DNA of 64,000 nucleotides, taken from NCBI GenBank assembly GCA_905221605.1, contig CAJNDS010000447.1, forward strand, positions 854,657 to 918,656, given 5' to 3'. The notes beneath the pieces were generated by a model. That model was not told the DNA's origin, did not search any database, and saw only the letters and a list, made by a program, of their open reading frames with translations. This document shows positions 1 to 64,000 of this stretch, piece by piece. Both the position numbers and the translations under genes were made by a program. Positions within the stretch are counted from its first letter, which is position 1; each line of letters opens with the position of its first letter. This stretch comes from Symbiodinium natans. Its lineage: Eukaryota > Sar > Dinophyceae > Suessiales > Symbiodiniaceae.

Positions 1-875
1 TTTACTGAATGTGTCGCCCGGTTGTGGCCACCCCGAATGACTACTTTACCACATGCGTCGCCCGGCTTTGGCCACCCCGAAAGACCACTTTACCAAATGT
101 GTCGCCCGGTTTTGGCTACCCCGAATGACCACTTTCCCACAGGTGTCGCCCCACTTTACCGAATGTGTCGCCCGGTTTGGCCACCCCGAATGACCACTTT
201 ACCAAATGTGTCGCCCGGTGTTGGCCACCCCGAATGACCTTTTCTAAAATTGTGGCCCAATTTTGGCCACCCCGAATGACCGCTTTGCAATATGCGACGC
301 CCGGTTTTGGCCACCCCGAATGACCGCTTTACCAAATGTGTCGCCCGCTTTTGGCCACCCCGAATGACCACTTTACTGGATATGTTGCCCGGTTTGCCAC
401 TTTTTCGGCCCGGTTTTGGACCACCTTACTCAATGTGTCGCCCGGTTTTGGCCCCGAATGGCCGCTTTTCCAAATGCGTCGCCCGGTTTTGGCCACCCCG
501 AATGACCACTTGACTAAATGCGTCGGCCGGTTTTGGCCACCCCGGATAACCACTTTACGAAATGTGTCGCCCGGTGTTGGCCACCCCGAATGACCACTTT
601 GCTAAATGATGTGTCGCCCGGTTCTGGCCACCCCGAATGACTACTTTACCAAATGTGTCGCCCGGTTTTTGCCGCCCCGAATGACTGCTTTACTATAGAT
701 GTGTCGCCCGGTTTTGGCCACCCCGAATGGCCACTCTACCGAATGTGTCGCCCGGTTCTGGCCACCCCGAATGACCATTTTACCAAATGTGTCGCTCAGT
801 TTTGGCCACCCCGAATGACCACTTGACCAAATGTGTCGCCCGGTTTGGCCACCCCGAATGAATGTGCCGTTTTGG
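1..875. repeat. Minisatellite, about 44-bp unit
   Basis: About 19 imperfect head-to-tail copies of a roughly 44-base unit fill the start of the window. Each copy contains GTGTCGCCCGGTTTTGGCCA followed by CCCCGAATGACC. Copies differ by substitutions and small indels, for example the shortened copies near 140-170 and 400-430. The short reading frames across it follow the repeat and do not look like genes. The array probably continues to the left of the window. Confidence 0.95.
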
Positions 876-879
876 CCAT

Positions 880-1225
880 ATCACTATCTTCCGACTGTGA
901 GCATTTCCTTGCTGTCATACTGCTGTGGGCATTTCCTCGCAATCTTCCTACTGTGAGCATGTCCTTGCTGTCATACTGGTGTGTGCATTTCCTTGCTATC
1001 TTCATGCTGTGGGCATTTCCTCGCCTTCCTGCCGGTGAGCAGTTCCTTGCTGTCACTGCTGTGGGCATTTCCTCACTATCTTCCTGCTGTGGGCATTTCC
1101 TTGCTGTCATCCTGCTGTGAGCATTTCTTTGCTGTCAAGCTGCTGTGAGCAGTTCCTTGCTATCTTCTGCTGTGGGCATTTCCTTGCTGTCCTGCTGTGA
1201 GCATTTCCTTGCTGTCCTGCTGTGG
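880..1225. repeat. Second minisatellite, about 27-33-bp unit
   Basis: About 11 diverged copies of a unit built around CTGTGAGCATTTCCTTGCTG, alternating with a GTGGGCATTTCCT variant. It directly follows the 44-bp array with no gene between them. Sequence from 1225 to 1470 is unique and shows nothing recognisable. Confidence 0.9.
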
Positions 1226-1469
1226 GCCAATCTTTTTGTTCTGATCAATTCTGCAAATGAACGCCGATATCTTGATGAGGGCTTCAAGCACAAAACGGTC
1301 AGAATCGAAACCGCTGTCTTGTGCACTGTGTGTTGCGGACTCTGTTGCTCCATGCCCTACCCACGAACCAAAAATCAATCTGAGCATACCTGATAGCATC
1401 ACACGGAGGGCCAGCCTCGCTTGAGGCGTCAGATGCAACGTTTTGCATATTGAACTTGTATGTGATAGG

Positions 1470-1770
1470 CTCTTCCTTCCTTTCCTTTCTTTTCCTTTCT
1501 TTTCCTTTCCTTTCCTTGCCTTCCTTTCCCTTCCTTTCCTTTCCTTTCCTTCGCTTCCCTTTCCTTTGTTTCCCTTTCCTTTCCTTCGTCCTTTCCTGCC
1601 TTCCTTGCCTTCCTTCCTTCCTTCTTTCTTTCTTTTTTTCTTTCTTTATGTCTTTCTCTCTCTTCTCTCTCTCTCTCTCTCTCCCCCACGCTCTCTCTTC
1701 TCTCTCTCTCTCCCTCTCTCTCTCTCTCGCTCTCTCGCGCTCTCGCTCGCTCTCGCTCGCTCTCCCTCCG
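1470..1770. repeat. Polypyrimidine simple-sequence tract
   Basis: Almost pure C/T on the plus strand: a (TTTCC)n-like block to about 1620, then TTTC-rich sequence, then (TC)n to about 1770. Long reading frames here encode only Leu/Ser/Phe or Arg/Glu/Lys runs and are not genes. Confidence 0.93.
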
Positions 1771-1807
1771 TGTACCGTTTTTGCACCTCCTGCCTGGCCA
1801 CGCTGCC

Positions 1808-1955
1808 TCCACAGCGACTCCTCAAAGGCTTTCAAGGTGGCCGGTTGGTAGAAAGGGCGCCCGTCTTTGCCCTGGCCCAGTGCCGTCATCACCAGCGGCT
1901 GCAAGGCCCCTGTGGCATGGAGGGCATCGGGGCCCACAAAAACTGAGGCGGCCAC
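1808..1955 (-). CDS. Candidate exon of an unidentified minus-strand gene
   Basis: On the minus strand this stretch reads as ordinary, non-repetitive protein containing FVGPDALHATGALQPLVM and GRPFYQPATLKAFEESLW, before the frame runs into the polypyrimidine tract. I do not recognise the family. It lies downstream of, and on the same strand as, the PPR gene at 3.1-4.0 kb, so it could be a 3' exon of that gene or of a separate one. A further possible exon lies at about 2030-2170 (minus strand, HDGWAVAAKHGCAHSG). Nothing convincing is seen between 2170 and 3150. Confidence 0.35.
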
Positions 1956-3149
1956 ATTTCCTCAGCACAAGGTGGACAGTCCCGATGCCCCCCTTTTTTT
2001 CGTTGGGGGAGCAATCTAAGTGCAGCTTCTGTATGACAAGGCAGGACTTCTCATTTGCCAACGGATCTTGCAAGCCACAGCAACCCGAGTGAGCGCAGCC
2101 ATGCTTCGCAGCCACTGCCCATCCATCATGAAGCACTGCAGCAGCCCAAGCCTCACGCATCCCTGGACAAGTGAAGGAAGCCCGTGAATCCAATGAAGCA
2201 CCAATCAGATCGAGGCGCAAAAGCGTGTCCTTGGATCTGCGGCTTCACGTCACTTTCCAGCACTTTTCAACCATTTCCTACCCTGTTCCGCTACTGTGCC
2301 ACTTGGGCTACAGTTGTGGCTTGTGGGCTCTGCGCCCATCTTTACTCCAAATGCCTGATTAAGTTACTACGTTCCGCGTTTTGCCGGGCGGCCCAGCGCC
2401 GGTGTTTGCTGCCGGCTGCCAGCGACCAGCCCTCCAAACCCTGCTCATCGCACTGCACGATGCAGTAGTGCAGGGGCTGCCCGGAAGTCGCGAGGCCTCA
2501 ACCACAACCCTCCCAAACGAAACTGTACCCAACCCCCCCCCCCCTCCCAAAAAAAGCCAAAGCTTCTTGTGCCATCCCCTGCACCTGCCTTCCTCCGAGC
2601 CCAGCGTTGGGTCTGGAGAGGGGCCCCAGAAACGCCCCGGCATTTCAAGGCGCAGCGCCCGCAGCTGCTGCTCGGCGGCCCTAAACGAGGGGGTGGGGAA
2701 ACGGGGCGCGCAGACGCAAAGCTTCACAGATGTTCACTGGTGTGCACTGGTTCATGGGCAGCTGACACGGTTGGAGCACTTCAACTTAGAGCTGCTGAAG
2801 CTCCCAGCACTTGAGGCTGGCCCACTTTGGGTCTGAACTAGGCCGAGCATCTCCAGTGCACGCGTGATCGATCGGTAGGTCACGTCATCCTAGCCAGCAC
2901 CACATGTAAACCCTCTGCTTGGCGCCGTGCATGATGATCATATGAGGACACGTGCACTGCAGAACCATAAACCAGGCGGCTGGCTGCAGCTTGGCTTGGC
3001 CCAAGGCCTCATGAGCGGGATGTAATAATTACGCGGACCAGAGTCGGCCCCTCGACCCTCTAAGGCCCTAAGGCCCTAAGGGTCGGAGCTGCGAAAAACC
3101 CATAGCACGGCCTTCTTAGAGGGTTCTAAGGTAAGTCGAGTTGCTTTCA

Positions 3150-3972
3150 TCAGCTGAAGCGACCATTGCCAGCGGCCTGCGACCTCGCAGGCGGCAAGGG
3201 CCTCAACACCAAGACGAGAAAGACTCCGAAAGACTCCCAACGACTCGCCATGTTCAGGTTGTTTCGTGTGCGCTGTGCAGCCGCTGCACTGCATGAAGCC
3301 CTTTGCTTGCTTTTTGCATGAGGGGTGGGAGGGTCGGGGGCAGCCTCTTCCTGGCAGAAACCGTTTGGGTCTTGGGCTCCAACCGCATTGAATGCGACGA
3401 TGTCAGGAGCGACTTTGTCTCCCACCATATCCCAAATAAGCCTCAAAGAGTCCTGCCACAAACCTCAGTGCCCGGGGGTTTCCCCTTAGACGTGAAGGCT
3501 TGGAGAGATCTGGACCAGCTGGATGAGCATCGAAAGGATGTATAGGGATGCGTGCAAGGCTCCCGCGCGGCTGGAAGCCGTCAGGGCATTGGTGTAGGAG
3601 AACAAATCGCCAAGTACCTCCCGGCCTCCTGAGAAAAAATGGGGACAAAGCAGCACATGCCGCAACATGATCCCGGACTAGTGAGCAGGGATAGGCAAGG
3701 TGAGCTCGTTGGAGATAAGCGGCTCATCTGTCGCAGCAATTCGAGCGTCTGCTGCCAGTTCTCCCTGCTTAAGCAGGCATTCATGGCATTGTTGTAGGCA
3801 ACTGGCTTCGCTGCCAGACTACCTGCAGGCACCACCGGTGGAACGCCACAGCTGCAAGACTACAGTATTACGTCCAAGCTGCGGGCATGCATCTCTGACA
3901 AGACGTCACACGCCCTCTGCCAGTAGTTCTTGCGGGAAAAAGCAATGACCACACTGGTGTAGTCATGGGCCT
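3150..3972 (-). CDS. Pentatricopeptide-repeat (PPR) protein, partial exon set
   Basis: Five short minus-strand segments each carry a PPR-like helix pair. They are about 3972-3868 (DYTSVVIAFSRKNYWQRA), 3815-3711 (VAYNNAMNACLSRENWQQTL), 3612-3503 (FSYTNALTASSRAG), 3463-3386 (LRLIWDMVGDKVAPDIVAFN) and 3300-3150 (EALAACEVAGRWQWSLQLM). The pattern of an opening Tyr/Phe-Asn-Ala helix followed by Trp-x2-x-Leu-x-Leu-Leu is typical of PPR motifs. Such proteins usually bind organellar RNA, often in a sequence-specific way, and are numerous in dinoflagellates. Frame changes between segments imply introns of about 40-100 bases. No start, stop or transit peptide could be placed. Sequence from 4000 to 4630 may hold more N-terminal exons but shows no clear PPR motif. 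The family is fairly certain, the gene model is not. Confidence 0.65.
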
Positions 3973-4899
3973 GACAAGCGACAAACGGCAATGAACACAG
4001 AAACCATCAAAGGGATCCCAAGCGCGCTGTCTGCAGCCAGGGCGCGCTGGAAAGGCAGTCCCTTTCCCGAAGCCTTGCCCCCAACATGCAAAGATTGGCG
4101 GGATTGTCAACATGAGTTGTGACAATGGTTGTGCGAATTCGACAAACCTTTGCGGCACTCTGTGCGGTAATTGGCCCAAGGTCCAAGATGCCGCTGCACT
4201 GCTTGCAGGATACCTCCTTCGGTCCTGGAAGCGCTTTCTCGAAACCAAAGCAACAAAACTGGTTGACTGCCGGCACCGGCGACTTTCGTAGTGCTGCGAC
4301 ATACTGCGAGCAAGCGTCTCCTCCCGCAGCATTTCGCTCATCAACGCCCGCTGCTGCGGGTCTGACTTGCGGAAGCCTCCACTCTTTGGCCGCCCGAATG
4401 CCCGAAATGCGGCACGCAACAGACCTTGTGGCTACGTGCTGAGCCGCCCACGCTTGTTGGGGGAATGGGGCCGGCGGGCGGCATGCCTTGTCCACATGCA
4501 ACAGCGCCCATGTGCTCATCGGGGGCGCGAGTCCCCCGCTTTGTCCCAAGCCCCGAACCTCTGACAGCGCCACGCACCAGCCCGTGCAGATGCCTTGGAG
4601 CTGCAGGGAACGCAACATGGGCCCCGCCAACGAAAGCTAGGGCGGAAGGGTGGTGCGGCCCACACATGGAAGAACAAACAGTGCCTGGACCAGAGGCTTT
4701 CCAAGGCTTCGGGCCTTAAGACGAGGGTGTTTACAAGAGACAGCCCGGAAACGTGTTGCACAAATGCCTTGAGAGAGATGGTGGTGGTTCAGCAGAGCTC
4801 CATGGCCCTCCGACCTCTTCTGGGCCTCTCTTGGGCTTCCCGAATTTTGGGGCCTCCCGGGCGGGGGGGGGGGGGGTCAAAAGAGAAGGGGATGTGAAG

Positions 4900-6035
4900 G
4901 GTGTTACCTGTGACAGGCGTTGTGGGGGATGTTGCTGGCGTATTTGTGCAGGGTGTGTTCGCTGATGTTGGTGTCAAAGCCTTCATTTTGGGGAATGGCA
5001 TAGCGCAGATGGAGAGGAACGATCTCTTGCTGGGCTAGATTTCCATGACAACTGCTCCAATGCTGCCGGGGCTCACGAGCCCTGCCGTTCACATGGTCGG
5101 CCAGTACGAAAGCTCCGCCGGAGGGCGAAGTGCGACAGGCATGGATAGCATCGACTTGAACCAGGGACGTTCGCCCGGCCACTTCGGGCATGTCTATTCG
5201 CTGTCTCGAGCCCCTCGTAGCCACGGCATAGTCAAAGCAGATCGCAACACTTTGCCCATCACACCGCCCTCCCTGCCTTGGCCGGAGCTCATCAGAACTG
5301 GGTGCAGCCTGAGGTTTTCTGCTGACAGGAATCCAGACTTTAGGGCGGCGGCTGAGGTCCATGCGGGTTTCCGGGCCATGGCAGCAGTGTCCTCCGTGCC
5401 CTCGCGCGCCTGCCACTGTCCCACTTTCTCCACACATGGCTGCAGTTGCAGGACTCCAGCAGCGGAGACAGCCACACATCTTGAAGCTCCTGGTAGCTGC
5501 GGTATCGCCGACAGCAAAAACAGGCACGCCACGCTGCCATTGCTCTCAGGGCGCTTCTTCCAAGTCTCTCAAAAAAGTCCCCCCAGGTCCAGATTTTGGG
5601 GTTGCTGGGTAGCGGTGCTCTTCGGCTGCGTTTGGTATGCCCATGTTTGCTGATGCACAACTTGCACTGGCCCTGTTTACCTGTTTGGAGCGGCCTGGAC
5701 ATCGGCCAACCATGAGTCTAGGCTCGAAGTTGTCATCGTGCTTAAAGCTCCGGCCAAGCTCCTCGCAGCAAAAGCAGCCTTATCTGCCTGTCGGCGTCTT
5801 TTGCTCATGCGGAGGCGTCGGAGCCATCTCCCGCGGTTGCGCCGTAGGCATCCTGACGCCAAACCCAAGGATAAACCTTATGAATGGATAAGCTTGAAGA
5901 ATTTTGGCTTGAAAAGTTGTGAAGCGCTGCTTTGCCACTCATGGTTGTCTCCTCGGCAAAGCTTCGCAGCTTCTGTGCTTCACGGCGTTCGGCAGCTGTC
6001 TGGACCTCAGGATTCGCTCTGAGGGCCGGTGCCAC
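4900..6035 (-). CDS. Candidate exons of an unidentified minus-strand gene
   Basis: Several minus-strand stretches read like normal protein: about 6020-5930 (AERREAQKLRSFAEETTM), 5800-5720 (DKAAFAARSLAGAL), 5600-5480 (WGDFFERLGRSALRAMAAW, then YRSYQELQDVW) and 5015-4900 (NEGFDTNISEHTLHKYASNI). They share strand and spacing with the neighbouring multi-exon genes, so they are probably exons of one gene between the helicase and the PPR gene. I recognise no domain, and frames and splice sites were not resolved. Confidence 0.3.
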
Positions 6036-6289
6036 GCAGAAATGGCCCTAAGCTTTTGGGAGCCTGTCCCGGTAGGTGCCCCCTGCACAACCAGGGGCCA
6101 AACACCTGCGCCCTGCAAGCGGACGTCCTGTGCACCATAGCCTCCTGGCACAACTGCTCAGAAGTCACGTTCACCGAACTCCGAGCCGCACCAGCCTCCA
6201 GCTGAGCTGTGTCCTAGAGCCTCCGGGTCGCTCACTAACTGAATTCATCTTGGGGCACACGTCGACTTGCAGGATGCTCGGAGCCTCCA

Positions 6290-9200
6290 AGGTCTCGAGG
6301 TCCTCGCCCGTGGAGATGGCCATCCCCAGCAGCCAGGGCGGAATCTGTGCGCGACAGGAACACCGCAGGGGCGCGCGCTTTTCTTGGAGATCACTTGCGC
6401 TGGAAGCCTTTGCACCCGCTTCTGCCAGGCACTTGACGAGGTCCTTGCTCAGTCCTGGACCGCCACGCCCAAAGCCAGAAACCTTCTTGGAGCCCCTTTC
6501 CAAACTGATCTGGGGCTTTGGCCCTTTGCCCGAGCATTTGCAAACCCGATGGAGAGGCCGTTCCTCGTACACACGCTCTCTTCTCCTCTTCCTCCTCCTC
6601 CTCGTCCTAACATTCCTCTTCTTGTTCCTGCACGCTTACAGCGACATCGCGAGAGAAACCCAACATTTCGCGCAAACCCGACAACAAGTGCGCCAGCAGA
6701 ATTTGGATGAACCCCTGGATCCAGGCGATGCACCGGCCCAAGCGGCCCGTCCGGCCTGACCGGTGCCTCATGGCTGCTGTCACGTCAAGGCAATGCGGCA
6801 AGGCTTCACTTTTTTCATCCCCCGTCCCACTCAGTTAGTGCTCCAGTCCTTAAGGTCATACTCTTAATTGCGAGCAAAATGTGGCTGTGCACTGTGCAGC
6901 TACGGATGCTGGGCGCCCTGGCACAAAGTCGTCGATCCTGCCGGGCCAGGCCGGGGCATGCTGCAGCAGGAATCAGCACGAATCAGCACGGGACGTCATG
7001 ATTCGCATGTTCATCCACACATGCCTTCGCGGCAAGTCGTAGTGCACCACGCACGTGATGTCTGGAATGTCCAGACCACGGGCAGCGACATCTGTGGCCA
7101 CCAGAACGGCCGCAGAGTCCCTTGCCAAAACGTCAGAGAATACCCGAATCCTCTTCCAGAACCCGTTCCGAACCTGGAGTTTGAGATGTGGCCCTCCGCG
7201 TGGCGGCGGAAGAGCTGCAGCGCCTTCTCGCGGGCGTCCTCCGACTCTTCACATATCTTCACGTCATATCACAGCTGCAGTCTACACACCCGGTCGATAT
7301 ATTGTCTGGTAGAGGAGCTCAATGTTGCAAGCCACGCCTGCTTCTTGTCACCGTGTATGGAGAAGGCGCGAAATCTCCAAGCCCGAATCTTGTCTTCGAT
7401 CAGCCGGACTGCGTCCTTGCACCCCATATCCCTCATGTCAATCACTGCTACACTGCTACTAGGTATGGGCCAAAGTCTATATGTATATATATATACAGAT
7501 ATATATATATATATAATCTTTTTGTGTATTTATGCATCTATATTTATATACATGTACATATACGTATGACATACATGCATACATGCATACCACACCACAC
7601 CACACCAAACCACCCAACACAACACGACACAAGACAAGACAAGACAATACAACACAAGACAAGACAAATAACACGAGACAAGACAACACAACACAAGACA
7701 AGACAAGACAAGAAATGCGCAAGACAAGACAACGCGCAAGACAAGACAAAACAAGACAAGACACGACACTCACGACAAGACAAGACAAGACACATATATT
7801 ACATTAATTACATAAATTACATGAATTACATTAATTACATTAATTACATTAATTACATGAATTACATGAATTACATGAATTACATGAATTACATTAATTA
7901 CATTAACTACATTAACTACATTAACTACATTAACTACATTAATTACACTAATTACAGTAATTACATTAATTACATTAATTACATGAATTACATGAATTAC
8001 ATGAATTACATGAATTACATTAATTACATTAATTACATTAATTACATTAATTACATTAATTACATATAACTACATTAATTACATTACATTACATTACAAT
8101 ACATTTACATTTACATTTACATGTACATGTACATTTACATTACATTACATTAGTTTGCCTTACTTTGTATGACATTACATCACATCACATCACATTGCAT
8201 TGCATTACATCACATTGCATTACATTACATCACATGCATACATACATACATACATACATTTCGCCACATTGAGTAAGGTTGTATTGAAGCAGGATCCATC
8301 TGTCACCTTGGTGTTTGCGAAGACCAAAACGCTGCATGGCCCCTTCACACTGCTCTCCAAAGCCAGGAGGGTGCCCAGGAGTGCCTTCAGAGCGGAAACT
8401 TTAATTTAAAGCTCCATACAGGAACTGTCAACGGGCGGTCACCTGATGCTTAGACGCTTTCCCCGGCCTGAGCCTTCCGCTGATCCTCCACCCAAACCAG
8501 ACGCTGCTCGACCTTTGCCCAACACAGATGGGCCACATTTTGCCACATTCCAGTGCCACAGCAGAGCGCCCCACCGTTTGGGCAGCGCCACCTACGCGTC
8601 CCACAGCCACGAAGGTGTAGGCATCCAAGAAGTCTGCGGCCAAGTGCTGCCTCGAAAGTTGGACAGGCAGACATGGAATAAAATTGAGCTGCATGGCATT
8701 CTAGTCATTCCAGTTCCACTGGTGGCCCGGCACTCCGATCCCAAAGGTGGCACTGAACATGGCCGTCCTTGCTGATGCGCGGTGTCTTGTAGGATCTTGT
8801 GAATCTCACAGCTCGAGCAGATCGATGAGTCTACGGCTGGCGTCCGCCTCCTGTCCGTGGCATTCGCCTAAGAAGGCCGGCAATGCCGAGTTAACGCACG
8901 CAGCAAAGCATTGCACGTGCCTGGTAAGCAGAATGCGAATTTGGTCCTCGAAGCCTGCACTGATTGTCTCCCAGCTTTCAGCTTCACTGAGACAGACCGT
9001 TGCCTAGGTCGAGCATCTGGTCTGCCTGCTCGATCACGAGAAGAGCTACAGTACGGAAGCTGCACAGGCCATCGGCAAAACGTTCTCTCAGAGCACACTG
9101 GCCACAGGCAGTACAGCTGGCTGAAGTGGAAAAACCAAAACAAAAATGGCACACTGGGGAATTTTCATTGGCGGGCCCTCCGGACGATGTGCACAAAAGG

Positions 9201-10220
9201 CCACCGTCCCCCACTTGCGCGGCCTTCCCGCGAGAAAACTAAACTGCCTTCCCGGTGATTTCCCAATGGCGGGGCCCACTTGAGCAAGACATGCAAGAAT
9301 GGCGCGGAAGAAAGGAAACACAAAAAATCTCTCATAGGGTTTGGGAAACCTTCGCATCATGCATCTGGTTCTCCCTCTCTCTCCACCCGTTTTGCTACTG
9401 TGCGTCATGCTTGTGATAGAAAGTCCGGGTCAAGGTTCTCAACCAAGCTTTGTTGCAACAACATGTGATAAGAGAAGAGCAACAGCGCAGCACTTGTTGT
9501 TTGGCACTGTTTATCGCGGTTCGCCTGCCCAAAACGTGCAATCTGCCGATGAAGAGCTATAGCTGTGTAGATGCTGTTCGCCCTCGCAGCTTGCTCCATG
9601 CTTCTGCATGTTCCGCTGCAGAGCCACTACTGTACACTCTAGGCCCGTTGGCCTCGTCGAGCACAGCAGCCTCCACGTCGCGAAGCACCACATCTCCTAA
9701 GGGCTTAAAGGGCCCCATTTGAGCACACGCCCCTCCTCCCAAAACCCCCTCCGCATCCCATCATGCCTCGATCACAGGCATCCTCCAAGCGCCCGGGCCT
9801 GGGGGACACTCGCATGGAACTTCATTGGACATGCATGCAGGTACATGCAGTTTCTTTGTTAGACCCTCTGAGTGCTGGGCGTGGCCACCAGAAGGTCAGC
9901 CCCTTGCGACAGCGCGTCGCGTGTGGATCGGTAGGGCCTCCAGGAGAGAAGTTCAGTATCGCAAAGGTCCCGCGTAAGAGCGGCCCGCGCTTGTTCTGGA
10001 TCCGAGATGCACACACTCCCCCATAGATCACGGCAACTTTGATGGAGGTCCCTGCCACCAACCAGGATGCCTCGCGGATGCCATGCCCGCTTTGCATGGA
10101 CAAAACAGCAAACAGCACCAGCGCACGGGGTCCTGTCGCCCTCTTCACCGATTCTAAGCGCACACGCGCGCGCGCCTCCCCGGCGATCTGCGCCGCGAGC
10201 TCCCGCGTGGGGGCCTTGAA
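6290..10220 (-). CDS. DEAD-box RNA helicase, DDX3/Ded1-like, multi-exon
   Basis: Ordered helicase motifs appear on the minus strand in separate exons. Motif Ia PTRELAAQI is near 10200, IKVAVIYGG near 10040 and GADLLVATP (motif Ib) near 9890. A motif II block VEAAVLDEAN is near 9690, and a second such block VIEQADQMLDLG lies near 9050. The DDX3-type stretch LAADFLDAYTFVAVGRVGG is near 8640, SVLVFANTK (motif IV) near 8340, VLVATDVAARGLDI (motif V) near 7090 and HRSGRTGRLGR (motif VI) near 6755. C-terminal helices LSKDLVKCLAEAGAK (near 6445) and IPPWLLGMA (near 6330) follow. The family unwinds RNA with ATP; DDX3/Ded1 members act in translation initiation. Motif I (Walker A, TGSGKT) was not found, and motif II is altered (see findings), so the gene may be degenerate or some exons may be missed. 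The intron between motifs IV and V holds the simple repeats at 7.48-8.26 kb. Confidence 0.8.
7483..8265. repeat. Compound microsatellite inside the helicase gene
   Basis: Consecutive simple-repeat blocks: (TA)n-like at 7483-7570, ACACC/ACAAG pentamers at about 7590-7795, ATTACATTA/ATTACATGA units at 7795-8090, then ATTTAC, ATTAC and CATA short repeats to about 8265. The plus-strand frame that crosses it (repeating Ile/Met-Asn-Tyr) is repeat-derived. It lies between the exons for helicase motifs IV and V, so it is intronic. Confidence 0.92.
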
Positions 10221-10524
10221 AACTGCAAAAGCCCAAGTCTGGGGCGGAAGGCTTCCATCTTCCGGGGTGCTCACAATCACGACAGCGCCCGGCCGCTTGG
10301 GTCCTCGCTGCCGTCCTCAAGAAACTGAGCCAAGGCTCCGGCTGCGCTTTTGCCGTTTTGAGACGTTTTGAAAATTGGCTGATGCACACTGCCGTGCACG
10401 CCGGATGGCCCACTTTTTTCTGCGCTCGCCAATGGCGCCCTCCGCGGCAGCTCTTCAAAATGGTGGCCTGTGTCGAACAGCGCCCCGAAATAAAAGAGCC
10501 GGCTATTGTGAGGAAGGGCACAGC

Positions 10525-11590
10525 AGTGGCCGGGACGGCACTTGCGGCCGCTGCAACTTCACGGGACTTTCGGGCGCGCTGCAGGTCGAGCAGTTGTATG
10601 CAGAGCGTTTGGAAGGTGCGAGGTCTATGTACCGATTCGGACTCTAACTGGTGAGACTCTCATGGCTTCTGGGCTGATCGGAGTGCGTCTTTCCAAGCAT
10701 ATCACGGCTCGAGGCAGCTGGCGCTGGTCTCGTCTCACCAACATGAGAAACGGTCGAAAACGGTCGAAAACGGCCGAGCACGATTGCGAGTGCTGGAACG
10801 CATCGTTTCTGTATCCCAGAAACTTGCTAGTTGGTCCGTGGCACAGAACTCTTGGCACGTTTTGACACTTCAGGCCACTTTGGGACTTACAAGATTTTGT
10901 TCAGCCGGCGCATTAAAGTCGCGGGAACCAAGCTGCCCGAACCAACATCCATAAGCCTTGCAACGCAAGCCAAAATCGAGAGGTGTCCCATCGCTGCGGC
11001 CTCACCCTGAAGCATTCCCTGTCCGCACAGCGCTACTGACAAGATTGTGACGAAGATGTGACAATTGACTGCCAAGTTCGGTCGGAATGCCAAGGGCAAG
11101 CTTTCGTGCAGATTAATTTGGATGTCACCTTCAAACTTCAACCGGGACGCCTGGCATTTTTCGAGAGGAAAACAGGTGTTTTCTGCGGTCTGCACTCTCA
11201 TGAGAAGCTTCACGGAGGCTCTTGAGTCTTGCTCGATGTAGGTTCGAGTTTGGGCTCTCAGGAGAGGCAAGCCGAGGCACACCACTGCGTGCACGAAATT
11301 CACAGCGGTCGTCAGCCGCGGTTGCATCAGAAATTGCGACCGTCCAGCCTGCCGCGACACATATCAGGCGCTGGGCCCATGGCCAACCCCTGCCGACAGC
11401 GCTCATATGTGCACCGGGGCCTATATCACACAACTTGTATGTACATAATTTTTAAGGTCTTCATCGAGATGGCTTCAAAGTGGACCGATTCATGCTCGGC
11501 TCCCATCTGAAGCTGCATCGGCCAGGCGGGAGAGTGTGCCTCGGCAAGGAAAGTCGTTGAGAAGGTCTCGTGTCGCTACGATCGGCCGGA
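10525..11590. other. Intergenic stretch or unassigned exons
   Basis: Between the helicase and the M20 peptidase. A minus-strand frame at about 10640-10500 (FQTLCIQLLDLQRARKSREV) could belong to the helicase N-terminus, because it lies directly upstream of motif Ia on the same strand. A 157-codon minus-strand frame at 10887-11360 has mixed composition and no recognised domain. No promoter or terminator signals could be identified. Confidence 0.4.
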
Positions 11591-11609
11591 CTTCACAAGC
11601 ATCAAGTGC

Positions 11610-14600
11610 GCGCCACCTGCGATCGCGTCAACTGCTCGTGCCAGAACAGTACGTGACATCCGTTCGTTGGGAAGATGAACGGCATCAGACGCCTGCGACA
11701 AAAAGAAAAAAAGCAGAAGCCCGACGCAATGGGACAACCTGTCCTGACTGAAGGCCATCTGCACCACATCACCTCGGTACAAACTGCTCCCAAGCAGGAT
11801 CAACATGATGGCTCTCCCTTCTGCAAAAATGGACGATTAGAGAAGGCAAGGCGCATCCCAGCTCTGCCTCGAGCAAGGGCAGGATCGCAATTGTTCCTCA
11901 GCCAAATAGGACCCCTGGAAATCCCGAAGTCGGCTGCAATTGAGACTCCTCGGTGTCCTAGGTGGCAAGATGACCCCTACAAGGACTTCATGTCGCTCGC
12001 GCACGCATGCAAATCCAGCGACATGTGAACCCCTTCATCAGTAGCGCATCCTTTCGGGCAGTGCCTTTGATAAGGGGTTAGCGAACTCTACATCCGAAAC
12101 CCTCAACCCTGAGGCACCCCCTTCCCGCACAGCCAGCACCGCCGACTCATCCATCTTCCAGGCCGTGGCCACTGCGGCACGAGCCGCCCGAAACACCTCT
12201 CATGGTTACCAATGAACCCCCCCCCCTCCAACCTTACTTTCACAGCGGGACCTTGCAGGCACACATCAAAGAAGAACGGCGTGTTTACTTGCAGGGGGTC
12301 TTTGCGGAGAGGGTGAGACAGGGGGTGCTCCTTTCCCCAAAGCCCCTCCATGTCGCTGGCCTCGGTTTCGAGTCCCTTAAGTCGAAGCTCACCTTAAGCC
12401 CCGAAACTCCAAGACCCTCTAAGACCCTACAAAACTCAGTTCGAAACCCTACAGAACCTCTCTCAAGACCCTGAAATCTTGTTTCAGGAAGCAGCAGTCC
12501 TACCAGGGCCCCCGGTTGGCCTTCGAAGTTGGCTTCGCCAGCCAAGACTCCTCGTTTGTTTTGGGGCCACTCGCACTTCACCATGTGAAAATATGTGAAA
12601 GCACCCCACTCCGCAGTCACCAGTCGCGGTCTCACCGACATGTCGCCATCACAAGCCGAGCCAGGCAGGTTGTCTAGTCGCCAGCACATCCATCATCGAA
12701 ACATAGGAATAGTGTCAACAGGATGAGAAACTCGAGCCCTCATCAAAGAATGTCTAGCAGCCTAGCTGACACCTCACTTGGGTTTCGGGTTCAGGGCTCA
12801 TACCTCCGTCAAAGTGTCTCATACATCCGCACGAAGAAGCTGGAAGAGCCACTGACCCACTTGTCATGTCAACAGACGTTTGCAGATTGTCAGAGCAGAT
12901 GTCATGGGAGCCCCAAACATTAAAGCGACGACAGAAGGGGACTCCGCGACCCCCGGGAAGGGGAACAACGAAGAGCTACTAAGAGGAAGTACTCGTACAC
13001 TTGTATCATAGCCCGGCGGCCGAGACGGCGAGCTCCGCGATCTCCAGCTTGTTGCAACTGCGGCGCTTCGCAAACCTCTGATACCGCATAGATGATGGAT
13101 ATGAAATACATCTGCCCACTTTTTGTTCGCTTCAGCTGTATCCTAGTTCTGTGTTCCAACTGCACTGCGGCGAGCAGTCGCAACAGGAAACTCTCATGGC
13201 ACCAAGGAACTCATGCTGAAGATGCTGTTTCAGGCAGCTCGCCACATCTTCAGCGCTCTGGCCTGAACGTAGACATAGATCGAGGTTTCTTTGCTTTTTG
13301 CATCGGGCTTTGGGATGTCGCCCTGTCGCCCTTGCATTGCGGCTGGACTTCTGTGCTCCCCTGACACAAGGCCTGGGGTTGTGCGCACCGAAACCACGCA
13401 AGAGGCGCGATTCGCGATGTGCCGGCCATGCAAATGCTTTGGACCTGAGGGTTAAGGGTCAGCAGCCTCGACATTTCCAACTTCCATGCGAGAGCGTTCC
13501 CCACCTTTTCCGATCTCTGTGATGGAAATCGACGGCTGCAGCCACGTTCTCTTGAGTGCTTCCATGCCTCCGGCAAAAAACATACTTCCCGCATGCACCG
13601 AAAAGTGCCTACGAGGGCCCTAAATGTCCGTGCCCCCGTGCAGGCCTGGATTTTGGAAGCTCTGCAGCCATCCAGGTCCAGCTTGGCCATTGGGGAGGCC
13701 CAGCCTCTGGCAGATCTTCTCCACGGACATCCTCACTGCGCGGGGCATCGCACAGAGCATCGCGCCACACGTACAGGTGGGATAGTGGGATAGGGGGGGG
13801 GGGGGGGGGAGTTTCGAGCACTCAGGGCCGAGAGGCTGCTGTCCGGCTGCCGACAGGTTCACAAGGTCCTCCTCGTTGATGTTGCAGAGGCCTCCAGAAG
13901 CTCTCAAGGGCGTACATGTGCATATAGAACTCATGTACAACTCAAAAGACGCGTACAGCGCTTCGTCGCAGAAGGCGCATGACGGCTTAAGTACGTTGCT
14001 GCAAATAGGCGTCTGCTTTAGTCGGTACATATTTAGCTATGTTGGCTTTTTGTTAGTGCTGGTTAAGCTGGCTGCGTCCCGGTTTTGGCTCAAGGCTTAG
14101 AAATGTCGAAAGCCCTGTCTCCCGCAGATGTTCTCTTCTGCCTCTGGCAAAGGAATATATGCGCGGGGCATGTCGTCGGCTAGCGTGACAACACGTCCGT
14201 GAAGTTGTGCATGGACTTTGGTCTTCTTCCTCTCTCAGCTTATTTCTTGCTAGGCGCGGGGCCGAGTTTGTGTGTGTTGGTGTGACTCACGGTACAACAT
14301 GTACGTATACTAGAAACATCGCAGCCGTTACAAGGTGACACAAGGTGCAAGCCGCGGAGTGTAACGCGCCAGATTCGAAATGTGGGAATGTCGTCTGAGC
14401 TGGGCTCCCAGCTCTCTGTAAGCCCAGAGACCGTCGGAGCCCCGGAGGAGTCGGTCAAAGAGGAGATCAGGGCCATGAGGTCAAAGGTCGGCTCCTCAAT
14501 CAAGATGCCCAAATATGCCCAAGCATGAGTCTTGCAAATGGGCACTTGCAAACGGGCACCCCATAGCACTCCCCCCCCCCATTCCGCCACTTCGCCCCAC

Positions 14601-17600
14601 GAAAGAGAATCAAAGGTGTAGATGTTGCGGATTTCTAGTTTCAGTAAGACTTCGCAGACAATACTTTTAAACCTTTTAAACATTATGCATATAACGTCTA
14701 AATCCGACGCCGTATGAAAAGATGCAAACGGGGAGTCCGGATTCCCAATGTTGTCTCCCAGCTTGGATTCTGGGACATATATGTTCACTGTAATTGGTTC
14801 GTAAGTAATTGGTTCAACCCTACGCTGCGGTTATGCAGCTCACATCGTCGCTGGTGTTGCTCTATTTTTCACCGCAGTTTTGAACTTGTTTCAATATGTT
14901 TCAATCACTCCAACTCCAGCTGCACTCATTCCTCCAAAAGCAGTGTTCCGTCAGCGCCGAGTTGCCGGCAACAGCCCGCCGTTCACGCCGCTATGGAGGT
15001 CGCGTTCCCCGCCCTGAATGGCCACCTCCACGTCCAGAACCCCACGCATGCCGTAGCCTGAGATCTCCAGCTGAGTTACAGGGGAAGTCTACGAAGCAGA
15101 CCCCTTCCCTTCTTGTTGCCTGCAAAAATCCTAAACCATGCGGCCACATGCGCCACCTACCGAGGCTCCGGCACAAGCAAGGCCGTTCCTTGGGAGACTC
15201 GCCCTCTGCTGCAGTAGAGAGCGAATGCGGGAATGAGCGATTGCGCTCACTGCTATGATCGGAAGGGTTTCAAGCAACAGCAACGGCCTATAAGAAAACT
15301 AGGCGCAATCAAGGCTCGTCATCTATCCAGGATGAATTGTTGACAATAAGTCCGACAATGTCCCCTCGCAGCCAGCCATCGTTTCTTGCCTCTCGCACCA
15401 CCGCAAGCGTGTCGCTGGGGCAGCCACCTTTCATCGCGACGATTCTCTCTCTAGCTCATCTCACGTCAAACAGCAGCGAAGCAGCTGGTGCTCAGACTAC
15501 GACTTTCCTCGTGAGCATCCACAATGAACAGAACATTCACGGGACAGTCCTCCTCCTGCAAGTGCTCCGTGGCCCGAGGCTGTGCCAAGCATGAACTCTG
15601 CTTTCCACGTGTCATAGACGCGACCGGGCAAGCTGGTTAGCATTTGGCAGTGGCCTGTGCGGTCTCCATGTCAAACCCGGCCAGGCAAAAGTCCGAGGTG
15701 TCGCTCTGCTGCAGCAGCCTCCGAACTGCGAATATCTGCGCCAGCATCGGACCTGTCGGTCCGATTTGCTCCAAATCCCGGTATGGACATTAGGACTGCA
15801 CTACAGGGGGGTAGGCAGATGGCTTTGGCCGGCACCTTTGTTGTCGCTGACGCCACGACCGTAGAAGTAGCCGTCTTCGGCCCGCATAGTCCACGGATCA
15901 GAGGTCCATCCATTCCCAGCTGCAACGACATCATAGTGCGAGTACCTGGCGCTTCTTAGTATCAGTGCAAGAAAAACGCCAAGAGCGCTGCAGCTGCCGA
16001 GAATCACAGAGAGTCCCCCACACTCTCCCACACTTCGGTCGAGGTGCATGATCACCAGAGGTTTGTTCAGGTCCCAGCCACATCTGGCAACGACAGCCCC
16101 GTTGCAGATGCGCACCTTCGGCACTGTTGGCCTACGCTTGCCCCAGGTCGAGATGTGAGAGGGACAAAGCGACAGGGGTAACTGAAAGCTCCGAACCTTA
16201 AACAGCCGCGACTTTCTCACGAACTTCCAAGCGAAAGCCCTAAAGTAGCACAACAACAGACCTCGGAGTCTGAGAAAGTCCCACCGAGTCGCGAGCAGAG
16301 TTGGAAGGCATCCCGAAAGCTGCTGCAAAAGAAAGAACCCCTAAGCCCTTGAATGTTTGAGAATTTCCCGGGCCATTTGGTCGCAGGGGCACCACTCAAA
16401 GCTGGTGCGCACCACACAAAGCTGGCGCCGGGCTATGTTTGGTCACCACACAAAACTAGACAACGCTCGAGCTATTTGGTTGCAGGGCAAGCGTGCTCGC
16501 GGGCCATTTGGTCACAGGGGCAGGGGGGCACACACAAAGTTGGCGCGAGCTATGAAACCACACAAGACACAAGACTAGACAACGCTGGCGAGCTACTTGG
16601 TTGCTATTTGGTCGCAGGGGCACCACACAAAGCTGGCGCGAGCTATTTGCAGGGGGGGGGGGGGGGGACCACACCAAGCTTTATTAAAACTGTCGCAGGG
16701 GGGCGGGGGGGGGGGGCGGCGGGCGGGGGGGGGGGCACCACGCAAAGCTTTATCAAAACTGGGTCGGTGGGGGGGGGGGGGGGGGGGGCGCACCACACAA
16801 AGCTTTACTAAGACCGGCACGAGCTATTTAGTCGCAACGGGGGGCACCGCACCAAGCTTTACTAAAACTGGGGCGAGCTATTTGGTTCATCACACAAAGC
16901 TTTTTGTTTACTGTCGCGAGCTAGTTGGTCGCAGGGGGGGCACCACACCAAGTTTTATTAAACTTACTAAACTGGGGCGAGCTATTTGGTCGCACGGGGG
17001 GCACCACACAAAGCTGTATTAAAACTAGCGCGAGCTAAACTAAGACTGGCGCGAGCAGGGGAGGCACCACACCGAGCTAAGCTTCATCAAAACTGGCGCG
17101 AGCTATTTGGTCGGGGGGGGTGGGGGGGGGGGGGATGTGGTCGCAGGGGAGGCACGACACAAAGCTTTTATAAACCTGCAGACACCTACATTTGCCCGAA
17201 AGCCGCACAGGCGCCGTGGCCCCCAGGAGCTCCTCAAAGCGCCGGGCCAGCCAGGAGGCCGCCTTCTGCATGTCCGGCTCGAGCCGGCCTAGGGCTTCGT
17301 TTCCGGGATTTGCTCGTGTAAGGTGAAGAAGAGCGGTGGATATCAAAAGGAAGAAACAAAGGGGAGTTAAGCAGAGATTTCAAAAGGTTTCTTCTCGTGC
17401 TCTGTGGGGAGGCCGCTGATTGTGCCAGTTGCCTGGTGGGCTTGCAGGATTCTTTAGGCTGAAAGTTGCCGCCGCCCGCAGAACTAGGGGTGGCGGGGTA
17501 GTAATGCTCAAGCGCAGGTGATTTGGCAGGTTTTTTGGAGGGATTCCGAGCACACACTGGTCAGGAGTTTGGGGGAGGGAGGGTCAGAAAAGCTGCAAGT

Positions 17601-20600
17601 GGCTATCACTGGACACCGTTGGGAAGGTGACGAACTCGGCCAACAAGGTGACCAATTTCTGGAACTCAGCCGCATCCTGCAGCGCGCAAGTCCGTGATGC
17701 CAATGTCATCCAGGACCGTCTGCTTGGCATATCTGTGCCTGTGCCTCTGCCTCTGCCTCTGCCTCTGCCTCTGCCGCTGTCTCTGTCTCTGTCTCTGTCT
17801 GTGTCTGTGTCTGTGTCTGTGTCTGTGTCTGTGTCTGTGTCTGTGTCTGTGTCTGTGTCTGTGTCTGTGTCTGTGTCTGTCTGTGTCAGTCTGTTCTTCT
17901 TTCTTCGTTTTGTCTCGCCCCTTCCCCCGATCCGTTCGCGAGCGAAGCGGGGCCTGGAATGGTCTGCCTAAAGCCTTCGGTGTTAGGGGAAGCGAACCGC
18001 TTTCGCTTTCGACACTTTCGAGGTTCCAACTGGTCAAGCACTCCAAGAGCCTCCACGAATCAGACAAGCAAGCATGGCTCCTACCAGGGGTATGGTAAGT
18101 GGCCGGGCCGGTTTAAAATCGAGCTGTGATTGCCCTCAGGGTCCTCGTGGCCGCAGTCCTTCTTCTTGCAGAATCGCCCACAAACGCGGCTGGGCGGGGA
18201 CGTGAGTGGCCTGGACGTCCTGGTGCCCGTGCTTACGTCAAGGTAGGCGGCATGGATGGTGCCTGGGATCCCACAGCCAGGGTTCCGTTTGCGCGATGCT
18301 GCCACTGCAGGCCACAAGATGCCGTAAGCTCAGGACCGGAGTTGCAGCCGCCGATTACAACCCGAAGGGAGTAGCGTCCAGCCGACACTGTCGATGACAG
18401 CCTCCAAAACTTCTGGCAGCGCCCTCATGTCCAAGATTTTCCACTACCCGGAGCTGAACCCTAGGGTTTATGGTTACAAACCTAAGTTCCCGAAGCCGCC
18501 ATCCTCCCCCCAGACCACCTCATCCCGAGGGGGGAGACAGCCGCACAGCAGTTCGAGGTCGTAGCCAGCTCCCGGAGCAGCGTGGAGCGCTCCGCATCCC
18601 AGAGCCGGAGGGTTCCCACGGCGTCCCCTGCGACTTTGGGGAAAGAAGCCTATTGCAAGGAAGAAGCGTACCCCAACAAGTGCCCATAATTAGAATCCCA
18701 CATATGCGTCGTCCAGAGTCGTGCTTTACAAGATTGGCCTTGGGGGGCTTGCCAGGGTGGCGCTAGCTGGACTTCACTGGGCCTGAGATGACAACCGGCG
18801 GGCCCTCGCAGATGAGCCCCTGGTCCCCCAGCGTGGCCAAAGCCAGGATGGCTGCAGAGCAGCCGCCACGGCCTGTGGCAACGTCTGCTTTCTTGGATTA
18901 ACATGGCCCCCGCGCCACAAACAGCCCAGCCTGAGCCGAGAACAGCTTTGCTGCCGTGCTGAACTGAAGCGGCATCCCACACGCGAATTCGCCCATAGGC
19001 ATCTCCAGAGTAGAGGGCCTCAAAGTTCTTTCAAGTCTCGGCCCAGCACGAACACAAGAGGTAACAGGCCTTTGAAGTGGCGCAGGCGGCCAAAGCCAGG
19101 ACGGGCCCGCCATGATTGAAGCAGCACACGGCCTGACCAGCGAGGGACAGGAGACAGGCCATCCGGAATTGAAAAAAGCAACAACACTACGACTGATCAT
19201 GATGTATTTGCAATTATTTGCAGTTTACAAGAAATAACAATAACAATACTAATGCGAAAAATAATGAGCCCAGCCTACCATAGTAGCAACAGCAGCAAGA
19301 TCGGCATTCATAACAATAGTTCCATCCGCTCGTGCCTTGCCCTTGTCCCAGAAGACGATGCGGCCATCCCCACCGCCAGATGCCACGACGCCACTCAGCG
19401 GCTCCTGGGCCACGCAGTGCACGAAGCCCATGTGCCGGTGCTGGCACGTCTGCAGGAGCTCAAGGAGGCTGTGGTGACCTCAACACCGTTGTTCATCGCA
19501 AAAGGCCACCCTGGAGCCCGGTGAAATCTACTCATCACCCCCCCCCGGGCAGCAACGGAGGGAGTCACTTTGGGACGACCCCGGCAGTAGCGAAAAAGCA
19601 AACCTCGTCTCTCACGGAAGCAGAACCTGTCGCACTCAGAATGCTGCGTGCATCTCACTTTGAAACTTCACAGGAATATAAGCCGGCCGAATGAGCAGCA
19701 GCGAAGCAGCGAAGGGGCGCAATCATGTGAACCCGGCAAAGGACTCACAGGAGCAAAGGCGACACCGTCGCCCACAGAAAGGAACGGAGCCAAGGGCAGG
19801 GGGAGCACGGCAGGACTTACGACATTCAGCATCTGGGTGTCTGCCAGGTGGCTGAACTTGCTGGGCCCACCGGGACCTGGGGGAGTACACGGCTTCTTCT
19901 TGGCCAGGTCGATGTTGAAGGTGTAGTGCCTGGAAGTCTTGCAGAATCTTGTAGAAAATTGTGTAGAAAGGGAACAGAGAGAGGACGGAGGCCAAGCTGT
20001 GGGACGAGCCTGGTGGTTCGGGTCCGGGTCTTTGCCTGCAGCAGCTTCACCCACCCATCCAGTAAGCGGAGACAGAACAGGTTGGTGCTCTGAAAGCCCA
20101 AGAACACCTCAGCACCACGCGACCCCTTGCATAGTTTTGTCGGCATAGTGTGGATTTGATACTTCCAAGTGCAGTTCCAAGTTGCCGTTTGCAAGCTGCC
20201 GGCGATGCTCAGGAGGTGTCCCTGATTGGGTGCGAAATGGAAGCCTCGAAGCATCTCGAAGCATCTCAGACACATGACTACGCGCGAATGCGGCCCAACT
20301 GCATTCAGGGTGCAGAAAAGGCAGGGCACGCTCGTCTCATCATCACAGGGCTCCTTGACCAAAAAAACTATCGTACTCATGTGTCAAAAAGCAATTTCTG
20401 CATGACATAAAAGGCCAGGCCAGACGTGGGCTTAATGTGCGCAACTTGCGACAGGCGCCTTGGCCTGGAGCAGGCTGGTCACATCCCACACGCGCAGTTC
20501 GTTGATGGACGTGGAGAGCAGCCTCAGAATGGCGCAGGTCAAGGGAAGAACCTGGAAGAACTGCATGCTGCCTAAGTTGAAGCCCATTTGAAGACAACAT

Positions 20601-20794
20601 TTGATGCCGGGGCGCAGGTCCAAGGTGGCTGCCTTTGGCACGCGAGAGGCCAGTATCTCGTTGTCGTTCAATTTCAGCTTGGCCACACCTGCCCCAAATC
20701 ACAGCACTTGGAGATGCGAACCAACATCGCGCAACAGCAGGACACAGCACAGGTGCGCTTGATTGGATCGAAAACAAGCGCGGGAGAGAGAGAC

Positions 20795-20825
<31 letters not shown>

Positions 20826-21847
20826 GGGAGAGACAGAGAAAAAGAGAGACAGAAAGAGAGAGACAGACAGAGAGAGACAGACAGAAAGTGAGACAGAAAG
20901 TGTGCGGGAAAGTGAGAGGGAGAGAAGAAACCAGATCGGAAATCTGCAAGGGGACGAAGGTTAGGGTTCCAAAGCGTGTGAGAACAATTCAGTAGCTTCC
21001 GCACTACTTGTGAGCAAGCAGAAGCAAAACCCGCGAGCAGAAGGCCCGGCCGAAACGAAACCAAGGTGCATGCTACAGCGCTCGGTTTAAGCGAGCTGGG
21101 AACAGGGCGTCAAGAGTCAGGGGATGCGTCAGAAGAGCAACCCGGGAGAGAGGGAGGGAGACATGGACAGAGGGCTGCGATGCATGAGTACGGGCCTTGT
21201 GCGGCCGCCATGGCACGGCCCTGCCTTGTGTGGCAGGCAAGCATGGGAAGAGTCGGAGTGCCATACAGCAAAAGCCTTCGGATGCCTTACGCGCGTGTCT
21301 GTTGCTTCCGAGAAGCAAGTCCTCCGAGCGCGCGCGGAGGACACCGAAGGGCGACGGCTCAAGTTCCGTCGGAGTTCGCGGCGACGCCAGTGCGCTCTCC
21401 GCGGGGCTGCCCAAACTTTCCTTGGATGCATTCAGGGACACGTCGTAACGCGAAGCCCTGCTGCCTTCTGCAGGCCTTCCGGACTTAACGTCGCCTGCCG
21501 AGCATCCAGTGGCGACTCGTCACCACGATGCGACGAGCTCGGAGTGTCCTTCTGGCGGAGCTACCCCAACATCCAACAGCTAAGTCAGGGTGGCAGGAGC
21601 TGACGCTCAGCTGCTGGCGCTCTCTTTCGGGATGAAGAGCCTCAAATGTGCCGGTGGGCCGGCAATGCCGCTGCTCAACATCACTAAGTAAAACATCACT
21701 GCGGCAACTACGAAAATTCCGGGAACAACCTATAACAGCACTCAGCCCCCAGCATTGACAGCACCGGTCCACTGGCTTGGCTGTGATGCCGTACAGCCAA
21801 CGCTTGGCCTACATGAAGACGGCCCCGGGATATCGCAACAACAACGT

Positions 21848-21901
<54 letters not shown>

Positions 21902-22090
21902 CAACAGCAAGGCGGCATGATGTCTTCGACGCCCTCGTTTGCACTACACACACTCACAAAAACCAAGCCTTCATCACTGTCGAAAAAACGCAGGGCCCCG
22001 TCCATGGAGCCAGCCACAAAGAGGCTATCCGACAGGGGCGCCAAGCAGTTCACATCCCCAGAATCTGAAGTGGCAGTGATTGACATCCAG
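11610..22090 (-). CDS. Dug2-like protein: WD40 repeats followed by M20 metallopeptidase
   Basis: WD40 exons come first: about 22090-21925 (LFVAGSMDGALRFFDSDEG), 20560-20430 (INELRVWDV), 20115-20030, 19435-19260 (VVASGGGDGRIVFWDKGKA) and 18640-18530 (GTLRLWDAERS). M20 exons follow: 17687-17605 (LLAEFVTFPTVSSDS), 17300-17195 (QKAASWLARRFEELLGA), 16125-16045 (VVARCGWDLNKPLV), 15955-15835 (YSHYDVVAAGNGW to GRGVSDNKG), 15595-15500 (NVLFIVDAHEES), 15400-15308 (GLIVNNSSWIDDEP), 15062-14985 (YGMRGVLDVEVAIQGG, then LHSGVNGG), 14520-14405 (IEEPTFDLMALISSLTDS), 12200-12110 (AVATAWKMDESAVLAVREGG) and 11722-11610 (ASDAVHLPNERM). The metal ligands His of SHYD, Asp of VSDNKG and His of AVHLPNE, and the EE pair of the catalytic loop, are visible. 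The last exon follows a clear polypyrimidine tract and CAG. WD40 plus M20 is the architecture of yeast Dug2, a cytosolic subunit of the glutathione-degrading complex. It could also be a relative acting on other gamma-glutamyl or dipeptide substrates. Exons between 14.4 and 12.2 kb are unresolved. Confidence 0.82.
16357..17170. repeat. G-run-rich tandem repeat in an intron of the M20 gene
   Basis: About 14 diverged copies of a 40-70-base unit containing CGAGCTATTTGGTCGCAGGG, then CACCACACAAAGCTTTA and TAAAACTGG. Many copies carry runs of 9-19 G, for example near 16652, 16710, 16770 and 17115. It lies between the M20 exons at 17300-17195 and 16125-16045, so it is intronic. The plus strand is the non-template strand of that gene's antisense. 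Confidence 0.88.
17735..17895. repeat. CTGCCT/CTGTGT hexamer microsatellite
   Basis: (CTGCCT)n, then (CTGTCT)n, then about 20 copies of (CTGTGT). It lies just upstream of the first M20 exon on the minus strand, in the interval between the WD40 and M20 exons, so it is probably intronic. Confidence 0.92.
20785..20905. repeat. GA-rich microsatellite
   Basis: (GA)n interrupted by ACAGA and AAAGA units. It lies between WD40 exons of the minus-strand gene, so it is probably intronic. Confidence 0.9.
21849..21912. repeat. CAG/CAA trinucleotide repeat next to a WD40 exon
   Basis: About 20 CAG/CAA triplets. On the minus strand the WD40 exon frame would run into poly-Cys (TGC), which is unlikely protein, so the exon probably ends before 21915 and the repeat starts the intron. 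The plus-strand poly-Gln frame has no other support. Confidence 0.88.
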
Positions 22091-22916
22091 ATGTCCTCGA
22101 AGCATGACACAATGCAAAGGTTGCGAGGGATCCCTGCCTACAGGTCCTACAGGTATGAGTTTATGTGACAGGCCCTACCCCTGGCTACACCATGGTGAGC
22201 TGCCCCGTCTTCACCCGACGTGTTCACCCCACCCATGCTTGGAAATGTTCTGGTCGCTCTGCTTCACTGGACCCATTCGGACCCATGCCTATCTGAGGTT
22301 GAGACCCCAATCAGTTTGAACCTTATCCTATCTGAGTGTCTTGACCGTCGATAACGGCCCAACTCTCCTGATGGGTGTCCGGGATCTCGCTCCTGAGGTG
22401 TTTCTTGTCAGTCGATGCAAACGTGGCGTTGACCCCGGAATGCAGACAAGTTGCGCAGCTTCCGGCGATTCGCCAACCAGTAGGTTCTTGGCGGCTTTTG
22501 GCGCTGATTCGACGCCTGTTTTGTGCTTACATTAGCTTCTGGATGTTTCGGGCGGTCAAGGTTCACATCATTCTGCCGAGATGCCCGTGAGAGCACTCAG
22601 ACCAACTACCGGCCCACATTTCAGCGGAAACATCAATGTGTCAATCGCCTGGCCTCAGCTCAAGCTAGAGTCGCGTCAACACCAGTGGAAACTGAAAGCA
22701 AAGCATGGGCAAAGTCACAGCGCGAACCTGGGTCACGTTTCCCCCCGGGACGGCCCGAAAAAGCGGGCCACAACAGGTGAACAAATATGACTTTTACATC
22801 ACCTCATCGGTGATGAGCATGTGTGTCCACGTACGTCCGTATGTCGTGCAGACGTTTCTGATCGGTTGGGGCTCTGGATTCTTGACGCGAAGCGTTCACA
22901 CAACTCTTGCCATGCT

Positions 22917-25323
22917 ATGGCACAACACACCTGGTATGCTGAGCTGAGCTGCCCTCCCCACGCGTGCGCCCGCAAAGGACGATGCTGTTCGGCGCGATTG
23001 GCAGCCACTCTTCCCGGATGTGTGTCAGAGGCTCAGATGAAAGAATTGCAGTGCAGCTCGTGATGTCGGCCTGAGCTATGTGGCGTGAGGGTTGACGCGA
23101 CCAACGCATCACGAGTGCTGAGGCAGCAACGCCCTTCTTCATGCGGTAGGTTTGAGGGTCGTCATGCGAAGCCACCCACCGTGAGCCGACACCTCTGTCC
23201 AGCAGACCAAATGCAATTCCACATGACAGCTCAGAGCTCAGGACGCCATGATACGCATGATACGCCATGGCACTCAGATACAAGGTGGCCCCCAGTGGCT
23301 GCTCCTCGCCCTCCTGCGTCTCTGCTGGGGCGGTTCCGTAGCGACAGGCCACGATGCGCTGGCCATCCTCGGCGCCGAAAACGCGACCAGCCAACAAGCC
23401 ATTGTTTGGCGGGCAGTTCGACTAAACAGCGGTATGCACGGGTGATCGCCACACTCACGGGCCCATCTTGACCAAGGTGCCGTCACCATCAGGTTCAACA
23501 GTGACTCCTCAGGGCTCGAAACCCCGAGAGAAACCCATGAATCATGAATCAGCTCTCACCCTCCAACACTGCCTCGGGCCCATATTCTGCCGCAGCTTGG
23601 GTCAGCCGAAGGACGGTCCTGCCAAAGGATGGCAGATCCGCGTTTGTTTGGCAACTCGCAGAATCGGTTTCCTACTTCCTGTTTTGCAGATTTCAACACT
23701 CTAGAGTGGACTTGGGTCGAAACACGGAACTGAACCCTTGTTGTCAATCCGTTTAACGCGCGTGTCTCCTGGATAAGGCACCGCAGAGCTGGTCGGCCGT
23801 GTGCTCCGCGGTTGCATCCTGCTCGCTTCTCACCCCCAGCTCTGTCAAGAAGATGCCGAAGGCAACCTCCGAACCACTTCGTCATTGGTGGTGCTACATT
23901 GTGCGCTCTCGAGTGGCAGCCGAAGCTAGTTTTATGTGGGGCATGAGGCAGGAGCATCCCCACAGTAACAAATAAAAATGCCGCTGCCACAGCAGTCAGA
24001 AGTGGCGAAGGCACCCTTGTACCAAAACCAACCAAGCTGCGACAGAGTCGATGCACGAGTGGTCCAGCGTGACGCTAAAGGCATACCTCACACCAGAGCA
24101 AGCAGTGGCAGCCGGAGCTACAGCTTGAGCTTGGAAAGTTGAGGAAGGCCGGAAAGCATAAACAGAAGCCAGCTAAGCAAGAGGAGGTGCTCATTCAACC
24201 CCGCCAGAAGTTGCCGCCGGATCTGAGAAAAATTCCCGACCAGGCCGTTGTGGGCAAACAGGAATCCTCGGGTGCGCAGCAGGAAAGGCAGTTGGATGCA
24301 CAAGGATAAAGTCATCTTGGCCCCCTTTGTGGAGGAAAGCGGGGCTAGTTACACCAAGATGCGTCCGGCTTTGAATGGATGGCATGCAGCCTCGTTGACA
24401 CTGGACGACCTGGGAATGCTCGGAGAAAGAGCAGCAGGCAATGACGATGGGCATACATGACGCAAGGCTGGCTGGCAGATCCGCGTTCGGCATGTGACCA
24501 AGGTTGCTGCGGACCCGCAGCGCGGATGTGCGCAAAGATGAGGGGCGATCGCACCTCAGCCCAAGGCCGCGTGCAGAAGAGCTTCAAACATCTACAAGGG
24601 TGCAATAGCAACAGCATCAAAACAGCAGCACTGCAGCAGCTAATCAATCGCACTTAAGAATGGCACCTCTTCAGAGAGGTTGCGAAGATTTGGATCGTTC
24701 CAGGCCTCAGCTGTCAGTTTCTTTACGAAAAAGCCTAAAGTGTTACTGCGCAACTCTGGCTACAAATCCGACAGTCAAGTCCTGCAATGCCATCAAGAGG
24801 CCGGCTTCAGTGATGTAAACACGCAGGGTAGCGGAGCTTGTTGAGCGTACCACCCGACACCAAAGCCATCTGCATTCCTCAGCACAACGATGTGGAGCAC
24901 TCCTGTCACACGGGCCACAAAGCCAGACAACTGCTGTTGATCAGACGCGGATCAGGCAAGGCTGCTGATATGCCATGCCTCAGCACTGCTTGTGGTCCGC
25001 AAGAACGTAGTCTTGACAACATGATTGCACCACTGCTTCTTCCTGCTAATCGTGAAAGGTGCTCGGCGACACCCCCTGTGGCAACGCACGGCGCTCTCTT
25101 GCTGCATAGCTCTGATGGACCAAGGACATGCGCGGTCGAAGCAGAATATCTGCCAAGAGCACCTTAAAGTGCCGCATGGTGCCGCGCTTTATCGCGAAAA
25201 GCTTCTGACGGACCAGACTTATGAGTGGGTCGTGGGCTCACGATTTGCAAAACTCCTAATGTCACTTCGGCTGTGCTCCCAAGGCACATTGTCATCTGAG
25301 ATGAGGGCGCACATACGGCACAT
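22917..25323 (-). CDS. Dug3-like class II glutamine amidotransferase domain
   Basis: An ATG at 25323-25321 opens MCRMCALISDDN. Class II amidotransferases of this type begin Met-Cys-Arg, and after Met removal the Cys is the N-terminal nucleophile. Later exons follow in family order: about 25180-25058 (VLLADILLRPRMSLVHQSY), 24560-24513 (EVRSPLIFAHIRAAG), 24291-24187 (RGFLFAHNGLVGNFSQIRRQ, the HNG motif), 23390-23272 (GQRIVACRYGTAP, then GATLYLS), 23190-23128 (GSRWVASHDDPQTYRMKKG) and 23067-22930 (TAILSSEPLTHIREEWLPIA, then PNSIVL). In fungi Dug3 pairs with Dug2 to hydrolyse the gamma-glutamyl bond of glutathione in the cytosol. The frame ends at a TAG (22917-22915). Just before it is an AG/GTGTGT donor-like site, so it may end here or splice on into the WD40 exons 0.8 kb downstream. 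The exon carrying the usual NGDGFG loop was not found. Confidence 0.8.
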
Positions 25324-27585
25324 GGCTGCTGCTCCCAGACAGCACCGTCACGTGAGGACGGTGCAGGCAGCATTCGGCAAATCAAATTGCAAGGTTGTCG
25401 CTTGTCACAGTTTGCACGCTGCAGAACTGAGTTTTTGACGAGTCCTACGGGCAGGCTCTGCTCATGTAGTCCTAAAATGCAGCCCAAAACCATGACATGG
25501 CACAGTGAAAAAGGCGTCATTTTGCTTAGGCAATGCCACTACAGTCAGCTCAGCTTTCTAAGCCTAACTGAGTCCAAGCAACAAAGGCGTCATATGCCAT
25601 CCCCCAGGGTCTTTGTCAGCAACACAAGCTGGGCGCCGCGCCGTCGATCAACAGCTGAAGCAAAGGCAGCAAATAGGCAACCTACAGTGGTTTCGTGGAG
25701 TCACTACTTTGACGTGGTCTTGTTACGCGGGCGTGGGGAGCAAACTGTTTTGCCCGAGCCCGTTTGTGAGCAAACCATCACATCCTCGCGAGCCAGGAGA
25801 GCGCTGGAAAAGCCCAGAGAAACTTCATCGCAAATGTGACGACATGACATCCTTTCCATCAAGCAGCAAGGGCACGGCCCAGCTTTGCCTAGGCGGCTGT
25901 TAGGTCGGCGCTCTACTTTTGGGAAGCCCGAGGTCGACGCGACGCAGTTGGTCTCATCAGACCTGGCATGGCACCCAGAAAGCAGCTTTCGCCTGTGTTG
26001 AACTTATTTGACAGGACCACCCAATACGCCCCAGCCTTCCGAATGCAAGTTCTTCACCAGGTGGGGGTTCAACGCAGAGCCCCATTCATCACCTCAGTGA
26101 CATGGCAGACTTAGCACATGGTGGACCAATGCGCCACAACATGCCACAACACCCTTTCTCAGAAAGCGACCAAGTTGGGCAACGGTTGGCGCAGGACTAA
26201 CTTCTACAGGGATCGCTGCCTGACGTGGCACGCGTGGCACATGCTCACGATTCTCAGGACATCAGCGCAAGCGGACGGCCTGAGCTTCAAAAAACTTTGC
26301 CTGGAGCCACATGCGATCCACGCATCCCCCACGAAGTCATATGGCCCAGCACCTGCTCCTGAGACCCGTCACGGCGCTGCACCGTGCCTGACAATGGCAC
26401 TTGTGTCTTACTATTCCGCACGCGACTGGCTTGTAACAGGAGTGACTGGGACAACACGCCTGGCGAGAACTTGTTCGTGGCAGGAGCCTTCGCCATGGAA
26501 CCGCACGTGTCCAACATTGAAAGGGTTCGAAACCACACGACGAAGCAGTGTCCCACGGAGGTCCATGCACCACGCCTTCGCAGAGCGGGAAAACCTTGGC
26601 CATTGCACCCAACTGCACCCCCAACAACGAGTAAGCCACTCACTCCTAAACACTGGCACCCCGAAGCAGCCCAAGCACAGCACTTGTCAAGCTTTGGTCT
26701 CTTGCTTGGCTTGGCGGAGGGGCCGCGGAATCCTGGCCGCAGCATGCTGCAAGTCGCAGGCATGACACGCAAGCATCAAATAAGTTAAATACGACCTCCA
26801 CGCATCTGTTCCGGACCCTGTGCAAACCACGGCGCATGTCGGCACACACCAAAACATGACCCGTCGGCTCTTTGTGGCAGGCGCCTTATCTTTCGATGGC
26901 CGTTGAGGCGGAGATCCTTTCTTGATGGCTGCATCATAAGGGTTTCATCGGAATCACCACCGCATGCACATCTTCAAAAGCCCACACCTTTTCTCGCATT
27001 GTTAGCCTCCGCACACTGCACCACCCAACAAGCAATGCACCCTGCATTTTGCGGCTAGTCACAAAATGGCATCATGGCTCTGCCACGCTGCATGCCAGTT
27101 TCTGCAGCTGCACGCTGTGCCTGGCGATGTGTCCAGCGCCCAGAACACCGAGGTAGCAACACGGCTGCCAGCGCCAGCCGCGCTTCCTCGGTGGGCGAAT
27201 TTGGCAGCATCCAGCTACCCGCCGGATTTTTCTGTTCTTGTGCATTTCGGAACCACCCGGCGGCCGCCCTGATGACTGGGCAAGGAAAATGAATGAAAAT
27301 GACCACCCATTCTGATGTGCTGGCTTGCGTCTAAACGATACTGTCGAGTGAGTGGCGAACTGTCCCAATTCGAGAGATTTTGAAATCCATTCTCAGGGTG
27401 CAAACAATGTTGAACCCCCCGAGCTCCAAGGAGATTCCAAGGAGTGCGCGCTGCGTCACGTGCCCGCGCTAGTCGCCGGACGACTCCAAGATTATTTGTT
27501 TTTTCCCGCACGCTCTGTTCCATTGATCCATACAATCGCGGTCCCCGTGCAAATGCCGACTCGACTCACGGCATGCGGGTAGCAA
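25324..27585. other. Unassigned sequence upstream of the amidotransferase start
   Basis: No gene, repeat array or transposon end could be recognised in this 2.3 kb. Reading frames are short and in all six frames. It should contain the upstream region of the Dug3-like gene if the ATG at 25323 is the true start. I see no TATA-like or other core promoter motif; dinoflagellate promoters are poorly defined. Confidence 0.4.
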
Positions 27586-27589
27586 GGGG

Positions 27590-27810
27590 CGGCGGCTCGG
27601 ACGAATCGGCAAGAAGGTCGCTGGCGAGGGGCAGCGCGCCATCGAGAGTGGAGGTGCCAGCCAGGGGCATGGCGAGGATCCTTGGCAATGGCATGGCTCG
27701 GGCCCTGCAGCGGGCGAGCTGCCTGACAAAGGTGGCAGCAATGCCGAGGACCGTGAGGTGGCAGCGACGTGACCGCACCAGCTCAGGGTAGGCGCGCTCT
27801 TTGGCGCTGC
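27590..27810 (-). pseudogene. Retroelement fragment, C-terminal ORF region
   Basis: The minus-strand frame contains AYPELVRSRRCHLTVLGI and then an Arg/Ala-rich segment. This resembles the YPEL, then RLVVLGSEVGGR segment of the LINE copies at 28.3 and 29.5 kb. Part of the match (EVGGR) is missing and both ends are undefined, so this is a diverged or deleted relative in the opposite orientation to the copy that follows. Confidence 0.4.
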
Positions 27811-27939
27811 TAGACCCGGCGCCGGTCATGCTGTTGTGTGCGCCAGCCAGGCCTTCCCTGTTGTCATCCGCTCGCGCCCTCCTCTGGCGCCTCGTGGACT
27901 GCAATACCCTGTGAGCCGGCCTGCGTGCTTCCGCCCCAA

Positions 27940-28636
27940 GCCATGCTTTTGGCCCTACGCCGCCGTCTGCGCTTCCCACTGCCCCTGCGTGCCAGGCGTT
28001 GTGGCCCACCCGGCTGTGGAGGAGAAGTGGATGCTTTTGGCGATCACGCCCTCGCCTGCACCCGCACGGGCTTGATAGCTCGCAGGGCGAAAATCGCGGA
28101 CGACGATCGGCGCCGCCTCGACTTCGTCTTGTATGGCGCCACCAGGCGCGGCGAGGCGCTGTGCTGCGATGTCACGCTCGTGTCACCCCTTCGCGCGGAC
28201 GGGATGCCGCAGCCGGGAAGTCGCGATCGTGACGGCGCGGCAATCGAAGTCGCGCGGCGCCGGAAACTCGCACGGTACCCTGAGCTTGCTCGGCCCGGAC
28301 CGCAAAGGCTCGTGGTGCTGGCATCTGAGGTCGGCGGGCGTTGGGGCAGCCAGGCCCACGATCTCCTGCGTCGCCTCGTTCGCGTGCGGTCCCTGCGAGC
28401 TCCCCCCGTGCAGCGCGCAGCTGCTACAGCAGGCTCGCAGCGCCGCTGGTGGGGGTTCCTGAGCTGCGCGCAGCAGCGCGCGCTAGCGTCCACGCTGCCG
28501 GGCGGCATCTGGCGCGCACCAGCGCAGCCGGGCGGCGATGGGCAGCCGACGCTCAGCGAAGTCGTCGAGCTTGCCGAGCCGGCGGCAGACTGGACATTTC
28601 CTGGCTGACGGAAAAAGGCGCGCGAACAAAAAAAAC
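27940..28636 (+). pseudogene. 5'-truncated LINE copy with A tail (FLDD family)
   Basis: A plus-strand frame carries the C-terminal part of a LINE ORF2. It has a Cys/His cluster ending FGDHALAC, then LIARRAKI, then DDRRRLDFVLYGA, LVVLASEVGGRWG and QRRWWGFLSCAQQRALASTL, with a stop at about 28608. Compared with the copy at 29.2-30.3 kb, roughly 30 residues are missing after ARRAKI. The 3' end ACGGAAAAAGGCGCGCGAAC runs into a short A run at 28628-28635 and matches the 3' ends of the neighbouring copies. The structure is typical of target-primed insertion that stopped early. Confidence 0.8.
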
Positions 28637-29049
28637 GTGGAACGCGGTGGTCCCCCAGCCAGTCGCAGCACGACATATCCAGATTACACCAGTGCTGAAC
28701 CACATTCAGACCACTGCCAGGTGCATGAGATGAAGATGCATCAACGCATCGCGTGTAGCATCGATGGTTGCCAAAACGGCCAGCACGGCTGAACCACTTA
28801 ACGGACTTGAAACGACTGATCTCTGCACGACAAAGCTGTTGAGGGGGAAAACCGTGTCCCTTGGGGCCCGTGGACTAAAAACCCCCCCAACCGAGCTCAA
28901 TGAACGCTGGAGCAAGCTTGGGGCCTCCCTCCCGCTGCCCGAGCAAATCACCCCCGGGATCCCCAGGTGTCGGCTAGAGCGATGTAAATCCCTTCAGGAC
29001 AACATTGCTAGCTCGGCCACATGACCGCCCCGCGGGTGTGGGGAAAATT

Positions 29050-29222
29050 TTGTTTTTTCACACACGCCTTCTTACGTCAGCAGTCTCCAACGGTCAGCGC
29101 AGCGGCAGGCGGCTGGGTCCTTCCACGTCAGCTAAAGCCAGGATCTCATCCAGCTCGCGCGTCCAAGGGCTGTGCAGCCGACCGCCTGCTGCACGGAGAC
29201 GGAGCGGAGTGCCTTGTTGGAC
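29050..29222 (-). pseudogene. Very short 5'-truncated LINE 3' end
   Basis: On the minus strand, SVSVQQAVGCTALG is followed, after a frame change, by ELDEILALADVEGPSRLPLR and a stop. After the stop comes the 3' end GACGTAAGAAGGCGTGTGTG and a short A run (29053-29058 region). It is a roughly 170-base remnant of the same family as its neighbours and lies directly downstream of the longer copy that ends at 29246. Confidence 0.65.
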
Positions 29223-30288
29223 AGCACCAAAGCATGGGTAAAACATTTTTTTTTCGCACCTTTTTCCGCCAGCTGGAAGGAGTCCCTTCGCTACGGCCGC
29301 AGGGGCAGGCGACTGTGGCCCTCAGGGGCAGCGTGGTGGATGACGCTGTCGAGCGGCGGGCCTTCGCCAGCCTCAGGTTGCAGCGGCTGCCGCCAGGCAC
29401 CTCCAAGAGCCGTACTGGCGACTGCCTGCTGCACCGCGACCGGAAGCATGCTCCACCAGCGCCTCGCCCAAGCTGCTGTCGCTGCCGCGCGCACGGGGAG
29501 GGGCGCGCGGTACGCCTTGAGACGCACCAGGTCTCGCACGAAGCCTCGGGCCTGAGCGTTCCAGCGGCCGCCCACCTCGGAGCCGAGCACGACGAGCGTT
29601 TGCGGCCCCCCTCGCGTGAGCTCCGGGTACGCGGCGTGCTTCGGCGCTCAGCCACCCGCAGCACGGCTCCGTCCACGGCCGCTGCGCACGGCTGCGGGTG
29701 CCCCGATCGCGTGAGCGGGGAAACCAGCGTGGCGTCGCAGCACTGCGCCCCCCCGCTGCGCAGCGCCCCGTACACGACGAGGTCGAGTCTGCGACGGTCC
29801 TGCGCTTCGACCTGCGGGGCGGTGGCGTTGGCCAGCCACTGCTGCGGAACGACTTGACCTTCCGACCCCACCCACCGCTTCCCGGGCGACCTGCTCCACG
29901 ATCTTGGCCCGCCTGGCGAGGAGTCCAGTGCACGGGCACGCAAGTGCGTGGTCGCCGAAGCGGTCTACTGCGCCACGGCAGCCATGGGGCGGCCCGCAGG
30001 TGTTGCTGTGCAGAGGCAGAGGTTGTCGCAGGCGGCGCTTCAAAGCGATCTGCATCGCCATCGGTGGGAGCGTGGTGGCCGGCTCTGTGGGCTGCCTGCG
30101 GTCCTGCCTGGGATCGCAAGAGTGCCTGGGAACTGGGTGGCATGTCTGGCAGAAGCGTGCGTTCGCGGAAGTGCGTGTTGAGGGTTCGCGTCGCGCGCAT
30201 CTGCCATCCATGCGGCCAGTCTCCGGGCCCTGCGTCGTCGGCTGGGGGCGGGCGCACCCCGTCCAACAAGGCGCTCCACGTGGGGCAG

Positions 30289-30455
30289 TTTGGCTTCGAC
30301 TTGGAGCGGCCAGGAGCCCCCCAGCCGGCATCGGTGCCTAGCCTAGCCACGCTCCTGAGAATTTCCGGGCGCAGATCGGGTGTGGTCGACACTCTTGTTC
30401 AATTTGTTCTGTCAATCTGTCCCAGGCGCCCAGGCGAACTACAAGCCACCGACAC
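30289..30455 (+). repeat. Direct repeat copy 1
   Basis: 167 bases, nearly identical to 31181-31342. It contains a tandem CCTAG duplication (CCTAGCCTAG) that the other copy lacks. It begins at the LINE junction. Confidence 0.92.
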
Positions 30456-30852
30456 GGAAAACATGTTCATGTGTTAAGTTAAGAAGCTTGATGTAGGGAA
30501 GCGAGCTGCGCAGCACCCCGTGATGCACGGACTACCGCGGCCTGTGGCGGGGACACGCATTATTCGCTGCGGCCCGCCCGCGGCAAGGCTGCTACTGGTG
30601 ATGATGCTGCAACACACTGAAGGACAAAGCACCAGCCTTTTGGTCCTGAGCAAACACAGCTGCTGAGGAGGCTTGAAGCTCGCAGGAGCACCTGAATCAG
30701 CATGGCAAGGGGCACAGCACCATGAATTCATGAACCTCGCGGGTCTTTATGAGGCTTGAGCCAGACGTTGCCATGAGGGGCCATGTAGATCCTGCTGATA
30801 CGTCGAAACTCCTCCACATGTTTCATCCCACTCGAAGATACACAAAAAAAAT

Positions 30853-30958
30853 CCCAGCCTGCCGCGGTCTTCCTCGCTTGCGTCACCCTGGGCAGCAGGC
30901 TCGTGCCCCGCTCAAAGATCAAATCGGCAAATGTTCTGGCCTTGTGGCACTATACATA
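30853..30958 (+). repeat. Inverted repeat arm, left
   Basis: 106 bases starting CCCAGCCTGCCGCGG and ending CACTATACATA. The reverse complement lies at 31353-31458. Confidence 0.92.
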
Positions 30959-31180
30959 TTCGTTGCATGTGGCTTAACGCTAAACATTGAACCATATGCA
31001 TAAGTCTAGTATACTTCCTACTGGCTACTGGTCAGGGTTTCAAGCTCGTTTCGGAATGTCTTAACACGGCCCAAAAGCAATCCAGCAGCTTCATAGGATT
31101 CGGGTTCTTCATGGGAATGGGCTGGGAATGGTATGCTCCCGATCTTTTGCTTGTAGGCATGGGATGCCTTGTTTGGAGTG

Positions 31181-31342
31181 TTTGGCTTCGACTTGGAGCG
31201 GCCAGGAGCCCCCCAGCCGGCATCGGTGCCTAGCCACGCTCCTGAGAATTTCCGGGCGCTGATCGGGTGTGGTCGACACTCTTGTTCAATTTGTTCTGTC
31301 AATCTGTCCCAGGCGCCCAGGTGAACTACAAGCCACCGACAC
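31181..31342 (+). repeat. Direct repeat copy 2
   Basis: 162 bases, in the same orientation as 30289-30455, 892 bases away. Lacks the 5-base duplication. Confidence 0.92.
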
Positions 31343-31352
31343 TTCACCAGTC

Positions 31353-31458
31353 TATGTATAGTGCCACAAGGCCAGAACATTTGCCGATTTGAACTTTGAG
31401 CGGGGCACGAGCCTGCTGCCCAGGGTGACGCAAGCGAGGAAGACCGCGGCAGGCTGGG
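31353..31458 (-). repeat. Inverted repeat arm, right
   Basis: Reverse complement of 30853-30958 with one visible mismatch (A/T in the AAAG-TCAAAT stretch). Its end coincides with the boundary of the surrounding LINE. Confidence 0.92.
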
Positions 31459-32303
31459 ACACGGGGCGTCTCGGCCCGCTCCCCCTTCCAGGGCCTCCCG
31501 GCACCGGCCTGCCAAATCGGGCGCACGAGCTCGCATGACCGGCAGCGCGTCTGCCCACGCAGCCCAGTACGCGGCCGGGGCTGTGCGTTGCGCGGATTGG
31601 AGGCCGAGTCCGCCGAGCACTGCTGGCAGCGTGGCTATGGGCCACGCGTGGGGCGCGTCGTCAAGGGGCTCTCCTCCACCCTCGTGACTCGGACGGGGGC
31701 AGCGTGCGGAGCGCATGGTTGGCACGAGTGGAGGCACACATGGAGAGGAGGAGCCAACTGCACTGCAGGTCGGTGCGCTCCGCCGCCCATGCTCGCACGA
31801 ACTCGGGGTGTCCGATGGGACTACCCAGGATCAGCAGGCCTCTCTCAGGCGGTGGCTTGTCCCCTCGCCACACCGCGGCCCCCAGCTCGGGGATGCCGGC
31901 CGGCGGGGGGGTCTCTCCCAGCGTGAACGTCCTGGTTTTGCCGAGGTTGGAAGCGATGCCACAGTGGGTCTCGACTGTTGTCGTCGTGCTGTCCAGGGCC
32001 GCCCGCGCAAGCTTTGGGACTGTGACGACATAGAGGTCGTCCAGGAAGGCTAGCAAGGCATCGTCGCGGTGCAGCTTGGCCGCGGCTTGGCAGAGCGCCT
32101 CGTGTTGCCCCAGCGCGAACAGCGCCGGAGCAAGGGGATCGCCCTGCACGCAGCCTTCGCCTTGCGGCACGGTCCGGCACGCCCCCGTGGCGTCCCACCA
32201 GCAGTAGCTGGAGGGCTGGCCATAAAAGAGCCGCACGAAGGGGAGGAGCTCCGGCGCAACCTCACGTAGCTTGCTGAGGAAGGCTACGCGGGACATGGAG
32301 TCA
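31459..32303 (-). pseudogene. Reverse transcriptase core fragment of the split LINE
   Basis: The minus-strand frame from 32296 gives fingers/palm sequence: FVRLFYGQPSSYCWWD, VQGDPLAPALFALGQHEAL (QGDPL box) and LLAFLDDLYVV, where FLDD replaces the usual YADD of LINE reverse transcriptases. It then gives SNLGKTRTF and GLLILGSPIGHPEF. Past about 31660 the frame changes and continues with LGGLGLQSAQRTAPAAYW. Reverse transcriptases of this group copy RNA at a nicked target site. The core is intact here but is separated from the N-terminal part by the 380-bp transposon. Confidence 0.8.
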
Positions 32304-32305
32304 TA

Positions 32306-32685
32306 CTTGGAGGTTCATGGGACTTAATAACCACTTATGACTGGGCGTATAACCCTACTTATAACACCTCTAAAGGGCCTTATGGGGGTTCTCCGAATTA
32401 TAAGGGCGAGAAGGTGGTGGAGCGTGCTGTCGGTCGCTGTGCAAGCGGCCGTCGGCACCACTGCCCTTGGCCAGGCGCCCTGCGTCTCGGCAGGCTCGGA
32501 CTCCACGCCGCTGCCGCTGGACCGAATCCTGGAGCCGGGCGTAACAGCGGCAACTAGCCGCCTGCCCATGCGGCCTTGAGACACGAGTCGGCGTCGGAGA
32601 AAAGGAGCGTTTAAAAAAATAATAATAAGGATCGAGGGTTATAAGCCCAGTTATAAGTGGTTATTAAGTCCCATGAACCTCCAAG
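32306..32685. mobile_element. 380-bp inverted-repeat transposon (MITE-like) flanked by TA
   Basis: Terminal inverted repeats of 51 bases (32306-32356 and 32635-32685) begin CTTGGAGGTTCATGGGACTT and differ at two positions. TA dinucleotides flank both sides (32304-32305 and 32686-32687). Removing the element and one TA restores a continuous codon run Ser-Ala-Tyr-Asp-Ser in the surrounding RT gene, so the insertion site is proven by the sequence. A TA target suggests movement by a Tc1/mariner-type transposase, but no transposase is encoded. The interior holds a LINE 3' fragment (next entry). Confidence 0.95.
32405..32628 (+). pseudogene. LINE 3' fragment carried inside the MITE
   Basis: The plus-strand frame reads RARRWWSVLSVAVQAAVGTT, then PLPLDRIL, and ends SRLPMRP-stop. 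It matches the C-terminus of the LINE copy at 29.3-29.5 kb (ARRWWSMLPVAVQQAVASTA, ending SRLPLRP-stop). The stop is followed by GGAGAAAAGGAGCG and an A-rich tail at 32612-32628, resembling the 3' ends at 28.6 and 29.25 kb. Orientation is opposite to the LINE that hosts the MITE. Confidence 0.85.
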
Positions 32686-33514
32686 TATGCGCTCCGGCCG
32701 TCCAGCGACACGAGGACTGAGCCTGGGCGCAAGGACAAGGCAGCCCGCACGCTGGCGGCGAGAGCGTCCGTCCCCGCGCGGGCCTGGAGCGCGAACTGGT
32801 ATGGGCGAGTAGCGTTATCGAAGACCTGCGCCCACTCCTTGGCCAGAGTTCTGGCGACCAGGCGGCGAAAAACGTCGCCCGTGGCTATGCCTCGCACCCC
32901 TCCGTCCGGCTTGCGCAACGCGGTGAGGCGCGCCATGGCCAAGCCGGCTACGACATCTGCCGGGACATGAGCTTGGGCGAGGTGCGTGGCCGCTTCGGCC
33001 AGCAGTTCCAGCGCCTCCAAGTCCTGCAAAAGCAACTTCAAGTGCTGGATAAGCCAGCCGCCCCACCCCGGCGGGCTTCGCGAAGTGCGCTGGCGACTGC
33101 TCGGGCGGAGAGCTGAACGGAGCGCTCCGCGGTTGGTACTGAAGCAACTCAGCGGGCGTCGCGACCCGCGCCTCGGGCGGGCGCTTCGCGGGATCAGTGA
33201 GTGCATCCCATGTGGCCTCCGTGCCCCGCGCGAGCTCGGCTGCCGTGAGTACCTGTCGTGCGCGAGAGAGCTCGCCCTGCCGCACTTTGGCGCATGCTCG
33301 CTGGCGTTTGCGCTCGGACGCCTCGGCTGGGTCGAGCTCCGTCGGCGGCTCGCGGGCTCGTGGTCCGGGCCGCGCGGCAGCGAGAAGCGGTAAAACTCAG
33401 TTTTGCGAAGGAACGCTTGGGTCAACCAGGCCCTGGCAAACCAACTGAAATCCAGTATGTATGTTGGATTCCCCAATGAACGCATGGGCCAATCAAATCT
33501 GCGAAGCCCATGGC

Positions 33515-33745
33515 TAACCGAGCACACCGAAATGCACGCACCGAACGTTCATCTTGGCTGGCCGAGCACACCGAAATGCATGTACCGAACATTCATCATC
33601 GAAGCCCCAGGCTGACCGAAGGCACCAAGATGCACGTACAGGGCATTCAAGTTCCAAGCCCCTGGCTGTAACCGAGCGCACCGAGATGCACGCACCGAGC
33701 GTTCATCTTCGAAGCCCCGGGGTGGTTGAGAACATAACGAGACGC
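33515..33745. repeat. Short tandem repeat, about 45-67-base unit
   Basis: About four diverged copies of a unit with CACCGAAATGCACG, GTTCATC and AAGCCCC elements. It lies between the two LINE elements. Sequence from 33745 to 34250 has no clear feature beyond the likely 3' untranslated region of the next element. Confidence 0.8.
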
Positions 33746-34250
33746 ACGTACTGAGGTTTTCGGGGGCAGGTTGACCGATACCTGTTCCTCGATACCGGCC
33801 GAGTCAAGTCAAGCCTGACGGCCCGAGAAGCAGCCCTGTTCGGACGCAGGCGAAAAACAACAACAAGGTGCAAACCGAACAGGATGCAAGCGTCTGCAAG
33901 TGAAGGAAACCGTGGCATCAACGACACCTCTCAACGATGCCTGAACGATCAGAGCTGGGCAGGGTCGTTTTAACGTACGGGATGGCAGCCTGCGCCTCCG
34001 CGTCCAGGTCGCTGGCGGGCCGAGGCGAAGCTCGCGCGGTCCGCACGGCCGCGAGAAGTGCGGGCCAGAGTCCCTGTTCGTATTGTTGGAGTCGTCAGAA
34101 GGAACAGTTTTTCTTTTAACACTTAACCGCGTTTCCAAGCACGGGCCCGAGCACAGAGAGAGTCTGTCCTTGAACAACCGTTGACGGTCAGTACATATAT
34201 ACACTACAAACGGCCAGGCACATTGGCCGCCGAACAATCCAGTACTACGC

Positions 34251-37200
34251 TCATAGCTGCAAGCCCGCCAACAAGTTGCGAGCAATCTGGCAGATGGCTG
34301 CCACATAGTGGACATGAGCATTGACAGATGAACGACTGTTCAGAACCAAGCTGGGGTCAAAGATCCAGCGAAGCAACTCATCATCTCCAAACTGAGGAAC
34401 GCGCTGTAACCCCAGACGAGTGAGCCAGTGACGCCGTTGCGAGGCCAGCAATGGACAAGCTCGAATTGCGTGAAGCAGGTTGCACTGGTCACCACAAAGG
34501 CACAGAGAGTCCGTCCTGTGCGAATGACGGGCGCTCCTACCATCCGTAAATGGGTGATGGCCACACCGGGCCAGGGTCCACTCTCGGACTGCGGAGATGG
34601 GGAGCCCGGAGGAGTGTATGCTGACCAGGCAATGCAATCGAGGCTGATAGACCGCATAATTGGCCAGCGAAGGTACTGCCAGCAATTCTGCGCGGTAACT
34701 CGCATGGGCACGTTGCTGCAAGGTCTGTACAACCTGATGCCTAGTCCACTGCCAGACACGTCGAAGACCCGATCCCGGGAGCACCCCGTACGATGCCGGA
34801 GACATGACGCCATCCTGATGCAAGGTCTGGGCGGTCTCATATGCCCAAGAGCCTGGTCGACTCAGGGCAAAATTGAAGACGCGTGCTGCCAAGCCTCTGC
34901 GGACGTCGCGCGTGCTTGTGGCAGAAAGTCTGCCAAAAAGACCAAACTGCAGGCGCTTAACCTGAAACAGAAAGGGTGCCCAGCCAAGCTCACCAAGGAC
35001 TGCTGCCCCCGGTGCACCACTGGGCCATTGCAGCAAACGTCTCCCCCACTGGCGGATGACCTTGTCCAAGCGAGCAATCGTCGCTGAATCAAGGAACTGT
35101 GTGCCATACAGCGTGGAAGGCAAAACATAGGTTTGGAATAGAGCATTGCGGAATCCTGTGTGTAGCTGGCGATTCTCGGCCCAACCCAAAAACTGGTAAA
35201 AGCGGCGAGTACTTTTAACTATGAGCCGAGTCTCATGTTGACGCCATTTTCGAGAGGCTGCGAATGTAACACCCAGGTAGGTGTAGTGTGGCACGCACGG
35301 GACGGCACAACCCTGCAAGGAAAAGTGGAAGTTCAGGAGCCTGGACCCAACAACCATCACAGCTGTTTTTTCGGGACCAATCCCAAAAGAGAAACGCCAC
35401 CGTGCGCCCCAGTTGCCGATAGCATCTAAGGCACGTTGCAAGGTCGCTGCATCATCTGCCAAGATTACCAGATCATCAGCGTACAGAAGAAGTGTCACGC
35501 GAGGGGCGCTTGGGCCAGGGCCCAACGCAACGCCCGGACATACTGCACGCACAGCATCGGCAATACCATTGAACAAGATGTTGAAAAGCAGCGGACCTAA
35601 GACGCTCCCTTGACGCACGCCGGCCGTTTCTGTCCAAGGCTGCGAAGTCAGACCATTCACACGGACTCGAGCTGTGGTTTCACAAAGGAGGTCTGCAATT
35701 ACCGACCACATCGAACCACTAACGCCGGTCTCCGCAAGCCTAACTAACACCGCATCCCTCCATGCAACATCAAAAGCTTTGCGTACATCCACGAAAGCAC
35801 AGAAGGTACGCTTCCTGGCACGCAGCCTGAGCGTCTCGGCCAAGGTGTAGATTTGCTCCTCGGCCCCCCAGCGAAACCCGGCTTGACACTCATCGAGTTG
35901 CGGGTCGACCCTGGGAAGCAGCCGCGCCAGCAACAAACGCTCGAAGATTTTGAGGCTGCAACAAAGGAGGCTGATGGGACGATAATTATTGAAATCGTCA
36001 GCAGGGCCGCCTTTGTGCAGCGGGCTCACACGGGCTGAACGCCAAATCGACGGGACAACTGCCCAATGACGCACCAATTCAAAAAACGTCAAAAGAGCCG
36101 AAGAAAGGACATCGTCCTTGACAGCAAAAAACTCATATGGCAATCCATCCGGGCCTGGAGCTCGATGAGACGGAAGCTGAGATAGAACATGCTGCAGTTC
36201 GGCAGCGCTGAGCGGAAGATCCAAAGGGCCGGACAGAGAGGCCATATCCCGCCTCAGAGCCGCAGCGCGGGACGTGATGTCTGAGGATGCTGCAGCCGAA
36301 GCAGAATCAGTTGCTACGTCAGCCCGGAGCCGGCCATCGCAAACAGATGGCACATTGCGAAAGTGATCACGCCATGCGGCGAAACATTGGTCACCTTCCA
36401 ACCGATGGCCCGCCGATCTCATCGAACGCGGCAGGCCACCGTGACTCTGGCCCATCTGCGTACGCACATTACGAGCAGCCAACCGCGGATTGGACCGTGA
36501 CAGACCTTCTTGTCGACTGAGCCAGGAAGACCAAAATGACGATTTCTTGCGACGAACCAGATGATGAAACTCCAGTCGTTTCTGGCGGAAGGTTTCACGG
36601 GCACTGGACGTCTGCTCACGTCGCCACTGTCGCCAAGCCGCATTGCGAGCGACAAGGAGTTCGTAGCAAGCGTCATCCCACCAATCCGGCTGCGGACGCC
36701 GGTTGCCACCAGAACGACTAGAAGCGTGGGGCTCTGCGGCTTGCCAAACTATAGCGACAAATTCGGCATACAGCAGGTCCAGCACGCCACGCCTTTCAGG
36801 AAGGGGGAGGGGCTGACCCTGACGCAAATTCAAAACCTTGGATGCCCATTGCAACAGTTGCGGATGCAAATCTTGGACGACTGAGTGCCAGTTCCGCACA
36901 CGCGGCCAGGGCTTAGGAACAACATCATCCGCCTCCGGAGGCACAGCAATTTTGAAGGTGATGAGCTTGTGATCGCTTCCCACAATCGGGTGACACGAGT
37001 CACGTTGACAACCGCACGTGTCCCCATCATGCACGACAATGTCAACAACATCAAGCGGACGTGAAACAAGAACAATGTCAATGCACGAGCCGGACCTATG
37101 CGTAGAGACGCGTGGTGGATTTGCAATGCGGAGACCAAAATCATGACAAAGGGCGCGTATCAAATCACGCAGCTGGGGTTCATTAGACCTTTCACGCTCG

Positions 37201-37676
37201 GGGCCCATAACTTCCGCAAGATACACGTTGCAATCACCTGCAAGCACCAGATTCGCATGAGGGTGGTGCCGCAAAGCGTCCTGAATGGAGGCACGAAACC
37301 TACTCCAGAAGTCGATGCGTGTGGGAAGCGGCACACCCACGTGCGGCGCATAAAAACTACACAGCAAAAGCGCGGGAGCATTTTGAGATGACGCAATGCA
37401 TCGCCAACGAATGCGATGGTAAGAAGTGTCTACATTGAGTGACCACGATGTGGAACCTTGATGAACAAGAAAGCCTGCCTCACAGCCACCAATATCAGAA
37501 GGGCCATCATACTGATACGGCTGATCGACTGGCAAGGCGCCCCCATTGACTGCCCAAGTTTCTTGTAGGCACACGCAATCCACGTCATGAGCACGCAAGA
37601 TTCCAACAAACCCATGAAAACCCGCATGCTCTGATCCACTGGGCGCCCAAAAGCGATTGGCGTTCAGTAAAGCCAC
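34251..37676 (-). CDS. LINE ORF2: AP-type endonuclease and reverse transcriptase
   Basis: The 1141-residue frame has an N-terminal exonuclease-endonuclease-phosphatase domain: LNANRF at 4-9, CLQETW with catalytic E39, GDCN at 147-150 and SDH at 234-236. The reverse transcriptase follows: APGPDGLPYEFF at 506-517, NYRPISLL at 564-571, FVDVRKAFD at 628-636 with D630, RQGSVLGPLLFN at 688-699, YADD at 732-735 and YLGVTF at 800-805. A C-terminal Cys/His knuckle has C1059, C1061, C1065, H1069 and C1074. All catalytic residues are present and there is no internal stop, so it may be active or recently so. The first codon of the frame after the ORF1 stop is GTG, not ATG. The first in-frame ATG is codon 157, inside the endonuclease, so initiation must be unusual. 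The enzyme nicks DNA and copies its own RNA at the break. Confidence 0.93.
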   Translation of the reverse strand: MALLNANRFWAPSGSEHAGFHGFVGILRAHDVDCVCLQETWAVNGGALPVDQPYQYDGPSDIGGCEAGFLVHQGSTSWSLNVDTSYHRIRWRCIASSQNAPALLLCSFYAPHVGVPLPTRIDFWSRFRASIQDALRHHPHANLVLAGDCNVYLAEVMGPERERSNEPQLRDLIRALCHDFGLRIANPPRVSTHRSGSCIDIVLVSRPLDVVDIVVHDGDTCGCQRDSCHPIVGSDHKLITFKIAVPPEADDVVPKPWPRVRNWHSVVQDLHPQLLQWASKVLNLRQGQPLPLPERRGVLDLLYAEFVAIVWQAAEPHASSRSGGNRRPQPDWWDDACYELLVARNAAWRQWRREQTSSARETFRQKRLEFHHLVRRKKSSFWSSWLSRQEGLSRSNPRLAARNVRTQMGQSHGGLPRSMRSAGHRLEGDQCFAAWRDHFRNVPSVCDGRLRADVATDSASAAASSDITSRAAALRRDMASLSGPLDLPLSAAELQHVLSQLPSHRAPGPDGLPYEFFAVKDDVLSSALLTFFELVRHWAVVPSIWRSARVSPLHKGGPADDFNNYRPISLLCCSLKIFERLLLARLLPRVDPQLDECQAGFRWGAEEQIYTLAETLRLRARKRTFCAFVDVRKAFDVAWRDAVLVRLAETGVSGSMWSVIADLLCETTARVRVNGLTSQPWTETAGVRQGSVLGPLLFNILFNGIADAVRAVCPGVALGPGPSAPRVTLLLYADDLVILADDAATLQRALDAIGNWGARWRFSFGIGPEKTAVMVVGSRLLNFHFSLQGCAVPCVPHYTYLGVTFAASRKWRQHETRLIVKSTRRFYQFLGWAENRQLHTGFRNALFQTYVLPSTLYGTQFLDSATIARLDKVIRQWGRRLLQWPSGAPGAAVLGELGWAPFLFQVKRLQFGLFGRLSATSTRDVRRGLAARVFNFALSRPGSWAYETAQTLHQDGVMSPASYGVLPGSGLRRVWQWTRHQVVQTLQQRAHASYRAELLAVPSLANYAVYQPRLHCLVSIHSSGLPISAVREWTLARCGHHPFTDGRSARHSHRTDSLCLCGDQCNLLHAIRACPLLASQRRHWLTRLGLQRVPQFGDDELLRWIFDPSLVLNSRSSVNAHVHYVAAICQIARNLLAGLQL

Positions 37677-37678
37677 GC

Positions 37679-40106
37679 TTATGTGGCTCGGTCCCCGCCG
37701 TGCTGGCGATGACGGCGAGGACCGCGAACGTTTCCCGTGTTGGCGACCCTTGAACGGAGCGCGTGAGCCGAGGCTTGCAAATCGGGGGGCAAGGCGTGGT
37801 CAGGCGGAAGATTCCCGCACGCTTCAGTCAAAAACTCACCTAACGGATCAGCCGTGGGAGAATGTCGAAGAGACCGAGGACCCGAGCCTCCGCCTGCGCA
37901 GCATCGCCGGTTCAAGCAGTGATCAGGGCAATATCCTGTACGGCACGATGCCGCAGGTTGGTTGTGGCAATCCATGCAATCCCTACGGCGACAACGAGCA
38001 GAACGCACAGAGTCGTGGGGCGCCGCTGCTCGTGCGTTGCGACAGCTGCATCGTGGGCTTGTGCAATGTTCCGGACAGAAACCTGTAGCGCACGCAACAT
38101 CAACAACGTTATGACAAGATCGGTTCCTGCAAGTGCGAGATCTTGCAACATCCCCTGTTCCATTTCGCGGTTGCCGTGGAACGGGAGGGTCATTATTATG
38201 ACATGCGTGGACACCCACATGACACGGGCACGCTCGACTACGGCAGTGGTGCGGGCAAAAACCCGTCTGACAATGTTGGTCTACAAGACGGCGGCACTGC
38301 ATGTTTCGACACGTGCGACCTGGCACGGGCACGCGGGTGCCCGCAGCAGGGGGCGGGGGATCACGAGAGCGGCGTGCACAACAAGAACAACGTGAACTGG
38401 TGCAATGAGCAGTGCAAAAACCTGTACGACATGTAGGTAGAACAAAGGCAGTACAACTCATATGCCTGCAAGCCCGTGCTCTGGAGGACACAGCCGGCTG
38501 CCACGAACCGTCTCTCGCGACATGCTCTGTGCAACTGCCACAAGAACATCGCCGACTCACACAATGGTTTGGACAGTATCCAGTCACACAGGAGGCTGAA
38601 ATCAGATTAGCACAACCAGAACGTCTACAAACAGGGGCCGATGACTGGCACGCATGTCCTGCTGGGCCATGTGAGCCTCTATGCACACGACAATGCCCAG
38701 AATCACAATGATCCGCACAACGCCGGGCCACACAACGGGGAGACATCAAGTTTTGGCAACCGCGCTGCACACAACCGTCGCCGTGCACACTGCACTGATG
38801 AACAGCGCATTCCTGACTCACACAATGCTGAATGCACATGTTTGAGATACACCCGGGTGTATTTAACTGGGGACACTGGGCAAAGGAGCAATGGCTGCGG
38901 TTATGGTTCACAGGATCAACCATCGGAACGAAGCGGTCCCGAATTTCCAATAAAAGCTCCTGCATGCGCCCTTGGTGCTCCACCAGTTGCCCAACTAACT
39001 GCGACAACAATGCCCAGTGAGAGTTGGCCGAAGGCACTCCAGCCGCAGCCGTAGCATTTTCATCACCGGACGACACCACTGGGGGACACAGGACTTCAGC
39101 AGGCGCGTGTGGATCACAACCCGGAATTGTTGCAACTGTTGGCGCAGCAGGCCCACCAGCACGAGTTGCCAAACAAGCAGCCGGAGTTGGCGGGCCTGCA
39201 GGATGTGCCTCAGAACACGGAACCGAATCAGCTGAGGAAGGGACATTGGAAACAGAACTGGGAACAGGACCGTCCAAAATAAGCGGACGCGGCACATGAA
39301 ACTCTGCGCCGGGCCGTCGATCAGGACAAGCATCCAAAGACACGTACGTCCAAGGCTCGAAGAGAGGCAACAACATTTGACGGGTCGCCTGTTCCTCCCC
39401 ATGGACGTAAACTTTCATTTGAGCTACATGGTACAGAACTCCACATCTAATCCGACAAGGTCTGCCGGACTCAAAACGACTGGGTTCACTAATGCGTAGC
39501 CACACTCCCCATGATGTTGGGCCTTCAATACGCAAGTTTGGCTGGCCGATGTCATCAAAAGCATGTGCGTCAATCATGCTTTGTACACGCTGAATATATT
39601 CATCTCGCGGAAGGCACAAAAACCGTGTGAAATGGGTGAGTTGCGGAGCGGCGCCCGCGGCAGTGGACGCTGGAGCATCGCAAACGCTAGAACCTGCAGC
39701 ACGCGGCCCCGAGCGATTCTGGACGACAGGTTCCACTACTTGCGGCACGTCGCCAGCACCACAACCCGCATCATGCCGCCCCGAAAAATTCTGAACAGCA
39801 ACCTGATCTGCGGCGGGCCACACGCACTGACCACACGCGACAAAGCGACAACCCCGAGGACAACGAATGTATTCGGTTCCACGTGCAACTCTATTGTTGC
39901 ATACACAACATCGCCGCTGAGCTCCAAATCGGGAAGCGGTATGACGCGAATGGTGTACCTTGGGGCCTCCGTTTTGTCCGGGTGATGGGCAAGAAGAGCT
40001 CGCCTCTTGTAGCTCTTCAAGGCTTCGGTGTCCACCGTCTCCAAGGGCACCTCGATGGCAAGAACCCTGAGGGCAAGGGTCTTTCTTTTGCTGGCCGGTG
40101 ACGGGT
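37679..40106 (-). CDS. LINE ORF1: zinc-binding protein with seven Cys/His modules
   Basis: This frame is open from 40106 to the TAA at 37679. Counting residues from the GTG at 39823, a region of about 300 residues comes first. It is followed by seven modules (from 312, 351, 399, 452, 505, 565 and 611 to about 642) with the spacing C-x4-C-x7-C-x4-C-x2-H-C-x4-C; typical core text is TGFCPHHC. The last five carry a further Cys. Module 7 has three extra residues. Upstream of 39823 the frame encodes another probable zinc motif, CCVC with IRCPRGC and FVACGQC (39900-39823 region). ORF1 proteins of LINEs usually bind the element RNA. These modules could serve that role, but no known family was recognised. 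The frame has no early ATG; see the overlapping J-like frame. Confidence 0.85.
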
Positions 40107-40128
40107 CATTCGAGCTGACCGGAGGCAT
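39736..40128 (-). CDS. J-domain-like N-terminus overlapping ORF1
   Basis: An ATG at 40128-40126 opens a frame with MPPVSSNDPSPASKRK, then VLAIEVPLETVDTEALK and YKRRALLAHHPDK. The last element matches helix II plus the HPD loop of DnaJ domains, which stimulate Hsp70 ATPase. The rest of a J domain (helices III and IV) is not evident. The frame continues to 39736, overlapping ORF1 in another phase. Since ORF1 lacks an ATG, I infer that the true N-terminus begins here and that a frameshift (mutation or programmed) joins the two near 39960. It could also be a chance or separate small ORF. Confidence 0.5.
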   Translation of the reverse strand: MPPVSSNDPSPASKRKTLALRVLAIEVPLETVDTEALKSYKRRALLAHHPDKTEAPRYTIRVIPLPDLELSGDVVYATIELHVEPNTFVVLGVVALSRVVSACGPPQIRLLFRIFRGGMMRVVVLATCRK

Positions 40129-40214
40129 GGCGAGTGCGAGCCTTTGTGAAGTGTCCCCGAGCAACTCCGGCAAAGCCAAGAAAACTCACCGGGTCAAAGG
40201 CAAGTTCAAACGTG

Positions 40215-41430
40215 GTCTGCACCTTTTGAACTTGAGAAGAGGTGCCCGTCTGCATATCTGAAACTTGTAGAAACGGTGCCCGTCTGCATCTCTTAAACTT
40301 GTAGAAGAGGTGCCCGTCTCCATCTCTTAAACTTGTAGAAGAGGTGCCCGCTTGCATCTCTTAAACTTGTAGAACAGGTGCCCGTCTGCAACTCTTAAAC
40401 TTGCACAGGTGCCCGTCTGCAGCTCTTAAACTTGTAGAAGAGGTGCCCGTCTGCACCTCTTAAACTTGTAGAACAGGTGCCCGTCTGCATCTCTTAAACT
40501 TGTAGAAGAGGTGCCCGTCTGAATCTCTTAAACTTGTAGAGCAGGTGCAGGTCTGCACCTCTTAAACTTGTAGAACAGGTGCCCGTCTGTATCTCTTAAA
40601 CTTGTAGAAGAAGTGCCCGTCTGCATCTCTTAGGCTAGGGTTTAGGCTTTGGGTTTAGGGTTTAGGGTTTAGGGTTTAGGGTTTAGGGTTTAGGGTTTAG
40701 GGTTTAGGGTTTAGGGTTTAGGGTTTAGGGTTTAGGGTTTAGGGTTTAGGGTTTAGGGTTTAGGGTTTTCGGTTTAGGGTTTTCGGTTTAGGGTTTTCGG
40801 TTTAGGGTTTAGGGTTTAGGGTTTAGGGTTTAGGGTTTAGGGTTTAGGGTTTAGGGTTCAGGGTTTAGGGTTCAGGGTTTAGGGTTTAGGGTTTAGGGTT
40901 TAGGGTTCCCGTCTCCACGTCTTAAACTTGTAGAAGAGGTGCCCGCTTGCATCTCTTAAACTTGTAGAAAAGGTGCCCGTCTGCAACTCTTAAACTTGTA
41001 CAGGTGCCCGTCTGCAGCTCTTAAACTTGTAGAAGAGGTGCCCGTCTGCACGTCTTAAACTTGTAGAACAAGTGCCCGTCTGTATCTCTTAAACTTGTAG
41101 AAGGGGTGCCCGTCTGAATCTCTTAAACTTGTAGAACAGGTGCAGGTCTGCACCTCTTAAACTTGTAGAACAGGTGCCCGTCTGTATCTCTTAAACGTGT
41201 AAGAAGTGCCCGTCTGTATCTCCTAAACTTGTAGAAAAGGTGCCCGCCCGTCTGTATCTCTTAAACTTGTAGAAGAGGTGCCCGCTTGCATCTCTTAAAC
41301 TTGCACAAGAGGTGCCCGTTGCATCTCTTAAACTTGCAGAAGAGATGCCCGTCTATCTCTCAAACTTGCAGAAGAGGTGCCCGTTTGCAACTCTAAAACT
41401 TGTAGAAGACGTGCCCGTCTGTAGCATTTT
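40215..41430. repeat. 34-bp minisatellite (about 27 copies)
   Basis: Units contain GGTGCCCGTCTGCA, then CTCTTAAACTTGTAGAAG. Copies vary by a few substitutions and some lack 8-9 bases. The array is split by the telomere-type tract at 40634-40907 and resumes with the same unit and orientation afterwards. Confidence 0.95.
40634..40907 (+). repeat. Interstitial telomeric tract (TTTAGGG)n
   Basis: About 39 units of TTTAGGG on the plus strand, mostly perfect, with a few TTTTCGG and TTCAGGG variants. TTTAGGG is the plant-type telomere unit, also known from dinoflagellates. It sits inside the 34-bp minisatellite, with minisatellite copies of the same orientation on both sides. Confidence 0.97.
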
Positions 41431-41744
41431 AGGGATTTGGGTACATCTGAAAAATTGGAAGCCCTGGGGAAGTTTCGTGGCTTGGAACATCTCTCCGCCC
41501 TAAGCCCTTGCATGCATGTCGTCGTGATTTTCGCGCGGGGAAGGCCAGGATGTCTTTTTAAAAAAAATGGACATGTGGTTTGCAGAGCACTTGATGCCCA
41601 TGATGCTTGGGATTGCAAAGCACTTGATGCTCATGATGCTATACCTTGGTTTTCTTTTTGGAACGATACAGACTTGATACCTTGACTTTCACTTGTGGCC
41701 GATACAAGATGGATACCTGGCTGTGTCACAAAACTTGCCTCCGA

Positions 41745-42205
41745 ATGCAATGCACAATGCAATGCACAATGCAATGCACAATGCAATGCACAATGCAATG
41801 CACAATGCAATGCACAATGCAATGCACAATGCCCATGCACACTGCAATGCACAATGCAATGCACAATGCAATTCACAATGCAATGCACAATGCAATGCAC
41901 AATGCAATGCACAATGCAATGCACAATGCAATGCACAATGCCAATGCACAATGCAATGCACAATGCAATGCACAATGCAATGCACAATGCAATGCACAAT
42001 GCAACGCACAATGCAATGCACAATGCAATGCCAATGCAATGCACAATGCAATGCACAATGCTAATGCACAATGCTAATGCACAATGCTAATGCACAATGC
42101 TAATGCACAATGCTAATCACAATGCTAATGCACAATGCTAATGCACAATGCTAATGCACAATGCTAATGCACAATGCAATGCACAATGCATGCACAATGC
42201 AATGC
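41745..42205. repeat. 12-base satellite AATGCAATGCAC and variant
   Basis: About 37 copies of AATGCAATGCAC or the related AATGCTAATGCAC. All six frames stay open across it because of the periodicity, which explains the long Cys/Ile/His frames here. These are not genes. Confidence 0.95.
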
Positions 42206-42314
42206 AGTAAAACTTACGATTTTTCGGTAAGAGAGGATTGGGGGAGCGAAAGGGCACCACACAAACCAAAAAGGAAGATTTAAAAAGAACACCACCAGCA
42301 ACCAAAATGAAGAC

Positions 42315-42475
42315 TCAGAAGAACAGCAACTTGAACACAACAGATTTCACTCTTGAACAACTGGGCCCGGGGTTCGCCGCTTCGCCGACGCGTACGCCGT
42401 CGTAGGGGTGGGCGGGCGGCTCCGCGAACCACGCAAGCACGCGGAAAATTTTTGTTTTGAGTCCCAGAAAGTCTA
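42315..42475 (-). pseudogene. Possible LINE 5' coding remnant with GEAANPGP motif
   Basis: The minus-strand frame contains GVRVGEAANPGPS (motif at 42386-42363) downstream of a hydrophobic, Leu-rich stretch. I recall similar Gly-Glu-Ala-x-Asn-Pro-Gly-Pro text near the start of dinoflagellate retroelement ORFs, but I cannot verify this here. The frame has no ATG and stops at 42315. It lies next to, and opposite in orientation to, the RT copy that follows. Confidence 0.35.
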
Positions 42476-42518
42476 CTACCCCGAGGAGAACATGACCTTT
42501 CAGTGAAGGAAGAAGGAG

Positions 42519-43782
42519 ATGCCGAGGCGAGACGCCCAGGGAACGCTTGCAGCTGCCAACAGTTATACCACCCCAGCCCGGTGGCGCCAAGCCCTGGCCA
42601 GTGAAGAACTAGGCATCCATGCCGTTTCCGCTCACATGGTGTCGCCACAAGCGACGTTTTCCGCCGCCTTGTTTCGCGGGCCCTGGCCAAAACGCGTTGC
42701 AGGCGAGGCCGCGGATGCGCTGGCAGCGCATGTACGCACTGTCCTGGAACTGCGGGCCGACGCAGTCCTTGTGTCGCTCGATGGGCCGAGTGCCTGCGAC
42801 ACCATGTCCCGAGCATGTCCCCTTCGTGCGGCTTTTTTTTACGGCCAGCCATCAGCTCTTTGCTGGTGGGACAGTGAGGGCAATTACCGCACCGTCGCCC
42901 AAGGTGAAGGGCTGAGTGAAGGCAATTACCGCGCCGTCGCCCAAGGCGAAGAGCTGAGATAGCTGAGCAAGGTGCCCCGGCCCTCTTTGCCTTGGGGCAG
43001 CATGGGGCCCTGCTCAAAGCCGCCTCCGCCTTTCATGCGTCGGACAGCTTGCTCGCGTTCCTCGACGACTTGTATGTCCTCACGACGTGCGAGCGCGCAA
43101 GCGCCGCCCGCGACACAGTAGTTGGCGTCGTCGAGGCAGAATGTGGCACAGCCTCCAACGAAGGCAAAACACGAGTGTATAGCTGCGCCGGCGGTCCGCC
43201 TCTTCCCGGTGTAGCAGAGCTGGGGGCTGACGTGTGGCGCGGGCTCCAGCCACTGGAGGAACGTGGGCTGGTTGTGCTGGGCACCCCGCGTGGGCCACCC
43301 GCACTTCGTCGCAGCGTGGGCAGCACAGCGGATAAGGACCGAGAGGGAACTGCTGCGCGGCGCGCGTGGCTTCTCCTCGTGAGCTGCGCACCGTCCCCCC
43401 ACAGGTCGTGGCGCCTTATGCGCAGGCACATGACGCGGCGTTCTGGGAGACGTTGGAGCTCTGCCTCGGCGGCGTGGCCACAGCGGACGTCGCTCACGCG
43501 CAAAACGTGGCAACCTTACCCGCAACCCTCGGCGGCCTGGGCTTGAGTTCTGCCGTTCGCACAGCGCCGGCCGGATACTGGGCTGCATGGGCTGACGCAT
43601 TACCGGAGTTCCGCAAGCGCACCCCAGCCTTCGCCGATGCCTGCACGCGCTTGCTCGCTACAGGCGGTGGGCGAGCGCCGAGCCTCAGGAGCGCAGTTGA
43701 GGCACGCGAACTCCTTCGAGAAGATGGCGCGAGTGCGCTTTTTGGGAAGCAATCGGAGCAGACGCCCGTCCACCTCGCTTGA
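42519..43782 (+). pseudogene. Decayed LINE copy (FLDD family), plus strand
   Basis: Plus-strand frames give VLELRADAVLVSLDGPSA, FYGQPSALCWW, SLLAFLDDLYVLT, ASNEGKTRVYS, GLVVLGTP and ATLPATLGGLGLSSAVRTAP in the order of the 29-33 kb element, spread over at least three reading frames. A roughly 48-base tandem duplication (EGNYRTVAQGE, repeated as EGNYRAVAQGE at about 42880-42950) and loss of the QGDPLAP box show it is dead. The last frame ends at a stop at 43782 after ELLREDGASALFGK. Confidence 0.78.
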
Positions 43783-43849
43783 CCGATCAGCGCTTGGGCC
43801 TGGGTGACTGGCCACATGGATGGCAGTGCTGTGCATCGCGTATTCGAAC

Positions 43850-44215
43850 CCTTTACTTTCGCGAACGCACGCTACTGCCTTCCATGTTGCAAGGTGGACA
43901 ATTCCCGTGCAGCAGCCTCCTTCATCCGCAGGCTCGCTGATGCGGTCGCCTCGACAGCAACCGGACACGGGCACTTGCGATTGCATGCGCCAATGGCAGA
44001 GCTGTCCGACGTCGGAAAGACGTCGCGGGAACGTCCGCCTCCCACCTTGCCGCTCGTGCCAACCTCGCCGAATCTTCTTTCTTTCTTCTGGCACGGCAGC
44101 AGCGTCCGCCCAAGATGCCCCGTAATCCGCATGCCGATTCTGCCGCCGAGGCGAGTCCGAGGCCACCCATGCGCAGCGGCAGGGCTGCTCGCCATTGCGC
44201 AAGCACGGGTATCGT
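43850..44215 (-). pseudogene. Decayed LINE fragment, minus strand
   Basis: The minus-strand frame from about 44206 reads WRAALPLRMGGLGLASAAES and, after a frame change, ASWADAAAVPEERKK. This corresponds to the GGLGL, then WAAWADALP segment of the neighbouring LINE copies. It faces the plus-strand copy, so two related fragments converge here. Boundaries are approximate. Confidence 0.5.
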
Positions 44216-44774
44216 CTCCCCCCCGGATAGTAGGTTTGCGAGGCTGCGTCGTGTTCGGGGGCGAACGCGTCCGTGACGCTCGGCAAGACTTCAAAACTGT
44301 TCGGGGAGTACCGGCAGTGAAACCCCAACTGGCGGGAGGAGGAACACCGATGCGAGAAAGCTCCAACATCAACATCGTTTACCCAAGACGACGGTTATGC
44401 ACAGGAGCTTCTTGCAACCTGAACCGTTAGACATCTGTCAGGTCGTGATAGCAAGCGCGGCCCAGCTGCTTGCAACAAGCGAGCGGGCCAACAGCCCAGC
44501 TGCTTGCAACGAACGAGTGAACGCAATGTTTAACCATCCCAATGGCGGTCGGCGCCCCGCGAGGCCACGTGAGTAGGCGGCCTGCTCCTCCACTCCCGCG
44601 CCGCCTGCCCAGCCCGCTGCGCATCTGCGCTCCACCTCGGCAAGCTTTCCGCAACGAGTCGGGCCCTCACGGCTCAGCCGCGAAAACCGAGTTCGATGAC
44701 GGCCGTGACGCCATGCATCGTCAAGCACTCTCCGAAATGGAGCGTGGGACGTGATTGCGGAGACGATGCAGCAC

Positions 44775-45400
44775 TCCTGTCGCGCTCCGCCGGCAAAAAC
44801 ACTACCATGTCCTGAACCGTAGCACAGTGCCCCCGCCCACCGGCGAGAACCGCGCTCCGCCGGCGAAAACATTTGCCCTTCCTGTCCATGCGCTCCATCG
44901 GCGACAAAATTGCCATTTGCGAATGCATACTACCCAAGTTCCCCCCCCCCCCCACCCCCAACCACCCGCCCGGACACCCCCGCACACCCCCAGACGCCCG
45001 CACGCCACCCAATTCGGATTGCCCTCACGCTCCGCCGGCGAAGACATTGCCTTTAGCATAGCCCAATTTGTGGTTTCTTGTTCGCGCGATTGCCATTTGG
45101 CTTCCTGTCGGCGCGTTCAAAACATTGCAATTTCCTGCAAGCGTTGCCCAGTTTCGGGTTTCTTTTGCGCGCGCTGCACCGGCGAACGCATTGCCTTTTC
45201 CCAGCAAGCATAGCCCGGTTTCGGGTTTCTTGTCCGCACATTCCGCCGGCGAAGACATTGCCTTTTCCGTCGCCCAGTTTTCGGGACGCTCTCATCGCCT
45301 CTTCCTGAAACGTAACCCAGTTTCGGGTTTCTTGTCCACGCGCTCCGCCGGCGAAAACATTGCCATTTCCTGCAAGAATAGCCTAGTTTGCGCGCTCCGG
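44775..45400. repeat. Diverged tandem repeat, about 66-base unit
   Basis: Eight or nine imperfect copies of CGCTCCGCCGGCGAAAACAT, then TGCCATTTCCTGCAAG and CCCAGTTTCGGGTTTCTTGT. A unique C-rich insert lies at 44941-45010. Frames across it repeat FAGGA and RNPKLGY and are repeat-derived. Confidence 0.85.
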
Positions 45401-47370
45401 TGCCATCAAGCAAGCAGGCGCCGATGCGGCGCAACTCCCGGAAACGGAGCGCCCTGAGGGAGTCAGCCCAAAACCCGAAATAGGCAGCGAGGGCATGCTC
45501 GGGCTGGCAACATGCCTAGAAGATTTCAAAATGTATGCACATGGACTCGCAGCTTGGGGCATGCTCCGCGGCCCTGCGAAGGCCAAGTCCGCCGGGCGCA
45601 AACACAGGTGCGCATGCTCGGCCGCAGGTTGTGGCAGGGCAACGCAGGATGTCTCGGTCATGCGACGGAGCAAACGCTCTTTCTGGCAGGAGCAAGCGAA
45701 GAAAGGATAGAGCGCGAGGTCACGCTCAGCACAGCAGGAGCAACCACGAGACTTGAAGGTCCTGGTCCAAACCCAGCAGTGTGTACTGGCTGGATATGGT
45801 TAGTGGCTGGATCTGTTAAATTACAAACATCCGACGACGTCAAATTTTCCGGCAAACATCGTTGCGAGTAGCTACGTCGCTCGTTCGGCGACGTCGCATA
45901 CCGGTTGAAATCAGCTGGGCAATCCGGGCGCTGCACCAAAAAACTACACTTCTTGTCTCTATCCTGTATCGCACTTGATGTTTGTAAATCTGGCGATGGA
46001 TGGCGATGGCCTGCCCCGAAGCCAACGAAAAGAGCGTCCATCGACTTTCGCGCCAGTCAGCGCCAGAGAAAACAAACTGGCCGCGAAAGGCGCCGTGCCA
46101 AGGCAAACAACCCGAACAGCAGACAACGCAAGTAATAATGAGAGACGCTTTCATCACCTGTCAGTGTCTCACTCCCATAGACGACGAGACGGCCGATGGG
46201 GCATGCTTTTGTTCTCGGAAAGCTTGCCAAATGGCCACTCCGCGGTCCTGCCTTAATGGTGCGCATGGCGACTGGCCATGACCTTCCATGCAGCGGTCAT
46301 CTTGACGGGAAGGCATGACGTTCAAGTCCCGCACCGACATGTTCGTCGCCACCCGCACACTGGAACGCAGGCATGCAGCGAGGTCCCCGAACTCATCATG
46401 GCAGGGACGGGATTGCTAGGGCGGGACGCCGGGAACAACGCACTCAAGCTGAGGTTCTTCCTCCTTCTCCGGGGCCCACCGAGTACTGCCGTCCGCTGCG
46501 TACCACATTTGTGCGACTTTGGTGCTGCTGGAGTTCGGGACGTCCTCCGCCGACTATGTTTGCACTACAAAAGCCGACTTTGAACCACGGGAGCCTTCAA
46601 CGTTGCGGTTTGCGAATCCAGAAATCCAAAACCGCGGCCGATGACGACCGTTTCGCATTTCGCGAGCCCAGACGTCCAAACGAAGACCCACAAAGCTTGC
46701 TGCCTCAGAGGGAGCCTAACACACCAACAATCCAGGATGGGAGGAGCCGAAATTGCTGCGTTTGCCTGTCAAACACGACGTTTTGGGAGTCCTCAAGAAT
46801 TCGGCGGCCACCGATGTTGACAAGAACGTGGGCACGGGGCGGCCGCCAAAGGAATCATGCTCAAGAAGCAAGCGTCGCAAATGTGTGCATCAGGTCACAA
46901 GCAACCCTGGCATTCATTTCGGGATGCGCGTTGCGTGCCGCTATCCTTCAAGATCCGCGATGGCTAAACTGCACGCGTCGCCCTAACCAGCCATCTGGCC
47001 GAAAGCGTACATTCGCGATGACAGCACACGCGCATCGGATTTCTTCTGTCCTGCATGGTCCCGTGCCTTGACTGCCGACGTTGCCCGTTGCCGCATGATC
47101 GACTGGTCGGCTCTCCACACCGGGCTGCACCCCGCTGCAAGCCACGACGACAAGCGGTCTACGGTCTACAAGAACAAGGACACCTTGAAATCGCGAAGCA
47201 CCTTGCCTGTGAGCACTGCCACACGTGCCATTTAGCGCTGCGCTTTCCAGGAAACGGATTTGGCGGCCCGTGCTGTCATCGTGCCGTGGATTTTCTGGCA
47301 GCCCTGCGATGACACTGGCTGTTGTTGTCGCCGTTTGTCTTCTTATTATTCTTGTTCGCGTTTTTGCTTG
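45400..47370. other. Unassigned sequence
   Basis: Several reading frames of 60-230 codons on both strands overlap here. None shows a domain or coherent splice pattern that I recognise, and none stands out from the others. No repeat or transposon end was found. Confidence 0.4.
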
Positions 47371-47372
47371 TT

Positions 47373-47735
47373 ATTGTGCTGTCCTTGTCCTTGTCCTTGT
47401 CCTTGTCCTTGTCCTTGTCCTTGTGCTTGTGCTTGTGCTTGTGCTTGTGCTTGTTCTTGTTATTCTGATTCTTCACGTATTCTTTTTCTTATTCTTATTC
47501 TTATGTTAATTCCTATTCTTCTTCTTGTTCTTATGCGTCTTCTTCTTCTTCTTCTTCTTCTTCTTCTTCTTCTTCTTCTTCTTCTTCTTCTTCTTCTTCT
47601 TCTTCTTCTTCTTCTTCTTCTTCTTCTTCTTCTTCTTCTTCTTCTTCTTCTTCTTCTTCTTCTTCGTCTTCTCCTTCTTCTTCTTCTTCTTCTTCTTCTT
47701 CTTCTTCTTCTTCTTCTTCTTCTTCTCGTGCTTGT
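47373..47735. repeat. CTTGTC/CTTGTG hexamers then long (CTT)n
   Basis: About 15 hexamer units at 47373-47462, then AT-rich Leu-coding sequence, then an almost pure (TTC)n block of about 70 units at 47530-47735 with one GTCTTCTCC interruption. The long Leu, Phe and Arg/Lys frames here are artefacts of the repeat. Confidence 0.95.
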
Positions 47736-47799
47736 TGTCGCTGTCGTTGTTGTCCCTGTCGTCGCTGTCGTCGCCGGTGTTGTTGTCATCGCTGGTGAT

Positions 47800-49330
47800 G
47801 GAAGGAGGTGCAGCAGCCAGGTTACCAAAGTGACTTGTGTTGCTTCCTGCCAAGGTACTGGCACCGTGGTCGCACCGAGCATGCTCCCACGATCGAGGCT
47901 GGGCTTGCGAATACGCTGCACCTCCACAACATCGCACCATAACTCCGTCTTTCGAGTTCAGGGACATGCGCAAGCCTGGAGGATGCCGCCATGCCGCGTC
48001 CTGCAAACCACAACCATATAATCCTTGACACAATCCAGCCACATCCTTCTGGCTACTGCAAAAGGCAAAGCAAATACGGCTCAGGCTTGAGCCTCTGCCA
48101 GGCACCGCGGCCTCCACGGATATATTGACAACATGAGAATGGACCCAAAAGAAGAACCCAAGAACCCTCTAGCACCAACCGCAAGAGATTTGCAACATGG
48201 GCAGCTGTTCAATGCCGTGACAGCCCTAACAAGCCCCCACGAACAGTGGCAACTCGGCTTCAATGCGGCCTGGAGACCAGGAGGGGACATGCATGGCTCC
48301 ATCAAGGGTCCATTTGCCAATTGGAGTCTTCCAACATTAGAGCAAAAAAAAGCTGCAGGCATAAGCCCAGCAGCATCTGGGCTCGGGCTTTGGCACTTGT
48401 AGCACTTTTGTATACGGCCCTACACGTCAGATGAATGGGCATTGCGGGAGGCTCTTGTTCTGTGACATAGCTTCTGGCTGCGTTGTGCAGGATGGCGAAT
48501 GACCGCAAGCGCAGTTGTGGCATGTCAACCTCACCCCCCACAAACTCAAAGTCCCTGTCTTTCAGTTGAATCTCATCAGCATCATGCAAGCCATCAGCAT
48601 CATGCAAGCGTATAGAGCCTGGCATCGGTTCGGAGTCCGGAGCTCCGAGCTGTATGGCAGCCAGCACAAGACAGGGCTGACGACAATCGGGCGTCCCGAC
48701 CAGCCCATAACAAAGAAGCCAAAAGCAAATCTCCCAAAATGCTTCGTTGCACCGGCTGTATGCTGATTGCAATCTGCTAGCCGCTGCATTCACAGATGCG
48801 CTTGCCCTGATAAGGAATGGTTTGACTCGCTGGGTACCTCCGTAGGCCGTAGATACCTCCGTAGGTACCTCCGTAGGTACCTCCGTCGGCACCGCTGTGG
48901 ATCCCTCCGTCGGTACCATCTACATATTCCGGAATCGCGAGGCTGGGTTGGGTGTTGGGCCCTGTCGTATACAATACAGGCTGGATGTCAATGCGTACCA
49001 AAACTGGAACACCAGCGCCCAAATCAAGTGGAGATCTGGTAGGCCGCGCAGGGTTTTTGGCAGCGCGTGGGGAGCGATGCAGAGTCTACGTAGATTCCGG
49101 TTGTTTGGCCTGCGCTGGTTCTCAGCATTTCCTGCCAAACACCACCGCCGAGGCATCTGATCATGGGCGAGCATTCCGAATACGCGAGGGCACTTCGAAG
49201 GATGATCAGTAGGCCATGCACGTGGTATTCAAAAGTGAGTTCACAGGACTCCACAACAGCAGGGGAAGACAGCAGGTTGTCATGCTGAGGAAGATCAGGC
49301 AGCCTCGTGCATCCTTGCGCCATTGTCATC
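47800..49330 (-). CDS. Candidate exons of an unidentified minus-strand gene
   Basis: Minus-strand stretches with normal protein composition are about 49330-49200 (VESCELTFEYHVHGLLIILR), 48760-48440 (RDFEFVGGEVDMPQLRLR, then FAILHNAARSYVTEQEP) and 47970-47830. I recognise no domain. The strand agrees with all recognised host genes in the window. A 12-base repeat around GTAGGTACCTCC lies at 48837-48905 between two of the stretches. Confidence 0.3.
48837..48905. repeat. Short GTAGGTACCTCC tandem repeat
   Basis: About five 12-base units with small variations. Confidence 0.85.
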
Positions 49331-49334
49331 TATC

Positions 49335-52300
49335 AATGCTCGGAAAGAAAGGCCGAAAGAACAAAAAGCCCTTGTCCACGAAAAAGTGCAGAAGATGACG
49401 TGCAGAGCCGTCCCTACATGCTTTTTGACTTGCCATCAAGAAAAGCCTGCACACTCTGAGTCTCAAGACCTTAAACCCGAAAATGTCCACCACCCTAAAC
49501 CCGAAAACCCTCGCCCCGAATCTGATCTGGTTTCGGCTGGTCTGGCTTTGCTATGCTCGTATACGAGATGGACTTCGAACACGGGATCAACACACACACA
49601 CACACACACACACAAAATTCAAACACATAGGGCGCATCAGGGAGTGCGACACGTTGCACTTTTTGAGCTCTCCTTTTTTGCAAGCAGCGGAGGTCCAAGT
49701 CCCACGGCATTTCCGGCATCCCAACAGTTCAATCATTTTCTGTCGCCTCGGCAAGAAAACATACCACAAAACCCCCTCACTGCCATCTCACTCCTCTGCT
49801 CTCCCATCACGACACCCGACACTTGGGGCCGGCACGTCCTGGCTCACTCTTTCCTTTCTGATCTTGTTCCTCGGCCGCTCGTGCTGGAGATCACTTGCAA
49901 TATCACTTGATATCACTTTCATTTTGCACTTGATATCAAGCTTCATATCACTTCATATCACTTCGATGCTCACCATTCGGCACCATAGAACTGTCTGGGA
50001 AACCCGGCACAGTAGGTCGCCAGGCGGCGCCGTCCTCTGAACAGGGGAGCTCGCATCCAGGGACGTCTGATCCCTCAGGGCCTTAACCGGGAGCTACCCA
50101 TGGAGCTTCTGAAAAGTCATAGACGTGCCTGGCTCGAGTCCCCTGGCCGACCTCAAGCAGCGCAGGGGAACGGAGGCTCGCAGTGTGCTCACCGCACTGA
50201 CGCAAGAGTTTTTGTTCACCCAGAATTGGCCGAGGGACTACCCTTGCCGGGCGCAGATCTCGCGTAGTCCTGCGAGGCAGGATTATGTTGGGCAGTTGGG
50301 GCAGTCTTCCAATGCTCCATGCAGTTCAGCACAGCCCGTTCCAGCTGAGCCTTGCTCACAGTATAATTGATCATTCGAGCATGTTACAGTACGATCATCA
50401 GGGGTCGCCCAAAACATCTGCGAAACGTTGACACTTGCTTGCCGCCCTTAGTCCGACCCCTCAACTTCCTCGACTCAGTCGGTCCTGTGGCTTGGCGCCG
50501 ATTGGAAGCCCCACGACTGGCGGAGTCGAGTCGAGGGGTATGTGAAGTGACAGGCCACGGGATACAAATTCGCAAGGATCCTCAGCCTACAATGATCACA
50601 TCATGAAGATCAAGATGACGACAATTTTGTCATCATCATCCTCATGATCAGCATCACCATCATGGTAATGATCTTCATATTCTTCATCTCCAGAATCCCA
50701 CATTGTCATGATCATCGTCATCATCGTCAAAGTCATCACTATTGTCATCATCAGCAGCACCATCATCACCATCATCCTCGAAGGGGTGCCCCTGGGAGAG
50801 TTAAAGACGAACACAAAGGCACAAAACCCTCAACGTCAGGACCTTAGAGCTTTCGAGGCACCCAAGACCCACCTCGGGCAGCGCCGCCCGCCGCTTTGGC
50901 CACCGGCGCTGTCGCGGGCGGGGCGACGGTCCTGCTGCCGATGGCTCCCTCCATGTTCCTCAGCAGTCTTCGGGTTTAGGTAGTTTTTGCCAGGGTTTCG
51001 GGCTTAGGGTTTAGGGTTCAAGCATCTGCTTAAATTTGGGTTTAGGTTTGGGGTTTAGGTAGCGGCACTTGGCTCTCAGAGGAATGTACCAGTCATCTAG
51101 TGGGGACCGAGTCAGAAACAACGAGTCGGAAAATGCCCGAGGCGAGCCAAATGTCGAGGAAGTTCTCAGGGGCACAGCTTGAAGTGTTTCAGGTAGGGTG
51201 GGCCGAGTTTTTTCTCTGGCACGGCCGGATTTGAGGGGTCCAGGTGGAACTTGGGCTATCATGGATTGGAGGAAAGATACAGGTGCCCCCAGATATCTAA
51301 CTTGGATTACCCAAACCGCCTCGAACCCGAGATCTTCAGTTGACTCCATTCTACCAGGAGCTAAGCTCTTGGCACACGCGGCCGCGGGTCAGGAGCGAGC
51401 CTCAGGCTCTCATATCTCAAGGGCATTGCTTGAAGAACAAGAGAGATGGTTGTTTCTCTTGGAGCCGAGCCCTCGAGAAAGCCCGAGCTCGTCTCCTGGC
51501 ATTCGCGTGCGTTCGCAAGTGTGCTTTTGGGCTTTTTGGGGGGCTTTTGGGGGCCAGTTGCTTGTCACCACCACCAGCCTCCTTTCGGTCGTCGGCCGCC
51601 TTTGTCTTTGCTCTGCTTCCTGCCTTTCTCCTGGCCCCTTTCCCAGGTGCCCTTCTGTGTCGAATACGACTCCTGGCCTTTTCCTAAGGCCCTTTGTGGA
51701 GGGCCTTTTTTGCCCTTCATGGTGATGGCAAAGGCCTTGCCCTCTTTCCCTTCCTTGCCGTCCTTGCCGTCCTTGCCCTTCTCCGGGCGGCTTGCACGTA
51801 TGCTGTGCGCCAACCCGTTGGAGACGTCCAAGCCTGCTCAAAGACCCAAAGCCGCTAAAGTCGGAGGCGAAGCGCTGGATGGTAGAACTTTGAAGGTCTT
51901 TGAGAGTTTGAGAGACGTCTGTGTTTGATTTTAAGTGCAACTCCCTGCCAGAACCCGGGGCCTGGCGGCATCTTGATCCTGTCTTTGCTGAGACCTTTGC
52001 CTGCCAGACGATCCGAGGAGCTCTGAGAGACCCAGGCCGGTGCAGATGGGAGCCTGAGCGTCGGAGGTTCGCTTGCAAGATGCAAATTTTAAGACCCCTA
52101 GCTGCCCTGGCTGCCCTGCTGCACTGCCCACACTAACACGACTCGTGCTCTGGCGCACTGGGGGCCAGAATCCTGCACACAGAGGCAAAGACTTTGCCTT
52201 CATCTCCCAAGCGTACACAGAAGTGAAGACCAGCGGAGATGACCGAATGCAAATCCTGGCCCTATGCAATCGTAACGGTGACCTTCATGTTTAACGAAGG

Positions 52301-53570
52301 AGCCGCCGTGAGGCCTGTGTTGTATTGTTTCTTGTTTTCGGTCTTGAATTGAGGGCTTGGTCTCATGAAACCCTCAACCCTGAGTACATCAAGTAAAACC
52401 GCGATTGAATCGTGAATTCATGTAGCGGTAGCAGGTGATAAACAAACATAGCCTACATGAAAAGTGTAGAAAATTTAACTACAGCAGGTCGTGCAAAAGA
52501 TTGTATTTTCTATCGAGAAACGAAGGCTAGGTGTGTCACTGTGCGGGGGGTGTAGACCAACAATGTGCCTTCGTTTATTGGGGTTGGGAGGGGAATCCTT
52601 GCAGCCTGCGTCAGATTCCGAAAAATCCTATGCCAAACAGGCTCCGCAGCTGCCCGCCTCATGAGAACGAACGGAAAAGTCCCAAGAGGTCAGAGGCAGT
52701 CAGAGGGGGGGGACAAAGCCGGGAAGAGCGCAGGGGACAGAGGACCGAGGCGGGAGAGCTTTCAGCACGACTCGGATCGCGGGAAGGCGCGCGAGACCTT
52801 GGCAAGACCTTTTCGAAAAACTGATACGCCGCGAACGCAGCGGCCCGCCGAGGTGTCTAGGGTGCGATTACCCGAATTGAGCACTCTGCGTCGTAGCGAG
52901 AGCCGCGGGTCCGGGCAGGCGCTTGCATCGCGGTAACGTCGACCTTTCAGCTCTCTTTCCCACTTGCCACACAATTTGGACGGAAAAAACTGGAGAAGAG
53001 CAACCCACCTTTCAGAATGGCTAAGGCCCCCGGCACCCGGCGTGAGTGCGCCGGTCTCGGCTCCTGCGCTAAGTCTCGGGTTGCGGGTGTTACTGTTGCG
53101 CAAAGGACATTGTCTATCATTGTCTCTTTTATCTACTATTTATCTACTATTCATCTCCTGTCAATCTACTACAATCTACCGTTGTCAACTATCAATATTG
53201 CTAGAAATTCTTGCCTATGATTACATATTTATTGTCCGAGAATCTTTGCCATGTAGGTATCTTACCTTGCGCAGGGTTCCGAGTGCATTTAGAGATGGTA
53301 AAGTTTCTAGGGTCATTTTTGGGTTTTGGCCCTTCGGCTGTTGGGAGCGTATAGAGGGCTTTTGTGCTTTGGGGTGTTTAAGGCTTCGGGGCCGAGCTTT
53401 CGGGATTAAGGCCTTCTAGCTGGAGATATCAAGGGTCCTGCTTTCGTATGTGCCCTTTTTCCCCTGGAACCCAAAGCCACCTCCTGATTCCACCAGGCAT
53501 CTGCTCTCCACCCTTCTTCCCAGTCTTCGTCCCATCCTGACATCGATGCACCATGGTGCAAGCCGGGCTC
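49335..53570. other. Unassigned sequence with small simple repeats
   Basis: No recognisable gene. It contains (CA)n at 49589-49614, an ATC/ATG-rich trinucleotide tract at about 50600-50790 and a few TTTAGGG-like heptamers at 51000-51060. The plus and minus frames at 51.2-52.1 kb are long but overlapping and mutually exclusive, with no domain I know. Confidence 0.4.
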
Positions 53571-53645
53571 GAATGTTTAGGGTTTAGGGTTCAGGGTTCA
53601 GGGTTCAGGGTTTAGGGTTTAGGGTTTAGGGTTCAGGGCTTGGTA
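53571..53645 (+). repeat. Degenerate telomere-type repeat
   Basis: About ten TTTAGGG/TTCAGGG heptamers. Scattered complementary CCCTAAA-like heptamers occur from about 53890 to 54020 and from 54660 to 55030. Confidence 0.88.
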
Positions 53646-55592
53646 CAGGGTTTAGTGTTCAGAACACCGCCTGCGCCCCAGCCATCCCAGTCGGCATAGT
53701 CGTATGCTCCATTGCCTGGCATGGCATGGTTAAGCTGATGGGCCATACGATACTGCATCCAGTAGACCCTGACATCCAGAAGGCTTTCAAGATCCCCGGA
53801 ACTCCTAATCCCCCAATCCCCTTGTTTTGCAGAGCATGCAGAGCCTAAATTCACAAAACCCCATTCGACCCGAAGCCCCCCCATCCTTGAACCCTACCAG
53901 ACCTTGAACTCCCAAACCCTGAACCCTGTAGCCCCGTAATCTCCTGAGTTCCTAAACCCTAAACAAAACTCCTCAACATTAGGCCTCCTGACCCGGGCCT
54001 ACACCCTAAACCTTGCAGGTTTGACGTCTCTCGTTGTTCGAAGATTTGCAGGAAGCCGATCCCAGCAAGACTCAAGTTTGTGTCGGCTCATGATTTTCCG
54101 TGAGTCCGTTGCGCACTCTAGTTCGGAGTTTTCTGCAGCTAGGGATTCGCCTCGGCTTCCAGCTGAAACAAGAGGTCTTGAACCCTTGGCAGCTCCCTGC
54201 CCACCCCGCCCAAGCTTTCACTTTTGGAACTGACACACGAGAGGTCCGCCAGCAAGCCTAAACATGCCGCAAGCTCAATAGCACTTCGGGCTCTCAGAGC
54301 TTCAGGTTTACAGTCGGTTGCTCTTCTTTCCTCGGCCCGCGATCGCTTTCCGTATCTGCAGAGCCCAACCGAGCGGACTGGACACTCAAAGGCGCACCGC
54401 TTGGACTGCCGAGGCACGCGCAAGGGGTTCACAATAACGATCCTCATGCACCCACGGTCCCGTGCAACGTCTTGTTGAGTTTAATCTTCGTGCTGCAAGC
54501 TGTACAAGGGGACACCCACCAAAGAAACCCGCGTCTTTGCACATGTCTAGTTCCGATCTTGCTGGAGTAGCGGTCGCATGAAACAAGTGAGGGTGCGTTG
54601 TAAAGATTTAAACAGTGCACACTTCGAGAGCCGAGGTTTCAGGTCGCATTTTGGAAACTCCTAGCCCCTAAGCAGACCCTAAACCACCACCCTGAACCCG
54701 GCAGACCATGAACTTTTACAGAACCCTGAAACCCCCCGAACGCCGACACACCCTGAACCCTAGATCCTGAACTCCTACACATTCTTACACCCGCGGAACC
54801 CTAAGCAAACCCTACTAAAGACCCCAAACTGCAAACACACAAGCCCCAAACTCCCAAACCCTAAGCGTAGACCCCAAAGTCCTCCACCTTGTTTCCTAGG
54901 TTCAAGGAGGCCCTTCAAACCCGAACTCCCAGCCTAAACCCTAAACCCGAGAAACCAGAAAAGGCCCCAAGAAACCCCAAGCTAAACTAGCAACATGTCC
55001 TAAATCCTCAGCCCCTACACCCAAACCGCCCCAACAGAAGAGATGCTCCGGCCTGGGGTTGTCCACGCCGACCCTCGTAGTCGGGACATCGGAGCTACCA
55101 TCACATGGCCAAACGAGGAAGCATGGAGTAGCGTTGGTGCTAAGATGTGCTTATCACTCTTTTCTGGTTGGTGGTTTCTTGGTGGAATTATCGCCCGTCA
55201 TTGTTTGGGTGGCTTGTTCAAGCGTACGATGTGTGGGATTCGATGTATTCGATGTAGTCCCTCGGAGAGGCATGCAGAGCACTCAGAGCTCCTTCTCCGG
55301 GGGTTGGGGTCTGAGGGATTCACACTGGCCCTGAGCCAAGGAAAATTCATTTTGATCCCAAGGGAAAACCTCTGAGCCACAAGCTGCCAGGGTTGCCGGA
55401 AAGATTAGAAAGCTTCGCTGAAGGAGCCGGATATGAACGGGCCTCACATACCTCAGACAACTGGCGTTTCAGCGACTTGCAGCACCACACACCTCTCAAA
55501 AGGTCGAAATCAGAACATCTCTCACGACGTTCGATGCACAGCCAACTTGCAGGCACGTTGTGTTTTCTCAGCGAAGGGCTAGGGTTCCTTCG
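53645..55592. other. Unassigned sequence rich in CCCTAAA-like heptamers
   Basis: Long stretches, especially 54660-55030, consist of loosely periodic ACCCTAAAC/ACCCTGAAC text that looks like decayed telomeric repeat in the opposite orientation to 53571-53645. No gene is recognised. Confidence 0.45.
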
Positions 55593-57570
55593 CTAAGGGC
55601 TCGGAAGCGGCTCCAGCTCAATGGGCAAGCCGTCCGGGTCTGAGAGAACCCTCCCGGAGTCTTCAAGCCTGCCCCGAAACAAAGAGCGTGCGGCGAAAAT
55701 CGTGGGGGCGACAGCTTCGCGCCCGCCCCGCCCCGTTCCCACCTCCCTGCACGTGCCTGCGCAAATGCTCGGGGGGCAGCCGGATCACGATGCCAGCCAG
55801 CCCCTGAATGCGGCGAAAGCAGGGTGGATCCACAGTGGAATACAGTGGATCGGGTTGCCTCGCCTCACCCCCTTTCAACCCTTCCAATGCTGCGATCTCG
55901 TGCGCCTCTTCGTCTTTGGCAGGTAGGCGCAAGGTGCCCGGCACGGAGTCCCACCTGAAAAGGAGAGTCGTGGGATAAAATGGTGGGTTCCCACAAGCTT
56001 TGCTGCTTTGCTTTGCTCTGCCTGTGCTGTAACTCAAGAGTCGTGTAGTCGCGCTGCCACAGCCACTCTCGATTCTCCACCGCCTCAGCTGCGGACAACC
56101 GAAGCCAACAACAGAGGCGGCCAACAGTATCCAAAAGTGCTTCGGTCAGAAGCCTCCAGATCGTCTTTGGGAGGGGTGTCCTCGGTGAACGCGAGGAAGT
56201 AAAGCCTGGGCTGAAATCATAGTTGGGGTGCGGCGTTGAGTGGTGCTCAATGTGATGGTTTCTGCATTCTCATGGGCTCGCCGGCCCATAGGAGAACTTT
56301 GCCTTGCAGGCAAGGAGCGTAAAGCCATATGGGGCCACTTCCTGCACTGAGCTGCACAACAGTTCACTGAAATGCACACACTGAAAACTTCCATGGAATG
56401 GGGGGTGCGGGGTCCAAGCCTGCACCGACAGCAGCTTCATTCCCAAGACCCTGGAGACAGGGAGAAGGGACGGGAGAGGACAGAGGACGGGACGTGGGAA
56501 AGTGAGAGCGAGGGCAGGGGATGTGCGTCTGGCCTCTGGTAGAATTCCAGGCTGCGCTTTGGATCGGTAATGCGCGTTGTGATCTGCCCAATGACCTCAA
56601 CAGAACTCATAGAACTCGAACCCAATCCCTTTCATCATCAGGTGCATAACCGCTGAAGCTATCCCAGGCCCTGTTCGCCCCTCCGGGGAAGGGACAAAGT
56701 CCTGAGCGATGGTCGAACCTTTGTTTGCGACCTTGGCGACGGTGCGTATCTGTGGGAAGCCAAGATTTAACAAGCTGCTTCAGGCGAGGAGCCGGGCGCG
56801 CCAGCCGCTGCGCCCTCTCTGCGGCATTGGACTCAAACGTCGTTTGCAGCAGCTCGATGCAAAAGCCGGCGGGATCTAGCAGTGTCTCAGAATGACTCAT
56901 GTCTCTCGGCCTCTTATGCCCTCACCACCGTTCACCGCCTGCCAGGTGCGTGAGAAAGCCGATGTCCCGAAACTGGCTTCCAGGGCGCGCGCCCAGGCGT
57001 GCCTGGGTTGCGAAGGGCGCCACAAGAAAGAAGCGAGATCAGGTCAACGGGGAGCCGCACAAAGGGCTATAAGAAATCATGCCCAGTGCCACTATGCTGC
57101 TGCCGCAGCCTGCACGTCATCGACCGCCAGACCTATCTTCCAGTAGAGGTCACTTTTGTCGTGGGAGTACGCGACCTGCACACGGGAAATTCACGTTCGA
57201 GCTGTGACTTTAACGCGAGGCCTCGGCCACCATGGGCCCTCATGGGCCCTCATGGGCCTTCACCTGCTCGTCCGCCAGCAGGCGCAGGGCGCAGCTGGCC
57301 GGCTTCCCTGGCACACAGAGCTCGCGCAGCTCGCCTGTGTCAGTGCTGATCATGCCCAGGCTGGTCCTGCACATTTCTCACTTTCCGTCTGTAAGCTGTT
57401 GCAAGCGTGAACCTCGAAAGCAGGGAACATGCCCGAAGCACAACAATGAGCGTGGATAAGTCCTCAAATGCCCTCCCCGAAGCCCTCAAGAGGTCCGGTA
57501 GAAGTCCCAGGTGTTCTGCAGCCGCGCCGGGGAGACGCGCAGGACGCAGGCAGCCAACATAGTGGCCCCC
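55593..57570 (-). CDS. Glyoxalase I (lactoylglutathione lyase), two-domain, multi-exon
   Basis: Domain 1 exons are about 57570-57496 (CVLRVSPARLQNTWDFYR), 57366-57264 (TSLGMISTDTGELREL), 57175-57110 (AYSHDKSDLYWKIGLAVDDV), 57002-56939 (FRDIGFLTHLA) and from 56875 (DPAGFCIELLQTTFESN). Domain 2 exons are about 56600-56540 (IGQITTRITDPKRSLEFYQ), 56340-56290 (YGFTLLACKAKFS), 56215-56145 (PRLYFLAFTEDTPPKDDLE), 56090-56025 (REWLWQRDYTTLELQHR) and 55670-55593 (GRVLSDPDGLPIELEPLPSP, then TAG). Glyoxalase I converts the hemithioacetal of methylglyoxal and glutathione to lactoylglutathione. The Glu of IEL at the end of each domain is a metal-ligand position. Introns resolved to the base are 57367-57495 (GA-AG), 57176-57263 (GT-AG), 57003-57109 (GC-AG) and 56876-56938 (GC-AG). 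The N-terminal start is not located. Confidence 0.88.
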
Positions 57571-57574
57571 TTCA

Positions 57575-60500
57575 GGGTTGAAAAATGAGGCAGGGTCCTC
57601 ACGGGGTCTGAACAACGGGTCCAGCGTTTCAATTTCATAGGGTTTTTGGGTAGGCGATGCAATGAAAGCCACCATGGACTTAAGCATATACAGCCTAACC
57701 CCAGACTGCCCAAAAGGACCCGAGTCCGAAAATCCCAGAAACCCCCTAAGCCTCTCCTCAAACTCCAAAGTCGTCTAAACTCGTAAACGCCCCATGCGGA
57801 CGTCAAAGCCCCACAAGCTCGCTAGCGAAGCCTCGAGATTCTCGCAGGGGCGGCCGGCAGGTGCCACGCACTGTAAGGCTACTTGGAGTTCAATGTTTCG
57901 GGCTTAGGGGTGTTGTTCTTTTTTTGGCCTTGGACTGGATCGTGGTTTCGGAGGAACCTACTGGGGAATACTGGGGAATCATGCGCGTGCTGAAGGTCAC
58001 CCTGTCCCTGAGCTTGAAGGGCAGCAGAGCACTAGTCGACTTCGAAGCGCCCCAATGCTAAGCTCAACTTCCCTCGGCTGCGACCGCACAACGTCCCACG
58101 TCACACAGTACTCACACCATCGCCCTCTTCTTTTGAAAGCTTCTTCCGCTGCCGGAAGTTCCTAGGCACCGCCTTTGCCGCCCTTCAAGGCTTCCTCGGG
58201 TGTGAGGAGGTTCAGCACCTGTTCGAAGTTAGGCTCGTAACATGGGAGAGGGGCGACCCAAAAAAAAAACAAAACAAAAAAAAAGAAAAAGTGGCCCGAC
58301 GGAGCTGGGGGTGGCACGTCACCACGGGAGAGGTGGTCCTTGGCCCCATGAGCCCAGAGTCTTCAACACTTTGCCACGCAGAATTGCAGATTCTCTCAAG
58401 GCATCTCTTGCGCATCACTTGGCTCTTGGGTCCTGGTTGACGTGCGCGCGGTAGGTGTTGGTCTCTGGATTCAAGGATGCCTGGTGCTTTGGATTTGCCA
58501 TGACTAAACCCTTTTGGAGTGGGATCTCTCACGAGCAGTTCCTACGAAGCACACTTTTTGGACATACAAGGCGGTTTGAGCTCAAGGCCTACGAAAACAA
58601 AGACATTAAAAGAAAGCTCCCTATTTTAGGGGTAGCGGAGTATGAACACTATACAAAGGACGAGAAAGTATGGAGGTGTGACCTTGGTGCGACTACGGGC
58701 TACATAGACAGGGTATGTTTCACAACCCTAAACCCTGTATGCCGAAGAGCGCTGAGGGTTGCTTGGCATTTGGGTTCCATGGCGCACCTGAACGATCTCG
58801 TATCGGATCATGTCAGTACCCGACTTCAGATCGTTGACCTCAAGACACACCGCAGCAATGCTCAGAACCACAAGCCATACACACACAGTCTCGCTGAGCA
58901 AAGGCCCCTCGCTGCCCGACTCACTACGACTCACCTAGCCCTGAGATCCCTGCCAGGTCTGCCTCGGACATCGAGGCCGCGTGCTTCCGAAGCGTGCGGG
59001 CCGTTTCGGCCCTGAGCCATTACTCCACTACTCGTGCAGTACTCGTGCAGCTGGGCACATGATGGCAGATGTTCAGGCAAGAAGCCACGGGCAAAGTTCC
59101 AAGCGAGTCTTGACTCTGACATCTCTGACATCCTGCGCTTGCCACTTGCCAGCCTGGCCTCAACTGGCGTTGTGCTGAGAAGTCGTTTGCAAAGGTCGTC
59201 TGTACCGCACGGCAAAAGTCCCGGTACCTGCACCGTGGATCGCTATGTGGCACACAACACCACGCTTTGCAAAACAAGGCTCCATGTGAATACAGCAAGC
59301 GCGCACGCTGCGGCCACACGCAGTGATCTGACCGCCATCTTCGGAACAGGCCGGTGTAATTGTCACAGTATCTAATCTTACTGGGAAGTTGTGTTGCATG
59401 CAAGAGAATGTGATCTAGTTGGACGATCATGATGAGACTGGACATGTGGTGGCAAAGAAAACAACAGGCCGCGTGTCTGCAAGAGCACGGGGGGTTCTGT
59501 CGATGTTCACACTGAATCGATACATCGGCTCAAGCCCGATGAACGGCTGCAGGACATGATTGGGCCCAAGCTGAACGGACAAAGCCTTGGACCTTTGCAG
59601 TATCAAAATTACAAGAAACAGTGGAGATGCCGGGAGTCGAAGGGAGACCAAGGGAGGCGAGGAGCACAGCAACCCGGCAAAGCCACCCACATGAAGGGAG
59701 ACAAAGGCAGACAAAGGGAGACAAAGGGAGACAAAGGGCGACACAGGGAGACAAGGAGCCCAGGAACCCGGCAACAGTCCTCAGAATGTCGGCAATCCTT
59801 AAATGAAAACCCAATTAGAACCCCAACAATAGACTGTTTGGGGAATAAAGTCCGAATCACATGTCTTTCATAATCAAAACTTCAGTCAAGCAATGCTACC
59901 AACACGCAACCGGCTACCTTGGACCGTGTGACAAGAAGGGACGGGTTCACCACTGCGCAGGTCACTGACAAAGCCTCTCGCAGAAGACCTGGGAGAAAAA
60001 CTGCTCCAAGCGAGGCTGGCCCGAGCCCCGAGCTTGGAGTGGAACGGAGTGGAACCGGTACGGAACAAGAACCAAGTTTGCGCCACAAGTGCCTCGTCTA
60101 AACAAACCAACAGCTCACGCCCTCTCGACACTTGCTGCATGACTCTCAGTCGGACTCAACACCGCCCGAGCTGAAAACATGTAGAGATGTTTTTTCCTCA
60201 CTCCCCCGGCCCAAGTCGAGCCAATGCTACTGTCATCTCCCATCGGGACCTTGACAGATCTGTGCCAAACCTCCGAGATTCGGCAAGCCACAATGAGCCA
60301 AGAGTGCAAACGTTGCTTCTCCTTCTTCGTGTGGCCAAAGCTCCCGCGCATGACAACGGGGCCAAGCAGCCTGACCACCACGAAGGAGCGATGATGTCTA
60401 AGAGCCACGGGAGATGGTCACGCCCCGCCAACCCTTGTCACGCCTCCTTGGTTTGCATCACAGGCTGCTAGGCACTGCCAGGCATTGGCCATTAGCCCTC

Positions 60501-61800
60501 AGCCACCAGAGCACCCGGAGAGTGTCGCGTGTCCATACGAAGCCTCCTGCGAGGTTCAAGAGATTGCCTTTGCGCACATATCGCGCGGGGAGTACCCCTT
60601 GTACTATCTGTCAAGGGCACGCCGCATCGCGACGACACGTTTCGAAGGCCTATACCTCCAGAAAATGAGGAAGAGTGTGCACTGGTGTGAGGCTTGGACA
60701 TGGGAGCGGGGTTAGCCCTTGTTGCAAAGCGTTCAGTGGAAGATCCGGAGTTTGGAAAGGCTTTGTGAACCTGCGCGATCTTTCAAGGGGTGTTACTGCG
60801 CAGGCAGCTTTCTGAGCATGTTTTGGAAAAGTCGTAGGTGCCAAATGTGCATTGTACAAGATGGCTACTACTACAACTACAAGGACACTACTCCTGCTTG
60901 CTGCTACGACAAATTATCATGACTCTCTTACCCAAGATTGACCGCAGGGCTCTTCATCTTCGGGGCAGTGAGCGCGCCGAGGCAACAGCGAGGCGCCTCC
61001 GAACGAGCCGGTGCTGGCGCACGGCGCACAGGCGTGTGGAACATCGGTCGTCGGGTTAGGTAGTCACGTCCTCCAATGATTCGTGCTGGTGCGCTTGCTT
61101 TTGTGTTTCTTGCGTTTGGGGTGATGGGGGGTGGTGGGGGAGGGGGCAGATGATGACTGTTGTGCAGGTGGTGTTGTATGCCCCTTCCGTAAACAAACAA
61201 GGTAAGACCTGCATAATATCGCGCGTGTCGCATGGAACACCTCCCAAAACCCGACTTTGCCTCCGATCGTGAAGTGGCTGGACGTGTTGTCGTTTAACAG
61301 GAGTCTTTCAACAACGTGACACCTTTCAGGATTCTAGGATTGATTATAGCCCTACAGGTTAGGGTGAGAAGGCAGAGGGGAACGCTTCGAGGCGGCATCT
61401 TTTTTTTGTGCAGAGCTTTGCTGGCGGCAGACACTTTTCGCAGGACGCTCACCTTCCCCTCTCTTGAGGTCTCAGAGGATCAGCTTGACACCTTTAGTGT
61501 CAACCGGACACTTCCACAAAGCCCGAGCCGATCCTGTGGTGCTTTTGCCACATGGCTGAGCTCGGACAGAGAGGCCACTGCTATACAGACGGCCAACCTC
61601 AAACATTCGGTGGAGTGGCATTTTGCTGCCGCCTCTTCTTGCCAATCTCCTGAGCCAGACTACCCAAATCTTCGGACAAGCTACGAAGTCACTGTCAGAG
61701 GAGCTACCTCCAATCCTAGGTGATGTCCTTCAGGTCTTAAAGGGCCAGAAATCTCAGTACCCAAAAATGAATCCAAAAACCCTCCTCAAGAAACAAATCT
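57575..61800. other. Unassigned sequence
   Basis: No domain recognised on either strand. Frames of up to 186 codons exist (for example plus 58455-59015), but they overlap frames on the other strand and show no family motif. An 11-base GGGAGACAAA-type repeat occupies 59690-59758. It may contain the 5' exon or exons of the glyoxalase gene and the 3' end of the P450 gene. Confidence 0.4.
59690..59758. repeat. AGGGAGACAAA minisatellite
   Basis: Six or seven imperfect 10-11-base units. Confidence 0.85.
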
Positions 61801-61809
61801 GCACACACC

Positions 61810-63795
61810 ATAAACGAAGCCACTGTGTAAAATGCATGTGCATCCCTGCCTGCAGCAGGCGAACCGTGGTTCTCAGCACCAAGCCTTTGCCAGGACATTC
61901 GCGGGCTCCCTCACCATTCACGGAGTTGAAGCCGACGTGCTTCTCCTGCGCTGGTCTTGAGAAGGGCTTTTCATAATCTCAACGTTCACCCGGACTGCTG
62001 AAATGGACTCGACAGCTGCCCTACATGCCTGCCCCCAAACCCCAGCGATTCCTTGAGGCCAGGCCGATTGTGGTTGAACTCAAAGGCGTCCTCGCCCCAG
62101 ACGGTCGGGTCAATGTTGGCGTACACGAGGGGAATGGCCACATTGGTGCCTCAGCCGAGACAGAGAAAACCTCAACTTGGCAGAGCCCTTCAACCTCGTG
62201 CGTGTGTGTCGCGAATGTCTCTCAGGCAGGCACCTTTCGGGAAGCTGTACGTCTTGCCGGCGATCTCGCAGGAGAAGGGCTCTTGGGCAATGTGATGGGA
62301 GACGGTCACCGGCGGGGAGAGCCGGGAGACCTCCAGGATGAAGCGGAGCACCTCGTCGTCATCCTCCAGGCTCAGGGAGTCCCAGATGGGCCGGGCGTCC
62401 ACCTGCAGGTTCCCATGGAGCGCCCCCGAGGTGCAGAGCCAAAGCAGCATGCGGGAGCCCTGCACGCCGGCGATGCGGATGATCGCCGTCATCAGCAAGG
62501 CGAGCTCGCGAGAGGACATGCTGTTGTACTCCGGCTTCACCTCTCAACAACATCAACTGCACACGCCACCAACCAGTCACCAACTTGAAACCCAACTGAA
62601 ACCCACACCGGAAGGATGCACCGTCTCCCTTGCCTCGAAGTTTGCGAAGGCCGCGGATTTCTCGTAGAGGTCAGCGACCGTCCCTATCGTGGCATGCTTA
62701 TCCCAGATGGGCGTGCGGCCAAATGGTTCGAGGTAGTGCCTAGGGCGGCTCTTGGGCACCCAAATCGAAGAACGTGTACTTATGACGAACAAAGATGAAC
62801 GCTAAGTTCACCCAAGACTCATCAAGGCAGATGACCCTGTGTAAAGGGAGTCGAGCGTGGACAGCACCGCCTTGTCCTGAGCAGGGTCGAGATTTTCTGA
62901 AGCTCTCGGGCTCAAAAGCTTGGGGAAGGCATCGGGGGAGATTGGAGATGTTTCGGATTGCAGCACTGTGCGTCAGGGCTTGTCTCAGCTTTCCTCGATG
63001 TCCAAGGCGAAGAGGACATGGTGCAAGTACTTCGTCCAAAACACTGTGTTGCCTCCGTCTGTTCCGTAGTAGAAGTCGTTGCTTCCCTGCTTCAGAAAAT
63101 CCTCGGCAGTCTGGTGTATGAGCTGCTGTGACATCTCGTCCGTCTCCCGCACTCTGGCGGCATCAGTGAAGAGAGTGTCAATCATGCATTGGCGGAAGGC
63201 TTCGTGGTCGCCAGTACCCCCTGCAGCTTTGCCTGACAAGCTCAGCAGGAAGACGCAACGACCAGACTCCCCCTCCGGCAAGGAGCCCCGGTACAACGGG
63301 TGCTCGCCCAACCAATGGTTTCGGGCCTGTGGGTTTAACAAGGCCTTTGACACGTCAGCATGACTGCCCAGCCAAACCTGCCCAGAAGCGCAGAGGTTCT
63401 GGCCCCAGTTGCGGTAGGCGAACATGGTGTTGTCGGTGTTGCCGGCACCTATGCTGTCGATAATTTCCACTGGCGGTAACAAAAGCCGAACCAGGAAGTT
63501 CCAGGGTCGTTGGAGTGCCCAAAGCTGGAAGGAGTTCCTGAGTGAGAAAATGCGACTAGGACTACGTACGGCTATGTGATCTTGTTGACAAGGCTTACAA
63601 AAAAAGAGTTGTCTAGACGAAGCATTTAGGCTCTTGAAGCAGATGAGGATAATCACCTCTATGATGATGTAAAGAAGGACGAGGCCGACGATGATCGCCG
63701 ATACATACCAAAGGCCGAAGATGCTGAGAAGAAACACAGTTGTGACGAAAAGCGGGACCACCCCCAGCCAAAACTGCTTCCAGGAGACCAGCGGA
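61810..63795 (-). CDS. Cytochrome P450, membrane-anchored, partial (5' end not found)
   Basis: The exon at about 63795-62990 starts with two hydrophobic segments (FWLGVVPLFVTTVFLLSIFG and VSAIIVGLVLLYIIIEVIIL). It then has a P450-like N-terminal fold region with VWLGSHADVSKALLNPQA. Further exons are about 62725-62635 (GTVADLYEKSAAFANFEA), 62545-62230 (FILEVSRLSPPV, the ExxR motif as E-V-S-R, then AGKTYSFPKGA), 62150-62050 (VAIPLVYANIDPTVWGEDAF) and 61970-61810 (FNSVNGEGARECPGKG). The last carries the heme-ligating Cys (codon at 61897-61895). P450s are heme monooxygenases. The ARECPGK loop is short and lacks the usual F-x2-G-x-R text, so a CYP74- or prostacyclin-synthase-like isomerase is possible. 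No ATG precedes the first exon, so an upstream exon is expected at or beyond the window edge. Confidence 0.78.
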
Positions 63796-63799
63796 CCTC

Positions 63800-64000
63800 G
63801 CAAAATGATTCAGTAGTTTCAGCCTGGTCTCACGACGCAAACAAGCAACAACACAAATCCGCAACACTTGAAGGTAGCTTGGCAGGGTAGGACCCCTTCA
63901 CCTGGTAGCGTCTGGTCGTTGAGAGGAGGAAATACCCGAGTTGAAACGCAACCCCTTCCGTTTGACCTGGCATCGCATCAATCACACGATGTAGGAAACA
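63800..64000. other. Window edge upstream of the P450
   Basis: No exon could be assigned. It may hold an intron or the first exon of the P450 gene. Confidence 0.3.

What the first reader, a model, noticed from the sequence alone, without database searches (positions are those of the whole stretch)
11610..25323. Dug3-like amidotransferase, WD40 and M20 peptidase domains in one co-linear series: a possible Dug3-Dug2 fusion
Directly seen: in 5'-3' order on the minus strand, a class II amidotransferase domain starting MCR, then WD40 repeats, then an M20 peptidase with NSSWIDDE, LHSGVNGG and HLPNER motifs. In fungi Dug3 (amidotransferase) and Dug2 (WD40 plus M20) are separate genes whose products form one glutathione-hydrolysing complex. 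Here they lie head to tail within 14 kb. Only about 0.8 kb separates the last amidotransferase exon from the first WD40 exon. The TAG at 22917-22915 follows a donor-like AG/GTGTGT, so a single fused protein is possible.
Basis: partly seen in the sequence, partly recalled or inferred. Interest (0 to 1): 0.78.

Follow-up and report, generated by a model that had tools for sequence, protein, structure and literature searches.

The report
Single-chain glutathione-cleaving enzyme in dinoflagellates
A dinoflagellate gene spread over about 14,000 bases encodes in one long protein the two subunits that yeast makes separately to break down glutathione, and the same joined protein turns up in algae, apicomplexans and other protists, so an enzyme described as fungal is likely much more widespread.

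Summary
Spliced alignment of the nearest relative found (Symbiodinium sp. CCMP2592 "DUG2", 1332 aa) gives one minus-strand gene, 25323-11490: 60 exons, 1339 aa, no frameshift or internal stop, 1195 of 1330 aligned residues identical. The TAG at 22917-22915 is intronic. Thirteen of 16 first-search relatives, 1211-1541 aa, carry all three domains on one chain, some from transcript assemblies. Named holders include dinoflagellates, Eimeria, a gregarine, chromerids, red and green algae; the listed named fungal relatives lack the amidotransferase. Two papers whose passages I read call the pathway fungus-specific. One M20 metal-ligand aspartate is replaced in 97 of 98 fused proteins, arguing against an active dipeptidase. 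Best reading: a single-chain Dug3-Dug2 amidohydrolase of glutathione with scaffold propeller and pseudo-peptidase domain. Fusion: near certain. Substrate: inferred from yeast. Whether fungi split it or others fused it: unresolved.

The parts
11490..25323 (-). Whole fused Dug3-Dug2 type gene, start codon to stop codon: 60 exons, 1339 aa
   Evidence: Spliced alignment with P0001: 0 frameshifts, 0 internal stops, 1195/1330 identical; frame from exon 60 to the stop read
22953..25323 (-). Exons 1-15: class II glutamine amidotransferase (Dug3-like), MCR start, residues 1 to about 305; exon 15 (23070-22953) also begins the linker
   Evidence: GATase_4 above cut-off
22654..22952 (-). Intron 15, which contains the TAG at 22917-22915 that looked like a stop; donor AGG|GCAGCT, acceptor GCTGAG|GCC
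   Evidence: the same intron is used in the alignments of P0001, P0002, P0003 and P0008
22368..22653 (-). Linker exons 16 (22653-22585), 17 (22515-22455) and 18 (22392-22368) joining amidotransferase to WD40; exon 16 conserved, the borders of 17 and 18 less certain
   Evidence: with P0002 and P0003 exon 16 is identical, exon 17 ends at 22467 and exon 18 is placed elsewhere
18144..22095 (-). Exons 19-38: WD40 beta-propeller region; borders of exons 23-25 weakly fixed
   Evidence: one propeller over residues 366-722 in the model of relative P0104
11490..17676 (-). Exons 39-60: M20 peptidase-like domain with M20_dimer insert; stop TGA at 11492-11490
   Evidence: four of five metal-ligand positions plus the catalytic glutamate kept, the aspartate equivalent to CN2 D195 is N (roles of the residues recalled)

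Best explanation
The window, judged from this one gene to come from a dinoflagellate close to Symbiodinium, encodes one protein of 1339 aa: class II amidotransferase (Dug3) - linker - WD40 propeller - M20 domain (Dug2). Proposed mechanism: after removal of Met1, Cys2 attacks the gamma-glutamyl carbonyl of glutathione, Cys-Gly leaves, and the gamma-glutamyl thioester is hydrolysed to glutamate or passed to an amino acid. The amidotransferase has to be N-terminal because its nucleophile is residue 2. The propeller holds the amidotransferase, the M20 domain serves as a dimerising scaffold without peptidase activity, and Cys-Gly is cut by a separate dipeptidase. So one chain does what the yeast (Dug2p-Dug3p)2 complex does. 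Shown here: the gene model, the fused architecture and its spread, the conserved amidotransferase residues and the replaced metal ligand. Inferred: glutathione as substrate, dimerisation, the scaffold roles.
For: Continuous 60-exon model without frameshift or stop, 89.8% identical to a 1332-aa protein of Symbiodinium CCMP2592, with linker exons in phase; controls score 247-256 against 5460. Of 108 distinct proteins from the two amidotransferase-word searches restricted to long proteins, 105 hold both an amidotransferase and an M20 match to my profiles. Six hits on the dinoflagellate side of the tree sit on contigs little longer than their coding sequence: P0002 1307 aa on 4219 bases, P0003 1302/4325, P0004 1297/4088, P0005 1289/4111, P0006 1362/4597, P0010 1462/4426 (tree), which is mRNA-sized, whereas the window gene spans 13.8 kb with 59 introns; P0007, P0008 and P0013 are transcript ORFs by their names. 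Amidotransferase and M20 distances agree across 93 proteins, r = 0.948, 0 of 1000 permutations as high. Cys2 is C in 71 of the 72 rows that have a residue there (21 of 93 rows are cut); the other active-site positions looked at are near-invariant. The D195 equivalent is N in 94, S in 3, D in 1 of 98 fused proteins, and D in 3 of 3 solved dipeptidases. Predicted model of relative P0104: mean pLDDT 87.9, pTM 0.83. The yeast complex is reported to cleave glutathione to glutamate and Cys-Gly and to transfer gamma-glutamyl (PMC6508711, abstract and passages).
Against: No transcript of this organism was available. I saw no activity shown for any fused protein. The M20 domain keeps the other metal-ligand positions and, in the window, the catalytic glutamate, so residual hydrolase activity is not excluded. 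Exon borders in linker exons 17-18 and in exons 23-25 are weakly fixed. The distant relatives P0008 and P0010 align only with one stop and one frameshift respectively. The best alignment of P0001 with a fungal WD40+M20 protein is only 24% identity over 855 columns and starts inside the WD40 part.
Confidence: 0.78

Rival explanations
1. Two adjacent head-to-tail genes, separately trans-spliced, producing Dug3 and Dug2 as two chains.
For: A TAG in frame at 22917-22915 and about 0.86 kb between the last amidotransferase exon and the first WD40 exon. Some dinoflagellate tandem genes are transcribed together and trans-spliced into separate mRNAs (PMC11453091, passages).
Against: Linker exons between them match relatives and are in phase, and transcript-derived relatives are single reading frames.
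Confidence: 0.03
2. The chain is fused but acts on another gamma-glutamyl compound, as the bacterial amidohydrolase EgtC does in ergothioneine synthesis, or mainly transfers gamma-glutamyl groups rather than degrading glutathione.
For: The nearest solved amidotransferase relatives by sequence are 3mdn (E 2.6e-24) and EgtC (E 4.9e-10), neither named as a glutathione enzyme. The yeast complex also transfers gamma-glutamyl to valine and Val-Gly (PMC6508711).
Against: The partner domains WD40 and M20 are those of Dug2, and the P0001 amidotransferase is 33% identical over 328 columns to a free-standing Dug3-like protein (P0140). EgtC has neither partner (general knowledge).
Confidence: 0.2
3. The M20 domain is an active Cys-Gly dipeptidase, so that one chain performs both steps and no separate Dug1 is needed.
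For: H99, D132, E166, E167 and H445 equivalents are kept in the window protein, and the fold of relative P0104 matches Dug1 and carnosinases.
Against: The D195 ligand is replaced in 97 of 98 fused proteins, and E166 is not E in 47 of 98. Yeast Dug2p lacks peptidase activity (recalled from Kaur 2012; paper not held).
Confidence: 0.1
4. The window copy is a pseudogene of a functional fused gene elsewhere in the genome.
For: No expression data for this copy; a retroelement and repeats nearby.
Against: 1339 codons without frameshift or stop and 89.8% identity to a protein of another strain or species.
Confidence: 0.04

Closest known systems
Saccharomyces cerevisiae (Dug2p-Dug3p)2 glutathione-degrading complex
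   Same: Same three domains in two subunits: class II amidotransferase with N-terminal Cys, and WD40 plus M20
   Different: Yeast uses two genes and two chains; here one chain with amidotransferase first and a linker of about 60 residues. Activity of the fused form untested.
DUG2 of Symbiodinium sp. CCMP2592 (P0001) and similar database entries such as 'Glutamine amidotransferase type-2 domain-containing protein' of Effrenium and Prorocentrum
   Same: Same fused architecture; 89.8% identical for P0001
   Different: Named after the Dug2 half or one domain; the fusion is not stated in the names shown, some of which are cut off
Dug1 and carnosinases CN1/CN2 (M20 dipeptidases)
   Different: They have the metal-ligand aspartate that is N here, and no WD40 or amidotransferase
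EgtC and bacterial class II amidohydrolases (4zfj, 3mdn)
   Same: Amidotransferase domain by sequence; 3mdn has the same residues at the aligned active-site positions
   Different: Stand-alone enzymes; EgtC acts on a gamma-glutamyl hercynylcysteine sulfoxide (recalled)

Membership tests
Dug3 class II amidotransferase | N-terminal MCR with Cys at position 2 and class II amidotransferase domain | tested here: met
   MCRMC at 25323; GATase_4 36.3 bits against cut-off 23; active-site positions near-invariant among fused relatives
Dug3 class II amidotransferase | Cleaves the gamma-glutamyl bond of glutathione together with Dug2 | not testable with these tools
   Biochemical; known for yeast (PMC6508711)
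Dug2 | WD40 region followed by M20 domain with dimerisation insert | tested here: met
   WD40, Peptidase_M20 and M20_dimer above cut-offs, in that order
Dug2 | M20 metal-ligand aspartate (CN2 D195) replaced, as in the unfused WD40+M20 proteins, fungal ones among them | tested here: met
   N in the window (VNNSSW); N in 94 of 98 fused; N in 58, S in 5, L in 1 of 64 unfused proteins with a long stretch before M20
Dug2 | Homodimerises through M20 | not testable with these tools
   Only a monomer was modelled; yeast result recalled
Yeast-type two-subunit Dug2-Dug3 complex | Amidotransferase and WD40-M20 on two polypeptides | tested here: not met
   One open gene through the junction; relatives are single chains
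Dug1/CNDP M20 dipeptidase | Complete set of M20 metal ligands | tested here: not met
   D195 equivalent is N in the window

The most novel reading that the evidence does not exclude
The single-chain Dug3-Dug2 enzyme is the ancestral eukaryotic form, inherited vertically in alveolates, red and green algae and at least one choanoflagellate, and the two-gene yeast complex that defined the pathway is a derived split in fungi; the pathway is an old general eukaryotic route for glutathione turnover rather than a fungal invention.
Probability: 0.4. Interest if true: 0.72.

Novelty: new variant of a known kind. Interest (0 to 1): 0.58.

Why it matters
The fused gene is natural evidence that Dug2 and Dug3 work as one enzyme in a 1:1 ratio, and gives one chain to express and solve where yeast needs two. 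It extends a glutathione-degrading enzyme that papers call fungus-specific to dinoflagellates of the coral-symbiont family, apicomplexans and algae, so sulfur and glutathione recycling there can be tested directly. Named fused members include the apicomplexan Eimeria brunetti.

Tried and rejected
Tried: that the stretch DGTLVKMG at 23484-23461 marked a frameshift; the spliced model ends exon 12 at ACG with a GC donor, so there is none. Tried: a GT-only splice model; it needs 3 frameshifts and scores 4154.5 against 5460, so GC and GA donors are needed. Rejected: direct joining of the PNSIVL and FVAGSMDG exons.

Polarity of fusion or fission: with FastTree the fused protein P0086 sits at the base of Corallochytrium plus fungi, support 0.77; with a mixture model it sits on the fused side, support 82, fork drawn open, and the tree needs 4 changes of the fused label, at least 3 forced by starred branches. 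Unresolved. No protein certain to be a fungal Dug3 was listed, so the amidotransferase tree does not settle it. One search listed 120 of 4469 hits, so fused or unfused forms elsewhere may be missed. The Nannochloropsis pieces P0111 (amidotransferase, 349 aa, marked partial) and P0114 (M20, 804 aa) are separate records; I did not find out whether they are one gene.

In one search the listed rows spanned the propeller and M20 parts; the amidotransferase part was barely tested by fold comparison and rests on sequence. No statement of the fusion was seen in the listings of searches; that concerns this open-licence library only. Kaur 2012 is not held.
Full report
What was checked. The window was read on the minus strand over 27500-11000 and translated over 26000-10800. 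A rough 913-aa concatenation of exon peptides was checked against the DNA and used, with words drawn only from its amidotransferase part but candidate lengths set by the whole, to search about 5.8 billion proteins. It returned 16 proteins; 13 are 1211-1541 aa long and carry WD40 and M20 Pfam domains and an amidotransferase match to my profile. Named among the 16: Symbiodinium sp. CCMP2592 "DUG2", Effrenium voratum (two), Prorocentrum cordatum (999 aa, M20 cut short) and the gregarine Blabericola migrator; P0007, P0008 and P0013 are transcript ORFs by name, and six sit on mRNA-sized contigs.

Gene model. A dynamic-programming spliced alignment of P0001 to 25400-11400 (minus) gives 60 exons and 59 introns, no frameshift, no internal stop, 1334 residues against P0001's 1332, and 1195 of 1330 identical; the frame then runs five residues further to TGA at 11492-11490, 1339 aa in all. 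Controls: reversed protein 256, opposite strand 252.5, one shuffled protein 247, true 5460. With P0003 and P0002, 50 of 56 and 50 of 57 introns are the same as with P0001. With the more distant P0008 (53.7% identity), P0010 (52.7%) and P0013 (38.5%) it is 38 of 56, 36 of 55 and 23 of 50; P0008 needed one stop and P0010 one frameshift. Exons 13, 14, 15, 16 and 19 are identical with P0001, P0002 and P0003; linker exons 17 and 18 vary.

The junction. Between the amidotransferase and WD40 parts the window encodes GQAIDTLMFPLKCGPVVGLSALTG / VESAPKAAKNLLVGESPEAA / EIPDTHQ, matching P0001 in order and phase, mostly in three linker exons. The TAG at 22917-22915 lies in intron 15.

Spread. A second search from the amidotransferase part of P0015 gave 93 proteins. 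Of the 108 distinct proteins have matches to both my amidotransferase and M20 profiles; P0014, P0056 and P0074 lack M20, and several of the 105 have only a short M20 stretch (for instance P0030, P0063, P0098, P0100, P0103). Both searches asked for long proteins with an amidotransferase, so the counts show that the architecture exists and where, not how often the genes are separate. Named holders: Symbiodinium, Effrenium, Prorocentrum; Eimeria brunetti, Blabericola; Chromera, Vitrella; Gracilaria, Agarophyton, Porphyridium, Cyanidium; Chlorella, Volvox, Scenedesmus, Raphidocelis, Cymbomonas, Elliptochloris, Chlamydomonas eustigma, a pedinophyte and Closterium. The choanoflagellate Salpingoeca rosetta has amidotransferase and WD40 with 46 aa matching M20. 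A third search with a 609-aa composite listed 120 of 4469 hits; the named fungal ones among them have M20, mostly after a long WD40-bearing stretch, and no amidotransferase match in my profile scan.

One unit. Among 93 proteins with both domains, amidotransferase and M20 distances correlate at r = 0.948, with no permutation of 1000 above 0.096. The named alveolates fall in one clade in both trees without other named groups inside (support 1.0 and 0.996), and so do the named greens (0.79 and 0.969). So the two halves have travelled together. Whether fungi and Corallochytrium lost the fusion or never had it is not settled.

Active sites. The amidotransferase keeps Cys2 (71 of 72 rows with a residue there; 21 of 93 are cut) and near-invariant N, G, H, R and D positions. 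In M20 the solved dipeptidases CN1, CN2 and Dug1 have D at the CN2 D195 position; fused proteins have N in 94, S in 3, D in 1 (P0060) of 98; WD40+M20 proteins N in 58, S in 5, L in 1 of 64; proteins with a short stretch before M20 N in 33, D in 1 of 34. Residue numbers of CN2 and their roles are recalled. Against a simple decay story, the other positions are mostly kept: H99 in 98, D132 in 97, E167 in 97, H445 in 93 of 98 fused, and the catalytic glutamate E166 in 63 of 64 WD40+M20 but only 51 of 98 fused; the window keeps it. The shared replacement fits a domain whose metal site changed before fused and unfused forms parted.

Mechanism. By the yeast precedent the complex cleaves glutathione to glutamate and Cys-Gly and can transfer gamma-glutamyl (PMC6508711, abstract and passages). 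Since the nucleophile is the N-terminal Cys, a fusion can work only with the amidotransferase first, as found. That yeast Dug2p has no peptidase activity, binds Dug3p by WD40 and dimerises by M20 is recalled from Kaur 2012, which was not held.

Known or new. PMC9012958 says the alternative pathway is specific to fungi, citing Kaur 2012 (passages); PMC6508711 calls it fungal-specific (passages). PMC6351624 already reports a Euglena contig encoding orthologue(s) of glutathione degradosome proteins, without saying which (one passage), so a non-fungal occurrence has been suggested before. In PMC12653102 (passages) and PMC10853773 (a reference entry only) I saw no mention of a fusion. The searches listed no paper on a fused form as far as titles and abstract starts show. 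The protein itself is already in databases, named after its Dug2 half or a domain. I therefore rate it a new variant of a known kind.

Noticed in passing
window 25323-11490, all 59 introns: With every dinucleotide allowed as donor at equal cost (and a small bonus for G after the acceptor), the 59 introns start GC 39, GT 13, GA 7, and all 59 acceptors are AG followed by G; without the bonus and with GT, GC, GA equal it is GC 37, GT 13, GA 8 of 58, and 56 of 58 followed by G. A review gives 25-74% GC/GA in Symbiodiniaceae (PMC11453091, passage); here it is 46 of 59.
   Followed up: partly
window 34254-37799, minus: Long open frame of 1182 aa with endonuclease (Exo_endo_phos, 35.4 bits) and reverse transcriptase (RVT_1, 106 bits): a LINE-type retroelement; a second partial RVT_1 match, 23.6 bits and below its cut-off, at 31664-32314 minus.
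   Followed up: partly
window 25802-25728, minus: A DEAD/DEAH helicase motif I fragment (AREDVMVCSQTGSGKT), 21.2 bits, below its cut-off of 26, about 400 bases upstream of the fused gene's start.
   Followed up: partly
window about 17890-17730 and 21909-21848: Intron-borne repeats: an (ACAGAC)-like tandem array and a CTG run; the CTG run could be read as poly-Cys or poly-Ala but is intronic in the model.
   Followed up: no
window 17214-16116: The longest intron (1099 bases) is built of degenerate repeats of a unit containing AGCTCGCGCCAGTTTT and TTTGTGTGGTGCCCC.
   Followed up: no
relatives P0001-P0108: The M20 catalytic glutamate is G in 40 of 98 fused proteins, for example P0015, and E in 51, so the peptidase site has changed further in some lineages.
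   Followed up: partly
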